Program-made: the position numbers and the translations under genes | Assembly (NCBI GenBank): GCA_958295735.1 | Contig: OY282369.1 | Coordinates: 2,580,983 to 2,644,982 of the forward strand | Origin: an uncultured Candidatus Cenarchaeum sp. | GTDB lineage: Archaea > Thermoproteota > Nitrososphaeria > Nitrososphaerales > Nitrosopumilaceae | Direction: 5' to 3' | Length of the DNA stretch: 64,000 nt | Shown here: positions 1-64,000 of the stretch, in pieces | Layout: every line of letters begins with the position of its first letter | How positions within the stretch are numbered: the stretch's first letter is position 1 | The notes under the pieces: model-generated | What the model saw: the letters and a program-made list of their open reading frames with translations, nothing else | Databases searched by the model: none | What the model was told of the DNA's origin: nothing

Positions 1-1
1 G

Positions 2-634
2 GTGCTGGCGTACTTGCAGGATGGGAAGGCGGGGAGGGTGCACTTTGCGGTGTACGACTATGCTACCGACACGGCGGAGGTGCCGGGTAGCGACACTGAC
101 GCCATAAGGCTGGCCGCGTGCGAGAGGGGGACGCCGCTGCACCTGCCGATGGACGGCGACGAGCACAAGGAGTCGTTCAAGGAGCTCCTCCGGATAGACG
201 CGCTGGCCAGGCAGGCCATAGCCAACAGAGACCGCGACGGCGGCAGGACGCTGGCGGATCTGCAGAAAAGGAGGAACAAGCACGACAAGAACGTCTCGGA
301 TCTGGTGGGCGTGCTGGTGAACGCGGCGGTGGGGGGCGTGATAACGCACGAGGATGCGGAGGCCGCGCGCCTCATGCTGGAGTCCGAGCAGGCGAGATCG
401 TGGCCCTCCAAGCCCAAGGAGCTCTTGGCGGAGTACGGGGAGTCGGGGGACCCCAAGATGCTGGTGGCCGACATAAAGAAGTTCGCCAAGAGCATATGCT
501 ACGAGGAGAGGCCTGAACGGTCGGTAGTCCCAGACAGGGACGCAAAGCTCAAGCTGATCGGGGCCATGTTCGTGACGGGCGGGCCCGATCCCGGCAAGGG
601 CAAGCGCGGGCTGGACAGGCACCTAAGCAAGTAG
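2..634 (+). CDS. Hypothetical protein, 5' end cut by window edge
   Basis: An open frame runs from the first bases to a TAG at 632-634 (210 codons visible). The first GTG lies right at the window edge, so the true start is probably outside. The product is soluble, rich in charged residues and mostly helical in character, with a Lys/Arg-rich stretch near residues 85-95 and no signal peptide or membrane segment. I recognise no domain. Codon use is regular, with strong G/C third positions, which supports real coding. The function is unknown. Confidence 0.6.
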   Translation: MLAYLQDGKAGRVHFAVYDYATDTAEVPGSDTDAIRLAACERGTPLHLPMDGDEHKESFKELLRIDALARQAIANRDRDGGRTLADLQKRRNKHDKNVSDLVGVLVNAAVGGVITHEDAEAARLMLESEQARSWPSKPKELLAEYGESGDPKMLVADIKKFAKSICYEERPERSVVPDRDAKLKLIGAMFVTGGPDPGKGKRGLDRHLSK

Positions 635-956
635 TTCGTTCCTGGGGCCGCCGGGCGCCGCTTTTGCCCGAAGGCGCGCGCAGGACCGCCCGCGCGCCGC
701 GGCGATGCGCGACCTCCGGGGGGCGGGAACGGCCTGCGCGGGCGCGGGGTTCGCGCCCGTTTTCGGCGGACTGGAACCGGCCGGCACGGGGCGGGCGCGC
801 CGGCGCCCAACCGCCATCCGTGTGCCGCCTCGCCCCGGGAATGCGGGGCATAACGGCCGCGCGGGGACCGCGAGCAGGCGCTCCCCCAGCGCCGGGGGCC
901 CGCCCCCGTATTGCAAAAAAGCCGCGAAAAAACCGGCCTGAAAAACCACAGCGCGC
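635..956. other. GC-rich gap, no gene seen
   Basis: About 320 bases of very high GC between the partial gene and a small minus-strand ORF. All frames stay open only because stop codons are AT-rich. I see no promoter-like box, RNA gene or recognisable domain. Confidence 0.5.
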
Positions 957-1049
957 CTAGCGACTTTCCTTCTTTTCCTTTTCTTTTTCCTTCTCGGCCT
1001 GGATCTTGGCCATCTCCAACTCGCGGTTGGTGTGCTTGAACTTCTTCAT
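957..1049 (-). CDS. Small highly charged protein, 30 residues
   Basis: Starting at the ATG at 1049, the frame encodes a 30-residue Lys/Glu-rich protein that begins MKKFKHTNRELEMAK and ends in an alternating K/E tail, probably one amphipathic helix. A good TATA-like box (TTATAA within a run of A/T) lies at 1079-1088, about 30 bases upstream, as expected for a leaderless archaeal gene. Nothing in the protein suggests a function. The AT content is higher than in the flanks, which argues for constraint. The main doubt is its size. Confidence 0.45.
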   Translation of the reverse strand: MKKFKHTNRELEMAKIQAEKEKEKEKKESR

Positions 1050-1078
1050 CGTGTACCGGCGGCCCGCATTGGGTGGCG

Positions 1079-1088
1079 TTATAAAAAT
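1079..1088 (-). promoter_or_regulatory. TATA-like box for the 30-residue ORF
   Basis: An A/T-only decamer in an otherwise GC-rich context, about 30 bases upstream of the ATG at 1049 on the minus strand. Spacing fits an archaeal TATA box of a leaderless transcript. Confidence 0.45.
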
Positions 1089-1190
1089 CCGCCTGATTGC
1101 CAAATTGCGCCGTCTTGGAACAGGGGCGTGGAACGCCGGCGCGGGAATCCCTCCGCGCCCGCGGAAAGGCCGCGCCCGCCGCGGCACGGG

Positions 1191-1268
1191 GTCACGTACC
1201 CGCCAAGCACGGGCGCGAAAACTCCTCCGAACTAGATTCGCGCCCGGGGAGCGGGGGCTGCCGGCCTC
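1191..1268 (+). repeat. Dispersed structured repeat R1, copy a
   Basis: About 78 bases shared with copies at 26680-26760, 26781-26860 and, inverted, 5393-5460. Its core is a perfect 9-bp inverted repeat, GGGCGCGAA ... TTCGCGCCC, with a 17-base loop, followed by a conserved G-rich stretch. It ends about 22 bases before the TATA-like box of bioA. Confidence 0.6.
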
Positions 1269-1289
1269 TCCGCGCCCGCGGGGGCCGAG

Positions 1290-1296
1290 TTATAAG
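1290..1296 (+). promoter_or_regulatory. TATA-like box of bioA
   Basis: TTATAAG in a GC-rich context, 22-28 bases upstream of the ATG at 1318. It supports this ATG over earlier in-frame starts. Confidence 0.5.
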
Positions 1297-1317
1297 GCCG
1301 CCCGCGGCCCCGCCCGC

Positions 1318-2697
1318 ATGGCCGGCGCCGGAACGAGCCGCGTGTGGCACCCGAACACCCAGGCGGACGAGTGGGGCCGCTTCCCCGAGATTGTGCGCGG
1401 CGACGGCATGTACCTCGTGGAAAGGGGCGGCCGCCGCCTGCTGGACGGGGTCGCGTCGATGTGGTGCAACGTCTGGGGGCACTCGCGGCCCGAGCTCGTG
1501 CGGGCCATGCACGAGCAGGCAAAGGCGGTCCCCCACTCCCCGCTGTTCAACCTGACGCACGGCCCCGCGGAAGAGCTCGCGGGCAGGCTCGTGGGGATGG
1601 CGCCGGGGATGCACCGCGCCTTCTTCTCGGACGACGGCTCCACGGCGATGGAGGCGGCCGTCAAGATGGCTATACAGTACTGGGCCAACGGGGCGGAAGG
1701 CGGGGACGGGGCGCGGCGGAAGAAGATAGCGTGCCTGGAGGGCGGCTACCACGGGGACACCTTCGGGGCCATGTCGGTGGGGTACGTGCCGGAGTTCTTT
1801 TCCAGGTTCAGGGGCTCGCTGTTCCGCGCGATCCGGTTCCCCTCGCCGGGGGGCGCGGGGGACGGCAGCGCAATGGAGGAGGAGGCCGCGCAGCGCTGCC
1901 TCGGCGCCATGGAGGAGGGGCTCGCGGGGGACGATGCGGTGGCCGCGCTGGTGATGGAGAGCGGGGCGCAGGCGGCCGGCGGGGTCAGGATATACCCCCC
2001 CGGGTTCCAGCGCCGCGCGGCGCGGCTGTGCAGGGAGAGCGGCGCCCTGCTGGTGCTGGACGAGGTGGCCACGGGGCTGGGCAGGCTGGGCTCGATGGCC
2101 GAGTACGCGGCGCAGGGGGGGCCGCGCCCCGACATCGTCGCGTACGGCAAGATGCTGACGGGGGGCTGCCTGCCCATGGCCGCCACGCTGGCGAACAAGA
2201 GGGTGCACGGGGCCTTCGGGGGCCGGTTCGCCGACCGCAACCACCTGTTCCACGGCCACACGTACACGGGGAACCCGATGGCGGCCGCCGCCGCCTGCGA
2301 GAACCTGCGGCTGTACGGGAGCGAGGGGCTGCTGGGGAGGGTGCGCCGGTCGTCCGCTATTCTGGGGGGCCTGCTGGAGGGGGCGCGCTGGCCCGGGGGG
2401 GCCGAGGTGCGCCACAAGGGCCTGCTGGCGGGGGTGGAACTGGACGCGCCGGGGGGCGGGGCGTCGCTGAACAGGATCCTGTTCGAGGAGGGGCGGCGGC
2501 GCGGCGTGTACCTTCGCGCCCTGGGCAGCATCGTGATGCTGGTGCCCCCGCTGGCCATCGGGGAGGCCGACCTGCGGAGGCTGGTGGACGGGGCGTCGGG
2601 GGCGGCGCGGGCGGCGGCCGCGGCGCTGTCGGGGAAGGGCGCGGGGGCGCGGGGCGGGGGCCCCTCCCGCGGCGGGCCGCGCCGGCGCCGCGCCTAG
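1318..2697 (+). CDS. bioA: Adenosylmethionine-8-amino-7-oxononanoate aminotransferase (BioA)
   Basis: This PLP enzyme transfers an amino group from S-adenosylmethionine to 7-keto-8-aminopelargonate, giving diaminopelargonate in cytosolic biotin synthesis. The 459-residue product has the usual family length. Near the N-terminus it has the W-H-P-x-T-Q motif typical of BioA (residues 10-15), then a class-III aminotransferase core with LDEVATGLGRLG and the Schiff-base lysine in VAYGKMLTGG. The ATG at 1318 was chosen because a TATA-like box sits 22-28 bases upstream and the family motif starts at once; the frame extends further upstream only as GC-rich open sequence. No other bio gene is adjacent. 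The stop codon shares a palindromic CTAG with the convergent SWIM gene. Confidence 0.93.
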   Translation: MAGAGTSRVWHPNTQADEWGRFPEIVRGDGMYLVERGGRRLLDGVASMWCNVWGHSRPELVRAMHEQAKAVPHSPLFNLTHGPAEELAGRLVGMAPGMHRAFFSDDGSTAMEAAVKMAIQYWANGAEGGDGARRKKIACLEGGYHGDTFGAMSVGYVPEFFSRFRGSLFRAIRFPSPGGAGDGSAMEEEAAQRCLGAMEEGLAGDDAVAALVMESGAQAAGGVRIYPPGFQRRAARLCRESGALLVLDEVATGLGRLGSMAEYAAQGGPRPDIVAYGKMLTGGCLPMAATLANKRVHGAFGGRFADRNHLFHGHTYTGNPMAAAAACENLRLYGSEGLLGRVRRSSAILGGLLEGARWPGGAEVRHKGLLAGVELDAPGGGASLNRILFEEGRRRGVYLRALGSIVMLVPPLAIGEADLRRLVDGASGAARAAAAALSGKGAGARGGGPSRGGPRRRRA

Positions 2698-5147
2698 TCG
2701 GAGCATTCCGCGGGCGGGAGCCCCTCCAGGATCTTGACGGCCTCCACGTGGTAGCAGGTCGGCTCGGTCCCCTGGTAGTACGGCGAGTACAGGAACCCCA
2801 GGCAGTGGCACGACGATGCCGTGGTCTCGTACGCCCTTCCGGGAACGGACGACGGGACGACGTACGAGCCGTCGCCCCTCCGCCTTACGCGCGGATCGGC
2901 GGCGAGCCGCCTCGCCTTTCCCAGCACCCTCCGGCTCGCCAAGGCCCCGCCCGCCCTCGGCCGGCGGGCCTGGACGGTCCTGGCGGCGCGCGCCGGCACC
3001 CTCGGGATCGCCACGGCCCCGCCCGCCCCGGGCCGGCGCGCCGGGATGGAGCTGACGGCGCGCGCCGGGACGGAGCTGGCGGCGCGCGGCGGCCCCTTTT
3101 GCCGTATGACCTTAACGGACAAGGCGGCGCGCGGCGGCCCCTTTTGCCGTATGACCTTAACGGACAAGGCGGCGCGCGCCGGCGCCTTGGGCTTGCGGCC
3201 GGGGGAGGATCTGGCGGCGCGCGCCGGCGCCTTGGGCTTGCGGCCGGGGGAGGATCTGGCGGCGCGCGCCGGCGCCTTGGGCTTGCGGCCGGGGGAGGAT
3301 CTGGCGGCGCGCGGCGGCGCCTTTTGCCGTCTGACCTTAACGGACAAGGCGGCGCGCGCCGGCGCCTTGGGCTTGCGGCCGGGGGAGGATCTGGCGGCGC
3401 GCGGCGGCGCCTTTTGCCGCCGGACCGGGGAGGATCTGGCGGCGCGCGGCGGCGCCTTTTGCCGCCGGACCGGGGAGGATCTGGCGGCGCGCGGCGGCGC
3501 CTTTTGCCGCCGGACCGGGGAGGATCTGGCGGCGCGCGGCGGCGCCTTTTGCCGCCGTACAGGAGAGGATCTGGCGGCGCGCGGCGGCGCCTTTTGCCGC
3601 CGTACAGGAGAGGATCTGGCGGCGCGCGCCGGCGCCCTCGGCTTGCGGCTTGCGGACGGCCTGGCGGCGCGCGCCGGCGCCTTTTGCCGCCGTACGGGAG
3701 AGGATCTGGCGGCGCGCGCCGGCGCCTTGGGCTTGCGGCCGGGGGAGGATCTGGCGGCGCGCGCCGGCGCCTTGGGCTTGCGGCCGGGGGAGGATCTGGC
3801 GGCGCGCGCCGGCGCCCTCGGCTTGCGGCTTGCGGACGGCCTGGCGGCGCGCGGCGGCCCCTTTTGCCGCCGTACGGGAGAGGATCTGCCAGCGCGCGCC
3901 GGCGCCTTTTGCCGCCCGGCCGTCGGGGATCTGCCAGCGCGCGCCGGCGCCTTTTGCCGCCCGGCCGTCGGGGATCTGCCAGCGCGCGCCGGCGCCTTTT
4001 GCCGCCGTACGGGAGAGGATCTGGCGGCGCGCGCCGGCGCCTTTTGCCGCCCGGCCGTCGGGGATCTGCCAGCGCGCGCCGGCGCCTTTTGCCGCCCGGC
4101 CGTCGGGGATCTGCCAGCGCGCGCCGGCGCCTTTTGCCGCCCGGCCGTCGGGGATCTGCCAGCGCGCGGCGGCGCCTTTTGCCGCCCGGCCGTCGGGGAT
4201 CTGCCAGCGCGCGCCGGCGCCTTTTGCCGCCGTACGGGAGAGGATCTGGCGGCGCGCGCCGGCGCCTTTTGCCGCCGTACGGGAGAGGATCTGGCGGCGC
4301 GCGCCGGCGCCTTTTGCCGCCCGGCCGTCGGGGATCTGCCAGCGCGCGCCGGCGCCTTTTGCCGCCCGGCCGTCGGGGATCTGCCAGCGCGCGGCGGCGC
4401 CTTTTGCCGCCCGGCCGTCGGGGATCTGCCAGCGCGCGCCGGCGCCTTTTGCCGCCCGGCCGTCGGGGATCTGCCAGCGCGCGCCGGCGCCTTTTGCCGC
4501 CGTACGGGAGAGGATCTGGCGGCGCGCGCCGGCGCCTTTTGCCGCCGTACGGGAGAGGATCTGGCGGCGCGCGCCGGCGCCTTTTGCCGCCCGGCCGTCG
4601 GGGATCTGCCAGCGCGCGCCGGCGCCTTTTGCCGCCGTACGGGAGAGGATCTGCCAGCGCGCGGCGGCGCCTTTTGCCGCCGTACGGGAGAGGATCTGGC
4701 GGCGCGCGCCGGCGCCTTTTGCCGCCGTACGGGAGAGGATCTGGCGGCGCTCGCCGGCGCCTTTTGCCGCCGTACGGGAGAGGATCTGGCGGCGCGCGGC
4801 GGCGCCTTTTGCCGCCCGGCCGTCGGGGATCTGCCAGCGCTCGCCGGCGCCTTTTGCCGCCCGGCCGTCGGGGATCTGCCAGCGCGTGCCGGCGCCTTTT
4901 GCCGCCGTACGGGAGAGGATCTGGCGGCGCGCGGCGGCGCCTTTTGCCGCCCGGCCGTCGGGGATCTGCCAGCGCGTGCCGGCGCCTTTTGCCGCCCGGC
5001 CGTCGGGGATCTGCCAGCGCGCGCCGGCGCCTTTTGCCGCCGTACGGGAGAGGATCTGCCAGCGCTCGCCGGCGCCCCCGTGCCCGCAACCGGCCTGCCC
5101 GCCCTCGGCTTGCGGCGCGCGGAATTTGGCATGCCACCTGCCGCCAT
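2694..5147 (-). CDS. Basic tandem-repeat protein with C-terminal SWIM zinc finger
   Basis: The 817-residue product has three parts. A short Arg/Ala-rich N-terminus comes first. About 44 tandem 15-residue repeats follow, with variants such as KAPARAARSSPVRRQ, KAPARAGRSPTAGRQ and KAPARAARSSPGRKP. The C-terminal 65 residues form a SWIM zinc finger: GDGSYVVPSS, then C-x-C, then C-Y-H about 14 residues on. SWIM fingers bind DNA or proteins. The SP-x-R/K motifs in each repeat recall the minor-groove-binding SPKK motifs of histone H1 tails, so a DNA-compacting role is a reasonable inference. Because the unit is 45 bp and lacks stops, other frames are also open across the array. This frame was chosen for the SWIM domain and for the ATG at 5147, which has a TATA-like TTATTG 24-29 bases upstream. 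A decayed copy of the C-terminus lies at 7896-8300. Confidence 0.75.
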   Translation of the reverse strand: MAAGGMPNSARRKPRAGRPVAGTGAPASAGRSSPVRRQKAPARAGRSPTAGRQKAPARAGRSPTAGRQKAPPRAARSSPVRRQKAPARAGRSPTAGRQKAPASAGRSPTAGRQKAPPRAARSSPVRRQKAPASAARSSPVRRQKAPARAARSSPVRRQKAPPRAGRSSPVRRQKAPARAGRSPTAGRQKAPARAARSSPVRRQKAPARAARSSPVRRQKAPARAGRSPTAGRQKAPARAGRSPTAGRQKAPPRAGRSPTAGRQKAPARAGRSPTAGRQKAPARAARSSPVRRQKAPARAARSSPVRRQKAPARAGRSPTAGRQKAPPRAGRSPTAGRQKAPARAGRSPTAGRQKAPARAGRSPTAGRQKAPARAARSSPVRRQKAPARAGRSPTAGRQKAPARAGRSPTAGRQKAPARAGRSSPVRRQKGPPRAARPSASRKPRAPARAARSSPGRKPKAPARAARSSPGRKPKAPARAARSSPVRRQKAPARAARPSASRKPRAPARAARSSPVRRQKAPPRAARSSPVRRQKAPPRAARSSPVRRQKAPPRAARSSPVRRQKAPPRAARSSPVRRQKAPPRAARSSPGRKPKAPARAALSVKVRRQKAPPRAARSSPGRKPKAPARAARSSPGRKPKAPARAARSSPGRKPKAPARAALSVKVIRQKGPPRAALSVKVIRQKGPPRAASSVPARAVSSIPARRPGAGGAVAIPRVPARAARTVQARRPRAGGALASRRVLGKARRLAADPRVRRRGDGSYVVPSSVPGRAYETTASSCHCLGFLYSPYYQGTEPTCYHVEAVKILEGLPPAECSD
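3075..5083 (-). repeat. 45-bp tandem repeat array, about 44 copies
   Basis: A near-perfect 45-bp periodicity encodes the 15-residue basic repeats of the SWIM protein. At least five unit types are interspersed: units reading SSPVRRQ, SPTAGRQ, SSPGRKP, a LSVKV type and a PSASRKP type. The order of types suggests repeated expansion by slippage or unequal exchange. The oldest-looking, most varied units lie at the 3' (SWIM) end. Confidence 0.9.
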
Positions 5148-5170
5148 TGTCCCCCCGGCAGGATTCCGCA

Positions 5171-5177
5171 CAATAAG
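5171..5177 (-). promoter_or_regulatory. TATA-like box of the SWIM repeat gene
   Basis: TTATTG on the minus strand within the only AT-rich patch of the area, 24-29 bases before the ATG at 5147. It fits a leaderless start. Confidence 0.4.
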
Positions 5178-6960
5178 GGTTTTGACCGCCCGAACGCGCG
5201 CGCTTGCCCCTCCCCCGCCGCGCCTCGGGCGCTCCGGCGGGCACGCGCGCCGCGCGATCCCGGCCGGACGGCGGGATCCCCCGGCGGTGCCGGCACGGCG
5301 GGTTCGCGCCGCCGGCACGGCGGAACCGGGGACGGCGCTGCGGCGCGAGGAACCGGCGCGGCGGGGGAGGGGCGGGCGCCCCCGCGAACGCGCGAGGTCG
5401 GCGACCCCCGCGCCGCGGGCGCGAATCCCGCGAAGTCGTTTTCGCGCCCGCGGCTGGCCGGCGCGCGACCCCGCGCGCCCGGACCCTGCCGGCCCGGAAC
5501 CGGTTCCGCCGGGGGATCGCGCGGGACGGGGGAAAAAGGCGCCCGGCCGCGGCGGGGCCGGATCCCGGCAGGGCGGCTCGGGCGATCGGGTGATGGAAAA
5601 AGGCGGCGGGGGGCGGGGAGGGCGCCTCGTGGGCGAACGCCGCGTTGATCGCGTCGAACTTGGCGGAAAAAGGCGGCGGGGGGCGGGGCGCGGCGCCGCC
5701 CGCGGGGTCCCGGGACCGCGCGGCGCGCGGCGGCCCCCGCCGGGCGGGGCGCGGCGCCGCGCCGCCCGCGGCGCGGGAAGGGGGCCGTCCCGCATGGTGC
5801 CGCCGGGAGCCGTGGGCGGGAACGGATCCGCCGCGGGCCCGCCCGTTCCGCCGCCGCGCGCGGGCCCCGCGCCCCCGGACGGCGGGCGGCCGCTCCGGCG
5901 CCCCCCGGCGGGATCCGCCGTCCACGGAGGCGCCGCGCGGGGCGCGGCCCCGGAGGCGCCGGGACGGGCCGCGGGGAACCGCCGCGGGCCCGCCCCGCCC
6001 CGGCGCGGCCGGGCGCGGGAGGCGCGCCCCCGGCGGCGCGGCCGGGCGCGGGAGGGCGGGGATCGGCCGGCCCTGCGCTGACAATGCTGCGCGGGCCTTT
6101 TATGCCGCCCCGCCGCCGGCCTGCGCGGTGGGCGAAAAAACCGGGGCCGCGCTGCCCGCAGCCCCGATCGCCGCCGCGATCGCGCCCGCCGGGCGGGCGC
6201 GCGCGGCAGGGATGTGGGACGGCGATCCGGCCGGCGCGAAAACGGCGCGGGAATTCGAGGAAGGGGCGGGGGAATGGCCCGAGCGCGATGCGGGGGACGG
6301 GAAATCCCCGGAGCGGGAGGCCGGCGGGCCCGGCGCGGGGCGCGGCGCGCCGTTCGGGGCAGCGGCGGGGGGGATCCGCGCCGGCGCGGGCGCGCGCGGC
6401 CCCGCCGGGGGCGAAAGGGCGAAGATCGCGCGCGGGGGGGCTCCCGGCGCCCCGGATGCCGGCCGCCCCGGGGCCGCCGGCATTCCCGCGGCCGGGGCGG
6501 CACGCCCGGCCGCGGCCGATCCGGACCGCGGGCGGGCCGGGACGGGCGCGGGCGGCGGGACCCGCGCCGGGCGCGGATTCAACGGCGGCGGCGGCCCGCA
6601 TCCGGTTCCCGCCTGGCTCGATGCGGGAACCCGCGAAAAGGCGCGCCGCTCGTCCTTTCGCGGCGGGGATCGCCCGGCTGCCGGCGCATTCCGCGGCGGG
6701 CCGGGGCGGGCCCCGCGCGGCGGGGCGCGCGGCGGGCTGCCCGCCGCGAGGGGCGGCGGCCGGGCGAAGTTCCGCGATGCGCGGGGCCCCGCCGCCGGCC
6801 GCGCCGGCCGCGCGGGCGGCCCCCCGCGCCGCGAGACCGCGGCAAAAACGCGGGTTCCTGGCCGGGCGGCGCGCGCGGGCAGCGCGCGGGACCGCGCGGC
6901 GGGCGCGCCGGGCGCCGGCGGATCCGCGCCGGGGGGCGGGGCGCCGCGCCCCTTCTCGCC
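5178..6960. other. Extremely GC-rich tract without a recognisable gene
   Basis: About 1.8 kb of mainly G/C sequence in which nearly all frames are open. No frame gives a plausible protein; translations are Arg/Ala/Gly/Pro low complexity. The left 200 bases are homologous to 9215-9400 and contain repeat R1d. I read it as decayed, duplicated DNA. Confidence 0.5.
5393..5460 (-). repeat. Dispersed structured repeat R1, copy d (inverted)
   Basis: Read on the minus strand it contains a perfect 9-bp stem, GGGCGCGAA ... TTCGCGCCC, with a 15-base loop. The downstream G-rich tail and GCCGACCTC box match copies a, b and c. It lies about 250 bases upstream of the SWIM gene start. Confidence 0.55.
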
Positions 6961-7899
6961 ATGAAGCGCGCGCGGATGCTGCTGTACGCGCTGCTCCCGC
7001 TCCACGGCATCCTGACGGCAGCCAAGTCGTACAGCCTGCTGGTGCCGCTGGACGACGCGCTGCTCCCGCTCCACGGCATCCTGGCGGCAGCCCTGCCGGG
7101 CCCCGTTCCGGATCTGCGCGCGCATTACGACGCGCTGTTTTTCCATCCCAACGCCCTGGCGATCCTGTACGGGCTGGTGCTGATCGACATGCTCCGCCCC
7201 GAGACGCACGTCCGGTTCCTCATAGCCGTCGCGGTCAACGTCGCGTTCTGGCTGCCGATCGCGCACGCGGCGGGCTGGCTGCTCGACCTGCCGGGCCGCA
7301 GGAGGCGGCGCGGGCGGGGGGCCGCGGCCCCGCGGCGGCCGCCGCCCGGAAGCCCCGCGGCCGGGACCGTTCCCGGCGGCGCGGCGGGGGCGCGCGGCGG
7401 GCCCGGGTCCCGCGGCGGGGAAAAAGATCCGGGCGAAAGGCCCGCCCGCCCCGCGGGCCGATCGGCCAGCCGCCCGCCCCGGGGCCGGGGAACGGATCGG
7501 CCCGGAGCGCGGGCCCGCGGCCCCGGAGGCGGGCACGCGGCGCGGGGGGGGGGGGGAGGGGCCGCTCCCCGGCGCGGCCGCGCGCGGCGGGATGCCGGCG
7601 GGGGGCTGCCCGCCCGCGGGCCGGCGGCCGCGCGGGGCGTTCGGGGGCCGGTCCGCCTGCCGCGATCGCCCGTTCCGCGGCCGCGCGCGCGGGGAACCGC
7701 CGCCGGCCGCCCGCGGCGCCGGGGGGCCTGCCGGAGGGGGCGCGCCGGCGGGGGAGAGGGGGGCCGGACGCGCCCCGGGACGGGCGGGGGAAGGGAATCC
7801 CGCCTGGCGGGAATGCCCGAGGGGCGCCCGCGCCCCCCGGCAGCGCGGCGATGCCGGCGCCCCCGCCGGCCGTTCCCGGGGCCGGCGCGGGGGCGCTAG
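6961..7899 (+). CDS. Putative small membrane protein with low-complexity C-terminal run-on
   Basis: From the ATG at 6961 the first 110 residues look like a genuine integral membrane protein: three or four hydrophobic segments, the last being FLIAVAVNVAFWLPIAHAAG. A short direct repeat (LLPLHGIL) is encoded twice, 70 bases apart. After about residue 115 the frame becomes Arg/Gly/Pro/Ala low complexity until the stop near 7897. The original stop may have been lost in the GC-rich drift of this area, giving an abnormal tail. I see no TATA box upstream and no family I can name. Confidence 0.4.
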   Translation: MKRARMLLYALLPLHGILTAAKSYSLLVPLDDALLPLHGILAAALPGPVPDLRAHYDALFFHPNALAILYGLVLIDMLRPETHVRFLIAVAVNVAFWLPIAHAAGWLLDLPGRRRRRGRGAAAPRRPPPGSPAAGTVPGGAAGARGGPGSRGGEKDPGERPARPAGRSASRPPRGRGTDRPGARARGPGGGHAARGGGGGAAPRRGRARRDAGGGLPARGPAAARGVRGPVRLPRSPVPRPRARGTAAGRPRRRGACRRGRAGGGEGGRTRPGTGGGRESRLAGMPEGRPRPPAARRCRRPRRPFPGPARGR

Positions 7900-8300
7900 C
7901 CGGAGCTTTCCGCGGGCGGGAGCCCCTCCGGGATCCTGACGGCCTCCGCGCGGCAGCAGGTCGGCTCGTCCCGGGGGAGTGCCGCGATTGCGTCCTGAAC
8001 CCCGTGCAGCGGCACGACGATGCCGCGGCCGCGCGCGCCATTCCGGGAACGGACGGCGGGACGGCGCACGAGCCGCCGCCCCTCCGCCCTGCCCGCGGAT
8101 CGGCGGCGAGCCGCCCCGCCTTTCCCAGCACCCTCCGGCTCGCCGCGGCCCCGCCCGCCCCGGGGTCCGCCGCGGCCCCGCCGGCCCCGGGCTTGCGGGC
8201 CCGGACGGACGCGGCGGCGCGCGCCGGCGCATTTTGCCCGCGGCCCGCCGGGGATCCGGCTGCGCGCGCCGGCGCCCGCGTGCCAGTGCGTCCCGGATGT
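7896..8300 (-). pseudogene. Decayed copy of the SWIM repeat gene 3' end
   Basis: On the minus strand the last 40 codons read ...PTCCRAEAVRIPEGLPPAE, closely matching the intact PTCYHVEAVKILEGLPPAE of the SWIM protein. The preceding part (SCAVPPSVPGMA, then CRC) continues the match in another frame, so at least one frameshift separates the halves. The final zinc ligand His is replaced by Arg. Only about two or three 45-bp units precede it. The sequence appears more GC-rich than the intact gene. It is not expected to make a functional SWIM finger. Confidence 0.75.
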
Positions 8301-9214
8301 GGATTTTGGGCGCGGGCCCGCGCCGCCCGCGGCAAACGCGGCAGACGAGCCCACCGCGCGGCAGTCCCCGGCCGGCGCGCCCGGCGGATGCCGGCTCCGC
8401 CGCCGCGGCAGGCGGGGGCGCCGCGCGGGAGCAGGATCGGCTTTTGCGCGGGGCGGCGGGGCGCGGGGCGCGCCACAAAAAAAACGGGGGCGCGGCGGGC
8501 CGCGCGCGGGAAGGAGCGCGGCCGGCGGGGAGGCCCCGCGGCCGGCGCATCCCGAATCCTGACGGCCTGGCGGGCTCCGGATCCCCGGGCGCCGCCCGGC
8601 GCCGCCCGCCCCCGCCCGCGGCGAACGATCCCGGGGCCCCCGCGATGCCCCCGGCGGACGGGCCCGCGGCCGGCTTTCTCCGGCCGCCGCGATCCGCCGC
8701 GCCGGCGGCGAACCCGGCGATCCCCCGCGGGTCGTACGCGGGGAGCGGCGCGGACAAGGGCGGCAGCCGCAGGGCGATCGAGTTGCCGGTTGCGGTTCCC
8801 GCGATGCCCTTGGCCGTCTTGATCCCCGCCCCTGTCCCCCGCCGCGGCAAACGCGACGAGGGAATGGATTGTCCGACAACCCGCGGCCGGCGCGCCCCGC
8901 GGATGCCTGCTTCGCGGCCGCGGCGAGCCGGGCCGCCGGGCGGCGGGGCGCGAACGCCGGCGGCGCCGCGGAAAACGGGCCCCGGGGCGCGGGGGACCGC
9001 GCGCGCCCGCGCGCGGACGGGGGCGGGGGCGGCCGGCGGGGTGCCGCGGCCGGCGCGCCGGGCAGCCGGACGGCTTGGCGGCATCATCGCGGCCGGGCAG
9101 GACGGGACCGTCAAGCCGCGGCCAGCGCGCCGGGCAGCCGGACGGCCCGACGGGCTCCAGTTCCCCCGCGCGGAACACCCCGCGCACGGACTCCGCGCGC
9201 ACTTGCCCCCCCTC

Positions 9215-9400
9215 CCGCCGCGCCTCGGGCGCTCCGGCTGGCCCGCGCGCCGCTCGATCCTGGCCGAACGGCGGAATCCCTTGGTCGGTTGGTACCGGCA
9301 TGGCGGATTCGTGCCGCGGCATGGCGGAATCAGTGACGGTGGCGGCGCGCAGGGAACCGGCGCGGCGGGAGGAGGCAGGCGCGTGCGACTCGAGTTTGCG
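9215..9400 (+). repeat. Duplicate of the region upstream of the SWIM gene (5213-5400)
   Basis: Both segments share the CTCGGGCGCTCCGG box, two spaced GGCACGGCGG/GGCATGGCGG motifs and a GGAACCGGCGCGGCGGG box in the same order. The 9.2-kb copy keeps several A/T positions that are G/C in the 5.2-kb copy. With the SWIM pseudogene at 7896-8300 this suggests one duplicated block. Confidence 0.6.
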
Positions 9401-9433
9401 GCTGGCAAAAAGGGGCGAACCAAGTTGAGCGAC

Positions 9434-9441
9434 CCTTTTAA
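9434..9441 (+). promoter_or_regulatory. TATA-like box for the 9464 gene
   Basis: CTTTTAAG, the only A/T-rich octamer nearby, 23-30 bases before the ATG at 9464. Confidence 0.45.
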
Positions 9442-9463
9442 GCCACGCGCGCGATCACCGGCG

Positions 9464-10264
9464 ATGGCCTCCAAGCCTCCGACCGTGGCAGCGCGGCTGG
9501 CACCCGTGCTGTCTGCTCCGCCAGGAACGGCACGCGCGCGGCGGGCACCGGGACGGAATGGTCCGGATTGGAATCCGGCCACGGTGGCCGGTGATCCGGC
9601 GGATCCTGAAACGAAGCGGCAGATGCGCGGGATTCTGGAAACCGCGGATCAGCTAATGGATCAGAACCGACTGCGCGGATCGTCGGCGGACGGCGGCAGA
9701 GGCGCGCGGGACGCCATGGGGCGAAGCAGCGCGACCGTGCTTCGTTCAAGGGAACAGCCTGATCCGCCGTCCCCGCCGATGGCGGCAGTGGGCGTGTCCG
9801 GGGCCGACGAGGCAAAAATGAACGCGGCCACAACGAAACTGGTAAACGGCGGCCTCCGGCTGCCGCGGATGGGAATTGATCCGCCCGCCGTCGCGCCGGG
9901 CACGGTGATCGGCATTAACCGGGCTGATCGGGACGCGGAAAAAAAGATCGGGGAGGTTGCGGCAGGCGTCGTTTTGACATCCACGTGCGGCGCGGAACGC
10001 GCGACATTTCGGGGTGCCCGCAATCAATCTACCGGGTACTGCGGCCAGCTGATGGGAGGTTCGTCTGGAGAAGGTGGGCGTTGGGGGTTGGACTGCGCGG
10101 CATCTGTGGATGCCGTGCGAAATGCCGGCAGCGGAACAGAAAACGGGATAATAATGCCCGGCCGCCGCAACCCGAGAACTGCGTCGCATTGCCGGCCCGA
10201 TGACGGCGACTCGGAATGTTTGGCTGGGAGCGAGACCGGAGGCGGGGGATGGTTCTGCGACTGA
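9464..10264 (+). CDS. Hypothetical protein, 266 residues
   Basis: The ATG at 9464 has a TATA-like box at 9434-9441, so a leaderless start is likely. The product is soluble and fairly balanced in composition, unlike the Arg/Ala/Gly translations around it. The middle, around GILETADQLMDQNR and DEAKMNAATTKLVNGG, looks helical. The C-terminal third contains Cys residues (TSTCGAE, GYCG, LDC, HCR, ECL, FCD). I recognise no domain. Its local GC is lower than the surrounding tract, which supports selection. The stop is followed within 10 bases by a truncated member of the small secreted-protein family, so the real 3' end may have been altered by that duplication. Confidence 0.5.
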   Translation: MASKPPTVAARLAPVLSAPPGTARARRAPGRNGPDWNPATVAGDPADPETKRQMRGILETADQLMDQNRLRGSSADGGRGARDAMGRSSATVLRSREQPDPPSPPMAAVGVSGADEAKMNAATTKLVNGGLRLPRMGIDPPAVAPGTVIGINRADRDAEKKIGEVAAGVVLTSTCGAERATFRGARNQSTGYCGQLMGGSSGEGGRWGLDCAASVDAVRNAGSGTENGIIMPGRRNPRTASHCRPDDGDSECLAGSETGGGGWFCD

Positions 10265-10270
10265 GCGCCC

Positions 10271-10447
10271 GTCGCGGATCACGGGCTGGGCGAGCGGATC
10301 GGCCGGGACTGGAACCACGCCTGGCGCAACTCGAACGCGTCCTTGACCCGCGAGGTCGACGCCGCGTTCGGCCAGGCGTGCCGCGACGCCGAAAAGGCCG
10401 CAGGGATCGCAAACGCGCGCGCGGAAGAGGGGGGCTCCGCGGGGTGA
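10271..10447 (+). pseudogene. Truncated copy of the small secreted Cys protein family
   Basis: The frame reads VADHGLGERIGRDWNHAWRN and continues through REVDAAF and ACRDAEKA before a TGA at 10445-10447. It matches residues about 80-135 of the intact copy at 11273. The signal peptide, the N-terminal Cys region and the C-terminal CKRESGF...C end are missing, and several conserved residues are altered. It is the oldest or most decayed of three tandem copies. Confidence 0.75.
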
Positions 10448-10630
10448 TGCGCGCCCCCGCGCTGGCGGGCCGGCGCCCCGGGGGGCGCGGCGCGGGCTCG
10501 CCGCGCGGGGAGGGCCGCGGCCCCCGCCCCCCGCCCGATCGCCCCCGGCAGCGCGCGCCGGGATGCCGCGCCGCCCGATCGCGCCGCCCGGGGCTGCCAA
10601 ACACATACTGCAAAAGCGGGAAGGCGTAGC

Positions 10631-11101
10631 ATGGCCGGGAAGATCCTCCTCGTCGTCCCCGCGATCGCGGCCGCCGCCGCGCTCGCGTTCCTGGCCGGTT
10701 CCGCGCACGACGGCGGGCCGGGCGGCGGGGGCGCGCAGCCCGGCGGATCCGGCGCCGCCCCGCCCGGCGGGAGCGCGTGCGACGTGTTCCGCGCGCCCCC
10801 CGCCGCGGACTGCGGGGACCTGCCCATGAACTACGTCTTTTCGTGCATCATCCACATCGACGGGTCGGACGACCCCCCCGGCTGCAAGCGCAGCCCCGGG
10901 AACTACTCCGTGGATCGCGAACTGGCCGAGAAGATCAGCCGGGACTGGAACCACGTCTGGCACAACTCGAACGCGTCCTCTACCCGCGAGGTCGACGCCG
11001 CGTTCTCCGTGGCGTGCCGCGACGCCGAAAAGGCCATAGAGATCATAAACGCGTGCAAGCGCGAGAGCGGCTTCGTGAGGTGCTACGAGCCCCCGTGCTG
11101 A
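10631..11101 (+). CDS. Small secreted or membrane-anchored Cys-containing protein, copy 1
   Basis: The 156-residue product starts with a signal peptide or N-terminal anchor (KILLVVPAIAAAAALAFLAG), then a Gly/Pro-rich linker and a compact domain with CDVF...DCGDLP, WNHVWHNSN, EVDAAF, ACRDAEKA and a final CKRESGFVRCYEPPC. The paired cysteines suggest disulphides outside the cell. Compared with copy 2 it carries about 14 extra residues (CIIHIDGSDDPPGCK) with two further Cys. An AT-rich ACACATACTGCAAAA box lies 20-35 bases upstream in both copies and is the likely promoter. The family is unknown to me. Confidence 0.75.
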   Translation: MAGKILLVVPAIAAAAALAFLAGSAHDGGPGGGGAQPGGSGAAPPGGSACDVFRAPPAADCGDLPMNYVFSCIIHIDGSDDPPGCKRSPGNYSVDRELAEKISRDWNHVWHNSNASSTREVDAAFSVACRDAEKAIEIINACKRESGFVRCYEPPC

Positions 11102-11272
11102 CGATCCGGCGCCCCGGGGGGCGCGGCGCGGGCGCGCCGCGCGGGGAGGGCCGCGGCCCCCGCCCCCCGCCCGATCGCCCCCGGCGGCGCGCGCCGGGTT
11201 GCCGCGCCGCCCGATCGCGCCGCCCGGGGCCGGCAAACACATACTGCAAAAGCGGGAAGGCGTAGCACGGCC

Positions 11273-11695
11273 GTGAAGATCCTCCTCGTCGTCCCCGCGA
11301 TCGCGGCCGCCGCCGCGCTCGCGTTCCTGGCCGGTTCCGCGCACGACGGCGGGCCGGGCGGCGGGGGCGCGCAGCCCGGAGGATCCGGCGCCGCCCCGCC
11401 CGGCGGGAGCGCGTGCGACGTGTTCCGCGCGCCCCCCGCCAAGGACTGCGGGGACCTGCCCATGAACCACATATTCGGGCGCCCGATCAACGGGGTGCTC
11501 GTCGTGGATCACGAGCTGGGCGAGCGGATCACCCGGGACTGGGAATACGTCTGGCACAACTCGAACGCGTCCTCGACCCGCGAGGTCGACGCCGCGTTCT
11601 CCGTGGCGTGCCGCGACGCCGAAAAGGCCATAGAGATCATAAACGCGTGCAAGCGCGAGAGCGGCTTCGTGAGGTGCTACGAGCCCCCGTGCTGA
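11273..11695 (+). CDS. Small secreted or membrane-anchored Cys-containing protein, copy 2
   Basis: This is a 140-residue paralogue of the preceding gene, over 80 percent identical outside a short variable segment in the middle (IFGRPINGVLVVDHELGER here). The ATG of copy 1 has become ACG, and two codons later GGG has become GTG, so translation probably starts at the GTG at 11273. Signal peptide, Gly/Pro linker and the C-terminal Cys pattern are preserved. The variable middle next to invariant flanks suggests diversification of one surface-exposed loop. Confidence 0.75.
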   Translation: MKILLVVPAIAAAAALAFLAGSAHDGGPGGGGAQPGGSGAAPPGGSACDVFRAPPAKDCGDLPMNHIFGRPINGVLVVDHELGERITRDWEYVWHNSNASSTREVDAAFSVACRDAEKAIEIINACKRESGFVRCYEPPC

Positions 11696-13452
11696 CGATC
11701 CGGCGCCCCGGGGGGCGCGGCCGGCCCCGCGCCGCCCGCCCGCCGGCCCCCGCACCCGGCCGGATCGCCGCCCCGCGGCGGCCCCCGCCGGCGCGCGGGC
11801 CGCCCCCTCCCCGCCGAGTGGCGGAATCCGGCGCCGGGGCCGGCGGCGATCCCGGGGGGCCGGCCGCCGGAGGATGCGCGGGCGGCGGCCCGCGGCGGCT
11901 TTTCGCCAGCCGTGGGACGGGCCTCCCTGGACGCGAAGGCGGGGCCCTGCCGGCACGGGCGAATGATCGGCGCGGCGCCGAGTCGCGGGCGCCCGCGGGT
12001 TCCAGGGCGCCCCCGGCGCCTTGCGCGGGGCGCGCGGCCCGGCCGGGGGCGGGCGGCGGCCCGCGCCGGCATGCCGCCGGCGGGCGCGCGCGCGGCGCGG
12101 CCCCGCGGGCGCGGCGGGGAAACGGACGGTTCGACGATCCGCGCCGGGCGGATGCCGGCCTTCGCGGCCGCGGCGGGCCGGGCCGCCGCGCGCGCGGGAA
12201 CGGGCGCGCCCGGCGGGGCGCCCCGGCCGGCGCGCCGGGCAGCTTCGGCCGGCGGACCGGCCGGGCGGGCCCGCCGCGCCGGGCGGCCCGGCGGGCTTTT
12301 CCCCGCGCGGAACGCCCCGCGCGGGCTCCCCGCCGGGCGCCCCGGCGATCCCGCCGGCCGGCGCGCCCGATCGCCCCCGCCGCATCCGGATCGGGCCCGG
12401 CTCCGGCGCGCGCGGCGGCGGGCGCCCCGGGACCCCCCCGCCGGGGGGTTCCGGGAACCTCCCGGCCCCCGCGGGCGCGGGGCGCCGCCCGCTGCTGCCG
12501 GCGCCACGCCGGATCCCCCGCGGGCGCGCCCCGGAAAGCCGGCGCGGCCGCCGGCGCCCGCCCCGCCGCACGGCGCGCGTAAGGGCGCGCCGGCGGCCGG
12601 GATCCCGGCGATCCGCCCCCTCCCGCGCCGGCGGGGAGATCGGGAACCGCCCGCGGCGGGCCCGTTCCGGGCCCCGATGCCGCCCCTTCCCCCGCGGGCC
12701 GCCCCGCGCTCCCCCCGCGCTGCCGCTTTTTCCTCGGGGCGGCGCCGGGGCTCCCCCGCCGCGCCTTGCGCTTGGAAGGCTCCCGCCTCTCGGGGATGTC
12801 CCGCATCCCGGACCTTGCGTGCCCCGCGCCGAACTTTCGCCCCGCGCGGGCGCGGGCGGGGCCGGAGTTCCGCCGGCCGGGCCCGGGGCCGCGCCGCCCG
12901 GGGCCCCTGCCGGGATCCGCCGCGAGCTGCCAGAGCCGGGCCCCGTCCGGGAAGCGCCCCCGCCCGCGCCCCGCGCGCCCGCGCCAGCCGGTTGTGCGCG
13001 GCGGACCTGTCCCGGCCGGGGCCGGCGGCGATCCCGCCCGCCTTCCTCCGCGCGCGGGCGGCCAGCCCCGCGCGCGCCCCGGCGTCCCCCTCCCGCCCGA
13101 GGCGGCCGCCCCGCCCTTTTCGCGGCGGGCCCGACGGCCGCGCGGTCGGGCCCCGCCCCCGCCGCGCGCGCGGCCGGCCCGCACGCCGCGTCGTGCCCCT
13201 TCCCCGTCCCGATGCCCGGCCCCTTGAACGGCCGGGTCGCGATCGGCGCGGGGGAACCGCCCCGCCGCCCCGCGCGCCGCTTGGCTCCGCCGCCGCGGAA
13301 ATCGGAATGCATGGCCGTGCGGATCTCTGCATAGTAGCGCGGCCGCGCCGCGGCCGCGCCCAAAACCCGCGCCTGGGGCCTGCCTGGTCCGCCGCGATCC
13401 CGCGCCGCCCGTTTCCGGGAATCCGCGGGCGGGAAGCGGCGCGCCCGGCTGC
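11696..13452. other. Extremely GC-rich tract, no gene seen
   Basis: Nearly 1.8 kb with all frames open and only Arg/Ala/Pro/Gly translations. I find no TATA-like box, RNA gene or known domain. It probably consists of decayed DNA. Confidence 0.45.
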
Positions 13453-13584
13453 CTACTCTTCCCGCAGATCGTACTCTAGCCGGGCACGGTACATGTCCTG
13501 TTCCCACTTGGGCAGCTTGGCAAAGCGCGCTACCGACTCTTCCATCTGTTCCCTCAGCCAGCCTTTCTCGAGTTTTTCTTCCAT
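13453..13584 (-). CDS. dcdV-linked microprotein, copy C (43 residues)
   Basis: ATG at 13584, stop at 13453-13455. The product is a 43-residue charged, probably two-helix protein beginning MEEKLEKGWLREQMEESVAR and ending RARLEYDLREE. A TATA-like TTATACC lies 23-30 bases upstream. It is one of three intact paralogues (with 14117-14245 and 14785-14916). All share ESVARFxKLPKW and ARLEYxLREE, while the deaminase segment preceding this copy is decayed. That argues for selection on the microprotein. Confidence 0.65.
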   Translation of the reverse strand: MEEKLEKGWLREQMEESVARFAKLPKWEQDMYRARLEYDLREE

Positions 13585-13606
13585 GGTTGGTGCCGGTCGG
13601 GCCGCG

Positions 13607-13614
13607 GTATAAGA
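13607..13614 (-). promoter_or_regulatory. TATA-like box of microprotein C
   Basis: TTATACC on the minus strand, 23-30 bases before the ATG at 13584 and just after the end of the decayed deaminase fragment. The same box precedes copies A and B. Confidence 0.5.
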
Positions 13615-13618
13615 CTTC

Positions 13619-14040
13619 TCATCCGGCATCGTTCGGCGAGGGGCAGTTTTCGGCCGCTGCCTTGCGCAGGCGTTTCACGGCCGCATCCTCCGGGTGCTCC
13701 CCGCGGGGGACAAGCCTCGGAGCGGCCCCGGCGGCATCCCATTCCGCCTTCCTGCCGGACGCGCCCTCGCGCCTGCCCATGGTGAAGAGGTCGACGTAGC
13801 GCTTGGGCGCGATGACCGCGAACGGCTCGAAGCGCGACCTGCCCTCCCGGATGCTTTCCGCGCCGTTCAAGCCCGCGGACGGCTTCCCGACTCGGCCGTT
13901 CCTGCGCGTCCCGACGAAGACGGGCAGCCGCATGCCGGCGGCCACGACGAGCATCGCGGGCGCGGCAGGGGAACGCGGCGCGGTCCCTCGCCGGCACGCC
14001 GCGCCTGCGAGGGCGCCCGTCCCGGCGCGCGCTTCCCTCC
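13619..14040 (-). pseudogene. Decayed 3' part of dcdV, copy C
   Basis: The last 110 codons match the end of intact DcdV (IAPKRYxDLFTMGRR, GRKAEWxAA, VKRLxKA, NxxPSPN). Further upstream the match continues out of frame around the catalytic HAE region (13985-14040), with deletions that remove the zinc ligands. It is nearly identical to copy B over the last 300 bases, so the two arose from each other recently. It should not encode an active deaminase. Confidence 0.75.
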
Positions 14041-14116
14041 CGTGCCCGGCCGCGCCCGCGATCCTGCGCCGCCCGTTTCCGGGAATCCGCAGGCGGGAAG
14101 CGGCGCGCCCGGCTGC

Positions 14117-14245
14117 CTACTCTTCCCGCAGTGCGTACTCTAGCCGGGCAAGGTACATGTCCTGTTCCCACTTGGGCAGCTTGTCAAAGCGCGCTACCGA
14201 CTCTTCTATCTGTTTCCCCAACTCGCCCTTCTTGAATTTTTCCAT
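14117..14245 (-). CDS. dcdV-linked microprotein, copy B (42 residues)
   Basis: ATG at 14245 (a GTG immediately precedes it), stop at 14117-14119. The most divergent of the three: it starts MEKFKKGELGKQIEESVARF, but the C-terminal half KLPKWEQDMYLARLEY is conserved. A TATA-like box lies at 14270-14277. Divergence concentrated in the first 12 residues, with an intact frame, suggests that the N-terminus is the tolerant or variable part. Confidence 0.65.
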   Translation of the reverse strand: MEKFKKGELGKQIEESVARFDKLPKWEQDMYLARLEYALREE

Positions 14246-14269
14246 CACGGTGAGTGCCGGTCGGGCCGC

Positions 14270-14277
14270 GGTATAAG
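14270..14277 (-). promoter_or_regulatory. TATA-like box of microprotein B
   Basis: TTATACC on the minus strand, about 25-32 bases before the ATG at 14245. Confidence 0.5.
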
Positions 14278-14282
14278 ACTTC

Positions 14283-14730
14283 TCATCCGGCATCGTTCGG
14301 CGAGGGGCAGTTTTCGGCCGCTGCCTTGCGCAGGCGTTTCACGGCCGCATCCTCCGGGTGCTCCCCGCGGGGGACAAGCCTCGGAGCGGCCCCGGCGGCA
14401 TCCCATTCCGCCTTCCTGCCGGACGCGCCCTCGCGCCTGCCCATGGTGAAGAGGTCGACGTAGCGCTTGGGCGCGATGACCGCGAACGGCTCGAAGCGCG
14501 ACCTGCCCTCCCGGATGCTTTCCGCGCCGTTCAAGCCCGCGGACGGCTTCCCGACTCGGCCGTTCCTGCGCGTCCCGACGAAGACGGGCAACCGCATGCC
14601 GGCGGCCGCCGCATGCTTCGCGCGGGCGCGGCGGGGGAATGTGCGCGGTGCGGGGCCGGCCCCTTGCCGGCGCGAGCCTCCCCGCCGCGCCCGCGATCCC
14701 GCCCGCGACAGATCGGCGGCCCGCCGCGAT
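14283..14730 (-). pseudogene. Decayed 3' part of dcdV, copy B
   Basis: The last 104 codons are in frame and nearly identical to copy C. Upstream the homology continues with gaps to about 14730, where GACAGATCGGCGG matches the intact gene near 15435-15447. The HAE and PCxxC zinc-binding motifs are lost. Confidence 0.75.
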
Positions 14731-14784
14731 CCCGCCCCGCCCGTTTCCGGGAATCCGCGGGCGGGAAGCGGCGCGCCCGGCTAC

Positions 14785-14916
14785 CTACTCTTCCCGCAGA
14801 TCGTACTCTAGCCGGGCAAGGAGCATGTCCTGCTTCCACTTGGGCAGCTTGTCAAAGCGCGCTACCGACTCTTCCATCTGTTCCTTTAGCCAGCCTTTCT
14901 CGAGTTTTTCTTCCAT
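14785..14916 (-). CDS. dcdV-linked microprotein, copy A (43 residues)
   Basis: This member lies directly downstream of intact dcdV: the deaminase stop is at 14951 and this ATG at 14916. The 43-residue product begins MEEKLEKGWLKEQMEESVAR and ends LARLEYDLREE. Its own TATA-like box (14938-14946) sits in the 34-base gap, so it can be transcribed separately from dcdV as well as by read-through. Vibrio AvcD/DcdV is held inactive by an adjacent small RNA (AvcI). Whether this locus uses a peptide, an RNA or neither is open. Confidence 0.65.
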   Translation of the reverse strand: MEEKLEKGWLKEQMEESVARFDKLPKWKQDMLLARLEYDLREE

Positions 14917-14937
14917 GGTTAGTGCTGGTCGGGCTGC

Positions 14938-14946
14938 GGTATAAGC
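14938..14946 (-). promoter_or_regulatory. TATA-like box of microprotein A
   Basis: GCTTATACC on the minus strand, between the dcdV stop (14951) and the ATG at 14916. Confidence 0.5.
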
Positions 14947-14950
14947 CTTC

Positions 14951-16465
14951 TCATTCGGCATAGTTCGGCGAGAGGCCGTTTTCGGCCATTGCTTTGTGCA
15001 GGCGTTTCACGACCGCATCCTCATTCTCCAGGTACTCCCCGTAGGGGAGCAGCCTCGGGACGGCCTCGGCGGCATTCCATTCCGCCTTCCTGCCGGCCGC
15101 GTCCTTGCGCCTGCCCATGGTGAAGAGGTCTATGTAGCGCTTGGGCGCGATGCCCATGAACGGCTTGAAGTGCACCTTGCCCTCCTGGGGGCTTTCCACG
15201 CTGATCGAGTCCGCGAACAGCTTCCCGGCGTGGCTCTTCTCGTACGTCTCCACGAATACGAGCAGCCGTATGCCTGCATCCACGATGAGCTTCGCGCAGA
15301 CGTGGCAGGGGAACGTGGTGCAGTACATGATGCAGCCGCATACCGGCACGCCGCGCCTGGCGGCGCCCGCCAGGGCGTCCATCTCGGCGTGCGCCTCCCT
15401 GCCGTACTCGGTCACGCCCATGATCTTCATCCCCGACAGATCGGCGGTCTGCCGCACCATGGCCGCGATCTCCTCGCCGCTCATGCCCCCGCATTCCGCC
15501 GAGAGCAGGCCGGCCCGCCCGAGGCGCGAGAGCGCGTCCGCGAGCATCGCGTCGCGCTCCCTCCGGTTCGAGTCGTACCCGCGCCTGAACTCGCGCCAGT
15601 CGGGCTCGTCCCCGGCAGCGTAGACCCCGCCTCCCGCCTTGGGCACCTCGTTGACGCCGGTGGCGAGCAGATTCCCCCTCGCGTCCTGTACGGCCACCCC
15701 TACCTGCCGGGACATGGACGAGGACAGGCGGGCGGCCGCAAACGCGTGGAACATGCCCGACTCCTCCAAGGTCGGGGTGTGGAACGTGTTGCCGAATACC
15801 AGCTCGAAGAACCGGCAGGTGTGGATCTGGACGGATTTCAGATCCGACACGACCAAGAAAAAGTCCGCAGCCTGGAACGCATCCCTCACCGACTGCCCGG
15901 CGCCGCCCTCCTCGTGGTAGTCCCTGTCGACGAGGAGCCTGGCTCGATCCCCCGCCGTTTTCTCCAGCTCCTTGATCCTCGCGTCCCTCGGCGAGTACGC
16001 GGAGACGAGCAGGAGCCGCCCGCCGTACGCGCCGCGAAGCACCTTGATCTCGCTGGGGCGCGTGATCGGCCCGAGCACGCAGGCGCGGCCGGCGGCCGGC
16101 TTTTCCGCGGATCCCGCGACGCGCTTGCGGGACCTCTGCATCATGGCCACCGCCAGGGACGCGGCGGCGCCCGGCCCCGCGGCGCGTTCCAGCTCGTTGC
16201 CGCGCTCCATCCTGGACGAGATCCTGTCGTGCTCGGTGCCGCCCCCCGCGGGCGTTCCCAAGCCCCCGACCTCCGACACCGCGGCGCCGAGATCTATGTC
16301 TTCCGTTCTGTACTTGACCGGGGCCAGCGCCACGGCGATCGCATCGCGGACGCGGCCCATGTCCGTCCCCAGCGCGCCGATCACCCCGACGACCAGTTCC
16401 GGCCTGAGTTTGTCGTCCAAGATACCGACGTTTGATATCAAGCAGTTATAACTATTTGCATTCAT
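14951..16465 (-). CDS. dcdV: DcdV/AvcD-type antiviral deoxycytidylate deaminase
   Basis: The N-terminal domain starts with ELVVGVIGALGTD (residues 23-35), the altered P-loop of the DcdV kinase-like domain. RISSRMERGNELE, LLLVSAYSPRDARIKEL, LVDRDYHEE and AADFFLV follow in the order typical of DcdV. The C-terminal half is a zinc deaminase with EAHAEMDAL (about residue 358) and FPCHVC (about residue 384), and ends in IAPKRYIDLFTM. Bacterial relatives convert dCTP/dCMP to the uridine forms during phage infection and so starve the virus of nucleotides. An ATG at 16465 is possible, but a strong TTATAA box lies inside the first codons (16446-16451). A leaderless TTG start at 16420 would fit it and still precede the P-loop. 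The microprotein array follows directly. Confidence 0.9.
   Translation of the reverse strand: MNANSYNCLISNVGILDDKLRPELVVGVIGALGTDMGRVRDAIAVALAPVKYRTEDIDLGAAVSEVGGLGTPAGGGTEHDRISSRMERGNELERAAGPGAAASLAVAMMQRSRKRVAGSAEKPAAGRACVLGPITRPSEIKVLRGAYGGRLLLVSAYSPRDARIKELEKTAGDRARLLVDRDYHEEGGAGQSVRDAFQAADFFLVVSDLKSVQIHTCRFFELVFGNTFHTPTLEESGMFHAFAAARLSSSMSRQVGVAVQDARGNLLATGVNEVPKAGGGVYAAGDEPDWREFRRGYDSNRRERDAMLADALSRLGRAGLLSAECGGMSGEEIAAMVRQTADLSGMKIMGVTEYGREAHAEMDALAGAARRGVPVCGCIMYCTTFPCHVCAKLIVDAGIRLLVFVETYEKSHAGKLFADSISVESPQEGKVHFKPFMGIAPKRYIDLFTMGRRKDAAGRKAEWNAAEAVPRLLPYGEYLENEDAVVKRLHKAMAENGLSPNYAE
16446..16451 (-). promoter_or_regulatory. TATA-like box at the dcdV 5' end
   Basis: TTATAA, 14-19 bases inside the frame that starts at the ATG at 16465 and 26-31 bases before an in-frame TTG at 16420. 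It suggests that the shorter form may be the main product. Confidence 0.4.
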
Positions 16466-16502
16466 GTGGCGCATCCCACGATCGCGCCCAAAACGCACGA
16501 GC

Positions 16503-16634
16503 TCACGATTTTGGAGCCGTTTTCCCCGCATCGGCGGCCTCGGCCGCCGGAAGCGCCCTCGTCCCCCCGCGCAGGTGCTCGTTGCCGAACCCGAAGTCCG
16601 CCCCGCGCAGCCTGCGCGCCTCCGCGCCCATCAT
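16503..16634 (-). CDS. Possible short ORF, 43 residues
   Basis: From the ATG at 16634 the frame reads MGAEARRLRGADFGFGNEHL and continues to a stop at 16503. Composition is more protein-like than its surroundings, but there is no clear TATA box and no homologue I recognise. It may be the 3' remnant of a lost gene. Confidence 0.2.
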   Translation of the reverse strand: MMGAEARRLRGADFGFGNEHLRGGTRALPAAEAADAGKTAPKS

Positions 16635-16861
16635 GATCGACTGGAATTCGGGTGTGGACTCACGACCACTTGCCGGCCGCGCCCAAAAGCTGCCACCGGC
16701 CGGCGCCGCGGGGCCCGTCCCCGCCAAGCCGGCGCGGCATCGCGCCCGATCCGCTGCTTGGACGGGCCCCGCCCGGGGACGCGCCGGCATCCGGGGCGAA
16801 TGCTGCAGCCCGCGCTGCCCCGGCGCGCGCGGGGCGGCATCGCGAGGGCCGCTGCCGGCGG

Positions 16862-18379
16862 TCAGGCGGCTGCCGCCGCCGGGGCCCTCGGCGGCCCGGC
16901 GGCGGGATGCGCGAACACGTCCCATTCCGGGTCGGCGCGGAGGGCCTTCAGCGCGGCCGACGGCCAGATTCCCAGGCGCCCGCGCGCCTGGAACACGGTG
17001 CACGTTATGGAGAGGCGGCGCATGCCTGCCGCGCTCCCCGGCCGGCGCCGCGACCTCTTTTCCCCGGCCGGCCCCCCGCGCGTCGCCTGCTCGGTCCTGT
17101 TGTTGTGGCAGGGCATGCCGGGATGCCTCGGGAACGCGAGCATGCGCGGCAGCGCGCCGGCGAGGGCGGCGCGCATCGCGCGCTCCCCGCCGCGCCCTCC
17201 CGCGATCTCCAGCACCCGCCTCTCCAGCTCCCGGACGGCGGCCTCGTCCGCCGTGTCGATGCGGGAGATCTTCCGGTACGCGTAGCGGAGCCGCAGGCGC
17301 AGCTCCCGGTCCTCCGCATCCGCGGCGCGGATCGCGAAGCTCTCGGCGTGCCGCAGCAGGCGGGTGGGGCAGGTCTGCCTCGCGCCTATCCCGCTGTACC
17401 CCGCGTGCCCGCCGGTCACCATCGGCTTGCCCTTCACCTCGGGAAAGTACGGGCCCGCCGCGGCCGCCGCCCTGCTGCCCGGGAACCCCGCGCGCACCGC
17501 ATCCCAGCAGCAGACCACCCGCGCGTACCCGCGCTTCCCGCGCATGTTGAAGGGGGTCTCGTCGGCCTGCCCGCACCCGTCGCTGTCCTTGATGCGCTCC
17601 GCGGCGCGCCGGCCTCCCGGCTCCAGCAGGTTGGCGGCGGCGTCGCGGGCGTTGATGGCGGCGGTCTGCGCAAACCCGCACCCGTGCTCCTCCTCCACGA
17701 GCTCGGCTACGGACGCGCACGGCATGGCCTTCGCGATGCAGGCGACCGCGGACCCGGGCAGCCCGATTCTCGTGCGGGTGCCCGGAATCGACTCCGACTC
17801 TGCCGTGCCGATCCTGCAGCACCTCGCGCACCAGGCCCGCCCGGCCGAGATGCGGGAGGCCCTGATCTTCCCGGCGCCGTCCAGCTTGACACGCATCTTG
17901 TTGCGGGGCCGCTCCGACAGATGCTCGGCCAACCCGCAGTACTCGCACGCGGAAAGGCGGGCGTAGCGCGTCTCCTCCGACTTGCGCGAGTGCGACACCC
18001 CCTTGTGCCCGACGGGCGGGCCCATCTTCTTCCTCGGCTTGCGATCGCCGTCGTGCGCGCCGTGCTCCCTGCGGAACTCGGCCCTGTCGGCGCTGTGCCT
18101 TTCCGCATCGGGCTTGTTGTAGCCGTCGCGCGAGTTGATCCGCTTCTCGGCCTTTTTCAGCTTCGCGGCCAGCTCGCCGCACCCCGCGCAGGCGGCGCCC
18201 TTCTCCGCCCGGCCGGCTCGGCGGCGGGGGCGGCCGGCTCGGCGGCGGCGCCCTTCTCCGCCCGGCTGCTTCGCGGCCGCCGCCTCCGCCCCGCGCGGCC
18301 ACCGGCGGGCACGGGCGGCGCCGGGCGTCCGAGGCCGCCTTTTCAGCCTTCGGGCGCACCCCGCGCTGGCGCTAGGCAC
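16862..18379 (-). CDS. IS66-like transposase, probably inactive
   Basis: About 505 codons from a GTG at 18379; the start is uncertain because the frame stays open upstream. The N-terminal part has CAGC and a helical K/E/R region, then a GxPxGHKG motif and CEYC...CARCC pairs like the zinc-binding region of IS66-type transposases. The catalytic core has QADETPFNMRGK (first Asp) and NNRTEQ (terminal Glu). At the position where relatives usually have TDGHxGY this protein has VTGGHAGY, so the second catalytic Asp appears to be Gly. The following Q-x-C-x-x-H region has also lost its His. No terminal inverted repeats were found. Confidence 0.7.
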   Translation of the reverse strand: MPSASAGCARRLKRRPRTPGAARARRWPRGAEAAAAKQPGGEGRRRRAGRPRRRAGRAEKGAACAGCGELAAKLKKAEKRINSRDGYNKPDAERHSADRAEFRREHGAHDGDRKPRKKMGPPVGHKGVSHSRKSEETRYARLSACEYCGLAEHLSERPRNKMRVKLDGAGKIRASRISAGRAWCARCCRIGTAESESIPGTRTRIGLPGSAVACIAKAMPCASVAELVEEEHGCGFAQTAAINARDAAANLLEPGGRRAAERIKDSDGCGQADETPFNMRGKRGYARVVCCWDAVRAGFPGSRAAAAAGPYFPEVKGKPMVTGGHAGYSGIGARQTCPTRLLRHAESFAIRAADAEDRELRLRLRYAYRKISRIDTADEAAVRELERRVLEIAGGRGGERAMRAALAGALPRMLAFPRHPGMPCHNNRTEQATRGGPAGEKRSRRRPGSAAGMRRLSITCTVFQARGRLGIWPSAALKALRADPEWDVFAHPAAGPPRAPAAAAA

Positions 18380-18705
18380 GCCCCTGACCCCGCGCCGCGC
18401 GCCCGGGGCCGCCTTTTCGGCCTCCGGGCGCCTGCCCGGGAGCGGCGCGCGCTCCCCGAAGTGGGGGAACGCGGTCAGGGAGGCCGACCCCAAGGCGCCG
18501 CCTGCGACGGGATGGACACCGTGGCGGCGGGAGGGACGGGGCGGGGGGAGGAGCGGAGCCCGGGCGCCGTCCGGGGTTGCGGGGCGGACCGCAAAACGGC
18601 GCGTTTTTTCACGGCCCGCCGCGCTTCCGGCCGCATCCCGCGCCGCGCCCGCCGGAATGCCGGCCGGCGCCGCCCCGCCTGATGCGGGCGGGACGCCGCG
18701 CCCCG
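18380..18705. other. GC-rich gap, no gene seen
   Basis: About 325 bases between the transposase 5' end and the surface-protein stop. It may hold the true transposase N-terminus or element end. No inverted repeat was found by eye. Confidence 0.35.
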
Positions 18706-21700
18706 CTAGCAGTCCACCCCGTACGTGACGGTCTGCGTGACTGTGTGGGCGTCGAGCTCGGGCACCCCTTCCAGGTTCAGCCGGAAGTCGACCGCAACGC
18801 TGCCGCCCGCCGGCGTCCCGCCGGGTATCTCGGCGCCCGCCGCCAGCGGGGCGAAGCCCCCCGAGCCTATTGATATCTCCGTGAGCGAGAACGGCAGGGA
18901 GGCCCCGGGCGCGGAGCCGCGCCCGTGCAGCGCCCAGTCCGTGGCGGACACGGACACCGCGGGCATCGGGACTGTTCCCGCGTTGGTCACGGTCTGCCTC
19001 GCCGACCCGCTCGCCCGCCCCGGGGCCAGGGCGGGCAGGGCGAGCGACGACTTTTCCAGGGCCATCCCGCACCTGTCCATCCCGCGGAGCAGCTCGGGGG
19101 CCCGGACCCACCCCGCCGGCGTGCCGGACACCGACCACACGCCGTACGTCACGGGCAGCCGCAGGTCGCCGTTCCCGTCCATATCCGTGCGGCCGAGCGG
19201 GCCGCCGTCCAGGGCGGCCGCCTCCGCCACGCGGCCCCGCGCTTCCAGCGGATCGCCCCCCGCCAGGGCGAGCGCCCTGCCGAGCGCGCGGACCGCCTCG
19301 TACGCGGCGTAGGCCGGCGTGGCCGAGCCGGCGGGCCCGGGCGCGCCCGCGGCGTCGTCTATATAGTCCGTCATGCCGTTCCGCTCCACCGCGAACTGCA
19401 CCGCGGACAGCCTTACGTCCCCGGCCAGCCGCGCCGCCGCCGCGTCCCGTATAACTAGGGGGGACGCGGCGACCCCGCTGCCGGTCCCCGCCCCCGCGCC
19501 GCCGGCCGCGAACCACGCGGACCTCTCCCGTATGGGGCTGCCCTCCCCGACGTTCCCCGCCATGGCGGCGAACTCCGAGTCCGAGCCCGCGTACACGACG
19601 GCCACGCTCCTGCCCGTGCCGCTCCCCGCGGCCGCCATAACGGCGGCCCCTATGGCCGCGGCGCTCCCCGCCCCCCCGCCGCCCGTGAACTCGACGGGCC
19701 GGCCGACGGGTATCCCGAGCGGCGCCAGGTCGGCCGCCAGCGGCCCCAGCAGGCCGTGCGCGAACGCGGGGCCGTCGGCGGCGCCGGCGGGGGGCCCCGC
19801 ATCCGGCGTCAGCACGTGCGCGAACCCGGGGCTGCCGGTGACTGCGGAGCCGTACAGGTCGGCCTGCACCACCGGCACGACCGCATCGAACCCGCCCCGC
19901 GCTATTGTGTGGGCGAGGGCCCTGGCCAGGTGCGCCGCGCCCGGCTCCAGCCTGTACACGCCGTCCCCCCCGACGGCCAGCGAGCGCGCCGCCGACGAGT
20001 GCGACACTATGGCCACGTTGTTGGCGGCCGCGTACCCCGCCATGTCGTGCAGCGCGGCGTCCGAGGCCGGGCCCACGTACAGCGCGGGGCCGTTCCCGCC
20101 GTCGTGGGCGTCCCGCAGCGCCGCCGCCGCGCCCCTGCCGGCCGGCGCGCCGTATTCCGACACGTCGACGAAGAACGGGTACCCCCGCTCCTCCGACACG
20201 GCGTTGAACTCGGCGGCCCCCAGCCGCGCCGCCGCCGCGGACGGGTCGCCGGGGCCGCGCGCGAACACCCCCACCTGCACCCGCTGCCCGCCGCCGGCCC
20301 CCTCCCCGCCCGCGGCCTTGGGGCCGGGGTTCGAGAGGTGGTTCCCAAACAGGTCCGTGACGTTCCCGGACACGCGGAACCCCACAGTAGAGGCGGCGGG
20401 GGCGCCGTTCCACGAGACCACGACGTTCCTCCCGTACGCGGCCGCCCCCGAGGCGGCGCCGCGGCTGCCCTCCGCCGCGATGCCGTCCGCCACAATATCG
20501 GAATAGTGGGCCGGCACTGCCAGCACCGGCTCGTCGTAGTATGCCGTGACGGAGCTGCCGTTCAGGACGGAGGCCCGCACGAAGGACGGGGCGGCAGAGT
20601 CGCGGGCCACGGCCAGCGGCGCCGGCTCCGCCTCGTACGCCGAGCGGCCGTTCGTGGCGAAGCCGTCCGGCAGCGCCACGGTGGCGCGCAGGGGATCGGC
20701 GTATTCCGGGGCGCCGAGCGCCTCCCGCTTGTAATCGGACACGAGCAGCACGAACGTCCTGTCCCCCGCCCGGCCGGATTCTGTTGACAGTATGTCGCCG
20801 GCGGACAGGGTTGCGGCGGCATTCCCGGCTCCGCTGCCGCGTACCTCGATGCTCCCGGGGAACGACCGCGCGTCCGGAATTGCTGCAGCCTCGTCGAACG
20901 TGAGGACGAGCCGCCCCGCCCCGCCCCCCGCGGGCGCCAGGTTGAACGCGGCCGCGGCGAGGCGCGGGGGCGTGTGATCCTGCGCGTATTCCAGCGGGAC
21001 CGCCGGCCGGTTCCCCGCGTGCGGGTTGCCGGCGAGATCGCGCACGAAGCCGCCGGGCAGCGATATGCGGGCGGAGCCCAGGTCCGCCGCGTTGAGCTCT
21101 ACCCGCTTGGCGCCGGATACGTCCAGCGCGAACGCCCTGTCTCCCGTATGGCCCGATGCCACGGACGGAATGTCGCCGGCGAAAAGGGCGATCGTCCGGC
21201 CGCCGCCCCCGATCTCGACGGCTCCCCCGAACGACCACGCGTCCGGCATCGTCGTCGCCTCGTCGAACTCGAGCGCGAGCCGGCCGCCGTGGCCCGCCGT
21301 GAGGTCGAGGGAGGCGGATGCGAGCAGGGGGGCCTGGCCGTCCGCCAGCTCCCGCACCGCGGTCCCGGCGCCGAGGTCGTTGCCCGCGAGATCGGCCACC
21401 GCCGCCAGGTCTATGGTTATGGTGCCCGTGGCATCGCGCGCCGCGGGATCGCCGCCGAACCGCACCGTGTGCGAGTCGGTGCCGCTGCCCTGCAGCGCGC
21501 CGGCTTGGCGCCCCGCGCCGCCTGCGGTGTTCATGCCGTACGCCGGGCCCGTGGCGTTTGCCGGCTCGCTGTAGCGCACCGTTGCGTGGTGGGGGCCCGT
21601 TATCGCGGCGGACAGGACCGCGGGGGCGGTCCCGTCCGCCCGGACCGTCGCCGTGTTGGACGCCCCGTTCGCGTTCCCGGCCGCGTCCCGCGCCGCGCCC

Positions 21701-22938
21701 GCGGGGATGCCGACCCGTATGGTCCCGTCCGATAATGGCGAGACGTCAAAGTAGTACGAGGCGCCGCCGCCCGCGAAGTTGCCCACGCTGCCGGGGGCCG
21801 TCCCCGAAAGGGAGACGTCCCCGAGTTCGAACCCGGTGACGTTCTCGCTAAACTCCACCGTGAAGCCGATCGTAGATGCGTTGGTCGGGCCCTGATGCGA
21901 GGCGGTGACGGTCGCGTTCGGCCCGGTCCTGTCTATGCCGATGCCCGCCGCGTTCGATTCCACGTTCGCGTTTCCGGCCCTGTCCTGCACGCGGCCGGCC
22001 GGCATGCTTGCCGTGAGCATCCTCCCGTCGGCCGGATCCGCCACGTCGAACGAGTACGCGGCATCGAATACCTGGACGCGGCGGTTGCCGCTGTCGGCCA
22101 CGTACACGCGGCCCGGGCCGCCGACCGCCACGCCGTTCGGGTAGCCGAATTGGTCGTCTCCTGAGCCAAAGCTGCCGATGGTGACGTTGTGCGTCCCGTT
22201 TGCGTTGAACACCTGGACGCGGTGGTTTCCAGCGTCGGCCACGTACACGCGGCCCGAGCCGTCTACCGCCACGCCCCTCGGACCGCGGAACTGGCCGTCG
22301 ACACCCCCCTCGCTCCCGAACGTGAGGACGTGCGCCCCGTCCAGGTCGAACGCCTGCACGCGGTGGTTGTACGTGTCGGCCGCGTACGCGAGCCCGGGGC
22401 CGCCCGCCGCCACGCCCGTCGGAAACTTGAACCGCCCGCCGCCCGCGCCCTCGCCGCCCAAAGCGGCGTCGTGCCGCGGCTCCAAGCGCAGGTTCCGCAC
22501 CGTTCCTGACGAGACGCTGATGTCTGCCGCGTCCAAGGTTGAGGCGTCTATGGCCCCGCTGAATTCCAGGCCGAACGGCACCGCCCGCAGGCTGGTGGGG
22601 GAGGCCGCGCCGCTCGAGATCTCGGCGGCCAGCCGGTGGCCGCCCGCGCCCGCGTGCGGCGCGGCGGCGCAGTAGCCCGCGAGAAGGGCCGTGGACAGGA
22701 CCAGGACAGCGGCGAGCGGCGCCCGGCGGCGGGATGCAAAAGGGCGCGGGATCGCCGGCGGCCCGGGCGCGCACCTTTTCCGGCTGCCCCGACCCCGCCA
22801 GGAACCGTTCCCGCCAGGGAGCCGTTCCCGGCACCGACCGCCGGCGCCGCCCCCGCCGGTGACGCCGCCCGCGCGCCCGCCGGCGGCGCCGCGTTTTTCG
22901 CCGTCCGCGCGCCGGCGATCCCGGCGGAGGCATCCCAC
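18706..22938 (-). CDS. Large surface protein: NHL repeats, Ig-like repeats, type 1 periplasmic-binding fold
   Basis: This 1410-codon frame begins with about 70 Arg-rich residues. A signal or anchor segment follows (LAAVLVLSTALLAG, about residues 75-90). Three NHL repeats come next, each with a V(Y)AADxGNHRVQVF-type core (about 165-290). A long series of Ig-like/SwmB-type repeats contains recurring D-x-T-x-P and GGFVRDLAGN elements (about 310-900). Then comes a type 1 periplasmic binding-protein-like domain (about 905-1265), and a C-terminal beta domain ends QTVTYGVDC. Such proteins are exported and probably act in adhesion or solute sensing at the cell surface. A TATA-like box (23008-23015) with an ATG at 22985 lies upstream but in another frame, so the true 5' end may be frameshifted. 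A decayed copy of the C-terminus is at 62679-63340. Confidence 0.8.
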   Translation of the reverse strand: MGCLRRDRRRADGEKRGAAGGRAGGVTGGGGAGGRCRERLPGGNGSWRGRGSRKRCAPGPPAIPRPFASRRRAPLAAVLVLSTALLAGYCAAAPHAGAGGHRLAAEISSGAASPTSLRAVPFGLEFSGAIDASTLDAADISVSSGTVRNLRLEPRHDAALGGEGAGGGRFKFPTGVAAGGPGLAYAADTYNHRVQAFDLDGAHVLTFGSEGGVDGQFRGPRGVAVDGSGRVYVADAGNHRVQVFNANGTHNVTIGSFGSGDDQFGYPNGVAVGGPGRVYVADSGNRRVQVFDAAYSFDVADPADGRMLTASMPAGRVQDRAGNANVESNAAGIGIDRTGPNATVTASHQGPTNASTIGFTVEFSENVTGFELGDVSLSGTAPGSVGNFAGGGASYYFDVSPLSDGTIRVGIPAGAARDAAGNANGASNTATVRADGTAPAVLSAAITGPHHATVRYSEPANATGPAYGMNTAGGAGRQAGALQGSGTDSHTVRFGGDPAARDATGTITIDLAAVADLAGNDLGAGTAVRELADGQAPLLASASLDLTAGHGGRLALEFDEATTMPDAWSFGGAVEIGGGGRTIALFAGDIPSVASGHTGDRAFALDVSGAKRVELNAADLGSARISLPGGFVRDLAGNPHAGNRPAVPLEYAQDHTPPRLAAAAFNLAPAGGGAGRLVLTFDEAAAIPDARSFPGSIEVRGSGAGNAAATLSAGDILSTESGRAGDRTFVLLVSDYKREALGAPEYADPLRATVALPDGFATNGRSAYEAEPAPLAVARDSAAPSFVRASVLNGSSVTAYYDEPVLAVPAHYSDIVADGIAAEGSRGAASGAAAYGRNVVVSWNGAPAASTVGFRVSGNVTDLFGNHLSNPGPKAAGGEGAGGGQRVQVGVFARGPGDPSAAAARLGAAEFNAVSEERGYPFFVDVSEYGAPAGRGAAAALRDAHDGGNGPALYVGPASDAALHDMAGYAAANNVAIVSHSSAARSLAVGGDGVYRLEPGAAHLARALAHTIARGGFDAVVPVVQADLYGSAVTGSPGFAHVLTPDAGPPAGAADGPAFAHGLLGPLAADLAPLGIPVGRPVEFTGGGGAGSAAAIGAAVMAAAGSGTGRSVAVVYAGSDSEFAAMAGNVGEGSPIRERSAWFAAGGAGAGTGSGVAASPLVIRDAAAARLAGDVRLSAVQFAVERNGMTDYIDDAAGAPGPAGSATPAYAAYEAVRALGRALALAGGDPLEARGRVAEAAALDGGPLGRTDMDGNGDLRLPVTYGVWSVSGTPAGWVRAPELLRGMDRCGMALEKSSLALPALAPGRASGSARQTVTNAGTVPMPAVSVSATDWALHGRGSAPGASLPFSLTEISIGSGGFAPLAAGAEIPGGTPAGGSVAVDFRLNLEGVPELDAHTVTQTVTYGVDC

Positions 22939-23007
22939 GCGCCGGCGACCGAGCCGGCGTTTCCGGATTCCCGGCCTGGCAGCATGCGCTCCTGCCGTGC
23001 CGCCTAC

Positions 23008-23015
23008 AGATAAAC
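23008..23015 (-). promoter_or_regulatory. TATA-like box upstream of the surface-protein gene
   Basis: GTTTATCT on the minus strand, 23-30 bases before an ATG at 22985. That ATG opens a frame different from the surface-protein frame, which is why a 5' frameshift is suspected. Confidence 0.35.
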
Positions 23016-23157
23016 CCGCCCGCCGCCCGGCAGGCGGGCCCGCGCCCGCCGCCCGGCCGCGCCGAGGCGGCGCCCGTTCCGGCCCGCATCCTGCGGGCGG
23101 GACGCCGCCGCGGGGACCGGGTATCCTGCCGCACGGGTATTCGCAGCGGCGCCGGGC

Positions 23158-23308
23158 CCGCGCCCAAAACCGTTCGGAATATGTGGGATCCAGCCCCGCG
23201 GCGGGAGGTGACCGGGCCCGCGCCCGCCGTCCGGGGATGCCGGCCAGGCCACTCGACGACGGACGGAATGATCACTAAACCGATGGGATTTACGAAGACG
23301 CATCGGTT
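23158..23308. repeat. Weak R2-like repeat and an 8-bp inverted repeat
   Basis: 23158-23194 (CGCCCAAAACC ... GTGGGATCCAGCC) resembles, in inverse orientation, the R2 elements at 39251 and 57898. At 23278-23285 and 23301-23308 the arms AACCGATG and CATCGGTT flank a 15-base loop about 150 bases beyond the methyltransferase stop. The hairpin has no T-run, so a terminator role is uncertain. Confidence 0.35.
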
Positions 23309-23461
23309 AAGATTAGGCGTTGAGCGGCATGTGTTCGAAGAACGCGCCGCAAAAACTTTCTGGCAGTGCTGCGTGAGTGGTGAGCTTCGCGACTCGGCAT
23401 GCCGTGTCCGTGAAACAGTCTAAACGACATTCTGGATAAGAACAACCGTCTTTTTTCGCCG

Positions 23462-26326
23462 CTATGTGTTCTCCCTCACAAACTGGGGCTCTTTCACGAT
23501 GGCGTTATAAACCCAGCTCATGTCGGAGACACTAGCGCCAGCTACGTCGTACAGGCGCTTGTCTTTGATATTCTTTCGAGGTTGAGCGCGGCTTGCAGGT
23601 GCGTAAATACCCAGTGCGGCACACAGGCGTTTGTCCAGCTCTATCCTCGCTGGATCACGCTCCAAGTTGTTAACGGTCAACATGTCTTTGTTACACAAAT
23701 CGTCGAATATTTTATCCATTTTTTCAATCACGGATTTATTTAGCTTATTCAAATCTAATACGGGAAATATCATAAAAGCCTCCCTGCTCATCCGGCCCCT
23801 GCCCAATTGCTGAAATCCCGCCACTTTCCAATACGTCATGATCCCAAATATGGAGTTTAACCACACCGTAAGCGCCTTTTCGTGTGCTGGGTTGTGCAAA
23901 ATGACGTTTGGCCAGCTTCCTCCACCAACAGTTGGCTCATTCGTGTATGCCATGATCAGTCGTTGTGAATTATAGCGAACTTGTAGATTGACGTGTGTTC
24001 TAGATGCCGTGTCCAATACACCTCTGACGTGCTTCTCTGTGGCATCGTGCTTCTTCTCGAGCGAACAATCGGGTTGCACCTTAATCGATCTTTGTGTCGC
24101 ATTGTCGTTATTCCACAAACATTGGTATGAGCCGGTGTCGTTTTTCGGTATTTTGTTGAACGGCCCCCTAGGGGTTCCATCTTCTTTTGCTCCAGTTATG
24201 TCAAACGCGTGTTTTCCCAAATTTGCAATTTTTCCTAGTTTGACGATTGGAACTCTGCTGGACCCCTTCATCACCGAAGTGACATATTGCCACAACCTGA
24301 TGTTTGAAACGCGTCCAACATTCCATTCATTTCCATTTATGGGCGTGTCAACGGCGTCGCCGATTTTCATGTTGCCCAACAACAGCGAAGAACCTCCCAT
24401 CTCTGATTCCATTCTGTTTGGTTGGATTTCTCGTACTGTTTTTGCGGATTCGATCGCTTCGAGCCGAGTCAGTGGAACCCTATCTAGCAATGCTAGTTTT
24501 ATGCGGCCGTCTGATTTTAGAGATTCGTCGTTTTTTCTTGCAATCAGCATCATTTCATTCATCATTGTGTCTGACGAAAATGTATCACCGTGTTTTCTCC
24601 GCGTCGTCATGACGATTGTTATGTTGTGGTAATTATTGCCAATCAATGTTCTGACTTTTTTCCATGATGCTCCAGACGACATCGTGGCAGGCAATATGAT
24701 GCCCATGGTTCCTCCGCCCTTTAATTTACGATCTGCTATTGCGATGAAATACGAGGCAAGCCCCGCATTGCCATGCGCGCAGGTATCCCTGTACAATTGG
24801 GCATTGATGTTGCCCATCTTGATCTGGTCTTCGGGTTTTGTCCCAAAGACTGCAAACGGCGGGACCGGACACGCTCTACCACCTCCGTGATTTGTGGCCC
24901 TCACGTATGGCGGATTCATTAGGATGTAATCCACCGTTTTGTCGAACACTGCAGCTCCCGTAATGTTCTCGCTGCGTTTGCCGTGGTGTTTTTTTCCAAC
25001 TTTAACAAGGCGTGAAAGTTCGCTCAGAAGATCAAGCGACCCCAAGTTGTAGCCACCCTCTGGTGTGGGCCCAATACTCAGCGTGTGTATGTTGGATCTA
25101 AGAAACCCGGACTTGGGAAACAGGCCTGCCAAGTTGGATGCTGTGATGCACGACGCCGTGGGCATTATGTCATAACCGTACAAGACTTTATCCATAACAT
25201 CCGCATGTAAATTCTCCACGTCGATGTTTAACGCATTGTTGATGATCTGAATATATGCGGCAGTAAGCAGCATGCCTGTCCCGCACGCAAAATCCGCTAT
25301 TCTCAGTGACGTGATGTCGTCTTTTTTATCATACAACAAGTCTTCATTCGGAGGCATGACCAATGCGGCCAGCAATGTGGCGGCTTCTGGAACAGTATAA
25401 TACGCCGCCGCATTATCGCGATCGACGAGCATTTTTTGGTACAACAAACCATAGACATCCCCCGATTTCTGGACTCGCAGTCCGATTATGGTGGATATTG
25501 CATCGTGCATGTAGTTTATTATGTTGCCAGCAGATGCCATGGGTATTGTATTAAGTATGTTTATCGCCGTGCTAAATATTGGATGATAGTTTATTTCCAA
25601 AATCTTGCGCCATGCGTGCATGATGTCTGTTTTCGTTATTACTCCAATTGTTCCAGAATCATCAATGGCGGGTACTCTTTCGGAGTGCTCCGCCAACTCT
25701 TCATGGAATATGCCAGCATTTAACAGTATCAGCGAGGCCATATCCCAAGCCTGCTTTTCTCCGTTTACATCTTTGCCCACCATTTTTACTATCTTTTCTC
25801 TAACTGTTTTATCAAGTCCTGCTATCACTTTTGAGATTTTAGTTATATTGCAAATCATCGCTTCTACGCATTTGTCTATTTTTTGTTTTGGAGTCATTGA
25901 CATGCGTATGGCCACCATTATGTCCGCCAACGAACCCTTCAAATACCCGCTTGAAGGGAACGGTGTTTCGTTATCATCTTTAAGTAAAAAATATTCTAAT
26001 TCTTTTGTCCTGCTCAGCTCTATTTTTAATGCGTCGGATTCTCTAAAATTGTGTGGTATGCGAATGCCAATTACTGCAGACGGCTTGCCGTAGTTTTTTA
26101 CCTTCTGCCCCATCTTTTCAATTACATCGCCCTCTAAAGTGTGCGCGGGCATCCATTCGGTTTCTATTATAACGCAAGATGTGTTGTTGGATACTATCAC
26201 ATCAGGCCGCTTGTTGGTGTTGACTAGAACTTGGGTTCTTTCTGCACTTGCTGTAAACATCCCCCGAAATCTTTTTTTGAGAATGCTCGCAATTGCGTAA
26301 TTCGCCTCGTCTTCCCTCGCACTCAA
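23462..26326 (-). CDS. N6-adenine DNA methyltransferase with nuclease-like N-terminus
   Basis: The 954-residue product has a possible PD-(D/E)xK-type N-terminus (RPDVIVSNN, then CVIIETEW, residues 40-60). A helical domain follows, then a gamma-class adenine methyltransferase core with motif I IADFACGTGMLL (about residue 345) and motif IV NPPYVRA (about residue 471), and a C-terminal target-recognition-like region. This layout fits type I HsdM or type IIG restriction-modification enzymes. The N-terminal motif has Glu-x-Glu rather than Glu-x-Lys, so cleavage activity is uncertain. The start is a TTG at 26326; no convincing TATA box was found. Its base composition is strikingly AT-rich for this window, indicating recent transfer. 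It lies 1.4 kb beyond the DrmAB-1 helicase in the same orientation, so it could serve as that system's methyltransferase. Confidence 0.85.
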   Translation of the reverse strand: MSAREDEANYAIASILKKRFRGMFTASAERTQVLVNTNKRPDVIVSNNTSCVIIETEWMPAHTLEGDVIEKMGQKVKNYGKPSAVIGIRIPHNFRESDALKIELSRTKELEYFLLKDDNETPFPSSGYLKGSLADIMVAIRMSMTPKQKIDKCVEAMICNITKISKVIAGLDKTVREKIVKMVGKDVNGEKQAWDMASLILLNAGIFHEELAEHSERVPAIDDSGTIGVITKTDIMHAWRKILEINYHPIFSTAINILNTIPMASAGNIINYMHDAISTIIGLRVQKSGDVYGLLYQKMLVDRDNAAAYYTVPEAATLLAALVMPPNEDLLYDKKDDITSLRIADFACGTGMLLTAAYIQIINNALNIDVENLHADVMDKVLYGYDIMPTASCITASNLAGLFPKSGFLRSNIHTLSIGPTPEGGYNLGSLDLLSELSRLVKVGKKHHGKRSENITGAAVFDKTVDYILMNPPYVRATNHGGGRACPVPPFAVFGTKPEDQIKMGNINAQLYRDTCAHGNAGLASYFIAIADRKLKGGGTMGIILPATMSSGASWKKVRTLIGNNYHNITIVMTTRRKHGDTFSSDTMMNEMMLIARKNDESLKSDGRIKLALLDRVPLTRLEAIESAKTVREIQPNRMESEMGGSSLLLGNMKIGDAVDTPINGNEWNVGRVSNIRLWQYVTSVMKGSSRVPIVKLGKIANLGKHAFDITGAKEDGTPRGPFNKIPKNDTGSYQCLWNNDNATQRSIKVQPDCSLEKKHDATEKHVRGVLDTASRTHVNLQVRYNSQRLIMAYTNEPTVGGGSWPNVILHNPAHEKALTVWLNSIFGIMTYWKVAGFQQLGRGRMSREAFMIFPVLDLNKLNKSVIEKMDKIFDDLCNKDMLTVNNLERDPARIELDKRLCAALGIYAPASRAQPRKNIKDKRLYDVAGASVSDMSWVYNAIVKEPQFVRENT

Positions 26327-26667
26327 GGTGCAAGGCCTCCACCGTTTGTGTGATCCGAGTTGTCAGGGATCGGGGAGGATCGGGGAGGATCGGGGAGGAT
26401 CGGGGAGGATCGGGGAGGGGGCTATAGCAAGCCCACACATAAACCATCACTTCTTCGCAGTCACTGCCACTCTTTTGTTGAAAGTGCTGTAGTCCTAATC
26501 CGTTGACCGATTTCGTCTTCTCTTTGACCGAGTTTGATGTTATGGCGGAGTGATTAATTAGGCCGCCGCATGACCGCTTCGCCGAAAGCACGGTTTTGAG
26601 TTTCGCCAGATTGCCACATTCCAACGCCTCACTCTGCAAATCATAGAATATAAGTTTTCGACGAAAG
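26327..26667. other. AT-richer upstream region of the methyltransferase
   Basis: An AT-richer tail of the transferred segment, with no convincing gene. It holds a 10-bp tandem repeat (26368-26417) 40-90 bases upstream of the TTG start, where it could affect transcription. Confidence 0.35.
26368..26417. repeat. 10-bp tandem repeat, five copies
   Basis: GATCGGGGAG repeated five times without error, followed by an extra G run. Each unit holds a GATC site. It lies just upstream of the adenine methyltransferase start. Confidence 0.9.
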
Positions 26668-26867
26668 ATCGCGTATGAGGTCACGTACCCGTCAGTCACA
26701 GGCGTGAAAACGCCTTCGCTGATCCAGATTCGCGCCTGAGGAGCGGGGGTTGCTGACCTCGTACAAGATCGCGTACGAGGTCAGCCCCCGCTGGTCACAG
26801 GCGTGGAAACGACTCCGTTGATCTGTATTCGCGCTCGCGGATGGGGGTGCCGACTTCGTGCCGAGCG
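26668..26867 (+). repeat. Dispersed structured repeat R1, copies b and c in tandem
   Basis: Two roughly 100-base units in direct tandem, each beginning GATCGCGTA(T/C)GAGGTCA. Copy b has the stem AGGCGTGAA ... TTCGCGCCT. Its outer A-T pair replaces the G-C pair of copies a and d, which is a compensatory change. Copy c has a weakened stem. Copies a and d lie at 1191-1268 and 5393-5460. Confidence 0.6.
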
Positions 26868-27111
26868 GTAGCCCGAGTCTTCCGATCCGGGTGTGGGATC
26901 GAGGAAGGGGCTGGGGCTTGCCGTCGCAGGGCGTGGTCCTGGTCTGGGCAAGCCTGCGCCGGGCAGCGCACGTAGCTACGCGCCTGCCGGCCACGGGAGC
27001 AGAACCGCCTCGGCTGAACCAAGCCTGCGCCCGGCGGCAGGAAGCGCACGGCTAGCGCTAGGACCGCACGCTTAAGGCGGAGGAATGCGGGGCCCCGCCG
27101 CGGTCGGCATA

Positions 27112-27470
27112 ATGTCGCCCGAGAAGCGCTCTGCTCTCATGTCAAGGATCGGGGGCTCTGCGGGCATCGACCTCGCCATGAGGGATCTGCTGGAGCGGGA
27201 GGGGCTCAACTACCGCTTGTATTCCGCGGCGTTCGGTGGGCTGGACTTTGCGATACCGACGCCGCGGATCGCTGTGTCCCGCGACGGCGGCTTTTGGCAC
27301 GGTTGCCGGCACCGAGAAAAAGAGGACCGCGCAGAGGTGCTGGCGGGACAAGATCGAGCGCAACACGGCCCGCGACAGGCTCGTTTCCCGCCGGCTCAAG
27401 AGGGAGAGCTGGTTGGTGCTGCTGTTCCGGGCAACACTCCCGGCATGCGCGCAAAGGATGTGGCGGCAGG
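27112..27470 (+). pseudogene. vsr: Frameshifted very-short-patch repair endonuclease (Vsr) remnant
   Basis: From the ATG at 27112 the frame reads MSPEKRSALMSRIGGSAGID, then LLEREGLNYRLYSAAFGGLD and GGFWHGC. These are the N-terminal half and FWHGC motif of Vsr endonucleases, which nick beside T:G mismatches left by deaminated 5-methylcytosine. After FWHGC the match continues in another frame (CWRDKIERNTARD, then LKRESWLVLLF), so there is a frameshift near 27310. The catalytic region is split, so the gene is probably dead. Confidence 0.75.
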
Positions 27471-27765
27471 GGGGAGGGCTGGTCGGTGCTGCTGTTCCGG
27501 GGGCGCGACACACTCGGGAGGCAGGGCTGGTGCGCCGCCGCGGTACGGAGGAAAGCGGAGGAGATGGCGGTCGTGGAAGGCCGCGGGGGCGCCGCCGCGC
27601 GGATGAGGGTGGGAGGGAGGGCGACCACGCCCGCCGCGGGAGGTGCCGCGCGGAAGAGGGCGGGGAGGGGGGGGGGGGTGGGCGACTGTAGCGCCCGCCG
27701 CGGGAGGTGCCGCGCGGCCCGGGGGAGGTTCCGGCGTCTTGCGGCGGATCCGGCGCGCCGCCCGC
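27471..27765. other. GC-rich gap with G12 tract
   Basis: Low-complexity G/C sequence between the vsr remnant and the helicase stop, including a run of 12 G near 27667-27678. No gene seen. Confidence 0.4.
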
Positions 27766-29610
27766 TCAGGACTCCATCTTTCGCACGGCGCTGCGCATCG
27801 AGTCTTTGTCGCCTTCGGCCATTATGCCGGACGACTCGATGTACTTCTCGTAGCCCATGCGTATCCGCCCGTGCTCGTGGTTTCTTATGTTGTCGAGCAC
27901 CGTGGTTATGGTGCACTCGTCGGTTCCGCCGAACTTGCTCCCACGCAGCCCCCTGCCCACCATCTGCTCGTACAGGATCCTGCTGCTGGTGGGGCGCGCG
28001 ATGATCACCGAGTCCGTCCTGGGGGCGTCGAACCCCGTGGTCAGGACCTGGTAGTTGCACAAGACGCGTATGCGCCCCTCCCTGAACGAGTTGACGTACT
28101 CGCTCCTCGCCCCGTACCGCGTGCCGCCGGTCACGGCGGCGCTTGTGATCCCTCTGTCGTTGAGTACCTTGGACATCATGAGCGCCTGGTTGACGTTCGT
28201 GCCGAAGAAGAGCACGGTCTTGCCGGCGTCCGCCTCGCCGGATATGGCCTCGAACACGGCCATGTTCCTTTGCGTGTCCATCCCGACCTTGTCAAGCAGC
28301 GAGGAAGGGAGCTGGCTCATCCCCGACTCGTAGTCCGACTCGCGCTCGCTCATCCTGAACGACGCGGACGTTTCGAGCGGCCTGAACGTGGGGCGGGACA
28401 GGACGCCGCGTCTCGTCAGCTCGTCGACCACGTGGTCCCACTCTTTCCACTGCCCGTTGAACCGCCCGACTGGCTCGTGGCGGGGGTCGGGCGCGAGCAC
28501 GTTTCTGTTGAACCTGCGCAGGAGGCTCCCCGTTTCGCCTTCCGCCGTGCGGAAGGGGGTCGCCGTCAGGCCGACCAGCGGGGCGCCGCCGGGGGCGCCG
28601 GCTCGCCTCGGCAGGCCCAGTGATGCGAGCACCTTTCTGTAGGTGCGCGACACGGCGTGATGCGCCTCGTCGACCACGACCAGTCCCAGCTCCTCGCCCA
28701 CGCGCCCGAGTCTGCCTGGCGCCCTGCCGCGTTCGCCCTTGGTGTATTCGTGCAGCTTGCCTATTCCCGCCACGACGATCCCCCTGTCGAAGGGATCCGG
28801 CATGCCCCTGCGGCCCCACACGCGGTGTATCCTGAATTCCTCGCCGCCGGCCCCCTTCTCCTCCCACAGCTGCTTGAAGCACTGGACGGCCTGCTCGCAG
28901 AGCTCCTCCTTGTCCGCGATCCACAGCGCCCAGCGGATCCCCCCGGGCCTCCTTTTCCAGTAGTCCACGATCGCCTCGGCCGCAATCCTGGTCTTGCCGG
29001 CGCCAGTGGGCAGCCTCAGTATGCATCTGCCTCCGCCGTCGATCGCCTCGGCCAGCTGCGACTTGAGGTTGAGCTGGAAGTCTTTGAGCGTACCGAGCGG
29101 GGGCCGCTTTTCCGCAATCTCGACGTTCTCGGGCTCCGGCGGCGACGGGATGCCGGAGAACTGGGGAGGGAACCCCAGCTCCCTCACGAACCGCCGCGCC
29201 CACGAGCCGCCCGGCCTCCAGCGCTTCTGCCTCAGCCTCCCGAGCGCCCTCCCGGCCGCCTCCCCGCCCCAGCCTCCGTCCTTCGCGCCGGACAGCCGCT
29301 TGATCGTCCACGAATCCTTGGCGCGCACTGCATCGAGGATCATTGAGCGCAGTTTCTTGCCGCCGCCACCTTCGAAAAGCTCTATTCCCGCCATGTCGAC
29401 GAGCAGCCGCGGAAGCCTCCCGTCGTCCACCTCGTCGTGCTCGACGGGCGCCCCCGTCTTCAGCGACAGGTAGAGCTTTTCGCATCCGGGAAAGCTGCTG
29501 TCCACGTACCTCCTGAAGCTGCCCCTGGCCGCCTCGTCCGTTCCCAGCCAGTACTCGAGCCGGGATGCCGCCTCGTCCTTGTCGCTTTCCGTGAGGGCGG
29601 ATGCGGCCAT
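27766..29610 (-). CDS. DEAH-box SF2 helicase of DrmAB module 1
   Basis: The 614-residue product is a superfamily 2 helicase/translocase of the type III restriction-subunit (ResIII) kind. After a roughly 170-residue N-terminal region come RLPTGAGKTR (Walker A, about residue 200), VVVDEAHHA (about 312), GLTATPF (about 345) and QMVGRGLRG (motif VI, about 551). It lacks the long C-terminal extension of the homologous helicase in module 2 (53090-56983). It follows drmB on the same strand after a 457-base gap of GC-rich sequence, so it may have its own promoter or be the distal gene of the operon. By context it is a motor for a DISARM-like anti-invader system. It is not of the SNF2 type described as DrmD. 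Confidence 0.85.
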   Translation of the reverse strand: MAASALTESDKDEAASRLEYWLGTDEAARGSFRRYVDSSFPGCEKLYLSLKTGAPVEHDEVDDGRLPRLLVDMAGIELFEGGGGKKLRSMILDAVRAKDSWTIKRLSGAKDGGWGGEAAGRALGRLRQKRWRPGGSWARRFVRELGFPPQFSGIPSPPEPENVEIAEKRPPLGTLKDFQLNLKSQLAEAIDGGGRCILRLPTGAGKTRIAAEAIVDYWKRRPGGIRWALWIADKEELCEQAVQCFKQLWEEKGAGGEEFRIHRVWGRRGMPDPFDRGIVVAGIGKLHEYTKGERGRAPGRLGRVGEELGLVVVDEAHHAVSRTYRKVLASLGLPRRAGAPGGAPLVGLTATPFRTAEGETGSLLRRFNRNVLAPDPRHEPVGRFNGQWKEWDHVVDELTRRGVLSRPTFRPLETSASFRMSERESDYESGMSQLPSSLLDKVGMDTQRNMAVFEAISGEADAGKTVLFFGTNVNQALMMSKVLNDRGITSAAVTGGTRYGARSEYVNSFREGRIRVLCNYQVLTTGFDAPRTDSVIIARPTSSRILYEQMVGRGLRGSKFGGTDECTITTVLDNIRNHEHGRIRMGYEKYIESSGIMAEGDKDSMRSAVRKMES

Positions 29611-30067
29611 CGCTATGCCGCCCCCCGGAATCCGCCGGCGGGAACGCGGCGCCTGCGGGCCGCCTCCGCCGCTCCGCCGCTCCGCGGCCTCGCCCGAATG
29701 CTCCTGCCCGTGCCGTGCCGCGCGGGGTTCGGCGATGCCGCGGGCCTGCGGGCCGGGTCATCCGCCCCCGAGTTGGCGAGGGGCCTGCGGCATCCGCGCG
29801 CGTTCCGGGCGGGCGGATGCGGCCGGCATCCGCCCCCGCGTGCGCGCCGCATGGCATCGCCGGCGCGCCCGCCGCCTGCGCGGGCGGCGGCCGCGGAATC
29901 CCTTCCGGCGTCACGGCCCCGCGGCCGCGCCGCACCGCCCGCGCCGCGGGCGGTGCGGCATCCGGCCGCCGCCCGCGGTTCCCTCTTGCCGTGCCCGCCG
30001 CCGCCCGTCCCCCGCCGCCCCGGAAGGGCCGCGCGGGCCCGGTCCGCAACGCCCGGCGCGGATCGCG
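29611..30067. other. GC-rich gap between drmB and helicase
   Basis: About 457 bases with no plausible gene. Translations are Arg/Pro/Ala low complexity. It is the only sizeable gap in the module 1 operon. I see no remnant of a phospholipase-D-type DrmC. Confidence 0.4.
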
Positions 30068-31834
30068 TCACCCGAAGAACCCCCCGCCGCCGCCCGCGGA
30101 GACTGCGGCCCTCCTGTCGAGGAGCACGTTCATGCATTCGCACGCCGTCTCGGGAAGGAAGAGGCACGCGTGGCAGGCCGCCCCCTCGCCCGAGGGCGCG
30201 GCAGTGCAGAAGGGATCCGTGGAGCACGCGGATGCCCTCCCGAGCATGTGCCGCATCACTATGTCGAGCCGCGGCTTGATGCCCTGCTCCACCAGCCCGC
30301 CCAGGCTGCCGTCGCTGCTGGGGGACGACGTGTAGATCAGGATGCCCTGCATGTCGTCGTCCGAGTAGATGCGCTCCCTTATGGATGCGGTGGAATACCC
30401 GGCGCGGGCGGACACCTCGCGGATCAGCATGTGGCTTACGGTGTGCAGCAGCACGTACTTCGCATCGGGCGCCGCGCCGATGGATGCCTCCGCGTAGGAT
30501 CGCTCGCGGGGCATCGCCCTGCACAGTTCTGCGGCGCCGGGGCAAGATCCGGCCCATTTCGACACGCGCGGTCCGTCGAGCGCGACGAATATGCCCTCCC
30601 CGCGGTTCTCCATCGCGGGGAGCCAATCGGTCGAGCCTGGGGCGCGCGCGTCGAGCCGCGCCCTCCTCCTGCGGTCGTCCTGGGTGGACGGCGGATCTAC
30701 CCTGTAGAATCCCGTCAGCGCCACGATCTCGCGGAGTTTTCTTACCAGGACGGCGTTCGCGACCAGGCCGGCGAGGCTCTCCGGCACCTCGATCGGCTCC
30801 GTCCTAAAGTCGGGCTCGTCGGCTCCCTGTTCCGGATGCTTCCGGCCGTCGAGCTGGCGGTACTCTTCCGCCTTGATGTCCTTGACGGCGGGGGCATCTG
30901 CCCTCCTCCAGTGCGCCCGGATGATCTCGATCGCCCTCCCGCTGCTCTGCTCCCCGAACATCCGCGGCACCACATCCTCCACCTCGCCGAGCGGCTTGTT
31001 TTGCTCCCTCATCGTCTCGACCGCCTCGATTACCCTCTCCGCCATCGGGTCGGCAAACGGGGGTATGGTCAGGGCCCTCACCGATTCCGGAAAGTACATG
31101 TTGGTCGCCCACTTGTTCATGCCCCTGGGGATCTCGCGGTGGTCGGGGTTGTCCCTGTTCGTGCACGTTTCGGTGATCCCGAGCCACGGCATGTTCCCCC
31201 CGCACCCGTCCGGGTACATGGGCCTCATGCCGCCCGCCGAGAGCGCGTTTCCCAGCGAGGCCTGCGACCCGCATGTTCTGCACCGGACGTACTTGTAGTC
31301 CAGCGACGCCCTGGACGGGTCGCCCTCGAGGAACAGCCTTGCCCTGCCTTGGCCGCAGTCCGCGCCGTTGCCGCCGTGCGCCCACCGGTACCACGGAAAG
31401 TCGTCGAGGTGGCCGTTCCTGCAGGCCACGACGAACCGGACGGGAACGGTCCTCTGCGCCTCGCCGTCCGCCCTGCCGCGGCAGTCCTTGTTGGGGCACC
31501 GGATGCCTGTGCGCGCCCGCGGGTTGCGCTCCTGCAGCCTGCCGCACGACTTGCACATGCCCCACGTGGGAAACGTCCTTACGCGGATGTGGATCGCTTT
31601 TCCGCGCTCGTCCTGCCGCGGGACCCCGAGCTCCTTGAGGCGCGGGTATCCCGCCCGGCGGAGATGGTACAGCAGCGTCTCGTGGCGGAGCGGCAGGAAG
31701 TTGTCCCTCTCCCACCTGTCGGTTCCGGCTATCAGCAGCGAGTCGTCCGGGCTGTCGTATATGGCGCCGGGACCGAATGCGGAGACCATCTGGCTGGGCC
31801 TGATCTCGCCCGGCGGCGGCGCGTATTCGGTCAA
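30068..31834 (-). CDS. drmB: DISARM protein DrmB (DUF1998)
   Basis: The 588-residue product starts with RPSQMVSAFGPGAIYD, as DrmB proteins do. It contains several Cys pairs (CKSCG, CPNKDC, CRTCG), the signature CRNGHLDDFPWYRWAH, and the DUF1998 part with LLHTVSHMLIRE, SIRERIY, DGSLGGL and CxxC ligands near the end (CHACLFLPETACEC). DrmB works with the helicase DrmA as the DNA-binding core of DISARM. The start is probably the TTG at 31834, whose TTGA overlaps the drmA stop by four bases and gives translational coupling. Earlier in-frame codons belong to low-complexity sequence inside drmA. Confidence 0.92.
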   Translation of the reverse strand: MTEYAPPPGEIRPSQMVSAFGPGAIYDSPDDSLLIAGTDRWERDNFLPLRHETLLYHLRRAGYPRLKELGVPRQDERGKAIHIRVRTFPTWGMCKSCGRLQERNPRARTGIRCPNKDCRGRADGEAQRTVPVRFVVACRNGHLDDFPWYRWAHGGNGADCGQGRARLFLEGDPSRASLDYKYVRCRTCGSQASLGNALSAGGMRPMYPDGCGGNMPWLGITETCTNRDNPDHREIPRGMNKWATNMYFPESVRALTIPPFADPMAERVIEAVETMREQNKPLGEVEDVVPRMFGEQSSGRAIEIIRAHWRRADAPAVKDIKAEEYRQLDGRKHPEQGADEPDFRTEPIEVPESLAGLVANAVLVRKLREIVALTGFYRVDPPSTQDDRRRRARLDARAPGSTDWLPAMENRGEGIFVALDGPRVSKWAGSCPGAAELCRAMPRERSYAEASIGAAPDAKYVLLHTVSHMLIREVSARAGYSTASIRERIYSDDDMQGILIYTSSPSSDGSLGGLVEQGIKPRLDIVMRHMLGRASACSTDPFCTAAPSGEGAACHACLFLPETACECMNVLLDRRAAVSAGGGGGFFG

Positions 31835-34800
31835 CCCTCGGCCCTGCCGTAAAACAGCCCTGCCTCCACCTCGACGTCCCTGAGCGATCCCGGCGTGGGC
31901 CGCGGGAACGGCCCGGCCGCCCTCACTCCCGCGGCAAAGTCCTTCATGAGCACGCGGTTCTTCCTTTTCGCGTTGCCGTACCTCCCGTGCATGCCGTCGT
32001 CCGCGTAGAACACGTGCTCCGAGTAGCGGTGGGCGTCCTGCACGTACCGGCTCCAGTCGCCGGTGAGCGCGTCCAGCTTGGACTTCAGCCGCCTGCATCT
32101 CTCCCCGCTTCTGTCCTCGTTCTCGACGGAGCAGAACCTGCCCAGTATCGCGTCCTTGGCGGCCCCGATCTCCGCCTCGTGGTGATCGAGCCTCTCGGCG
32201 TCGCCGTTCCCCGACATGCCGGGAACGGAGAGCCGGACCATCGCTATCATGACCGCGTGGATGGCCCTGTCCACGGCGGGATCGGAGAACGGCGTCAGGC
32301 CGGCCGGCTCCACGGCCTGCTGGAGCTTGAGGTGATCCCCCACGAAGCCCTCGTAGTGCGACATGTCCCTCGGCTTGTGCGGGTTGAAAAGCGTAAAGAC
32401 GGCGCCGGGAATGTCCTCGCGCCTTCCCACTCTTCCCGACGCCTGTATGTACTCGGACGCGGTCTTCGGTTGCCCCTTTATGATCATGAGGCCCATCCTC
32501 TCCACGTCTATTCCAACCGAGATCATGCTGGTCGCAAGCAACACGTCTATGGACTCTTTGGACGAGGAGTCAAGGTCCAGCCGCTTGCGCACCTCGCGTA
32601 TCTTCTGGCTTCCGACGCGCCCCGTGATCTCCACGGTATCCGACACCTTCCTGCCGCCGACGCCGGGGCGCCGCCTCGCGAGCTGCCCTATGTTGTCGTG
32701 CACGTCGTCCTCGACCAGCCTCCTGGCTGCTCCCAGCTCCCGGATGCTGTTGAAGTACGCCACCAGCGTCCAGTAGGGATCCGCCTCGTCGGGGCCGCCC
32801 CGCCCCGCCCTGATCTCGTACGCGCGCTGAAGGAGGACGGCGCTGAGGCGCGCGAGCGTGAACATGGCAGATCGGTGGGAAAATGACACCCCGGCGTAGA
32901 GCCGCCCGTCCGCCCCGGACTCCCGCCAGAAGAACATGTCGTCGGGACGGGCCACGGGGGACGGGAAGACGCACGTGTCCTTCCTGTCGAACAGCCGGGC
33001 CAGCTGCGTCTCGGCGCCCCTGACCGTGGCGGTGGATGCCACGATCTTCGGCCGCGGGCCGCCGCGGGCCGCGGCGCAGAGGTAGTCCACGGCGGTCTCG
33101 TACAGCCCCACCATGGTGCCGAGCGGGCCGGTTATGAGGTGGAGCTCGTCCTGTATTATCATGTCCGGCGGATCCAAGCGGCGCGCGTCCTCGACCGTCC
33201 CTCCGCCGCCGGACTCCCGGTGGCGCGCCGCGCCGTGATCGGATGCGTGCGTCAGGTATCCGCACCGCCCGCACTTCCGTTCCACGATGCCGAACAGCGA
33301 TGCGGCCTCAGCCTTCCACGGCAGGCGCGCGAACTTGTCCACGGTCGCTATGACCATGGACGGGCACCTCCGGTATATGTCGAAGTCGACCGTGAGGATG
33401 GGGAGCGCGCGTTTGGCGTCGAGCGGATCTTCGCTGTAGAAGTCGCATCCAGGATCGAGGCACCGCGCCACGGTCCACTCTGTCCTGCGCTCGTCGACGC
33501 GGTAGTTCTTCTGCGACATGTCGCTGCCGCACCAGGGGCAGAAGACCAGCTGCGACGGGGAGCCGGCGCCCGTCGCGCCGCCGTCGTGATCCTTGAGGGC
33601 CTCCGCGGAATCTGCCGGGGTGTTCGGCGTGACCTTGCCGCCCACCCACAGGCCGATCAGAAAGGGCTCGTCTCCGAGCGCCCGCGGATCGAGCCGCCGG
33701 AACTGTTCCAGCGCGCAGATCAGCGTCGCGGCGCGCTCGAACTGCTGCACGGTGAGCAGGCGTAGCGTGTACCTCATGATGATCGAGACGCCAGCCCCGT
33801 CCCCGTCGCCGCGCCGGAGCCTCCGTAGCACCATCGCGAACGCGGCCAGGGCCAGGTACGCCTCCGTCTTTCCACCCCCCGTGGGGAACCACAGCAGGTC
33901 CGCCGCCATCCTGTCCCTCCTGCCCGCGTCCGATCCCGCGTCCGACATACCGCGCAGGTTTATGAGCAGGAACGCCACCTGGAACGGCCGCCACGCGTTC
34001 CTCCCCCGGATCGTCGGTTCCGGCGGTCCTGCCCCCCTGCGGCCCGTCTTGGAGCGCTCCAGGGCACATTCGTACCGCGACCGCTGCCACAGCATGGCGC
34101 GGTTGGCCGCCTTGAACGCCTCATAGACGTCGCGCCGGGCCGGATCCCGCAGCATTTCCAGGCCGTCGCGGATGCGGTCCCTTGCGCGGTTGCAGCTCCG
34201 CACGTTCTCGTCAAGCGCCCCCCTGAAGTCGTCGTCGATCTCCCGCGCCGCCGACGCCTCCGCCAGTATCCACCGCGAGTACTTTTCCGGGATGTCCTTG
34301 AGCAGATCGTACAGCGCCTGCGGATCCGGCGCCTCCTCCACGTCCACCATGTCTATGGGGCCCGGCCGATCTCCGCTCGCCTCCGATCCGAACTCGATCC
34401 ACCTGGACTGGTAGTGCGGCACGTGCTCGGTCGACACGAACCGCGGCAGCGCGCCGTTCCTGTCCCAGTCCGCGGAGCAGCCGAACCCCCGCGCGTAGAC
34501 CTTCCGCCCCCTGTACAGCATCTCCAGCGGGATCTCATCGGGCATGAGCAGTCTCCGATCCGTCGTCGCTCCGGCATCCGCGAACGAGCCCTCGCCTCCC
34601 TCGAGCCGGATCGACGCCTGGAACAGCACGCGCGTGCATCTCGCATCCCTCGATCCCGGGCCCGTCACGCTGTGCTCCCCCATCGCGTTAGACAGGAACA
34701 CTGACATGACTGCCGGGCCGGGCGGGCCGCCACCCTCGCCCTCCTCAGTGCGCCACGTCAGCCTCGCGAGCGCGTTCCCGCCCTTGCCCCTGATCGTCTC

Positions 34801-35211
34801 CTCGCCGCTGCCGCGCACCGGCACCGCCAGCGACGCCGGGATCCTCTTCCATCCCGACTCGGTCTTTTCGTAGGTCGCAAATCTGGCCTCGGCGGAGATC
34901 TCGCCGGCGCCGGCCGCGACGCGGCACTGGAGCCCGATCGAGCTGGGGGCCCGGCGCCGCGCGTGCTCGCTCTCCGGCGCGTCGTCGGATCCGTGCCCCG
35001 CGCCCGGCAGGCCGCGCCCGTCGCCGCTCCCGCCCTCGCCGGATGCCGGTCCGTGGGCGTCCAGGTCCTCCTGCTCGGGGGCCGCGCCGGCGGGAAACAG
35101 GAGCCCGAGGGTGTAGGCGTCCGTGGGGCGGTCGCTGATCACCTCGTCGCCGGCGCCGGGGCCCACCAGGTACTCCCGCACGTGCCGCAAGAGGTCAGCC
35201 GGCACGCCCAT
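31831..35211 (-). CDS. drmA: DISARM helicase DrmA
   Basis: The 1126-residue product has the DrmA layout: DLLWFPTGGGKTEAYLALAA (Walker A, about residue 440), a CPWCGSDM zinc site, YRRCPSMVIATVDKFARLPW, CGRCGY (about 645), IIQDELHLITGPLGT (DELH box, about 687), ASTATVRGAE (about 724) and a C-terminal helicase lobe with SVGIDVERMGL and QASGRVGR. DrmA is the ATP-dependent DNA translocase of DISARM. Its ATG at 35211 follows the stop of the GHKL ATPase gene after one base, so the two are co-transcribed. It is GC-rich like the chromosome, in contrast to the paralogue at 47070-50483. Confidence 0.93.
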   Translation of the reverse strand: MGVPADLLRHVREYLVGPGAGDEVISDRPTDAYTLGLLFPAGAAPEQEDLDAHGPASGEGGSGDGRGLPGAGHGSDDAPESEHARRRAPSSIGLQCRVAAGAGEISAEARFATYEKTESGWKRIPASLAVPVRGSGEETIRGKGGNALARLTWRTEEGEGGGPPGPAVMSVFLSNAMGEHSVTGPGSRDARCTRVLFQASIRLEGGEGSFADAGATTDRRLLMPDEIPLEMLYRGRKVYARGFGCSADWDRNGALPRFVSTEHVPHYQSRWIEFGSEASGDRPGPIDMVDVEEAPDPQALYDLLKDIPEKYSRWILAEASAAREIDDDFRGALDENVRSCNRARDRIRDGLEMLRDPARRDVYEAFKAANRAMLWQRSRYECALERSKTGRRGAGPPEPTIRGRNAWRPFQVAFLLINLRGMSDAGSDAGRRDRMAADLLWFPTGGGKTEAYLALAAFAMVLRRLRRGDGDGAGVSIIMRYTLRLLTVQQFERAATLICALEQFRRLDPRALGDEPFLIGLWVGGKVTPNTPADSAEALKDHDGGATGAGSPSQLVFCPWCGSDMSQKNYRVDERRTEWTVARCLDPGCDFYSEDPLDAKRALPILTVDFDIYRRCPSMVIATVDKFARLPWKAEAASLFGIVERKCGRCGYLTHASDHGAARHRESGGGGTVEDARRLDPPDMIIQDELHLITGPLGTMVGLYETAVDYLCAAARGGPRPKIVASTATVRGAETQLARLFDRKDTCVFPSPVARPDDMFFWRESGADGRLYAGVSFSHRSAMFTLARLSAVLLQRAYEIRAGRGGPDEADPYWTLVAYFNSIRELGAARRLVEDDVHDNIGQLARRRPGVGGRKVSDTVEITGRVGSQKIREVRKRLDLDSSSKESIDVLLATSMISVGIDVERMGLMIIKGQPKTASEYIQASGRVGRREDIPGAVFTLFNPHKPRDMSHYEGFVGDHLKLQQAVEPAGLTPFSDPAVDRAIHAVMIAMVRLSVPGMSGNGDAERLDHHEAEIGAAKDAILGRFCSVENEDRSGERCRRLKSKLDALTGDWSRYVQDAHRYSEHVFYADDGMHGRYGNAKRKNRVLMKDFAAGVRAAGPFPRPTPGSLRDVEVEAGLFYGRAEG

Positions 35212-35212
35212 G

Positions 35213-37390
35213 CTAGCGGTGCACCCTTTTCGCGTATTTTGCGGGGATCTTGACGGTAAACGTGGAGCCGCTGCCCAGATCGCCGGGCGAGGCGGCGCGC
35301 ACGGAGCCCCCGTACTTCTCCAGTATCCTCCTCGTGATCGGGAGGCCGAGGCCCTGTCCAGATGCGGCCCCGTCGCCGCCGCGGCTGGTAGTGACGAACG
35401 GGTGGAATATCTCGTCCCTGCCGATAGCTATGCCCGCGCCCGTGTCGCTTACCCTCATGACCAGGTGCGCCCCGTTGTGGCTAGCGTCGAGCCGGATTAT
35501 CCGGCGGGGGCCGCCGGCCTTTTTTATTGACTCCACGGCGTTGGTCACGAGATGCGACAGGACGGACTTGATGTCCAGCACGCTGAACCTGACGGCGAGA
35601 TCGTCCGGATCCGTGGCGGCGACGATCTCGGCGCCGGGCAGCTTTGAGGACACGGAAATGCCGTCGACCACGCTCCGCCACACGTCGGCGATGCGGATCT
35701 GCTGATCCGGCCGCATTCCCCGCCGCGCCTCGGCGAGATGCGACGACATCTCGTTGACGAATGATGCGAAGTGCGTGACCTTGCTCGAGTCGGCCTCGAG
35801 CGATTCCAGCCAGCCGCGCCACCGTCCGACCGCCTCCTCCGGAAGGGGTCTTGCAAAGTCCGCGGCCTCCGTCATCTTGCGCGCGTTCGACAGGGCGTCC
35901 GCGGTGCTCTCCAGCGACGAGGCGATCTCGCGCGCCATGTACGACGCGACCAGGCCGATCGACAGGACGCTGAGCTCGTGCTGTGCGACCTCCCTGCCCT
36001 CCTCGTCCTCGTCCGCCTGGATGAGTCCGGCATCCTTGATCTGCGCCACGGCATCCCTGGCGTGCTTGGAGATCAGGTGCACGCCGGGCCCGGACACCGC
36101 GCTTGCGTTGTTGCATATGCTCAGGATCTGCACGACGTTGTTTGCGGCCATTCTGCCAGGGGGCGTCTTTGGCTTGCTCTGCGCGGTCTTCACGAACCGC
36201 CCGTCCCTGTACTTCTCAAGTTCCAAAACGGATGTGATGATCAGTTCCTTGAGATCGGCCAGCGCCTCGTTGTTCTGCAGTACTTCGCGGTGGGCGGTGG
36301 GGCGGATCCCCGGGTTCTTGTCCTGGGTGATGTCGACCCTGCCGTACACCTGCATCCGGCCCATCTTCGTCCGCCGCTGGACCCTTCTGCCATCCAGGTT
36401 GAGCCAGTCGTTCCTTGCGCCGTACGGCTTGACCCACGCCTCGTCGCGGTACAGGTATACCCCCGAGTGCTGCTCCAGGAACTCCTTCATGTTGATGTTC
36501 TTTAGCGTTTCATCGTAGTACTTCTTCCACTTGTGTCTGCCGCTCACGTCCCGCGGATAATAGTAGAGGCGGAATGCGAACGGGCCACAACTCTTCTCTC
36601 CCACCTCCGCGGGCTCTATGTCTGGCTTTTTGGGCTGCCCGTCCATCTGATCTATGATCTTGAATGCGATCCTGCGCCCGTCGTACGCGGCGGTAATTCT
36701 TAGCGGGGCGATCTCCAGCAACCCTGACTTGATTCCGCCCTTCCCGCCCAGTTCCGTCCCGTCCACTGTTATCATTATCGCAAAGTCTCCCCCGTCGCTG
36801 ATGCCGCGCGGCAGTATGCAGCTCTGCAGCTCCTCCGAGAGCGACTCTATCTTGCTCCTGTCCCACCCGCTCTTCAGGCCCTCCAGCACGAGCTCGAGTC
36901 CGTGCCGCCCCGGATCGTCCTTGGGCTCCACGCGCCCCTCGTGGAACACCTGGTCCATAGTCACGCCCCGCTTCTCGTACTTTTTCCAGTCGAATTCCAT
37001 CACCACCCTGTCTGCCCTGCCCTGCGGGTACGAGCGCATGGATGTCCTGCCGGCCAGGCGCTCGCACGAGAACCTCCCTATGCCCATCTCGCCGAGCACC
37101 CGGCGCCCGCTCTTCGACGCCCTGTTCCTCCTCCTGTTGTCCGTGCCGGCCACCATCCACGCCCCGTCAATGTCCTCCCGGGTCATGCCGTGCCCGTCGT
37201 CCCTTATAGTGATCCTGCCGTCCTTTCGATCGGCGTTCTCGAAGGAGATCTCCACGCGCGTCGCGTCCGCGTCCTTGGCGTTCTTGACGAGCTCGAACAT
37301 GGCGGACGAGTCGCTTGATATGGACTGGCTCCCCCAGTACCCGAGAACCCTCCCCGATATCCTCATCGAGCTCCGGAAAGCATGTTCCAC
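35213..37390 (-). CDS. GHKL ATPase with two HATPase domains, first gene of DrmAB operon 1
   Basis: The 725-residue product has an HSP90/MORC-like ATPase domain at the N-terminus (AMFELVKNAKDADA, then IRDDGHGM) and a histidine-kinase-like HATPase domain at the C-terminus (HLVTNAVESIKKAG, DTGAGI, GQGLGLPITRRIL). In the helical linker the position where kinases have His-Glu reads MAREIA, so the phospho-acceptor histidine is absent. It is probably an ATP-driven clamp or switch rather than a kinase. The GTG at 37390 was chosen because a TTTAA box (37413-37418) lies 23-28 bases upstream; a GTG six codons earlier lies too close to that box. One base separates it from drmA, so it likely serves the same defence system. 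Confidence 0.85.
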   Translation of the reverse strand: MEHAFRSSMRISGRVLGYWGSQSISSDSSAMFELVKNAKDADATRVEISFENADRKDGRITIRDDGHGMTREDIDGAWMVAGTDNRRRNRASKSGRRVLGEMGIGRFSCERLAGRTSMRSYPQGRADRVVMEFDWKKYEKRGVTMDQVFHEGRVEPKDDPGRHGLELVLEGLKSGWDRSKIESLSEELQSCILPRGISDGGDFAIMITVDGTELGGKGGIKSGLLEIAPLRITAAYDGRRIAFKIIDQMDGQPKKPDIEPAEVGEKSCGPFAFRLYYYPRDVSGRHKWKKYYDETLKNINMKEFLEQHSGVYLYRDEAWVKPYGARNDWLNLDGRRVQRRTKMGRMQVYGRVDITQDKNPGIRPTAHREVLQNNEALADLKELIITSVLELEKYRDGRFVKTAQSKPKTPPGRMAANNVVQILSICNNASAVSGPGVHLISKHARDAVAQIKDAGLIQADEDEEGREVAQHELSVLSIGLVASYMAREIASSLESTADALSNARKMTEAADFARPLPEEAVGRWRGWLESLEADSSKVTHFASFVNEMSSHLAEARRGMRPDQQIRIADVWRSVVDGISVSSKLPGAEIVAATDPDDLAVRFSVLDIKSVLSHLVTNAVESIKKAGGPRRIIRLDASHNGAHLVMRVSDTGAGIAIGRDEIFHPFVTTSRGGDGAASGQGLGLPITRRILEKYGGSVRAASPGDLGSGSTFTVKIPAKYAKRVHR

Positions 37391-37412
37391 GGATCGGCGT
37401 CTCGGCACATAC

Positions 37413-37419
37413 GTTTAAG
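37413..37419 (-). promoter_or_regulatory. TATA-like box of the GHKL-drmA-drmB operon
   Basis: CTTAAAC on the minus strand in an AT-rich patch, about 23-29 bases before the GTG at 37390. Confidence 0.45.
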
Positions 37420-37551
37420 TTTTGATGGGATTTGCGACCCCCGCCGGATCCAGGATGCGGCCCCGCCCGGGGCGGCGGGTTGCGGGGAATCAGGGGAGCG
37501 GGGGCGAAAACGGCGTTGCAGATGCCCCCTGCGGACGACTGCGGGAGCCGG

Positions 37552-37713
37552 GGCGCGCCAGATTAACCCCAGGGTGCGGCCGGGCGGCGCGGCGGCCCGC
37601 TACGGGGCGCGCCAGATTAACCCCAGGGTGCGGCCGGGCGGCGCGGCGGCCCGCTACGGGGAGCGCCAGATTAACCCCAGGGTGCGGCCGGGCGGCGCGG
37701 CGGCCCGCTCCGG
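37552..37713. repeat. 54-bp tandem repeat, three copies
   Basis: Three nearly identical 54-base units (GATTAACC boxes start at 37561, 37615 and 37669). They differ at two or three positions. The array lies 160 bases upstream of the DrmAB-1 operon promoter and 230 bases beyond the stop of the second GHKL gene. Each unit has one AT-containing core (CCAGATTAACCCCAGGG) in GC-rich surroundings, like a protein-binding site. The remainder of this 550-base gap shows no gene. Confidence 0.8.
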
Positions 37714-37946
37714 ACCTCGCGGCGGCTGGATACTGCGGGCCAGCCGCCGATCCGGGCCGCCGGAGCGGCAAGCGGGCGGGGAAAACCCGCCCGGCCGCAC
37801 GCCGCCGCCGCGCCAGGGATCCTGCCGCCGTGCCGCGGGATGCGCGACGGGGCGGCGGGCGGGGACTTGCTGGTTCCCGGGATCACCCTCGGCCGCAGGG
37901 CCGCGGAGCGCCCGCCTCCACGACTGGGCAGTCACTGGTGCCGACT

Positions 37947-39206
37947 TTACGCGCCGTCGTCGAGCCGGTAGATCGATGCCACGGCCCTTATCCTCTTGTC
38001 CGCCTCCCGCCGCTCGGCCTTTGTGAGCTTTTCCAACTGCGGGCCGATCTCCGGGTCGTTCCTTATCTCCAGTTCCCGCCTGGCCCTCATGCGCTCCGCC
38101 AGCTCCGACGACACCTTCCCGAGCTTTTCCGCGCACCACGCCCCCAGTGCCTCGCCCCGGGGCTGCTCCCACATGACCGACTGCCTGTCGGTCGCGACCA
38201 GATCCTCGTCGTCGTCCATGAACTCGGCGTGGATCCTCCCCGTTATGTGCCGGTAGGGGTACTCCCCCGAGTCCGCGCCCATGGTCGTCGGCACTTGGAC
38301 GCGCCGGCCCCTGGCCATTATCGCCAGCCCCCTGTCCTCGTCGTCGAGCGGCAGTATGGTCGCCGTTATGCTTCCGGAGACCTTCCACGGGGACCCGCCG
38401 GCCACGGGCTCGTCGGCCACGTCCCACGTCCCTTCCGTGTTCAACTCCGCGATCCTCTCGGGCTGCCCGACCTCGTCGCCGTTCACGTACACACTGAAGC
38501 CGTCCCCCAGGACCGAAAAGCCGTCAGACAGGCTCTTCCTGATCTCCCCCGGCACCGCCCGCTTTTTCATCTTCAGCCCCGAGAGGGTCACCGTCGTGCC
38601 GCCCGGCCCGCCCGCATCCTCGTCGGAGGCGGTGACGGCCGGCTCGTACGCGGCGCCGGCGGCGGGCGACTCGCGCGCGGCGACGTCCCTTGCGCGTTCC
38701 AGGATCCCGCCCGCATCCATCTCGAACCCGTTCCTTTTCCCGTCCTTGATCGTGGTCACGGCGATCTTGTCCGCCACCCCGAATGCTGAGATCTTTCCTA
38801 TGCCCTTGCGCCCCATCGCGTCGCGGCCCCCGGGGGTCCTGCCGCCGTCCTCGTCGCGCCGCCGCCTGTCTGTCCTGAGGTACTTGCGGAGTACGTCGTC
38901 GCGGGACATGCCGGCGCCGTCGTCCCTCACGGTCACGGTAGAATGCTCGTCGATGTCCCCCGTGGGAAGCTCCACGCTGACGCTCGTGGCGTCGGCATCC
39001 CACGCGTTCGCCACGAGATCCGAGATCACCGGGGGGAGTGTCCCGTGCAGCTTTGTCCCGAGCTCCTCCATGACGACTAGCCCTATCTTCATCTGCAGGG
39101 GTTCCCGCTTCCCCGCCGGGGGCTTCCGCTTGCTCCCCGCCGGGGGCTTCCGCTTGCTCCCCGCCGGGGGCTTCCGCTTGCTCCCCGCCGGGGGCTTCCG
39201 CACCAT
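37947..39206 (-). CDS. HSP90/MORC-like GHKL ATPase
   Basis: The 419-residue product begins with four copies of a KPPAGSKR motif encoded by a 24-bp repeat. A GHKL ATPase domain follows: VISDLVANAWDADA (N box), VRDDGAGM and GRKGIGKISAFG. The next region resembles the S5-like transducer domain of MORC/HSP90 proteins, and a charged helical tail ends the protein. The ATG at 39206 has a strong TATA-like box (TATATATTAA) 22-32 bases upstream. Immediately beyond that box lies repeat R2, which is found in the same place before the SDR gene at 57824. Such ATPases occur in many prokaryotic defence systems. A direct partner nuclease is not adjacent. Confidence 0.8.
   Translation of the reverse strand: MVRKPPAGSKRKPPAGSKRKPPAGSKRKPPAGKREPLQMKIGLVVMEELGTKLHGTLPPVISDLVANAWDADATSVSVELPTGDIDEHSTVTVRDDGAGMSRDDVLRKYLRTDRRRRDEDGGRTPGGRDAMGRKGIGKISAFGVADKIAVTTIKDGKRNGFEMDAGGILERARDVAARESPAAGAAYEPAVTASDEDAGGPGGTTVTLSGLKMKKRAVPGEIRKSLSDGFSVLGDGFSVYVNGDEVGQPERIAELNTEGTWDVADEPVAGGSPWKVSGSITATILPLDDEDRGLAIMARGRRVQVPTTMGADSGEYPYRHITGRIHAEFMDDDEDLVATDRQSVMWEQPRGEALGAWCAEKLGKVSSELAERMRARRELEIRNDPEIGPQLEKLTKAERREADKRIRAVASIYRLDDGA
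39111..39203 (-). repeat. 24-bp coding repeat, four copies
   Basis: Encodes the N-terminal KPPAGSKR repeats of the GHKL ATPase. The units are almost identical, suggesting recent expansion. The basic Pro-rich tail may contact nucleic acid. Confidence 0.85.
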
Positions 39207-39227
39207 ATTGTACGTAGAAATGTTTAG

Positions 39228-39238
39228 TTAATATATAC
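39228..39238 (-). promoter_or_regulatory. TATA-like box of the GHKL ATPase gene
   Basis: Eleven A/T bases (TATATATTAAC region) about 22-32 bases before the ATG at 39206. R2 begins 12 bases further upstream. Confidence 0.6.
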
Positions 39239-39250
39239 TTCGATCGGGCT

Positions 39251-39307
39251 AGTCCATCCCACAATTCAAATTTTAGGCGTGAAAAACCGCCCCGCCGCGG
39301 CCGCCGT
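39251..39307. repeat. Dispersed repeat R2, copy a
   Basis: About 57 bases (AGTCCATCCCACAATTC ... GGCGTGAAAAACCGCCC ... CGCGGCCGCCG) matched by 57898-57953. It includes the short hairpin GGCG-TGAAAAAC-CGCC. Relative to the minus-strand genes at both sites it lies 11-13 bases upstream of the TATA-like box. The rest of the gap up to 39445 shows no gene. Confidence 0.65.
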
Positions 39308-39445
39308 GGGCGTGACTGCGGGATGTACTGGATCGGGCCGCTCCGGATGCGGAATGCCGCCCCCGCGCCGCCCGGCGCGGAATCGCGGCGGCGCCCGGTG
39401 CGGCCCTCCGCGTGGAGGGCGAGGGCCGATCCCGCCCCGGGCGGC

Positions 39446-41452
39446 CTACCGGCCCGCGGGCAGCTCTTCCACCCCTATATCCCTGAGGTAGCGGTACGTC
39501 CTGTCGTAGTACTCGCTCTTCCTCGTGCCGTCGAGCGGGTCCCCCTCCGGCACGAAGATCACCATGCCCTGCCTGGCCCGCGTCAGCAGGACGCGGTACG
39601 CGTTCTCCAGGTACCGCTTCTTGTCCTCCTTGCGTATGGTGGTCCACGCGTCGCCCCTGAACTCCCTGTGGTCCCACCCGCCCCCGGCGCGCCTGAGGTC
39701 CGCATCCCAGGCCACGCACACCCAGTCGAGCTCCAGCCCCTGCACCTTGAACTCGGTCGCCGCGTACTCCAAGCAGTACGAGGAGCGCGGATCCGAGCGG
39801 GGGTTGAGGAACCACGCCGGCGCGTCCGTCGTCAGCTCCACGTATATGCCGTGGGGCCTGAGCCGGTACGACTTTGCGGCCGCGACCACGCCGAACCTCT
39901 CGCTGCCCCGGGCCTTTCCCTGCAGCCACGACCTTGCCGAGCTAAAGTCCCTCGTCAGCCGGATGGGGTACCTGCCGCCGATCTGCCCGAGCACCCGCCT
40001 CGCCCCCTCGGCGTCCAGGTCCAGCAGGGCCTTGACGAACGCCGAGACGCGCTCGCTGCGGAACGATCTCACCGAGGTGCCCAGGTGCAGCTCGCCGCAG
40101 TGGACCGGGACCGCATCCCCCGTGAGATCCTCCACGCTCCCGCCCTGCAGGTGCTCCCTGTCGGCGAGCCTGTCGGACACGTACACGTCCCATTCCGGGC
40201 GGCGGCCCGCGGCCGTGAGCCACGCCGGCAGGCCGGCCTCGTTGTGGTTGATCTCCTGCCCCCCGCCCACCAGGCACACGAGGACGGCCCAGCCCTCGTG
40301 CCTGCCCATCACGTCTATGAGCAGTTCCGGCTGGGACTTGTCGAGCTTTTCGGCGCCGTTCTTCCCCAGGAACTTGTCCGTCGCGCCGGCGTCCCACGCG
40401 CGCTGCGCCTCGTCGAAGACCGCGATCTTTTCGGGCGGTGCCGCATCCGTCTGCCTGATCGCGTATTCGGCGAAGAAGTTGCCCACGCCCTGTATGAGCA
40501 CTTTCGCCTCCCTCATGGCGTCCTTCTTGGTGATGCGCGCGCCCGACGCCTCCCGGCGCCTCTCCTCCGCCGCGCGCAGCCTGCCGGAGCCGACCCGATC
40601 GCGCACAAGCGCCTCCTGCAGGACCTGTACCAGGGGGCCATTGCCTGAAAGGTAGACCGCGTTCTCGCTTTCGGGGTCCCTCCTCTTGGCCACCAGGTTC
40701 AGCCCGGCGAGCGTCTTGCCGGCTCCCGGCACCCCCGTGACGAAGCATATGGACTTCCTGCCGTACCGCCTGGACGACTCTATTATGCGCTCGACCGTCC
40801 CCGTGGTGCGGCTGATGTTCTCGGCGCCCCCCTCGCTGTGGGTTATCTCCGCCACGTCGTGCTCGTTGTACAGCGCCAGCGCCGCTTCTATTATGGTCGG
40901 GGTCGGCTTGTACCTGGACGCCTCCCACGCGGCGGGGTCCAGCGGGGCCGCGGGGAACTCTTTGGCCATCCCCGCGATCGCCGGGCCGAGCCCGCCTTTT
41001 CCCACCTCGACGAGGCCGAACACGCCGTCCTCGCCCCTGGCGAGCGGGGCGGCGCGGCTCGGCGCCTCCGTGGCCACGAGTATGGGAACTATCGGGGCGG
41101 GGTGGCTGCCCTCGTGGAAGTTCTTCAGGTCGAGCGCGTAGTCGACGCACTGTTCCGCGTGATCCCGCAGGTACATTTCTGCGCCCACCTTGAACTCGAT
41201 CACGAAGACCGTCCCGGAATGGACCAGGACGGCGTCGGCCCTCTTGCCCATGCGCGGGATCGCGAACTCGAGGAAGAGCCGCCCCCCGCCGATGCCGCGC
41301 AGCTCCTCCTGGAGGATGCCGACCTCTTCCAGCCACGCATTCTTCTGCTCCTCGGTCACGTCGCCCCTGGCCGCGCCGGTCAGCACGCCCAGCACGCGGT
41401 GGGGATCGTCGTCCAGGAACGCATCCAGGTCCGCCGAATAATGGGCCCTCAC
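39446..41452 (-). CDS. DUF2075 P-loop ATPase with nuclease-like N-terminal domain
   Basis: The 668-residue product has an N-terminal segment with RADAVLVHSGTVFVIEFKVG (about residues 70-90), a PD-(D/E)xK-like pattern. A DUF2075/UvrD-like helicase core follows: FVTGVPGAGKTLAGLNL (Walker A, about 242), FDEAQRAWD (Walker B, about 350), VGGGQEIN and a C-terminal EFKVQGLELDWV ... YRVLLTRARQGMVIFVP block. Proteins of this kind occur in defence islands; the precise substrate is unknown. The start is a GTG at 41452 with a TATA-like ATATTTAG 19-28 bases upstream. It is transcribed divergently from the methyltransferase gene at 41639. Confidence 0.85.
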   Translation of the reverse strand: MRAHYSADLDAFLDDDPHRVLGVLTGAARGDVTEEQKNAWLEEVGILQEELRGIGGGRLFLEFAIPRMGKRADAVLVHSGTVFVIEFKVGAEMYLRDHAEQCVDYALDLKNFHEGSHPAPIVPILVATEAPSRAAPLARGEDGVFGLVEVGKGGLGPAIAGMAKEFPAAPLDPAAWEASRYKPTPTIIEAALALYNEHDVAEITHSEGGAENISRTTGTVERIIESSRRYGRKSICFVTGVPGAGKTLAGLNLVAKRRDPESENAVYLSGNGPLVQVLQEALVRDRVGSGRLRAAEERRREASGARITKKDAMREAKVLIQGVGNFFAEYAIRQTDAAPPEKIAVFDEAQRAWDAGATDKFLGKNGAEKLDKSQPELLIDVMGRHEGWAVLVCLVGGGQEINHNEAGLPAWLTAAGRRPEWDVYVSDRLADREHLQGGSVEDLTGDAVPVHCGELHLGTSVRSFRSERVSAFVKALLDLDAEGARRVLGQIGGRYPIRLTRDFSSARSWLQGKARGSERFGVVAAAKSYRLRPHGIYVELTTDAPAWFLNPRSDPRSSYCLEYAATEFKVQGLELDWVCVAWDADLRRAGGGWDHREFRGDAWTTIRKEDKKRYLENAYRVLLTRARQGMVIFVPEGDPLDGTRKSEYYDRTYRYLRDIGVEELPAGR

Positions 41453-41470
41453 GCGGCGCGGCGGCGCGCG

Positions 41471-41480
41471 CTAAATATGT
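41471..41480 (-). promoter_or_regulatory. TATA-like box of the DUF2075 gene
   Basis: ACATATTTAG on the minus strand, 19-28 bases before the GTG at 41452. Confidence 0.5.
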
Positions 41481-41607
41481 GGTTTTGCGGCGGCTACGGG
41501 GCCTTCCGGGCCCGCCGGGGAAGCGCGCGCCGGCCCGCGCGGGGGGCGAACGCATCGCGGGAGCCTGGCGCGCGGGGGCTCCAGGCGGCGGCCCGCGCCC
41601 CCTGGCG

Positions 41608-41615
41608 TTAATATA
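41608..41615 (+). promoter_or_regulatory. TATA-like box of the restriction-modification operon
   Basis: TTAATATA, 24-31 bases before the GTG at 41639. It supports that start for the methyltransferase. Confidence 0.55.
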
Positions 41616-41638
41616 CGCCCCGCATCCGCGGGCGCGCC

Positions 41639-43081
41639 GTGACCGCCGCGCGACGGCCCCGCTCCTCCGGACGGGGGGGGGGGAGTCCCGAACCGCCAGT
41701 AGCGCGGGCGGAAGGCCTGGCCCCCGGACGGGGGGGGGGGGGAGAGTCCCCTGAACCGGGCCCCGGCGGCTCCGGGATCGTAAAATCCCGCGGGAAGCCC
41801 GGCCGCGGGGCCGCGGGCCGGTGGACGTTCCTGGACGTCAGCACCAGAAAGTACACGCACGCCATACACCTGTACCCTGCCAGGATGCATCCCGAGATAG
41901 CGAGGAGGCTGATCGCGAGGCACGCCGGGAGCGGGGACGTCGTCTTCGACCCGTTCATGGGTTCCGGCGGCGTGCTGCTGGAGTCGATGCTGCGCGGGAA
42001 CGACGCGATCGGGCTGGACGTGAACCCGTTCGCGGTGCTGCTGACGAAGGTGAAGACCACGCCGATCCGGAAGGACCTGGGCGCGGAGCTGGGGGCGCTG
42101 CTGGAGAAATCCGCCAGGGACCGCCGCAGCGGGCGGACGCGCGCGCGGTGCCTCCCGACTGGGTACGACCTGGGGGCGTGGTTCAAGCCGTCCGTCCTGG
42201 GCGAGCTCGCCGTGCTGAAGCACAACGTGGGCGGGATAGGCGACCCGGACGTCGCCGACTTTTTCAGGATCTGCCTCTCGCTGACCGTCCGCAGGTCCAG
42301 CTACCAGAGGAACGGGGCCTGGAAGATACACAGGCTGCCCGAGGCGGAGCGGGCGGGGTTCGACCCGAGCCCGACGGAGATCTTCGCGGCGGTCTCGCGG
42401 GCCAACGTCGGGCGGATGGGCGCCCTCGTCGCCGCGCGGCCGCGGGGGCGGGCGCATCCGATCCTGGGGGACTCGAGGGACGCGCGGTCAGTCCTCGAAG
42501 GGGCGCCCGGGATTCCGGACGCCGGCAGGATCCGCCTGGTGGTCACGTCTCCCCCCTACGGGGACCACAGGACCACGGTCGCCTACGGGCAGTTCTCGCG
42601 GCATTCGGGCCACTGGCTGGATCTCCCGGACGGGCAGGTGAGGCGGGTCGACAGGGAGGGCCTGGGCGGCAGGACGCGCCGCGATGCGGGCGATCTGGGC
42701 TCGGGCGCGCTCAACCGGACCCTGGACGAGGTGCGCAGGAACGACGCCAGGCTGACGGTCGGGAAGACCCCGTCGAGGGCCAGGGAGGTGCACGCCTACT
42801 TTTCGGATCTGGACGCCTGCATGGGGCAGGTGTCGCGGACCGTCGCGTCCGGCAGGAGCCGCGCCTGCTTCGTGGTGGCGAACAGGACGGTGAGGAGGGT
42901 CGTCGTGCCGACCGACAGGATCCTGGTGGAGCTGGGCAAGAAGCACGGGTTCTCCCTGGAGTCCACGGTGCGGCGGGACATACCGAACAAGGCGATGCCG
43001 TCGAGGAACGCGCCGGAGAACGCCGCCGGCGTGACCGGCAGCACGATGACCAGGGAGGCGGTCATCACGATGAGGTGCTGA
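41639..43081 (+). CDS. DNA methyltransferase, N4-cytosine type (SPPY)
   Basis: The 480-residue product has a low-complexity N-terminus (about 60 residues). Then comes STRKYTHAIHLYPARMHP, motif I VFDPFMGSGG (about residue 104), GLDVNPFAVLLTKVKT, motif IV VVTSPPYGDH (about 304) and a C-terminal region. The SPPY motif and the motif order fit cytosine-N4 methyltransferases. The following gene is an MvaI/BcnI-type endonuclease, whose characterised partners are N4-cytosine methyltransferases, so the pair is a type II system. The GTG at 41639 is supported by a TATA-like box. Runs of 11 and 13 G lie in the frame between this start and the conserved part, so slippage there would switch the enzyme off. 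Confidence 0.88.
   Translation: MTAARRPRSSGRGGGSPEPPVARAEGLAPGRGGGGESPEPGPGGSGIVKSRGKPGRGAAGRWTFLDVSTRKYTHAIHLYPARMHPEIARRLIARHAGSGDVVFDPFMGSGGVLLESMLRGNDAIGLDVNPFAVLLTKVKTTPIRKDLGAELGALLEKSARDRRSGRTRARCLPTGYDLGAWFKPSVLGELAVLKHNVGGIGDPDVADFFRICLSLTVRRSSYQRNGAWKIHRLPEAERAGFDPSPTEIFAAVSRANVGRMGALVAARPRGRAHPILGDSRDARSVLEGAPGIPDAGRIRLVVTSPPYGDHRTTVAYGQFSRHSGHWLDLPDGQVRRVDREGLGGRTRRDAGDLGSGALNRTLDEVRRNDARLTVGKTPSRAREVHAYFSDLDACMGQVSRTVASGRSRACFVVANRTVRRVVVPTDRILVELGKKHGFSLESTVRRDIPNKAMPSRNAPENAAGVTGSTMTREAVITMRC
41673..41742 (+). repeat. Two poly-G tracts (G11 and G13) inside the methyltransferase 5' region
   Basis: G11 at 41673-41683 and G13 at 41730-41742, each preceded by CCGGAC and followed within a few bases by AGTCCC, so the whole block is a diverged direct repeat. 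Both lie in the coding frame upstream of all catalytic motifs. Confidence 0.85.
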
Positions 43082-43084
43082 ACC

Positions 43085-43792
43085 GTGCAGCGGTACGGCG
43101 AGCTCGTGGACCAGCTGCCGGATATCAAAAGCATGGGGTACGTCAGGACCCGCAGGGCGGGAAACACCGGGATCGGCAAGACGCTGGAGGATCTCCTGGG
43201 AGTGAGGGAAAACAACTTCGCCGGGCCCAACGGCCACGACACGGAGCTGAAGTCGGGCAGGAAGAAGTCGGGCAGCATGCTGACGCTGTTCACCAAGTCG
43301 CCCCTCCCGCCCGGGATCAACGGGCAGCTGGTCGAAAGGTTCGGCAGGCCGGCGGGGAAGGGGGCGAAGCTCCACACAACCGTGAACGCCGTGTCGAGGA
43401 ACACGCTGCACGGCAGCCCCGCGTTCAAGGTCGAACTGCGCGATGCCAGCATCGAGCTGGGCCACGGCGGGTACGGGGATCTCCAGCCGCCGTACTGGAA
43501 CAGGCTCGATCTGGAAAGGGCGTTCTACAGGAAGTACCCGCGGCACCTCCTGTACGTCAAGGCGGACTGCCGCGGGGCGGGGAAAAGCGAGGAGTTCCAC
43601 TACAACGAGGCGTGGCTCATGTCGGGATTCAGCTTTGCGCGCCTCGTGGAACTGCTCGAGAGCGGCCACGTCTTGATCGACATCAGGCTGGGCAGGTACC
43701 CGAACGGCAAGCTGCACGACCACGGGACCGGCTTCAGGGTGAAGCCGGATTACCTGGACACGTGCTTCGGGAACCGCGAGAGAATCATGTAG
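43085..43792 (+). CDS. MvaI/BcnI-family type II restriction endonuclease
   Basis: The 235-residue product matches the length of the MvaI/BcnI family (about 240). Near the N-terminus it has IGKTLEDLLGVRENNFAGPN followed by HDTELK, with the catalytic Asp52-x-Glu54-x-Lys56 arrangement, then KKSGSMLTLFTKSP. The middle shows KVELRDASIEL and LDLERAFYRKY. MvaI and BcnI cut within CCWGG and CCSGG; the target here cannot be read from the sequence. A GTG start at 43085 follows the methyltransferase stop by three bases, so the two genes are co-transcribed and coupled. Confidence 0.85.
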   Translation: MQRYGELVDQLPDIKSMGYVRTRRAGNTGIGKTLEDLLGVRENNFAGPNGHDTELKSGRKKSGSMLTLFTKSPLPPGINGQLVERFGRPAGKGAKLHTTVNAVSRNTLHGSPAFKVELRDASIELGHGGYGDLQPPYWNRLDLERAFYRKYPRHLLYVKADCRGAGKSEEFHYNEAWLMSGFSFARLVELLESGHVLIDIRLGRYPNGKLHDHGTGFRVKPDYLDTCFGNRERIM

Positions 43793-43981
43793 TTCCCGCC
43801 GCGCGGCGCCGCCGGGGCCGGGCCGCGGGGCGGGCCGCCCCGAAGGCGCCCGATCCCGCCGCCGCGCGGCGCCCGATCCCAGGGGGCCCGGATCGCCGCG
43901 CGCGCCGGCGGCCCCGCGCCCGGCGGCGCGGATCCGGCCGCGGCCGAACCAAATATCTGTGGGGCCCGCCCGCGGGCGGCG
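43793..43981. promoter_or_regulatory. Intergenic region with TATA-like box for the Shedu-like gene
   Basis: GC-rich except for CCAAATATC at 43949-43957, about 25-33 bases before the ATG at 43982. Confidence 0.4.
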
Positions 43982-44629
43982 ATGGGCCCGGAACCTCAGC
44001 GGACGAATGCGGATCCCGCCGCCCCGGCCGGGAACCCGGGGCCAGGCGGGCCGCTCGAAAAGCTCGGCGCGTGGGATGCCGCCGAGGCCGCGGCGCTGCG
44101 CGGGATAGTGAGGGGCAGGATGGACGCGATCGGGCACATGGAAAGGCTCGCGGGCGCGGGGGCCCCGGCACTCGGCGAGTTCCTCGCGAAGTGGCCGTGG
44201 CTGCTGGAGCCCGCGTGGACCAGGTGGCGGGACGAGCCGGCCTATTCGGGCATGCTGGAAAGGCACTCCCCGGAGGAGGATCCGGACGGGGGGGACCGGG
44301 GGATCGGCTTCGCGGCGATAGGGATCGGAAGCACGGTAAACGTGGTGGAATTGAAGCGCCCCGGACACGTCGTGCGCTCGAAGGACCTCGATCGGTTCAG
44401 GAGCCGCGTGGGCCTCGTGCGCGAAAGCCTCGGGACCGCCGGCGGGGGGTACGACGACGTCGCCGGATACCTCGTCGCCGGGAGCATATCCGCTGACAGG
44501 GACACCAAGATTAACGTGCGGGAGTCCCGGGCGGCGAGGCGGTACGTCGTGGAGTACGGGGATATTCTCGGCCGCGCCAGGAGGCTTCACGGGGAGCTCG
44601 GGGACAGGCTGGGGGCGCCTGGGGGCTAG
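43982..44629 (+). CDS. Shedu-like (DUF4263) nuclease-domain protein
   Basis: The 215-residue product has GEFLAKWPWLLEPAW (about residues 68-82), the element that precedes the nuclease core in DUF4263/Shedu proteins. A likely active-site strand follows, TVNVVELKRPG (about 119-129), with Glu-x-Lys and an Arg-Pro. Shedu proteins are PD-(D/E)xK-type nucleases that protect against phage. This one is short: the core plus a small tail, without the large N-terminal domain of bacterial SduA. The first 30 residues are Pro/Ala/Gly-rich. The ATG is supported by a TATA-like box about 30 bases upstream. It may act alone or assist the neighbouring ATPases. Confidence 0.65.
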   Translation: MGPEPQRTNADPAAPAGNPGPGGPLEKLGAWDAAEAAALRGIVRGRMDAIGHMERLAGAGAPALGEFLAKWPWLLEPAWTRWRDEPAYSGMLERHSPEEDPDGGDRGIGFAAIGIGSTVNVVELKRPGHVVRSKDLDRFRSRVGLVRESLGTAGGGYDDVAGYLVAGSISADRDTKINVRESRAARRYVVEYGDILGRARRLHGELGDRLGAPGG

Positions 44630-44818
44630 CGGCCGGCGGCGGAGCCGGGGCCGCGCGCGTCGCCGCGGGGCGCCCCGCGGCGGGCAACGCGGGGACGGGA
44701 GGGGCCGACAAGGGCGCGCCGCGCACGGCGATCCGCCGGGAGGCCCCGCGGGGCCGGGGGCGCCGGGATCGGGCGGCCGGCGGCGCGCGGATAAATACCG
44801 CCGCTGCTCCGCGCCCGC

Positions 44819-45427
44819 ATGGGGGAGGGGCCGTGCGCCGGCGCATGCGGCAGGTACAGGGCGGGAAGGCCCGCCTCCGGCAGGAGGTACGAGGCCGGCC
44901 AGGCGCTGTGCCAGGCCTGCGGCGTGTGGCTGGACCGCCGCGGCGCGCGCCTGGAGGCCGGCGGCCCCGCGGGCTGGCGCTGCAGGTGCTGCGGATGCAG
45001 GATGTACAGGCAGTCCAGGGACGTGCCGTACGGGAGGAGGAAGGGCGGCGTCGCCCCCCGCGCAGACTTGGGGCACTTTAACAGGCGGCGCGCGCGCCTG
45101 CTCGGGGCGCTGGGCGGAGCGATAGCCGAGAAGGGCTCCGGCAGCGCGCGCAGCCTGCGCGAGCTGCTGCTCCGCAGGATGCCCGCGGGGCTGATCGGGT
45201 CGGAGTTCGGGGCGGAAACGGGCCGGTTGCTGGAGCTCGCGCACTCGGACCTGCCCAACAGGGTCTCGCTGATAGCCGAGCTCGAGATGCTCAGGCTCCT
45301 CGCCGGGAAGGTCCCCACGGGGAGGGAGATCGAGGCCGCCGGCCGGTTCAGCGTGGCGGAGTACGAGGCCGAGTTCGGCTCGCTGGGGCGCCTGCTGGAG
45401 ATGCTGGGGTACGGCCCGCGGGGCTGA
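44819..45427 (+). CDS. Zinc-finger protein with homing-endonuclease-associated repeat, paralogue 1
   Basis: The 202-residue product begins with a Cys-rich half: CAGAC, CQACGVWLDRR and CRCCGCRMYRQSRD, likely two zinc-binding knuckles. A helical spacer (LGALGGAIAEKGSGSARSL) leads to NRVSLIAELEMLRLLAGKVPT and AAGRFSVAEYEAEFGSLGRL. That end fits the homing-endonuclease-associated repeat, a small DNA-binding helical unit of the form PT-x(n)-F-S-x-x-x-Y-x-x-x-F-G-S. The TATA-like GATAAATACC sits 24-33 bases before the ATG, as in both paralogues. Compared with paralogue 3 the C-terminal helix-turn-helix-like domain is missing; its remnant lies after the stop. The role is probably DNA binding in the defence island. 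Confidence 0.75.
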   Translation: MGEGPCAGACGRYRAGRPASGRRYEAGQALCQACGVWLDRRGARLEAGGPAGWRCRCCGCRMYRQSRDVPYGRRKGGVAPRADLGHFNRRRARLLGALGGAIAEKGSGSARSLRELLLRRMPAGLIGSEFGAETGRLLELAHSDLPNRVSLIAELEMLRLLAGKVPTGREIEAAGRFSVAEYEAEFGSLGRLLEMLGYGPRG

Positions 45428-45637
45428 TCCTGCGGGGCGGGATCGGCGGCGACGCGCCACGGCTGCAGAAGCCGCGCGCGGCCGCCGGATCGCCGCGTCG
45501 GGGGCGGCCGCACCGCTCGGGGTGCCTCGGGATGCGGTGCCGGCCGCGAGGCGGGCCGGGACGGACTGCGTCCAGTCTGGGGGGCGCGGGGCCACGACCC
45601 TGAAGCGTTCACAAAATACGTCGGCTCGGCCGTGCTG
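45428..45637 (+). pseudogene. Decayed C-terminal domain of zinc-finger paralogue 1
   Basis: After the stop, GGCCGCCGGATCGCCGCGTC and CCGCTCGGGGT match the stretch of paralogue 3 that encodes GGRWIAASEVAASLGV. AAATACGTCGGCTCGG near 45615-45630 matches its last codons (KYVG). The frame is broken, so this gene has lost its C-terminal domain by a premature stop and drift. Confidence 0.6.
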
Positions 45638-46030
45638 ACGTCGGCCCGCGGGCGACTCGGCGGAGGGAAATACCGGAGCGCGGGGCTTGGGGCGTCGGGA
45701 AGCCCAGACTGCCTCACGCCGTCTTGCCGCGCCGTCCCGCCATCGCCCCCGGGCGTCCCGCCATCGCCCCCGGGCGCGGCAGGGACGCGTCATACGGCAG
45801 GGTTCGGGAGACGGGCGGCCTCTGCCGCCTTTCGGTTGCGGCGCGGCCTCTGCCGCCTTTCGGTTGCGGCGCGGCCTCTGCCGGGTGTGCTTCCCCGTGG
45901 CCCCGCCGGACACGCCGGTATTCACCGCCTTTCAGATGCGGCGCGGCCTCCGCTTCCACCAGCATTTCGGCCGCGCGCACGCGCCGGAGGGCCTAGACTG
46001 CCCGCCGACGCGCCGCAGGCACACGGGGAT

Positions 46031-46229
<199 letters not shown>

Positions 46230-46240
46230 GGACCTAGACT

Positions 46241-46344
46241 GCCCGCCGCCGCGCCGCAGGCACCATTCCCTGCCATGTCCACTAAGATGCTCGCCGCGCC
46301 GGACGCCGCTGCCCGCCGCCGCGCCGCAGGCACCATTCCCTGCC
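46241..46344. repeat. 34-bp direct repeat, two copies plus a partial one
   Basis: GCCCGCCGCCGCGCCGCAGG with CACCATTCCCTGCC occurs at 46241-46274 and 46311-46344. A diverged partial copy is at 45999-46024 on the other side of the 9-bp satellite. Confidence 0.8.
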
Positions 46345-46668
46345 CCTTGTTGTTCCGAGCCGGCCTCCGCGCTCCTCCCGGCTCCGGCGGTGGGGCCGTT
46401 CCCCCGTGCGTGCCGGATCCTCCCTTTCGCCCTACCCTGTCCCGGCGCGGGCACGGCCGGCTCCCACGCAACCCCTGCACGGCCCCTCTGCCTCCGGGTT
46501 CTCCACGGCTCTCACCGCCGCGCCGGCGGCTCCCGTTTGGGAGCGCCTGCCCCTACCACCTGCGCCGGGGCGAACACGGGAAGCCGCGGCCTGCCGGCAG
46601 AAGCCATCCGGCGTATGTGCGTGGCCGTCTCCGGTGTCCAAAGCCGCGGCGCAGGGCAAACTGTTCTA

Positions 46669-46697
46669 AAAGCGCGCACATACGAAATGCGCGCTTT
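46669..46697. promoter_or_regulatory. Perfect 10-bp inverted repeat
   Basis: Arms AAAGCGCGCA (46669-46678) and TGCGCGCTTT (46688-46697) around a 9-base loop. It stands at the border where base composition shifts from very GC-rich to the milder composition of DrmAB operon 2, about 370 bases before drmA-2. It could be a terminator hairpin, an operator or an element end. The sequence from 46698 to 46989 shows no convincing gene. Confidence 0.5.
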
Positions 46698-46989
46698 GGA
46701 AGACAAGTCGACGCTAGGCTGGATCCCGGCGGTTCTGGCTACCCGCAACAGACGATGGCGGTCGAGCATCCGACCAACGGCAGATGGGGAGGTTCCATGG
46801 AAAGATCTAGAACAAACCAAAGCAGTTCGGCGAGATCGACGAATTTGTCCGACGGTGCTGCTGCGGCAGGCCCCGCAATTCCCCGGAACAAAGCACGCTA
46901 GAGACGCCGGCAGAACATTCGTGCGGCTTGTGCCCGAATGCGGACAAGCGAACAAGGGTGAGGCCGCGGGGGAGATGAATCGCCCCCGT

Positions 46990-47034
46990 TAGGAGGCGAA
47001 ACGATTTCAAGATTGCCCAAGCAACCGCCTCCTA
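46990..47034. promoter_or_regulatory. Putative operator of DrmAB operon 2
   Basis: Perfect 9-bp inverted repeat TAGGAGGCG (46990-46998) and CGCCTCCTA (47026-47034), with arm centres 36 bases apart. The right arm runs into the TATA-like region. Binding of a dimeric repressor here would block access of the basal transcription factors. Confidence 0.55.
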
Positions 47035-47047
47035 TATACATATAAAC
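47033..47047 (+). promoter_or_regulatory. TATA-like region of DrmAB operon 2
   Basis: TATATACATATAAAC, with the CATATAAA part about 25-32 bases before the ATG at 47070. It is one of the strongest TATA-like signals in the window. Confidence 0.65.
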
Positions 47048-47069
47048 CCTCCTGTTTTCTAGCACTCGG

Positions 47070-50000
47070 ATGGGCATACGGGAACAGGCGCAAATACGCC
47101 AGATATTGGTCGATGGGATAGAGGCAGACATCGTCGGGCCACACGCGGACGACGAGGTTCTCACCATTGACCCAAAATACGAGTATCTTGCAGGAGTCAT
47201 TTCTCCGAGGTATTCGGAACACTATGTGGAGGCAGAGATCCGCGAAGATGGAAGCGAGGAAGACGACGACGACAACACCGGGACGTTTTCTCACACGTCG
47301 TATGATCGCCTATTCAATCCCTCGTCCTTTGGACTGACGTGCAATCTTGACCCCGACACAAAGAAGATAACCGCCCTGATCACATACGGAACGTATAGTG
47401 CCATAAAGGACGAGAATTCCAGACGCACGAAGTACCGCCGCACCCCAAAATCAGAAAAATTCGATCTGGCCATAATTGAGGGCGAACACGAAACGAAATT
47501 CGACACGCATCCAAAATTCATGATCAAGTATACCGTAAAACGCGAAGACTATCGCGTCCTTCTAGATTTTTACGTCATCAATGGATGCGACGTGGGTTCT
47601 AAGAACGCGCTAGCCAACTTGATGTTCCAACCCAAGATAGTGCTTGAGTCCGGATGCGGCAACTTTCCGTTCTTACACGACGCGGCCAAGCAGGATGCCG
47701 ATCATCAACTAGATGTGCTTTTTAGAGACAAGACGTCGTTCGGAAAAGGCCATCTGTGCGCAGTGACGTGGGATGCGAAAAAAGACGTGGATGGAGCCAC
47801 TGCGCGGCGGATAGAGACTACGTTCGTCCCCCGACAACGCGTCGAACGCGTTTCTCCCGCGACACTGACCAACGAGATCCCGTGTCTAGACATGGTTAAA
47901 CTCGCAGAATGTGCCGACAAGTCAGATCTCGCGGGCATGCTGGGCGAGGTGATCTCGCTGTATTCTGATTGGGTGGACGAAGCCTCCGAGTCGGCAGACG
48001 GCCTGGGAAAAGATCGAGACGCGGTGATGCGAAACATCAGCCGATGCAGAAATGCCGCGGCCAGGATGCGCAAGGGGGTTGATGCCATCATTGGCGACAA
48101 CAACGTGTTTGACGCGTTCCGATTCGCCAACATGGCAATTGCGTGGCAACAAACAATGAGTCGCTGGGTCAAATCCAACGCCACCACGGGAGAGGTCGTT
48201 GGGCACGGTCCGCTAGAACCGGATCGCGGCAACTGCAGGTGGCGACTCTTCCAGATCGCGTTCATACTGCTTAGTATCGAGTCGGTGGCGAACCCCAGAT
48301 CGGAGGATCGCGACGTGGCGGATCTCCTGTGGTTTCCGACCGGAGGCGGGAAGACCGAGGCGTATTTGGGGCTGGTCGCGTTCGTGATCGCGCATCGGAG
48401 ACTGTGTGGCAAAAATGACGAGGGGGAACTAACCTCCGAAAGCCTGGGCACGTCGGTTTTGATGCGGTACACCCTGAGACTCTTGACGGTTCAGCAGTTT
48501 CAGCGCGCGGCCACTCTGATGTGCGCGTGCGAAAAGATCCGATCGGGGGACGTTTCTCAATGGGGCAGGATTCCATTCCAAGTGGGGTTGTGGGTGGGCG
48601 GCGAAGTCACCCCAAACAAGCGCGAAAAAGGAGATACATCCGCGCTGCAAATGAAATCCCAGCTACGGGGGAGCAGCATCGCGCAAATCCACAGCCACAA
48701 CCCGTACATCTTAATCAATTGTCCGTGGTGCGGCACGAAGATCACCCCGTCCGATGGCGAGGTGTCGGGCGAGCCCAAGCAGTGGAGACTGTACTGCGGC
48801 AGGAATAGATGCATGTTTTCCAAGCATCTCGACGTAAACAAGGACATGTCACTTCCGGTGGTCCTGGTGGACGAGGACGTCTACTCGAGGTGTCCGTCCA
48901 TGATCGTTTCGACGGTAGACAAGTTTGCGCAGATTTCCTGGAAGGCGGAATGCAGATCCATATTCGGCATGGTCACAAAATACTGCGATCGTTGCGGGTT
49001 CTATGACCCAAAAACATCCTCGGACCAGCACGCTCACAGAATGAGTGCACACGAGAGCAACAACTTCAGCACCGACGTGAAGCTCAAGCCGCCAGAGCTC
49101 ATAATACAGGACGAGCTGCACTTGATTTCCGGAGCGCTCGGATCCATGGCCAGCATATACGAAACCGCGATCGATCACCTCTGCACCGGCGATGGTGGAA
49201 TCAGGCCCAAGGTGATAGCATCCACCGCCACCACCCGGCGGGCGGAAGATCACATACAGAAACTGTTTTGCCGCAAAACCGAAGTCTTCCCGCCGCAAGT
49301 GAGCAGATTCGGGGACACGTTTTTTTCCAAGGCGGATTCGGGACTCGACGAGGACAGGATCTACCTGGGAGTTCTCGGTACCGGAAAAAGCGGCCTGAAC
49401 GCCATGAACCGCGTGTCCGCGGTCATTCTTCGCAACATTCGCCGGCTCGCAGAATCTGGGAAGTTTGACATTGATGATCTAGATCCGTACGTTACGCTCG
49501 TTTCGTACTTTAACACACTGAAAAGCCTCGGGGGCGCAAGCATGGGGTTCAAGGACTCCGTCCCGGAGCTCATATCGCGAATCCAAAACCGGTTTGAGGC
49601 TGGAATGTCCGCCACAAGCAACGAGGCCACTCCTCCCGATCGCAGAAGAATCCCCCCATCGGCAACCATACTCAAAAGGCAATTCTATGAACTATACACC
49701 GAAGAGCTCACCTCCAGAAAATCATCCGGAGAAATACCGGACATCCTGCGCAAGCTGGAGATTACGCTGGGGGAGGGACCGCTCGATCTCCTTCTGGCCA
49801 CAAACATGCTTTCCGTCGGAGTCGACATATCGAGGCTCGGCGTCATGGTTGTCGGCGGACAGCCCAAGGGCAACTCCGAATACATACAGGCTACCGGCAG
49901 AATTGGACGCCGGAATCCGGGCCTCGTCGTGACCATATACTCGTACACCAAGCCACGGGACGTGTCCCATTATGAAGATTTTAAAATCTACCACAAGACG

Positions 50001-50483
50001 CTCTTCAAAAAAGTCGAAGCTGCCAGCATCACACCGTTTACGGCCAGAACGCGCGACACGGCGCTGTTTGGCGTGTTTGTGGGAATGTTGAGGATGAAGA
50101 ACGCGATGCTTTCTCAAAACAAGGATGCGAACAGATTCGATCCGGGGGATCGAGATCAGCAACGCATGTTGGATGAAGTGAGGGGCGTGATAGAAAACAG
50201 GGTACGAGAGATCGCCCCCGAGGAACGCGACGGCGCCATGAATGATCTTGACGGGCTGATCAACGCGTGGGACAACTACAGAAAAAGACATCACGACCTT
50301 CTGCTCTACGCCAACGTTTACAGCGAAAAGTCCTCCAAGGGACGCTCGGAGTCCTACTGGTACCTCCTCAAATCTCACCAGGAATCCCGGGAAGAGCTGA
50401 TGTGGGTCCCGACATCACTACGCAGCGCGGAGCAAGAGCAACGGCTGTTTTACGCCCACGGTGAGCACGAACATGGACGTTGA
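47070..50483 (+). CDS. drmA: DISARM helicase DrmA (second copy)
   Basis: The 1137-residue product is a full-length paralogue of the DrmA at 31831-35211. It has DLLWFPTGGGKTEAYLGLVA (about residue 418), CPWCGTKI, YSRCPSMIVSTVDKFAQISW, CDRCGF, IIQDELHLISGALGSMAS (about 679), ASTATTRRAE (about 717), SVGVDISRLGV and QATGRIGR. Apart from these motifs the two DrmA proteins differ widely, especially in the first 300 residues. Base composition is clearly less GC-rich than in copy 1, so the two operons have separate origins or ages. It is the first gene of an operon with drmB, a small ORF and a large helicase, and has a strong TATA box and operator-like inverted repeat upstream. Confidence 0.94.
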   Translation: MGIREQAQIRQILVDGIEADIVGPHADDEVLTIDPKYEYLAGVISPRYSEHYVEAEIREDGSEEDDDDNTGTFSHTSYDRLFNPSSFGLTCNLDPDTKKITALITYGTYSAIKDENSRRTKYRRTPKSEKFDLAIIEGEHETKFDTHPKFMIKYTVKREDYRVLLDFYVINGCDVGSKNALANLMFQPKIVLESGCGNFPFLHDAAKQDADHQLDVLFRDKTSFGKGHLCAVTWDAKKDVDGATARRIETTFVPRQRVERVSPATLTNEIPCLDMVKLAECADKSDLAGMLGEVISLYSDWVDEASESADGLGKDRDAVMRNISRCRNAAARMRKGVDAIIGDNNVFDAFRFANMAIAWQQTMSRWVKSNATTGEVVGHGPLEPDRGNCRWRLFQIAFILLSIESVANPRSEDRDVADLLWFPTGGGKTEAYLGLVAFVIAHRRLCGKNDEGELTSESLGTSVLMRYTLRLLTVQQFQRAATLMCACEKIRSGDVSQWGRIPFQVGLWVGGEVTPNKREKGDTSALQMKSQLRGSSIAQIHSHNPYILINCPWCGTKITPSDGEVSGEPKQWRLYCGRNRCMFSKHLDVNKDMSLPVVLVDEDVYSRCPSMIVSTVDKFAQISWKAECRSIFGMVTKYCDRCGFYDPKTSSDQHAHRMSAHESNNFSTDVKLKPPELIIQDELHLISGALGSMASIYETAIDHLCTGDGGIRPKVIASTATTRRAEDHIQKLFCRKTEVFPPQVSRFGDTFFSKADSGLDEDRIYLGVLGTGKSGLNAMNRVSAVILRNIRRLAESGKFDIDDLDPYVTLVSYFNTLKSLGGASMGFKDSVPELISRIQNRFEAGMSATSNEATPPDRRRIPPSATILKRQFYELYTEELTSRKSSGEIPDILRKLEITLGEGPLDLLLATNMLSVGVDISRLGVMVVGGQPKGNSEYIQATGRIGRRNPGLVVTIYSYTKPRDVSHYEDFKIYHKTLFKKVEAASITPFTARTRDTALFGVFVGMLRMKNAMLSQNKDANRFDPGDRDQQRMLDEVRGVIENRVREIAPEERDGAMNDLDGLINAWDNYRKRHHDLLLYANVYSEKSSKGRSESYWYLLKSHQESREELMWVPTSLRSAEQEQRLFYAHGEHEHGR

Positions 50484-52365
50484 GCGCGGCGGTGGAACTC
50501 CCGACAGTCCGGGAAAGTTAAGACCCGCGCAGCTGATTACCACTTATGGTCCCGGCGCCATCATGCAGACCGCGTACGATTCCGTGATGATCATGGGGAT
50601 AGATTTTTGGGGAAACAAGAATTCATACATACGGAAGCATCACATGTATTTGAAAAAAATCACCAAATGCGATCATTTCAGAATGCCGTACGCGGAACAG
50701 CACAAGAGGACGATCGCGTGCACGTCATACCCGCGATGGGGGTACTGCACCATATGCAAATGGCTGCAGCCACACAAGGGTTCGCCGGGCTCTACCGGCC
50801 GCTTCAGTTGCAAAGCCCATCCCGGAAAACCGCTACTGCCGGCCCGACTCCTCGTGGTGTGCCGGAGGGGGCATGTGGGTGAGTTCCCGTGGAAGGAATG
50901 GGCACACAGCAAGAGCGAATCGGGCGTATGCGATTCCCCCAAACTGTTGTGGAAGCGTGGAAACCTGTCTAATTCCATCACCGATTCTACCGTGGAATGC
51001 GCCACCTGCCGCGCCAAAAACCGCCTCACGCACGCATTGTCTCCACAGGGGGTGGAACTGCGCAAGAACGGCGCTGGATACACACACGAATGCGGCGGAG
51101 AATTGCCGTGGTTGGACAGGCAAGAAACGTGCAGAAAAATTTCCGATGCGCCGGCTACCAGAGGATCGAGCACGGAGATCCCTGTAGGCATGCTGGCCAG
51201 AGCCACCAGCCTGTATTACGCCAAGATAACATCCGGCATAATCATACCCCAGCTAGCCCACCCGATCGTCAGGTTCCTGCAGTCGGATGACTACAAATCG
51301 TACACGAACAAACGTATGTACAAGGAACTGAGCAGAGAGAGGCTGGCGGAAGAGATACTGAACGATCATGAAGATTTTAAGGCGAAGCATTACACGGCCG
51401 CCGACTTTGTAGGCTGGATGGAAAAAACGGACGAGCGAAGCACTGCAGAAGTGAACACCGAGGATGATCTCAAGCGCATAGAATACGACGATCTCCTCAG
51501 CAGCGACGATTTTGATGACGAGCGAGACGAAAAGGAGATAAAGATCTGCAATGTCCGGCTTGATGGCGACGACCGCGAGTTCTTTGATGCGGTACGAAGG
51601 CTTGACATAGTCACCTCAATAGCGGTGGCAAGGTATTTCACCCGCCTCAGGCCGCCGGGAGAGGAGCACGACAGCAAGCACGCCGCCAGCGCGACCATCT
51701 GCAAACTTGAAGTTGGCGGAAAAACTCTGTCGGGCAACGAATACAGACGGAACCGCTGGTTGCCGTGCGTGGTTAAAAAGGGGGAAGGAATATTTGTAAC
51801 TTTTAACCGCGAGCTCGTTGAATCGTGCCTGAGCCATAACAAGACGCGGGGACGGCTAGACGCCATCATTGAGAGCCACAACAAGTGGGGAATTAAGTCC
51901 GGTTGGCCCGGATTGGCGAACATCGACAGGCAATACGTCCTCCTGCACTCCTTGTCGCACATGCTGATCAGAGAACTTGCGCTGGAATCCGGATACGGCG
52001 AGGCCTCAATATCAGAACGCATCTACTCCTCCAAGCACATGTGCGGAGTGATGATCTATACCACCAGTTCTGGTGAAGGTAGTCTGGGCGGCCTTGCACG
52101 GCAAGCAAAATGCGGATTTTCCAAAATTCTCAGGAACGCCCTGGAAAAGTCACAGACATGCTCCCGCGATCCCATGTGCGTGAGCTATGACCCAGCCCAG
52201 GCGCGGCAAAATGGAATACCACTCCACATGGCGCAAAACGGATCCGCCTGCTACGGCTGCCTGATGCTGCCAGAAACCAGCTGTGAAAACTTCAACATGC
52301 TGCTAGACCGGCAGATCTTCATCAACAGAACTTTCGGCGAAGGACGGAAGGTTGACCATGGTTAG
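50461..52365 (+). CDS. drmB: DISARM protein DrmB (DUF1998, second copy)
   Basis: The product has up to 634 residues. The start is either the GTG at 50461 or the ATG at 50473, both inside the last codons of drmA, so translation is coupled. It begins with RPAQLITTYGPGAIMQ, and has CTICKWL, CRRGHVGEFPWKEWAH, CATCRAKN, HECGGELPW and an acidic middle (DDLLSSDDFDDERDEKE). The DUF1998 part has LLHSLSHMLIREL, SISERIYSS, GSLGGLARQ and CYGCLMLPETSCEN. These are the same signature elements as in copy 1. It is expected to form a complex with DrmA on DNA. Confidence 0.93.
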   Translation: MSTNMDVERGGGTPDSPGKLRPAQLITTYGPGAIMQTAYDSVMIMGIDFWGNKNSYIRKHHMYLKKITKCDHFRMPYAEQHKRTIACTSYPRWGYCTICKWLQPHKGSPGSTGRFSCKAHPGKPLLPARLLVVCRRGHVGEFPWKEWAHSKSESGVCDSPKLLWKRGNLSNSITDSTVECATCRAKNRLTHALSPQGVELRKNGAGYTHECGGELPWLDRQETCRKISDAPATRGSSTEIPVGMLARATSLYYAKITSGIIIPQLAHPIVRFLQSDDYKSYTNKRMYKELSRERLAEEILNDHEDFKAKHYTAADFVGWMEKTDERSTAEVNTEDDLKRIEYDDLLSSDDFDDERDEKEIKICNVRLDGDDREFFDAVRRLDIVTSIAVARYFTRLRPPGEEHDSKHAASATICKLEVGGKTLSGNEYRRNRWLPCVVKKGEGIFVTFNRELVESCLSHNKTRGRLDAIIESHNKWGIKSGWPGLANIDRQYVLLHSLSHMLIRELALESGYGEASISERIYSSKHMCGVMIYTTSSGEGSLGGLARQAKCGFSKILRNALEKSQTCSRDPMCVSYDPAQARQNGIPLHMAQNGSACYGCLMLPETSCENFNMLLDRQIFINRTFGEGRKVDHG

Positions 52366-53086
52366 CGTTGAAAATCTGGGAAATCCGGCGTCCGCGTCGA
52401 CTACGACAAAGATCCGATGCTTTGCCGCCTACGTTGAGAGCATCGACCCCGCGTCGCCGCCGTCCGCAGAGCCGGGGGAAAACCCGGAGATCACGCCACC
52501 CGGACCATCGCGTGCCGTCGACCCCGCGGGACGACCGCATGGCGGCAAGCCGCTTGCGACGCCCTCGCGTCCATCCCCAAAGCCAAACGCGGCAAAGCGG
52601 CCCAGAACTACGCCCCCCGCGGTGTGCGGGGGCTTTCACATGGCCCGGGCAGACCGTGCGCACGAGACCTCGCACCAAGCAACAAACGGGGCCAGACACA
52701 ACGCCGCGATCGTGGGCTGCCGGGCGCGCGACATCCAGGATCTGCCGGCGGAGATAAGCGCGCTCCGGAGGGAACGGCGGCGGCGAACCGCTTCCGGCGT
52801 GAACTCGGCGGAGTGCGGGGGGCGCCAGATCTTTCTCACGCGGCTCAAAAAACCCAAACCGGGCATTGTGGAGATTGGCGCGGATCGTGTTGGGGCGCCA
52901 CGCCCAAACATCCGCGCCGCTGCTGGGAGTGAAACGCCCGCAGCGCCGGGAAGCGTGGCCGGCAACGCGGCGGAAAGGAACGGAAGCAGGCACACGCGCA
53001 CCCGATCGAGAGGTGTACGGTTCGCGCCATGCCGCGCACACGAGTTTGAGGAAAACAAGACGATCGCGCTCGTGGCGGGGCGGTAA
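52358..53086 (+). CDS. Hypothetical protein between drmB and helicase, module 2
   Basis: From the ATG at 52358, which overlaps the drmB stop by eight bases, a 242-residue frame runs to a TAA three bases before the helicase ATG. This tight packing is the main argument that it is real. The composition is odd: Pro/Ala/Arg-rich with few aliphatic residues, except around ARDIQDLPAEISALRRER. I see neither the HxKxxxxD motif of the phospholipase-D-like DrmC nor any other domain. Other frames over the same stretch are also long, so a frameshifted or decayed gene is an alternative. Confidence 0.4.
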   Translation: MVSVENLGNPASASTTTKIRCFAAYVESIDPASPPSAEPGENPEITPPGPSRAVDPAGRPHGGKPLATPSRPSPKPNAAKRPRTTPPAVCGGFHMARADRAHETSHQATNGARHNAAIVGCRARDIQDLPAEISALRRERRRRTASGVNSAECGGRQIFLTRLKKPKPGIVEIGADRVGAPRPNIRAAAGSETPAAPGSVAGNAAERNGSRHTRTRSRGVRFAPCRAHEFEENKTIALVAGR

Positions 53087-53089
53087 CAG

Positions 53090-56000
53090 ATGGCTTTCGC
53101 GGCGCCCGATCACGATGATCCAAAACGCGGCATCGTCAGCAGGTTCATGGACCTGTACGTTGCCGCGGACGATCTGCGCGCCGTTTTCGACTCGTTCTTC
53201 ACCGACAGATCGGCCATCAGGTCGTTGATCGGGATTGACTCAGAATCCAGCAAGGAGCGGATAGCCAGAATACTCGTGGACTACCTGGGGCCTAACTTCC
53301 TCAGCATGGCGGCAGGAAAGAACTACAATACGGGCGGCCACGGCAGAAAGGGCGAAGACGGCAAGTATCTGATCCGCCAGAAACTTCTGGAACAAGTATG
53401 CAACCGGCACGAGGATCCCGAATCGAAAGAACGGGACGTTTTGAGGCGACTCAACGGGGCCATCGGCTCCAGACACGCCGCCCTTGCGGATGTTTCAAGG
53501 GATGCAAGAATCCTACACAAGAAGCCAAAGTCGGAGCTTATGAAGATTCTCCAGTTCCCAGACGTGGTGTTCGAATCGCCGCCCAAGATCAACAAGGAGG
53601 AAGAAACCACAACGGTCAGCAAAAAGCCCCCGCTAAAGCCGCTGTACGACTACCAGACGCAAGCGGTCGTGCGCATACTGGAAATGCTGACGGAACAGAA
53701 CAAGCCAAAGAGGATGCTGATCAGCGTCCCCACCGGAGCAGGCAAGACCCGGCTCACGGTGGAGGCCATCGTAGACTGGATCAACGATCGTAGCATGGGC
53801 AGAACCCCCAATTCCTCCCCGCAGCAGAATCACGGCCGCATCATTTTCTGGTTCGCGTCGACAAACGAGCTCTGCTCGCAAGCCGCGAGCGAGTTCGTCA
53901 ACATATACACGCAGATCGGAATCGGGCGGGAGCCGTTCAACGTGACGCGGTTTTACGGCAGCAAGCGGCGCGACCTCTTTCAAATACTTGAGGAACACCC
54001 GGGCACCCACGTGGTAGTCACCAACACGGAGCATTTCCAGGATGCCATGCAGGCGGAAAAAAAAGCGGGCAGGTACCTCGTGGATCAGTACAGCGAAAGC
54101 GCCTGGTTCGAGAAGATCCGGGGACAGACGGCAGCCATGGTCATCGACGAGGCGCACGAGGCGATAAGCAACACGTACAAGAAACTTCTGGCGGCCATGG
54201 GGTTCGACTTCAGCGGAAGGAACGCGGCGCGCAAATGCGACTACAACCGCTGCGGCATAGTACTGATAGGCCTCACCGCCACGCCATACCGCGGGTCCGG
54301 CAGGCTCGTCGGCGATCAGGACGAAGGGCGGCAAGATCTCGACGAGTTCGCGGAATTCGACGCGAACAAGGATCCGTCCTACTTTGCGCGGCTGGATCGC
54401 AGCACCAAGACAATCCACAAGATGTTCGGACGCGTGTACATACCGCTTCCCAGGAGGGAACACGCGGACTCGCTTCCCGTGCCGATAATAGAAGCTCCCA
54501 CGTACGCGCATTCCGGAGAGCACGTGAAAATCTCCGGCCTCAAGTCGTTCGACAACTTTTCCGACGTGTCGCACGATTGGAAGATCACCGCGTTTGGAAC
54601 GGAACCTGCCGGCTACGCGGAGGCCGTGTTTTACCACCGGTTCGAGGAGTCGGGGACACACAACATCGAGCTTACGGTAACGAACAAGAGCGGCGCGCAA
54701 GATTCCAAAATCCAGCAGATTGCAATATACCCGAAAGACAGGACGAGCGCCGATCGGGGCAACCTCGAAGACAACGAGGAGTTCAACAAGATCCTGCAAA
54801 AAAGGAAAATCCTCTGCAAGATAGTGTATGGAGTGATCGACGGACCCCAACTGGACTGGAACGAAAGCGAGATCAACAGGTGGAGGAAGGGGGGGCTGTC
54901 GGACAAGAACGAGGAGATCATAGAAAACGACATACGGTACAACGAGCACATATGCGAGATAGTGAACAAGTCCATCAGCAAGTATGGGAGGAAGCGGGTG
55001 CTGATATTCGCGAACGGGGTAAGCCACGCGCACAACCTGGCGCTGATCCTGAGCGTCAGATACGGCCTCAGGGCAAAATCGGTGGACGGCAACATGAACG
55101 CGGGCCTGCGCAGGCAGATAATCCACGCGTTTCGAAGGGGCGAGCTCGACGTGCTCTGCAACCACGGCATACTCACGTCAGGATTCGACGTGCCGGAGAT
55201 AGACACGCTTCTGATCTGCAGGACGGTCGGGAGCAACGCCCTGTACACCCAGATGATCGGGAGGGGGCAAAGGGGCGCTATAGTGGGCGGCACCGACGAG
55301 CTGTGGCTGATCACGGCGTACTTCAAAAACGACGTATTCGGGGACGGGGTCAAGCTGGGCTGGGAAGCGCTGGCCGCCAGCTGGGAGAATTTTCCGCCCG
55401 GGATAAGGGAAGACCTGAAGGTCCGAGACAACATGTACGAGGAACCCGGTTCGGGCGAGACGGGGAAGGCCGACAGCCGCGGCGGAAACCGCGAGGCATT
55501 CCAGTGCGAGACGTGCGGCGCCACGGCCCCGAACGCGGAAGGGGCGCGCGCGCTGTTCGGAGTGCACGGCGACGGCCGGGTCACCGCGAAGGCGCTGGAC
55601 GGCGGCGCCTTACCGAAAGACTGCCTCACGTGCAGGGAGATAAAATCGATTGCCGGGAAGACGGACTGCAAGTTCTGCAAGACGCTGGCGGGGGGCCACG
55701 CGTACGATCCGGTCCTGCTCATGATCGCGCAGTTCGCGCTCGATAACCTGGGAAACGCGGCGCCACCAAAATTCCACAACCTGCAGAAGCACCTGCTTGA
55801 AAAATTCCTAAAAAAAGTCCCGTTCGAATTCTTCAGCCCCAGAAACGCATCGGTCCGGATGGCCGAGGATCTTAACTTGATGACGGTTAAGGACAACCTG
55901 GAACTGGAGTTCATGCCCATAGGCGATGCGGCGTCCCTGGAGCGCTTGGTGCGGCGCGCGCTTGATTCGAAGCGATCTGCGGAGAAGATGGGCGCAATCG

Positions 56001-56983
56001 TGGAACGGAACAAAAACACCGACCATGCGCGCACTGCCGCACAGGACGGCATGGATCACTTCTTCATAAATCTCTGCCACATGGGCGGACACGTGCCCAC
56101 ATCCCGGCAGTTTTTCAACGCCCTGTCGAAGGAAGGGCTGCGCGATCAGTTTGAGAGGGAGCACGGATCCAATTACGACAAGTTCCTGCTGGATCGACGC
56201 ATACACCTGAGCGACGACGACGACCTGAAGGATTCGCTCTACGAGGAATATTTCGAAAAGTGCGCCCAGGAAAGGGCGCAGATCACGAGGGAGCAGCTCG
56301 ACAAGCACGGCCAGTACAGGATTTCCGACTACGAGGAAGTGTTCGGATCATTCAGAACATTCCAGCAAACCACGAAGCGCGTGCTTGGGCTGCTCCTCGA
56401 GGAATACGATGCGGGGGCGAACGACACCAACGCGGAGTTCGAGCGCATTAACGAGGATCTGGCGATGCTGCAGGGAAAGATGGGAAAGCCGCTGCATTTC
56501 GACACCATACGGATGCATTCCGCGATAGGGGCACACCGGTACCTGATCCAGACGAAGATCTCATACCTGCGCTACCTGCATCGCTACCGCGGCGGCAGCC
56601 CGGGCAAGTTCCTAAGGCTGGTCACGGAGTTCTTCAGACTCAAAAGGACGCTCGGCCGCGCGCCCACGTACGGCCAATTCACGCGCCTTACGCACGTGAC
56701 CCCCACCGCACATCTGGGCGATCTCTTCGACTTCGACTACGGAAAATTCCTGAGGCTGCTGAACGAGACGGCGCACGATGCCGGCGAGGAGTACGCGGAG
56801 AGCATGAGGCGGGCAACGCTGGAAAAGATCGTGAAGATACGCGACGAAGCCGGCATCAAGCAGGCCAACGACACCATCGATGCCGCGGCGAACGGGTACG
56901 ACGAACTGTCAACTTCCATCAAGGCGTGGTGGCCCGACAGCAAGGAACTGAAGCGCTCTCTCTCGTCTAGTACTTCGCCATGA
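53090..56983 (+). CDS. Large DEAH helicase with PKD-like insert and DNA-binding C-terminus
   Basis: The 1297-residue product has a roughly 180-residue N-terminal domain. Helicase lobe 1 has ISVPTGAGKTRL (about residue 214), VIDEAHEAISNTYKK (about 352) and GLTATPYRG (about 394). A PKD-like beta domain follows (about 465-548), ending FEESGTHNIELTVTNKSGAQ. Lobe 2 has FANGVSHAHNLA, GFDVPEIDTLLI and QMIGRGQRG (about 722). A zinc-ribbon-like region (CETCGA, CLTC, CKFC, about 805-870) precedes a long helical tail with repeats such as HGQYRISDYEEVFGSF and GRAPTYGQF. The core matches the 614-residue helicase of module 1; the tail resembles the stand-alone zinc-finger/repeat proteins at 44819, 58289 and 59053. 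It ends by overlapping the convergent SDR gene by 17 bases. Confidence 0.88.
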   Translation: MAFAAPDHDDPKRGIVSRFMDLYVAADDLRAVFDSFFTDRSAIRSLIGIDSESSKERIARILVDYLGPNFLSMAAGKNYNTGGHGRKGEDGKYLIRQKLLEQVCNRHEDPESKERDVLRRLNGAIGSRHAALADVSRDARILHKKPKSELMKILQFPDVVFESPPKINKEEETTTVSKKPPLKPLYDYQTQAVVRILEMLTEQNKPKRMLISVPTGAGKTRLTVEAIVDWINDRSMGRTPNSSPQQNHGRIIFWFASTNELCSQAASEFVNIYTQIGIGREPFNVTRFYGSKRRDLFQILEEHPGTHVVVTNTEHFQDAMQAEKKAGRYLVDQYSESAWFEKIRGQTAAMVIDEAHEAISNTYKKLLAAMGFDFSGRNAARKCDYNRCGIVLIGLTATPYRGSGRLVGDQDEGRQDLDEFAEFDANKDPSYFARLDRSTKTIHKMFGRVYIPLPRREHADSLPVPIIEAPTYAHSGEHVKISGLKSFDNFSDVSHDWKITAFGTEPAGYAEAVFYHRFEESGTHNIELTVTNKSGAQDSKIQQIAIYPKDRTSADRGNLEDNEEFNKILQKRKILCKIVYGVIDGPQLDWNESEINRWRKGGLSDKNEEIIENDIRYNEHICEIVNKSISKYGRKRVLIFANGVSHAHNLALILSVRYGLRAKSVDGNMNAGLRRQIIHAFRRGELDVLCNHGILTSGFDVPEIDTLLICRTVGSNALYTQMIGRGQRGAIVGGTDELWLITAYFKNDVFGDGVKLGWEALAASWENFPPGIREDLKVRDNMYEEPGSGETGKADSRGGNREAFQCETCGATAPNAEGARALFGVHGDGRVTAKALDGGALPKDCLTCREIKSIAGKTDCKFCKTLAGGHAYDPVLLMIAQFALDNLGNAAPPKFHNLQKHLLEKFLKKVPFEFFSPRNASVRMAEDLNLMTVKDNLELEFMPIGDAASLERLVRRALDSKRSAEKMGAIVERNKNTDHARTAAQDGMDHFFINLCHMGGHVPTSRQFFNALSKEGLRDQFEREHGSNYDKFLLDRRIHLSDDDDLKDSLYEEYFEKCAQERAQITREQLDKHGQYRISDYEEVFGSFRTFQQTTKRVLGLLLEEYDAGANDTNAEFERINEDLAMLQGKMGKPLHFDTIRMHSAIGAHRYLIQTKISYLRYLHRYRGGSPGKFLRLVTEFFRLKRTLGRAPTYGQFTRLTHVTPTAHLGDLFDFDYGKFLRLLNETAHDAGEEYAESMRRATLEKIVKIRDEAGIKQANDTIDAAANGYDELSTSIKAWWPDSKELKRSLSSSTSP

Positions 56984-57824
56984 TCTCCGCGATCGCGCCG
57001 TCCATCTTCCCGCAGTCCCCGCGGTTGTGGTACGTGCTGTCGATGAGGTACCTGGCGTCCGAACCTACCACGTACCGGCACTCCGCGCCGCCCCTGCCGA
57101 CCAGATCGGCCACCAGGCGGGCGATCTCGACGGGGTCCGTCCATTTTTCCTTCTTTATCCGATCGACCACGGACTTCATTTCGTCCGTCTCGCGCGCGTA
57201 CCGCGACTCGTACGACATCCTCGCCCTTCGCATGTTTTCGAAGAACTTCGTGTTCACTATGCCGGCCTCTATGAGGCACACGTCTATGTTGCGGGGCCCG
57301 AGTTCCCTGCGCAGTGACTCCGTGAATCCCTCGATCCCGAACTTTGATATGCAGTAGGCGGACGACAGCTGGAATCCCACCTTCCCCGCGACCGAGCTCA
57401 TGTTTATGATCAACCCCCTCCGGCCGCGCATGTGGGGGATCGTGTTTTTCGTCAGGTATATCGGGCCCATCAGGTCGGTGTTTATCTGGTTCTGGATCTC
57501 GCTCCAGGTGAGATCTTCAAGCGAGCCCATCACCATAAAGCCGGCGTTGTTGAAGAGCGCATCGATTCTTCGGCTTTTTTCCACCACGGCCGAAAGCGCA
57601 TCGTCCACGGAGCTGGTCGACGACACATCCATCTCCAGCACCGTCACGTTGCCAAGGCCGTCCTTTTCTACGCGGTCCTTGAGCTGCGTACTGCGCGCCT
57701 TGTTCCTCACCGTGGCGTAGACTTCGTGGCCCATTTTAGCGCACATGATGGCAGATTCCAACCCGATGCCGCTCGAGCATCCGGTTACCACGACCACTCG
57801 CTCCTCGCCGTCCTCACCGGACAA
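56967..57824 (-). CDS. Short-chain dehydrogenase/reductase (classical SDR)
   Basis: The 285-residue product is an NAD(P)-dependent oxidoreductase with VVVVTGCSSGIGLE (TGxxxGxG cofactor motif), NNAGFMVMGSLE, INMSSVAGKVGFQLSSAYCISKFG (Ser and the YxxxK catalytic pair) and EAGIVNTKFF. The substrate cannot be told. No ATG stands near the conserved start. A TTG at 57824 gives MSGEDGEERVVVVTG and is the most likely start; a GTG nine codons later is possible. A TATA-like patch (57872-57886) leaves a leader of about 30 bases. Just upstream of it lies repeat R2, also found before the GHKL ATPase gene. Its stop lies inside the end of the convergent helicase gene. Confidence 0.88.
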   Translation of the reverse strand: MSGEDGEERVVVVTGCSSGIGLESAIMCAKMGHEVYATVRNKARSTQLKDRVEKDGLGNVTVLEMDVSSTSSVDDALSAVVEKSRRIDALFNNAGFMVMGSLEDLTWSEIQNQINTDLMGPIYLTKNTIPHMRGRRGLIINMSSVAGKVGFQLSSAYCISKFGIEGFTESLRRELGPRNIDVCLIEAGIVNTKFFENMRRARMSYESRYARETDEMKSVVDRIKKEKWTDPVEIARLVADLVGRGGAECRYVVGSDARYLIDSTYHNRGDCGKMDGAIAEIMAKY

Positions 57825-57871
57825 CCTTCCGCCTCCCCACGATCTGGAGCATTCGTGGGGGGCGGTGTTAC

Positions 57872-57953
57872 GCGTATTAGAATATTGCCTACGCCGTAGT
57901 CCATCCCATAACTCGGATTTCGGGCGTGAAAAACCGCCCGCCGCGGCCGCCGG
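57872..57953. repeat. SDR promoter region with dispersed repeat R2, copy b
   Basis: 57872-57886 is AT-rich (CAATATTCTAATAC on the minus strand) and is the likely promoter. 57898-57953 matches R2 at 39251-39307, including TAGTCCATCCCA(T/C)AA and GGCGTGAAAAACCGCCC. Orientation and spacing to the promoter are the same at both sites. Confidence 0.6.
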
Positions 57954-58288
57954 ATCGCCGCATCCGGGGCGGCTGTGGCGCGCCCGGCGCCGCGGGAGGG
58001 GCGGGAAGCACGCGTTGCGGTGCAGTGCGGCCGGCTCATGGGCGGCTGTAGCGCGCCGGGCGCCGCGGGAGGGGGAGGGCCGCCGCCGGGAGCGGGGCAT
58101 CGCGCCGCTCGGGGCCCGCTGTTCCCCCGCGGACGCGAGCCCGGACTCGGTGTGCCCGCGCGCCGCGCAGCCCGCCTGCCGTGCCCACTGCCGCCGCGGC
58201 GGGGCCGTCTTTCGCGCACAAGATCCGGGTTGCGGGACGTACAGGCGCCGCATATGCGGATAAATACCGCCGCCGCCCCCGCGCTCCC
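57954..58288. other. GC-rich gap with short direct repeat and promoter of zinc-finger paralogue 2
   Basis: Contains GGCGGCTGT(G/A)GCGCGCC units at about 57970 and 58032. GGATAAATACC at 58258-58268 is the TATA-like box of the next gene. No other gene seen. Confidence 0.45.
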
Positions 58289-59008
58289 GTGGGGAAGGGG
58301 CCGTGCGCCGGCGCATGCGGCAGGTACGCGGCCGGGAAGCCGGCCGCCGGAAGGAGGCACGAGGCCGGCCAGGCGCAGTGCAAAACGTGCGCCGTGTGGC
58401 TGGACCGCCGCGGCGCGCGCCTGGCAGCCCGCGGCCCGGCGGGGCCCGCGGAATGGCGCTGCAGGTGCTGCGGGCACGGGATATACAGCCAGTCCAGGGA
58501 CGCGCCGCGCGGGAGGAGGAAGGACGGCGGCGCCGACCTGGAGCACTTCGACAAGTACCGCGCGCGCATGCTCGGGGCCCTCGGCGGGGCGATCGCCGAG
58601 AAGGGCGCCGGCAGCGCGCGCAGCCTGGAAGAACTGCTGCCCAGCGGGGCGCCCAGGGGGATGATCGAGTCGGAGTTCGGGGCGGGCCTGGATGCGCTCC
58701 TGGAGCTGGCGCACTCGGACGCGCCCAACAAGGTCTCCCTGATAGCGGAACTCGAGATGCTGAAGTTCCTCGCGGGTGAGGTCCCCACGGCGGCGGAGAT
58801 CGAGGCCGCCGGCAGGTTCAGCGAGGCTGAGTACGAGGCCGAGTTCGGCTCGATGGGGCACCTGCTGGAGAGGCTGGGGTACGACCCGTGGCACAGGGAG
58901 CGCCGGCGGGGCGGCCGCCGGCGGGCCCCGGCCGCGGAGGCCGTGGGGGCGGCCGCCGGATCGCCGCGCCGGGGGCGGCCGCGGCCCCCCGGGCGCCGCG
59001 TGTGGTGA
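58289..59008 (+). CDS. Zinc-finger protein with homing-endonuclease-associated repeat, paralogue 2
   Basis: The GTG at 58289 aligns with the ATG of paralogue 1 and has the same GATAAATACC box 21-30 bases upstream. The 239-residue product has CAGACGRY, CKTCAVWLDRR and CRCCGHGIYSQSRD, then LGALGGAIAEKG, NKVSLIAELEMLKFLAGEVP and AAGRFSEAEYEAEFGSMGHL. After YDPWHRERR the sequence becomes Arg/Gly/Pro-rich and out of register with paralogue 3, so the C-terminal helix-turn-helix domain is lost here too. It lies 44 bases before paralogue 3, which has its own TATA box. Confidence 0.75.
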   Translation: MGKGPCAGACGRYAAGKPAAGRRHEAGQAQCKTCAVWLDRRGARLAARGPAGPAEWRCRCCGHGIYSQSRDAPRGRRKDGGADLEHFDKYRARMLGALGGAIAEKGAGSARSLEELLPSGAPRGMIESEFGAGLDALLELAHSDAPNKVSLIAELEMLKFLAGEVPTAAEIEAAGRFSEAEYEAEFGSMGHLLERLGYDPWHRERRRGGRRRAPAAEAVGAAAGSPRRGRPRPPGRRVW

Positions 59009-59052
59009 GGCGCCCCGCATGCGGATAAATAGCGCCGCCGCCCCGCGCCCCC

Positions 59053-59991
59053 GTGGGAGATGCGGGCAGGGCGGGGCCGTGCGCCGGAACGTGCGGCAGG
59101 TACGCGGCGGGAAAGCCGGCCACCGGAGGGAGGTACGAGGCAGGCCAGGCGCTGTGCAAGGCGTGCGACGTGTGGCTGGACCGCCGCGGCGCGCGCCTGA
59201 AGGCGGGGGGCCGGGAGCGGGCCGGGCCCGCGGGCTGGCACTGCAGGTGCTGCGGGTACAGGATATACAGGCAGTCCAGGGACGCGCCGCGCGGGAAGAG
59301 GCGGGACGCGGGGGACGGGGCCGACCTGGAGCACTTCGACAAGCACCGCGCGCTCATGCTCGGGGCGCTGGGCGGGGCGATCGCGGAAAGGGAGGCGGGC
59401 GGTAGCGCGCGCAGCCTCGACGAGCTGCTTCCGAGCTGGGCCACCCGGGAGACGATCGAGTCGGAGTTCGAGGCCGGCATGGACTCAATGCTGGAGCTCG
59501 CGCACTCGGACATGCCCAACAAGGTCTCCCTGATAGCGGAACTCGAGATGCTGAAGTTCCTCGCCGGGGAGGTCCCCACGGCGGCGGAAATCGAGGCCGC
59601 CGGCAGGTTCAGCGAGGAGGAGTACGAGGCCGAGTTCGCCTCTATGGGGCACCTGCTGGAGAGGCTGGGGTACGACCCGTGGCACAGGGAACGCCGGCCG
59701 CCGGGAGCGCCGCGCGACGGGGGGGAAAGGAGGCGCCCGCGGGCCGCGGAGGATCTGGAGAGGGCGAACGCGATCGTCGCCGGCGCGCTCCGCGCGGTAA
59801 AGGCCGCGGGCGGCCGGTGGATCGCCGCGTCGGAGGTGGCCGCGTCGCTCGGGGTCCCCGAAAAGGACTCGACGGCTCTGGCTTCGAGGCTGGCCAGCAT
59901 GGACGGCATCATCTCGGAGGCGCGCGGGGGCGACGGCGGCCCGACCCCGAGGAAGGCGTTCCTCAAGTACGTCGGCCCCGCCGCGTACTGA
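59053..59991 (+). CDS. Zinc-finger protein with homing-endonuclease-associated repeat and C-terminal HTH, paralogue 3
   Basis: This 312-residue product is the complete form of the family. The Cys-rich N-terminus has CAGTCGRY, CKACDVWLDRR and CRCCGYRIYRQSRD. The spacer, AELEMLKFLAGEVPT and GRFSEEEYEAEFASMGHL follow as in the paralogues. A C-terminal domain with IVAGALRAVKAAGGRW, IAASEVAASLGVPEKDS and LASRLASMDGIISEA looks like a winged helix-turn-helix. The start is a GTG with a GATAAATA box about 30 bases upstream. Zinc knuckles, the repeat and the HTH together make a sequence-specific DNA-binding role likely. A link to the helicase of DrmAB module 2, whose tail has the same kind of repeats, is inferred. 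Confidence 0.78.
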   Translation: MGDAGRAGPCAGTCGRYAAGKPATGGRYEAGQALCKACDVWLDRRGARLKAGGRERAGPAGWHCRCCGYRIYRQSRDAPRGKRRDAGDGADLEHFDKHRALMLGALGGAIAEREAGGSARSLDELLPSWATRETIESEFEAGMDSMLELAHSDMPNKVSLIAELEMLKFLAGEVPTAAEIEAAGRFSEEEYEAEFASMGHLLERLGYDPWHRERRPPGAPRDGGERRRPRAAEDLERANAIVAGALRAVKAAGGRWIAASEVAASLGVPEKDSTALASRLASMDGIISEARGGDGGPTPRKAFLKYVGPAAY

Positions 59992-60278
59992 TGCCGGAGC
60001 GCGCGGCGCGGCGGCCGCCGTCCCCGCGCAACCGGTTCCCACGGAGGATCACGCGCGCCGCATCGCGCGCGGCCGCGCCCCGGCCCCGGCCTGCCTGGAC
60101 ATTCCGGCGCCGCGCCCCGAAACGCGCCACCAGAACCGCGGCGATCTCTCCCGGCGATGCCCCGGCCCGCCAAGCCGCGCGTTTCCGTGAATCTTCTGGC
60201 GGGAAACGGCGTGGCGGGCGGGCTACTCGTGCGTTAACTGGTGACTCCACAACAAATATAATAAACTATATTGTACAC
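59992..60278. other. Gap that turns from GC-rich to AT-rich near 60235
   Basis: The first 240 bases are GC-rich without a gene. From about 60235 the sequence is AT-rich (ACAAATATAATAAACTATAT), the left border of the low-GC segment that carries the OLD-family gene. Confidence 0.45.
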
Positions 60279-60389
60279 ATGCCAAGCATGCATATAAAAC
60301 CACGCGTCTTACCCGACGGCGCAAAGATCTTAATACCCGGCAGACGTGTTTCACACAAGTTGGGTTGGGGGCTCAATCTTGCACTATAG
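60279..60389 (+). CDS. Possible small ORF upstream of the OLD gene (36 residues)
   Basis: From the ATG at 60279 the frame reads MPSMHIKPRVLPDGAKILIP and ends LGWGLNLAL. A TATA-like stretch (60255-60266) lies 13-24 bases upstream, a little close for a canonical archaeal promoter. The composition is protein-like, but the length makes it uncertain. No homologue recognised. Confidence 0.25.
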   Translation: MPSMHIKPRVLPDGAKILIPGRRVSHKLGWGLNLAL

Positions 60390-60434
60390 ACTCGTGTATA
60401 ATCCTCCGCCAGCAACGCGCCGACAATTGGGGAC

Positions 60435-62234
60435 GTGCGAAAGATGTGGCAGAACAGGCAGCCGATCGCATTGAATCTCACCAGCGTGTCATTTGAAAAT
60501 TTTAGGAGTTTCAAAGACAAGACGGAGATTCCACTCACGCGCATCACCTACCTTATAGGCCCGAACGGAGCAGGGAAATCCAACGTTTTCAAAGGCATTG
60601 ACATGATGAAGAATATCATCACCAAGGACAACCTTGACTTCAGAAAAGAAGATCATTTTGACCAAAACTCAGATGCGCCTGCCTACCTTTCATTTATCGC
60701 GTTGCTTCCCGCAGACGTGCGCTCTGCCTTGTTGGAAAAGGCAACCATGCACGATCACAAAGATGTGGACCTTAACACGACCAAGATATTCCAATGCGTA
60801 AAATACGAGGTGTCGTTTATGAGGAATACTAAGTATCGAGAGCAAATATCCCTGTCAGATGCGGGCGGTGAATTCCACGTAGTGTGCTATCTTCACCACA
60901 ACAAAGACTCCTACCAATTGGGCGTGATAAATCCCTCCAACGTAAACTTGGATAGAATGGATAAGCGAAACTTTGTGACCCAAGACGCGCCACTTATGAG
61001 TACGAGCGGTTTGGTGCAACACTTCGATCACGGGCTGCACACCGCATTGGTAGATATTTGGTCGTCACTTGCCCGCGTGCCCAACACTAAGAAATCGCCG
61101 CCGGCGGCAAGCGCCGCTGAGGCCACTTCGGTGTCGTACGACGGCAACAATCTGCCAAACGAGCTTCGCACGCTAGACGACGATCGAAGCAAGATAAGGG
61201 AACTCGAGATTCTGCTGAAACGCATTTCATCTAACGAGATCGACAGGATTGCAGTGCCGATACGCGGTAGCAGTCACGTAACAACAGTGACTGAAAAGGG
61301 GCTGGAAAATAAGGTGACGTGGGACATGCTCAGTATAGGGATGCAGAACATGATCATCATGTCCTACATACTATACAGAGCCGATAAGAACATAATCATG
61401 ATCGAAGAGCCAGAAATCCACCTACACGCAAAGGCGCAGAAGAACCTACTCAAACACTTGCGCGAGATGCCACGCGATAAGCAGCTTGTGTTAGAAACGC
61501 ACTCCCCGATATTTGCGAACATCACGCGTGACGAGTCGGTGATTTTGTTGGTCAGAGACAACGGAGTGACTGGTGTCGTGCGGGTGAACGCATCCAACTG
61601 CAACCTGCTCAAGAGGGAAATGGGGATAACCCACGCCGACGCGGTCGGTAACGATCATTTGTGTCTAGTGGAAGGAGAATCCGAACATATCGCGATCCCT
61701 GAGTTCGCAAAGACGATGGGATATGAGACAGGACTTGCCCAGTGGACATGGAGTTTGGGCGGTTGCGGGAATACCAAAAACATCGGCACTTTCTTACAAT
61801 ACATGAAAACGGAAGGTAGGGCCATTTTTCTTCTTCTGGATAAAAACTCCGAAGCGCGGGTGCATGTTGACAAGCTTGTGGGCAAAAACCTACTCTGTAA
61901 GAATCAGTGCCATTTTTTGGAAGGCAACTTTGAAGATCTGTTTCCACACGACATGCTCATAGAGTACACTCGGGACCTGGCTAAGGCAGAAGGCGTAGAG
62001 TTTACCATGTCTGCGCAAGATCTAGATGCGGCCACTCAAGATCGTAGTGCGGCCGATGTGCTTAGTGAAGAGTGGACAAAACTGACAAACCAAAAGTACC
62101 CCAAGGCCGACATGGCTGGGAGACTGGCTACTCTGAGCGAGGATGAGATTCCAAGCAAAGTTGCCGATGTCGTGCGGCTTGTGATGGATGGGCTCGGGAT
62201 CCCTGGTCCGCCTCAAGATGGCGACTCTGGATAA
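60435..62234 (+). CDS. OLD-family AAA ATPase/TOPRIM nuclease
   Basis: The product has up to 599 residues (GTG at 60435; an ATG at 60444 is an alternative). The N-terminal ABC-type ATPase has SFENFRSFKDKTEIPL, LIGPNGAGKSNVFKG (Walker A, about residue 43), MLSIGMQNMIIMS (signature), IMIEEPEIHLHAKAQ (Walker B, about 323) and VLETHSPIF. The C-terminal TOPRIM domain starts with LCLVEGESEHIAIPEFAK (about 410) and has FLLLDKNSEA (about 467), where the usual D-x-D reads D-x-N. OLD nucleases (GajA and retron or solo forms) cut invading DNA. No GajB-like helicase follows. The gene is markedly AT-rich, a sign of recent transfer. Its last codons are the first unit of a 65-bp tandem repeat. Confidence 0.88.
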   Translation: MRKMWQNRQPIALNLTSVSFENFRSFKDKTEIPLTRITYLIGPNGAGKSNVFKGIDMMKNIITKDNLDFRKEDHFDQNSDAPAYLSFIALLPADVRSALLEKATMHDHKDVDLNTTKIFQCVKYEVSFMRNTKYREQISLSDAGGEFHVVCYLHHNKDSYQLGVINPSNVNLDRMDKRNFVTQDAPLMSTSGLVQHFDHGLHTALVDIWSSLARVPNTKKSPPAASAAEATSVSYDGNNLPNELRTLDDDRSKIRELEILLKRISSNEIDRIAVPIRGSSHVTTVTEKGLENKVTWDMLSIGMQNMIIMSYILYRADKNIIMIEEPEIHLHAKAQKNLLKHLREMPRDKQLVLETHSPIFANITRDESVILLVRDNGVTGVVRVNASNCNLLKREMGITHADAVGNDHLCLVEGESEHIAIPEFAKTMGYETGLAQWTWSLGGCGNTKNIGTFLQYMKTEGRAIFLLLDKNSEARVHVDKLVGKNLLCKNQCHFLEGNFEDLFPHDMLIEYTRDLAKAEGVEFTMSAQDLDAATQDRSAADVLSEEWTKLTNQKYPKADMAGRLATLSEDEIPSKVADVVRLVMDGLGIPGPPQDGDSG

Positions 62235-62459
62235 CCCCATAACCAAACCCACCGCGGCTCGGGATCCCTGGTCCGCCTCAAGATGGCGACTCTGGATAAC
62301 CCCATAACCAAACCCACCGCGGCTCGGGATCCCTGGTCCGCCTCAAGATGGCGACTCTGGATAACCCCATAACCAAACCCACCGCGGCTCGGGATCCCTG
62401 GTCCGCCTCAAGATGGCGACTCTGGATAACCCCATAACCAAACCCACCGCGGCTCGGGA
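62191..62459 (+). repeat. 65-bp tandem repeat, four copies, starting inside the OLD gene
   Basis: Units start at 62191, 62256, 62321 and 62386 and are identical as far as I can see; a fifth begins at 62451. The first unit holds the last codons and the TAA stop of the OLD gene, so the array is a 3'-end duplication that repeats the gene terminus, stop included. Confidence 0.95.
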
Positions 62460-62678
62460 AAGTCATGCATAACTCCGACCCAGCACTTCCTATGTGTGCC
62501 CCGCGCGCCTTCGACTCTCCCCGTCCCTCGGCCGCCCGATCTCCTTGGCGCTTGCCGGGTTGCGGTCAGCAGTCTTCTTTTGTTGTCGACTCGGCCTCGC
62601 CGTCTCGTCGCGGGCGCGCGTGCGGGCCGGCCGACGAAGTCAACCCGACTATTTTCCGTGGTGCCCCGTCGCCCCTCC
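62460..62678. other. Gap between tandem repeat and surface-protein remnant
   Basis: Intermediate GC. Short open frames but nothing recognisable. Confidence 0.4.
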
Positions 62679-63340
62679 CTAGCACTCCAGCCCGTACGTC
62701 ACGGTCTGGGTTATGCTGTCCGCCTCGAGCTTCGTCACGCCTGACAGGTTCACCCTGAAGTCGACGGCCACGCTGCCGGCGGCCGGCGTCCCGGCCGGTA
62801 TTGCGGAGTCCGGCGACATGAGGACGAAAGAGGCCCCCGACCGGGCGCCGCCCACGGACATCTCGGTGAGCGAGTACGGCAACACGGCCTCGGCGCCCCC
62901 GCCCCGGTGCAGCCTCCAGTCCGAGGCTGTTATGGACACGGCCGGCATCTCGACGGTGCCCGCGTTGGTCACCATCTGCCGCGCCGAGCCGCTTATCCTC
63001 CCGGGCGCGACGCTGGGTATGTCGAGCGCGCTCCTCACCAGTACTATCCCGCAGGTGTCGATGCCGCGGAGCGGCGCCCCCCGGCCTTCTGCCAGCCCGG
63101 CGGGGCCGCCGCTCGGTCAGGTTCCCGCTGACCGGCCCGCCGGGTACCTGTTGCCAGTCCGGCGACAATAATGGCGAGACGGACCACGCGTTGTACGTTA
63201 TGGGCAGTCGCAGGTCGCCGGCCGCGTCCAGGGCCATCCTGCCCAGCGGCCCGCCGCCCACCTCGTCCGCCTCGCGCACATGGGGGCCCACCTCACGGGG
63301 GTCGCCGCCCGCCAGCACCAGCACCCTTCCCAGTATCCGC
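62679..63340 (-). pseudogene. Decayed C-terminal copy of the surface protein
   Basis: The last 120 codons are in frame and match the end of the surface protein at 18706 (SGSARQMVTNAGTVEMPAVS, TPAAGSVAVDFRVNL, ITQTVTYGLEC). The preceding part (VLVLAGGDPRE, GGPLGRMALDAAGDLRLP, ITYNAWSVS) matches too but in another frame; the break lies near 63040-63130. Upstream of about 63340 no match remains. It is a 5'-truncated, frameshifted copy. Confidence 0.8.
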
Positions 63341-63690
63341 GCCAGAAGATGAAAATGTGCTCCCGTTTCGGGCCGGGCCGGGCGGCCAAAACGGCCGGGA
63401 TTTGCCGGGCACGCGGATCGGTCCCCGCCTCGCCGGCAGCCAGCAGGCGGCGCCCCGATCCGCCGGCGCGTTCCGCGGCAGCGGCCGGCCGGAGCGCCGG
63501 TTCTTGCCGTCGGGAGCGCGCCAGGCGCCCCGCGCGGGCCGGCCGCGCAGGCGCGCGCCGGCCGCCCGGCCGTGCCCCGGACCGGCGCGGCGCGGCGCGC
63601 GGAAGGGGCGGACCCCGCCCGGGCAGGGACGGCATCGGGGGCGCGGGCGATGCCGCCCGCGCCGCCCCGGCGCCAGAAGCCGGAACCGTT
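63341..63690. other. GC-rich gap, no gene seen
   Basis: Low-complexity GC-rich sequence between the surface-protein remnant and the transposase stop. No terminal inverted repeat was identified. Confidence 0.4.
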
Positions 63691-63999
63691 CTATTTTACG
63701 CACTGCAGGTAGTATTCCCGCTCGGCCTTGTCTGTTTTTATGATCTCCAGCGCGAGGCCGACCATCAGCGCCATGAACACGGACAGCGTCACGCGCCTCC
63801 GCGCGGGCCGGCCCACGGACTCCGCCGCATCCGCGCCAGCGGCGTGGTTGGACATGTGCCGCGCGTTGCAGTTGATCATGGAAAAGTACATCAGGAACGT
63901 CCTGATGGACTGGTTCTTGCTGGTCGTCATGGGGCGGTTCTGCTTGATCGACTTGTAGGCGTTCTCTATCCTCCAGCGCTGCGCGTACGCGTCCGGCAC
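63691..63999 (-). mobile_element. Transposase C-terminus (IS4-like DDE family), cut by window edge
   Basis: The visible 102 residues begin YAQRWRIENAYKSIKQNRP, the Y-x-x-R-W-x-I-E-x-x-(Y/F)-x-x-(I/L)-K block that carries the catalytic Glu in IS4/ISH3-type transposases. SIRTFLMYFSMINCNARHM follows. A C-terminal helix with RRRVTLSVFMALMVGLALEI and a Lys/Glu tail ends at 63691. The N-terminal DDE part lies outside the window. Composition is milder than in the GC-rich flanks. Confidence 0.8.
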
Positions 64000-64000
64000 G

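Follow-up and report, generated by a model that had tools for sequence, protein, structure and literature searches.

A PKD-fold domain between the two RecA lobes of a RadD-like helicase encoded beside DISARM genes in a thaumarchaeon

The PKD fold normally belongs to cell surfaces and, to our knowledge, PKD domains have been described almost exclusively outside cells. The window analyzed here, a stretch of 64,000 nucleotides from an uncultured marine Candidatus Cenarchaeum sp., raises the question of whether a genuine domain of this kind lies between the two lobes of a cytosolic helicase and, if so, what it does there. An earlier note had placed a PKD-like beta domain at 54481-54735, within a helicase of a defense locus, and had proposed that it could mediate protein-protein contact or recognize an invader component.

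The helicase, here termed HELpkd, is encoded on the forward strand at 53090..56983 by an open reading frame without internal stops (1297 aa) that matches Pfam ResIII, DEAD and Helicase_C. An N-terminal helical region is present. RecA lobe 1 (residues 184-404; 53639..54301) carries the ResIII match at 184-401 and the motifs GKT (214-220), DEAH (353-356) and TATP (396-399). RecA lobe 2 (residues 560-745; 54767..55324) carries the Helicase_C match at 622-728 and motifs IV (637), V (695) and VI (721). A linker (residues 454-462; 54449..54475), the PKD-fold domain (residues 463-547; 54476..54730) and a second linker (residues 548-559; 54731..54766) precede lobe 2. The noted domain was real, its bounds shifted by about 5 nucleotides over the same stretch, and since it is flanked by motif III (TATP, 396) and motif IV (637), it does sit between the RecA lobes, as had been claimed. 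Hydrophobic stretches of the length that a membrane helix requires were not found in the protein, which is predicted to be a cytosolic helicase.

The best structural relatives of HELpkd were RadD entries, which took ranks 1-7 of the Foldseek search (8h5y, 7r7j and 6jde among them; best 8h5y, E 2.6e-13) with moderate TM-scores (0.42 by target). RadD was also the top NCBIfam model (NF053632), and since its 83 bits fall far under the cut-off of 720 the protein is called RadD-like and not RadD. After lobe 2, a putative zinc finger (C806-x2-C809 ... C845-x2-C848; 55496..55639) was recognized in the alignment, its four cysteines being invariant in all ten PKD helicases described below. About 450 residues lie beyond these cysteine pairs and include a helical-repeat region with a weak Pfam HNH_repeat match at residues 1066-1091 (56285..56362; 0.0032); in one relative the same Pfam model matched at 8.3e-9. 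In the alignment, this C-terminal extension is common to HELpkd and its homologue in genome G018, and is missing from the homologues located away from drmA-drmB, hereafter the orphans, among which the G032 protein has 785 aa.

The identity of the insert was assessed by several sequence comparisons. As an isolated stretch it passed the Pfam cut-offs for PKD_4 (PF18911; E=2e-6, 28.1-28.3 bits, cut-off 27) and PKD (PF00801; 24.1-24.3 bits, cut-off 23.5), while the whole protein remained under both (PKD_4 22.1 bits, PKD 18.6 bits). The F-x-x-x-G-x-H-x-I-x-L-x-V-x-N-x-x-G stretch on which the earlier proposal was built is indeed present in HELpkd. All ten PKD helicases match PKD_4, the best relative at 1.1e-12, and an HMM built from the nine relatives only gave the window insert 44.9 bits, compared with 9.8 for the best of 2000 shuffles. 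When a profile of seven inserts was compared with PDB sequences, the PKDs of the collagenase ColH (4e-22) and of KIAA0319L (AAVR; 1e-13) were retrieved, and phmmer matched the window insert to four repeats in a surface protein of thaumarchaeal origin. The genome of the window contained no PKD_4 match other than this insert with an E of 0.001 or better.

Structure prediction agreed with the profiles. The insert stretch modeled alone with AlphaFold2 formed an eight-stranded beta sandwich (pLDDT 76), where seven strands had been expected. In Foldseek, the ten PDB folds that matched it best were all PKD domains, and AAVR PKD complexes appeared among the fold matches. The strands recurred at 466-547 in a larger, 870-aa AlphaFold model of the helicase, bordered by low-confidence linkers at 454-464 and 551-557 (pLDDT below 50) and, outside these, by helices at 437-446 and 559-571; the pLDDT of the insert itself was only about 45-81 in this larger model. 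Residues 463-547 are a bona fide single PKD-fold domain between the RecA lobes, and sequence and model together show it as a unit predicted to fold by itself, tethered on both sides by flexible linkers.

The domain departs from canonical extracellular PKDs in two features. The WDFGDG turn is typical of collagenase PKDs (PMC4356367); the window copy and all nine relatives keep the tryptophan (W497 in HELpkd) and lack FGDG, and the loop at this site is much longer in five of the ten proteins. Among the calcium-chelating aspartates of the collagenase domains, the window copy retains one of three (D488), and all three are present in five of the nine relatives.

Nine further helicases with a PKD insert at the same place, all thaumarchaeal, were found (G018, G032, G015, L037, L039, L041, L042, L043 and L044) when an alignment of four rows was used as query; the whole HELpkd sequence, used singly as query, gave no match in genome or viral collections. 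Three additional matches of 800 aa (L027-L029) were rejected as members of this group: L028 is a surface protein with repeated PKDs that starts with a signal-like sequence and has a hydrophobic segment at its C-terminus, and L027 and L029 score alike. Plasmid and phage searches by tblastn returned lobe-only RadD-like or other SF2 matches, and the profile of the insert itself detected no PKD in 80 viral RadD-like helicases. The domain was also absent from the 40 other RadD-like helicases, from thaumarchaea and bacteria, placed on a tree of the lobes.

In this tree, calculated with the insert left out, the ten PKD helicases formed one clade (support 95/88) and the presence of the domain required one change; the fine order inside the clade is less sure because some branches are long, that of the window (1.57) among them. 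All clade members found here retain the insert. Since the ten proteins share the PKD, it was probably acquired once and kept, and the lobe phylogeny is most simply read as a single acquisition in a thaumarchaeal ancestor. Two RadD-like helicases without PKD from the same genome as the window (L016 and L017) belong to the sister clade; on inspection of the sequence, each is directly paired with a GHKL-ATPase-like gene.

The insert has diverged more than its surroundings, with a mean pairwise identity of 0.41 compared with 0.58 and 0.56 for the two lobes, and its loop varies in length by some 70 residues among the relatives. Seven residues (G483, S486, W497, F518, G522, L528 and V530) are nevertheless invariant in the ten proteins, whose overall identity to the window protein is 26-30%. 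In close pairs, omega was 0.04-0.34 for the insert, with aligned columns that take in part of the variable loop, and 0.02-0.17 for the lobes. Judged from these ratios, the insert is under purifying selection, though faster-changing than the lobes.

The defense setting of the helicase, also claimed beforehand, was supported by the genes upstream. DISARM consists of DrmA, DrmB and DrmC, with DrmD added in class 1 and DrmE in class 2. In module 2 of the window, a short form of drmA (47070..50483; NCBIfam NF038325, 1013 bits, cut-off 950) and drmB (50461..52365; NF038324, 382 bits, cut-off 240) adjoin each other upstream of HELpkd on the same, forward strand. Three of the ten PKD helicases lie near drmA-drmB: that of the window, that of G018, where drmA, drmB, drmC and the helicase form a single run, and that of a marine group I single cell (L044), where drmA-drmB-drmC is convergent with the PKD helicase and a methyltransferase-like gene is also found. 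With the G018 DrmC as query, no DrmC was found in the genome of the window, which speaks against a drmC hidden elsewhere in it; DrmC has been reported as non-essential in DISARM (PMC9142583). The DrmAs of the three PKD-helicase loci form one clade (100/100), and those beside a RadD-like helicase lacking the PKD, in module 1 of the window and in genome G001, form a separate one (100/99). Context and congruent clades together show the helicase as a putative third motor of DISARM in one lineage, encoded with DrmA and DrmB.

Module 1, the second DISARM-like module of the window, spans 23462-37408 on the reverse strand. It comprises a two-HATPase (GHKL) protein (35213-37408), drmA (31831-35211), drmB (30068-32098), a RadD-like helicase paralogue adjoining drmA/drmB (27766..29610; Pfam ResIII/DEAD/Helicase_C, no PKD) and an Eco57I-type methylase (23462-26326). 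A set matching this module, plus drmC, is carried by G001, and its helicase likewise has no PKD. A third drmA/drmB locus of the same genome (L134; G000:C1:1219000-1237000) belongs to another DrmA lineage and has no RadD-like helicase nearby. In a survey of the phylum, DrmB was detected at 11 loci in nine of 398 genomes; the remaining loci with a readable neighborhood, several of them on short contigs, contained no RadD-like helicase.

Several other genes surround module 2. An N6/N4 methylase (41639-43078) precedes its drmA by 4 kb on the same strand, beside an MvaI/BcnI-family restriction endonuclease (Pfam 5.6e-42), the two forming a type II pair at 41639-43792 (+). A long tandem DNA repeat at about 45993-46240, between the modules, reads Gly-Gly-Ser or Ala-Ala-Pro depending on the frame. 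Three similar cysteine-rich, zinc-ribbon-like ORFs flank the module (44819-45427, 58181-59008 and 59053-59991, all +), two of them with weak HNH_repeat matches as in the C-terminal region of HELpkd. Further downstream, an AAA_15/OLD-like ATPase with a TOPRIM-like region (60435-62234, +) is related to defense ATPases of the GajA/AriA type. A short-chain dehydrogenase-like gene follows the PKD helicase directly and in convergent orientation in the window (56967-58316, -) and in G018 (L040:10881-11735, -), and adenylosuccinate-lyase-like and PP-loop genes are near the helicase locus in G018 and L044, which suggests that these loci share a genomic place.

The seven orphans are found in genomes in which no match to DrmB was obtained, although these genomes may be incomplete, and four of the seven have the same chromosomal neighbors. 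In the lobe phylogeny the orphans fall inside the group of DISARM-linked PKD helicases, an arrangement that rests on few branches; because of this nesting, a loss of DrmAB with retention of the PKD fits the data.

The reading that we favor, with modest confidence, is that the PKD is a rigid docking module, tethered by linkers at the interlobe hinge of a RadD-like helicase, inserted once and serving a general helicase role. Placed in the interlobe linker of an SF2 DNA helicase/translocase, between motif III and motif IV, the domain would grip DNA or a DNA-bound protein during the ATP-driven opening and closing of the lobes, and docking of the partner or DNA would thereby be coupled to lobe movement. 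In the DISARM-linked lineage, the helicase may act on DNA that DrmAB has loaded, by processing or marking it. Since the orphans keep the PKD without DrmAB, the domain probably binds chiefly to DNA, to its own helicase or to some general partner on DNA, and not solely to DrmAB. The same observation, together with the absence of the PKD from the DISARM-linked paralogue in the same genome, made a general helicase role more likely than one specific to DISARM or to an invader. On these comparisons, the insert probably serves the helicase itself and not a DISARM partner only. The faster change of the insert and the variation of about 70 residues in its loop count against a docking module and are compatible with a passive spacer. 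A near-neutral insertion acting only as such a spacer would need no more than the single origin seen and would accommodate the variable loop, and no conserved surface patch was demonstrated; it seems unlikely, however, in view of the seven core PKD residues invariant in ten divergent proteins, an omega well below 1 and the lack of any loss in the clade found here. An artefact of misassembly, or fusion of a neighboring gene, has a negligible probability and was ruled out, as ten genomes share the identical insertion point with uninterrupted frames.

A PKD that served as a dock dedicated to DrmAB (or DrmC), and so recruited the third helicase to the DISARM complex, would explain the operon or neighbor linkage at three loci and the fact that the helicase type tracks the DrmA lineage. 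In the tree of the lobes, the branches of the DISARM-linked members lie outside those of the orphans, and part of the sister clade is linked to DISARM as well, so that the linkage may be ancestral. Nevertheless, this dock is rather unlikely, given that seven orphans in genomes without detected DrmB still carry the PKD and that the module-1 helicases of this genome and of G001, which lie beside drmA-drmB, have none; because of these latter helicases, DISARM linkage does not need the PKD. The proposal of the earlier note, that the domain recognizes an invader component and triggers the helicase, draws on the DISARM context, on the faster change and variable loop of the insert, and on PKD domains being known protein-recognition modules; AAV capsids are bound by PKD domains of a cell-surface receptor, and AAVR complexes were among the fold matches. 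We consider it improbable: omega is well below 1, the orphans, four of them with the same neighbors, resemble standing chromosomal genes more than an arms-race locus, and no viral ligand is known. Its fuller version, a cytosolic recognition module of an antiviral helicase that would bind a protein encoded by a virus, or viral DNA coated with protein, and gate the motor via the hinge, is similarly doubtful; if it is true, archaeal DISARM would include a distinct type whose third helicase is RadD-like.

The genome of the window offers a clean natural comparison for a DNA motor that has kept a PKD, apparently inserted once, between its two halves, since a homologous helicase lacking it is encoded in the other DISARM-like module. 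With this pair of paralogues, the contribution of an Ig-like recognition fold to a helicase can be tested directly. Moreover, one archaeal branch of DISARM appears to have a third helicase of RadD-like type that tracks the lineage of DrmA. In a literature search that covered non-subscription papers and a minority of preprints, no paper was found on a PKD in a helicase or on a RadD-like third DISARM motor; one paper pairing DISARM with "PKD" referred to the plasmid pKD46 and not to the domain.

Among known systems, the DNA repair helicase RadD (E. coli YejH) shares the SF2 core of HELpkd and is its best PDB fold and NCBIfam match, but HELpkd has in addition an N-terminal helical region, the interlobe PKD and a C-terminal repeat region; RadD is not known to carry a PKD. 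The PKDs of the clostridial collagenases ColG/ColH resemble the insert in fold (Foldseek 6.4e-6) and sequence profile (ColH, as above), although they are secreted, bind calcium and have the WDFGDG turn, whereas the insert is predicted to be cytosolic, without the turn and with its calcium ligands partly lost. Module 2 has the drmA-drmB core of DISARM over curated cut-offs, with drmC in two relatives; in place of DrmD or DrmE as extra motor it has a RadD-like helicase with a PKD, which matched neither model in PADLOC or NCBIfam. SF2 helicases of the FANCM/Hef and RIG-I-like types carry an additional domain within or close to the interlobe region, and this domain touches nucleic acid in the course of the ATP cycle; theirs is helical, whereas that of HELpkd is a PKD beta sandwich. 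The Ski2-like helicases Brr2 and ASCC3 contain Sec63 units with an immunoglobulin-like domain. Although these are C-terminal units of an unrelated helicase branch and are not inserted between the lobes, they share with HELpkd an Ig-like beta sandwich inside a cytosolic or nuclear SF2 helicase.
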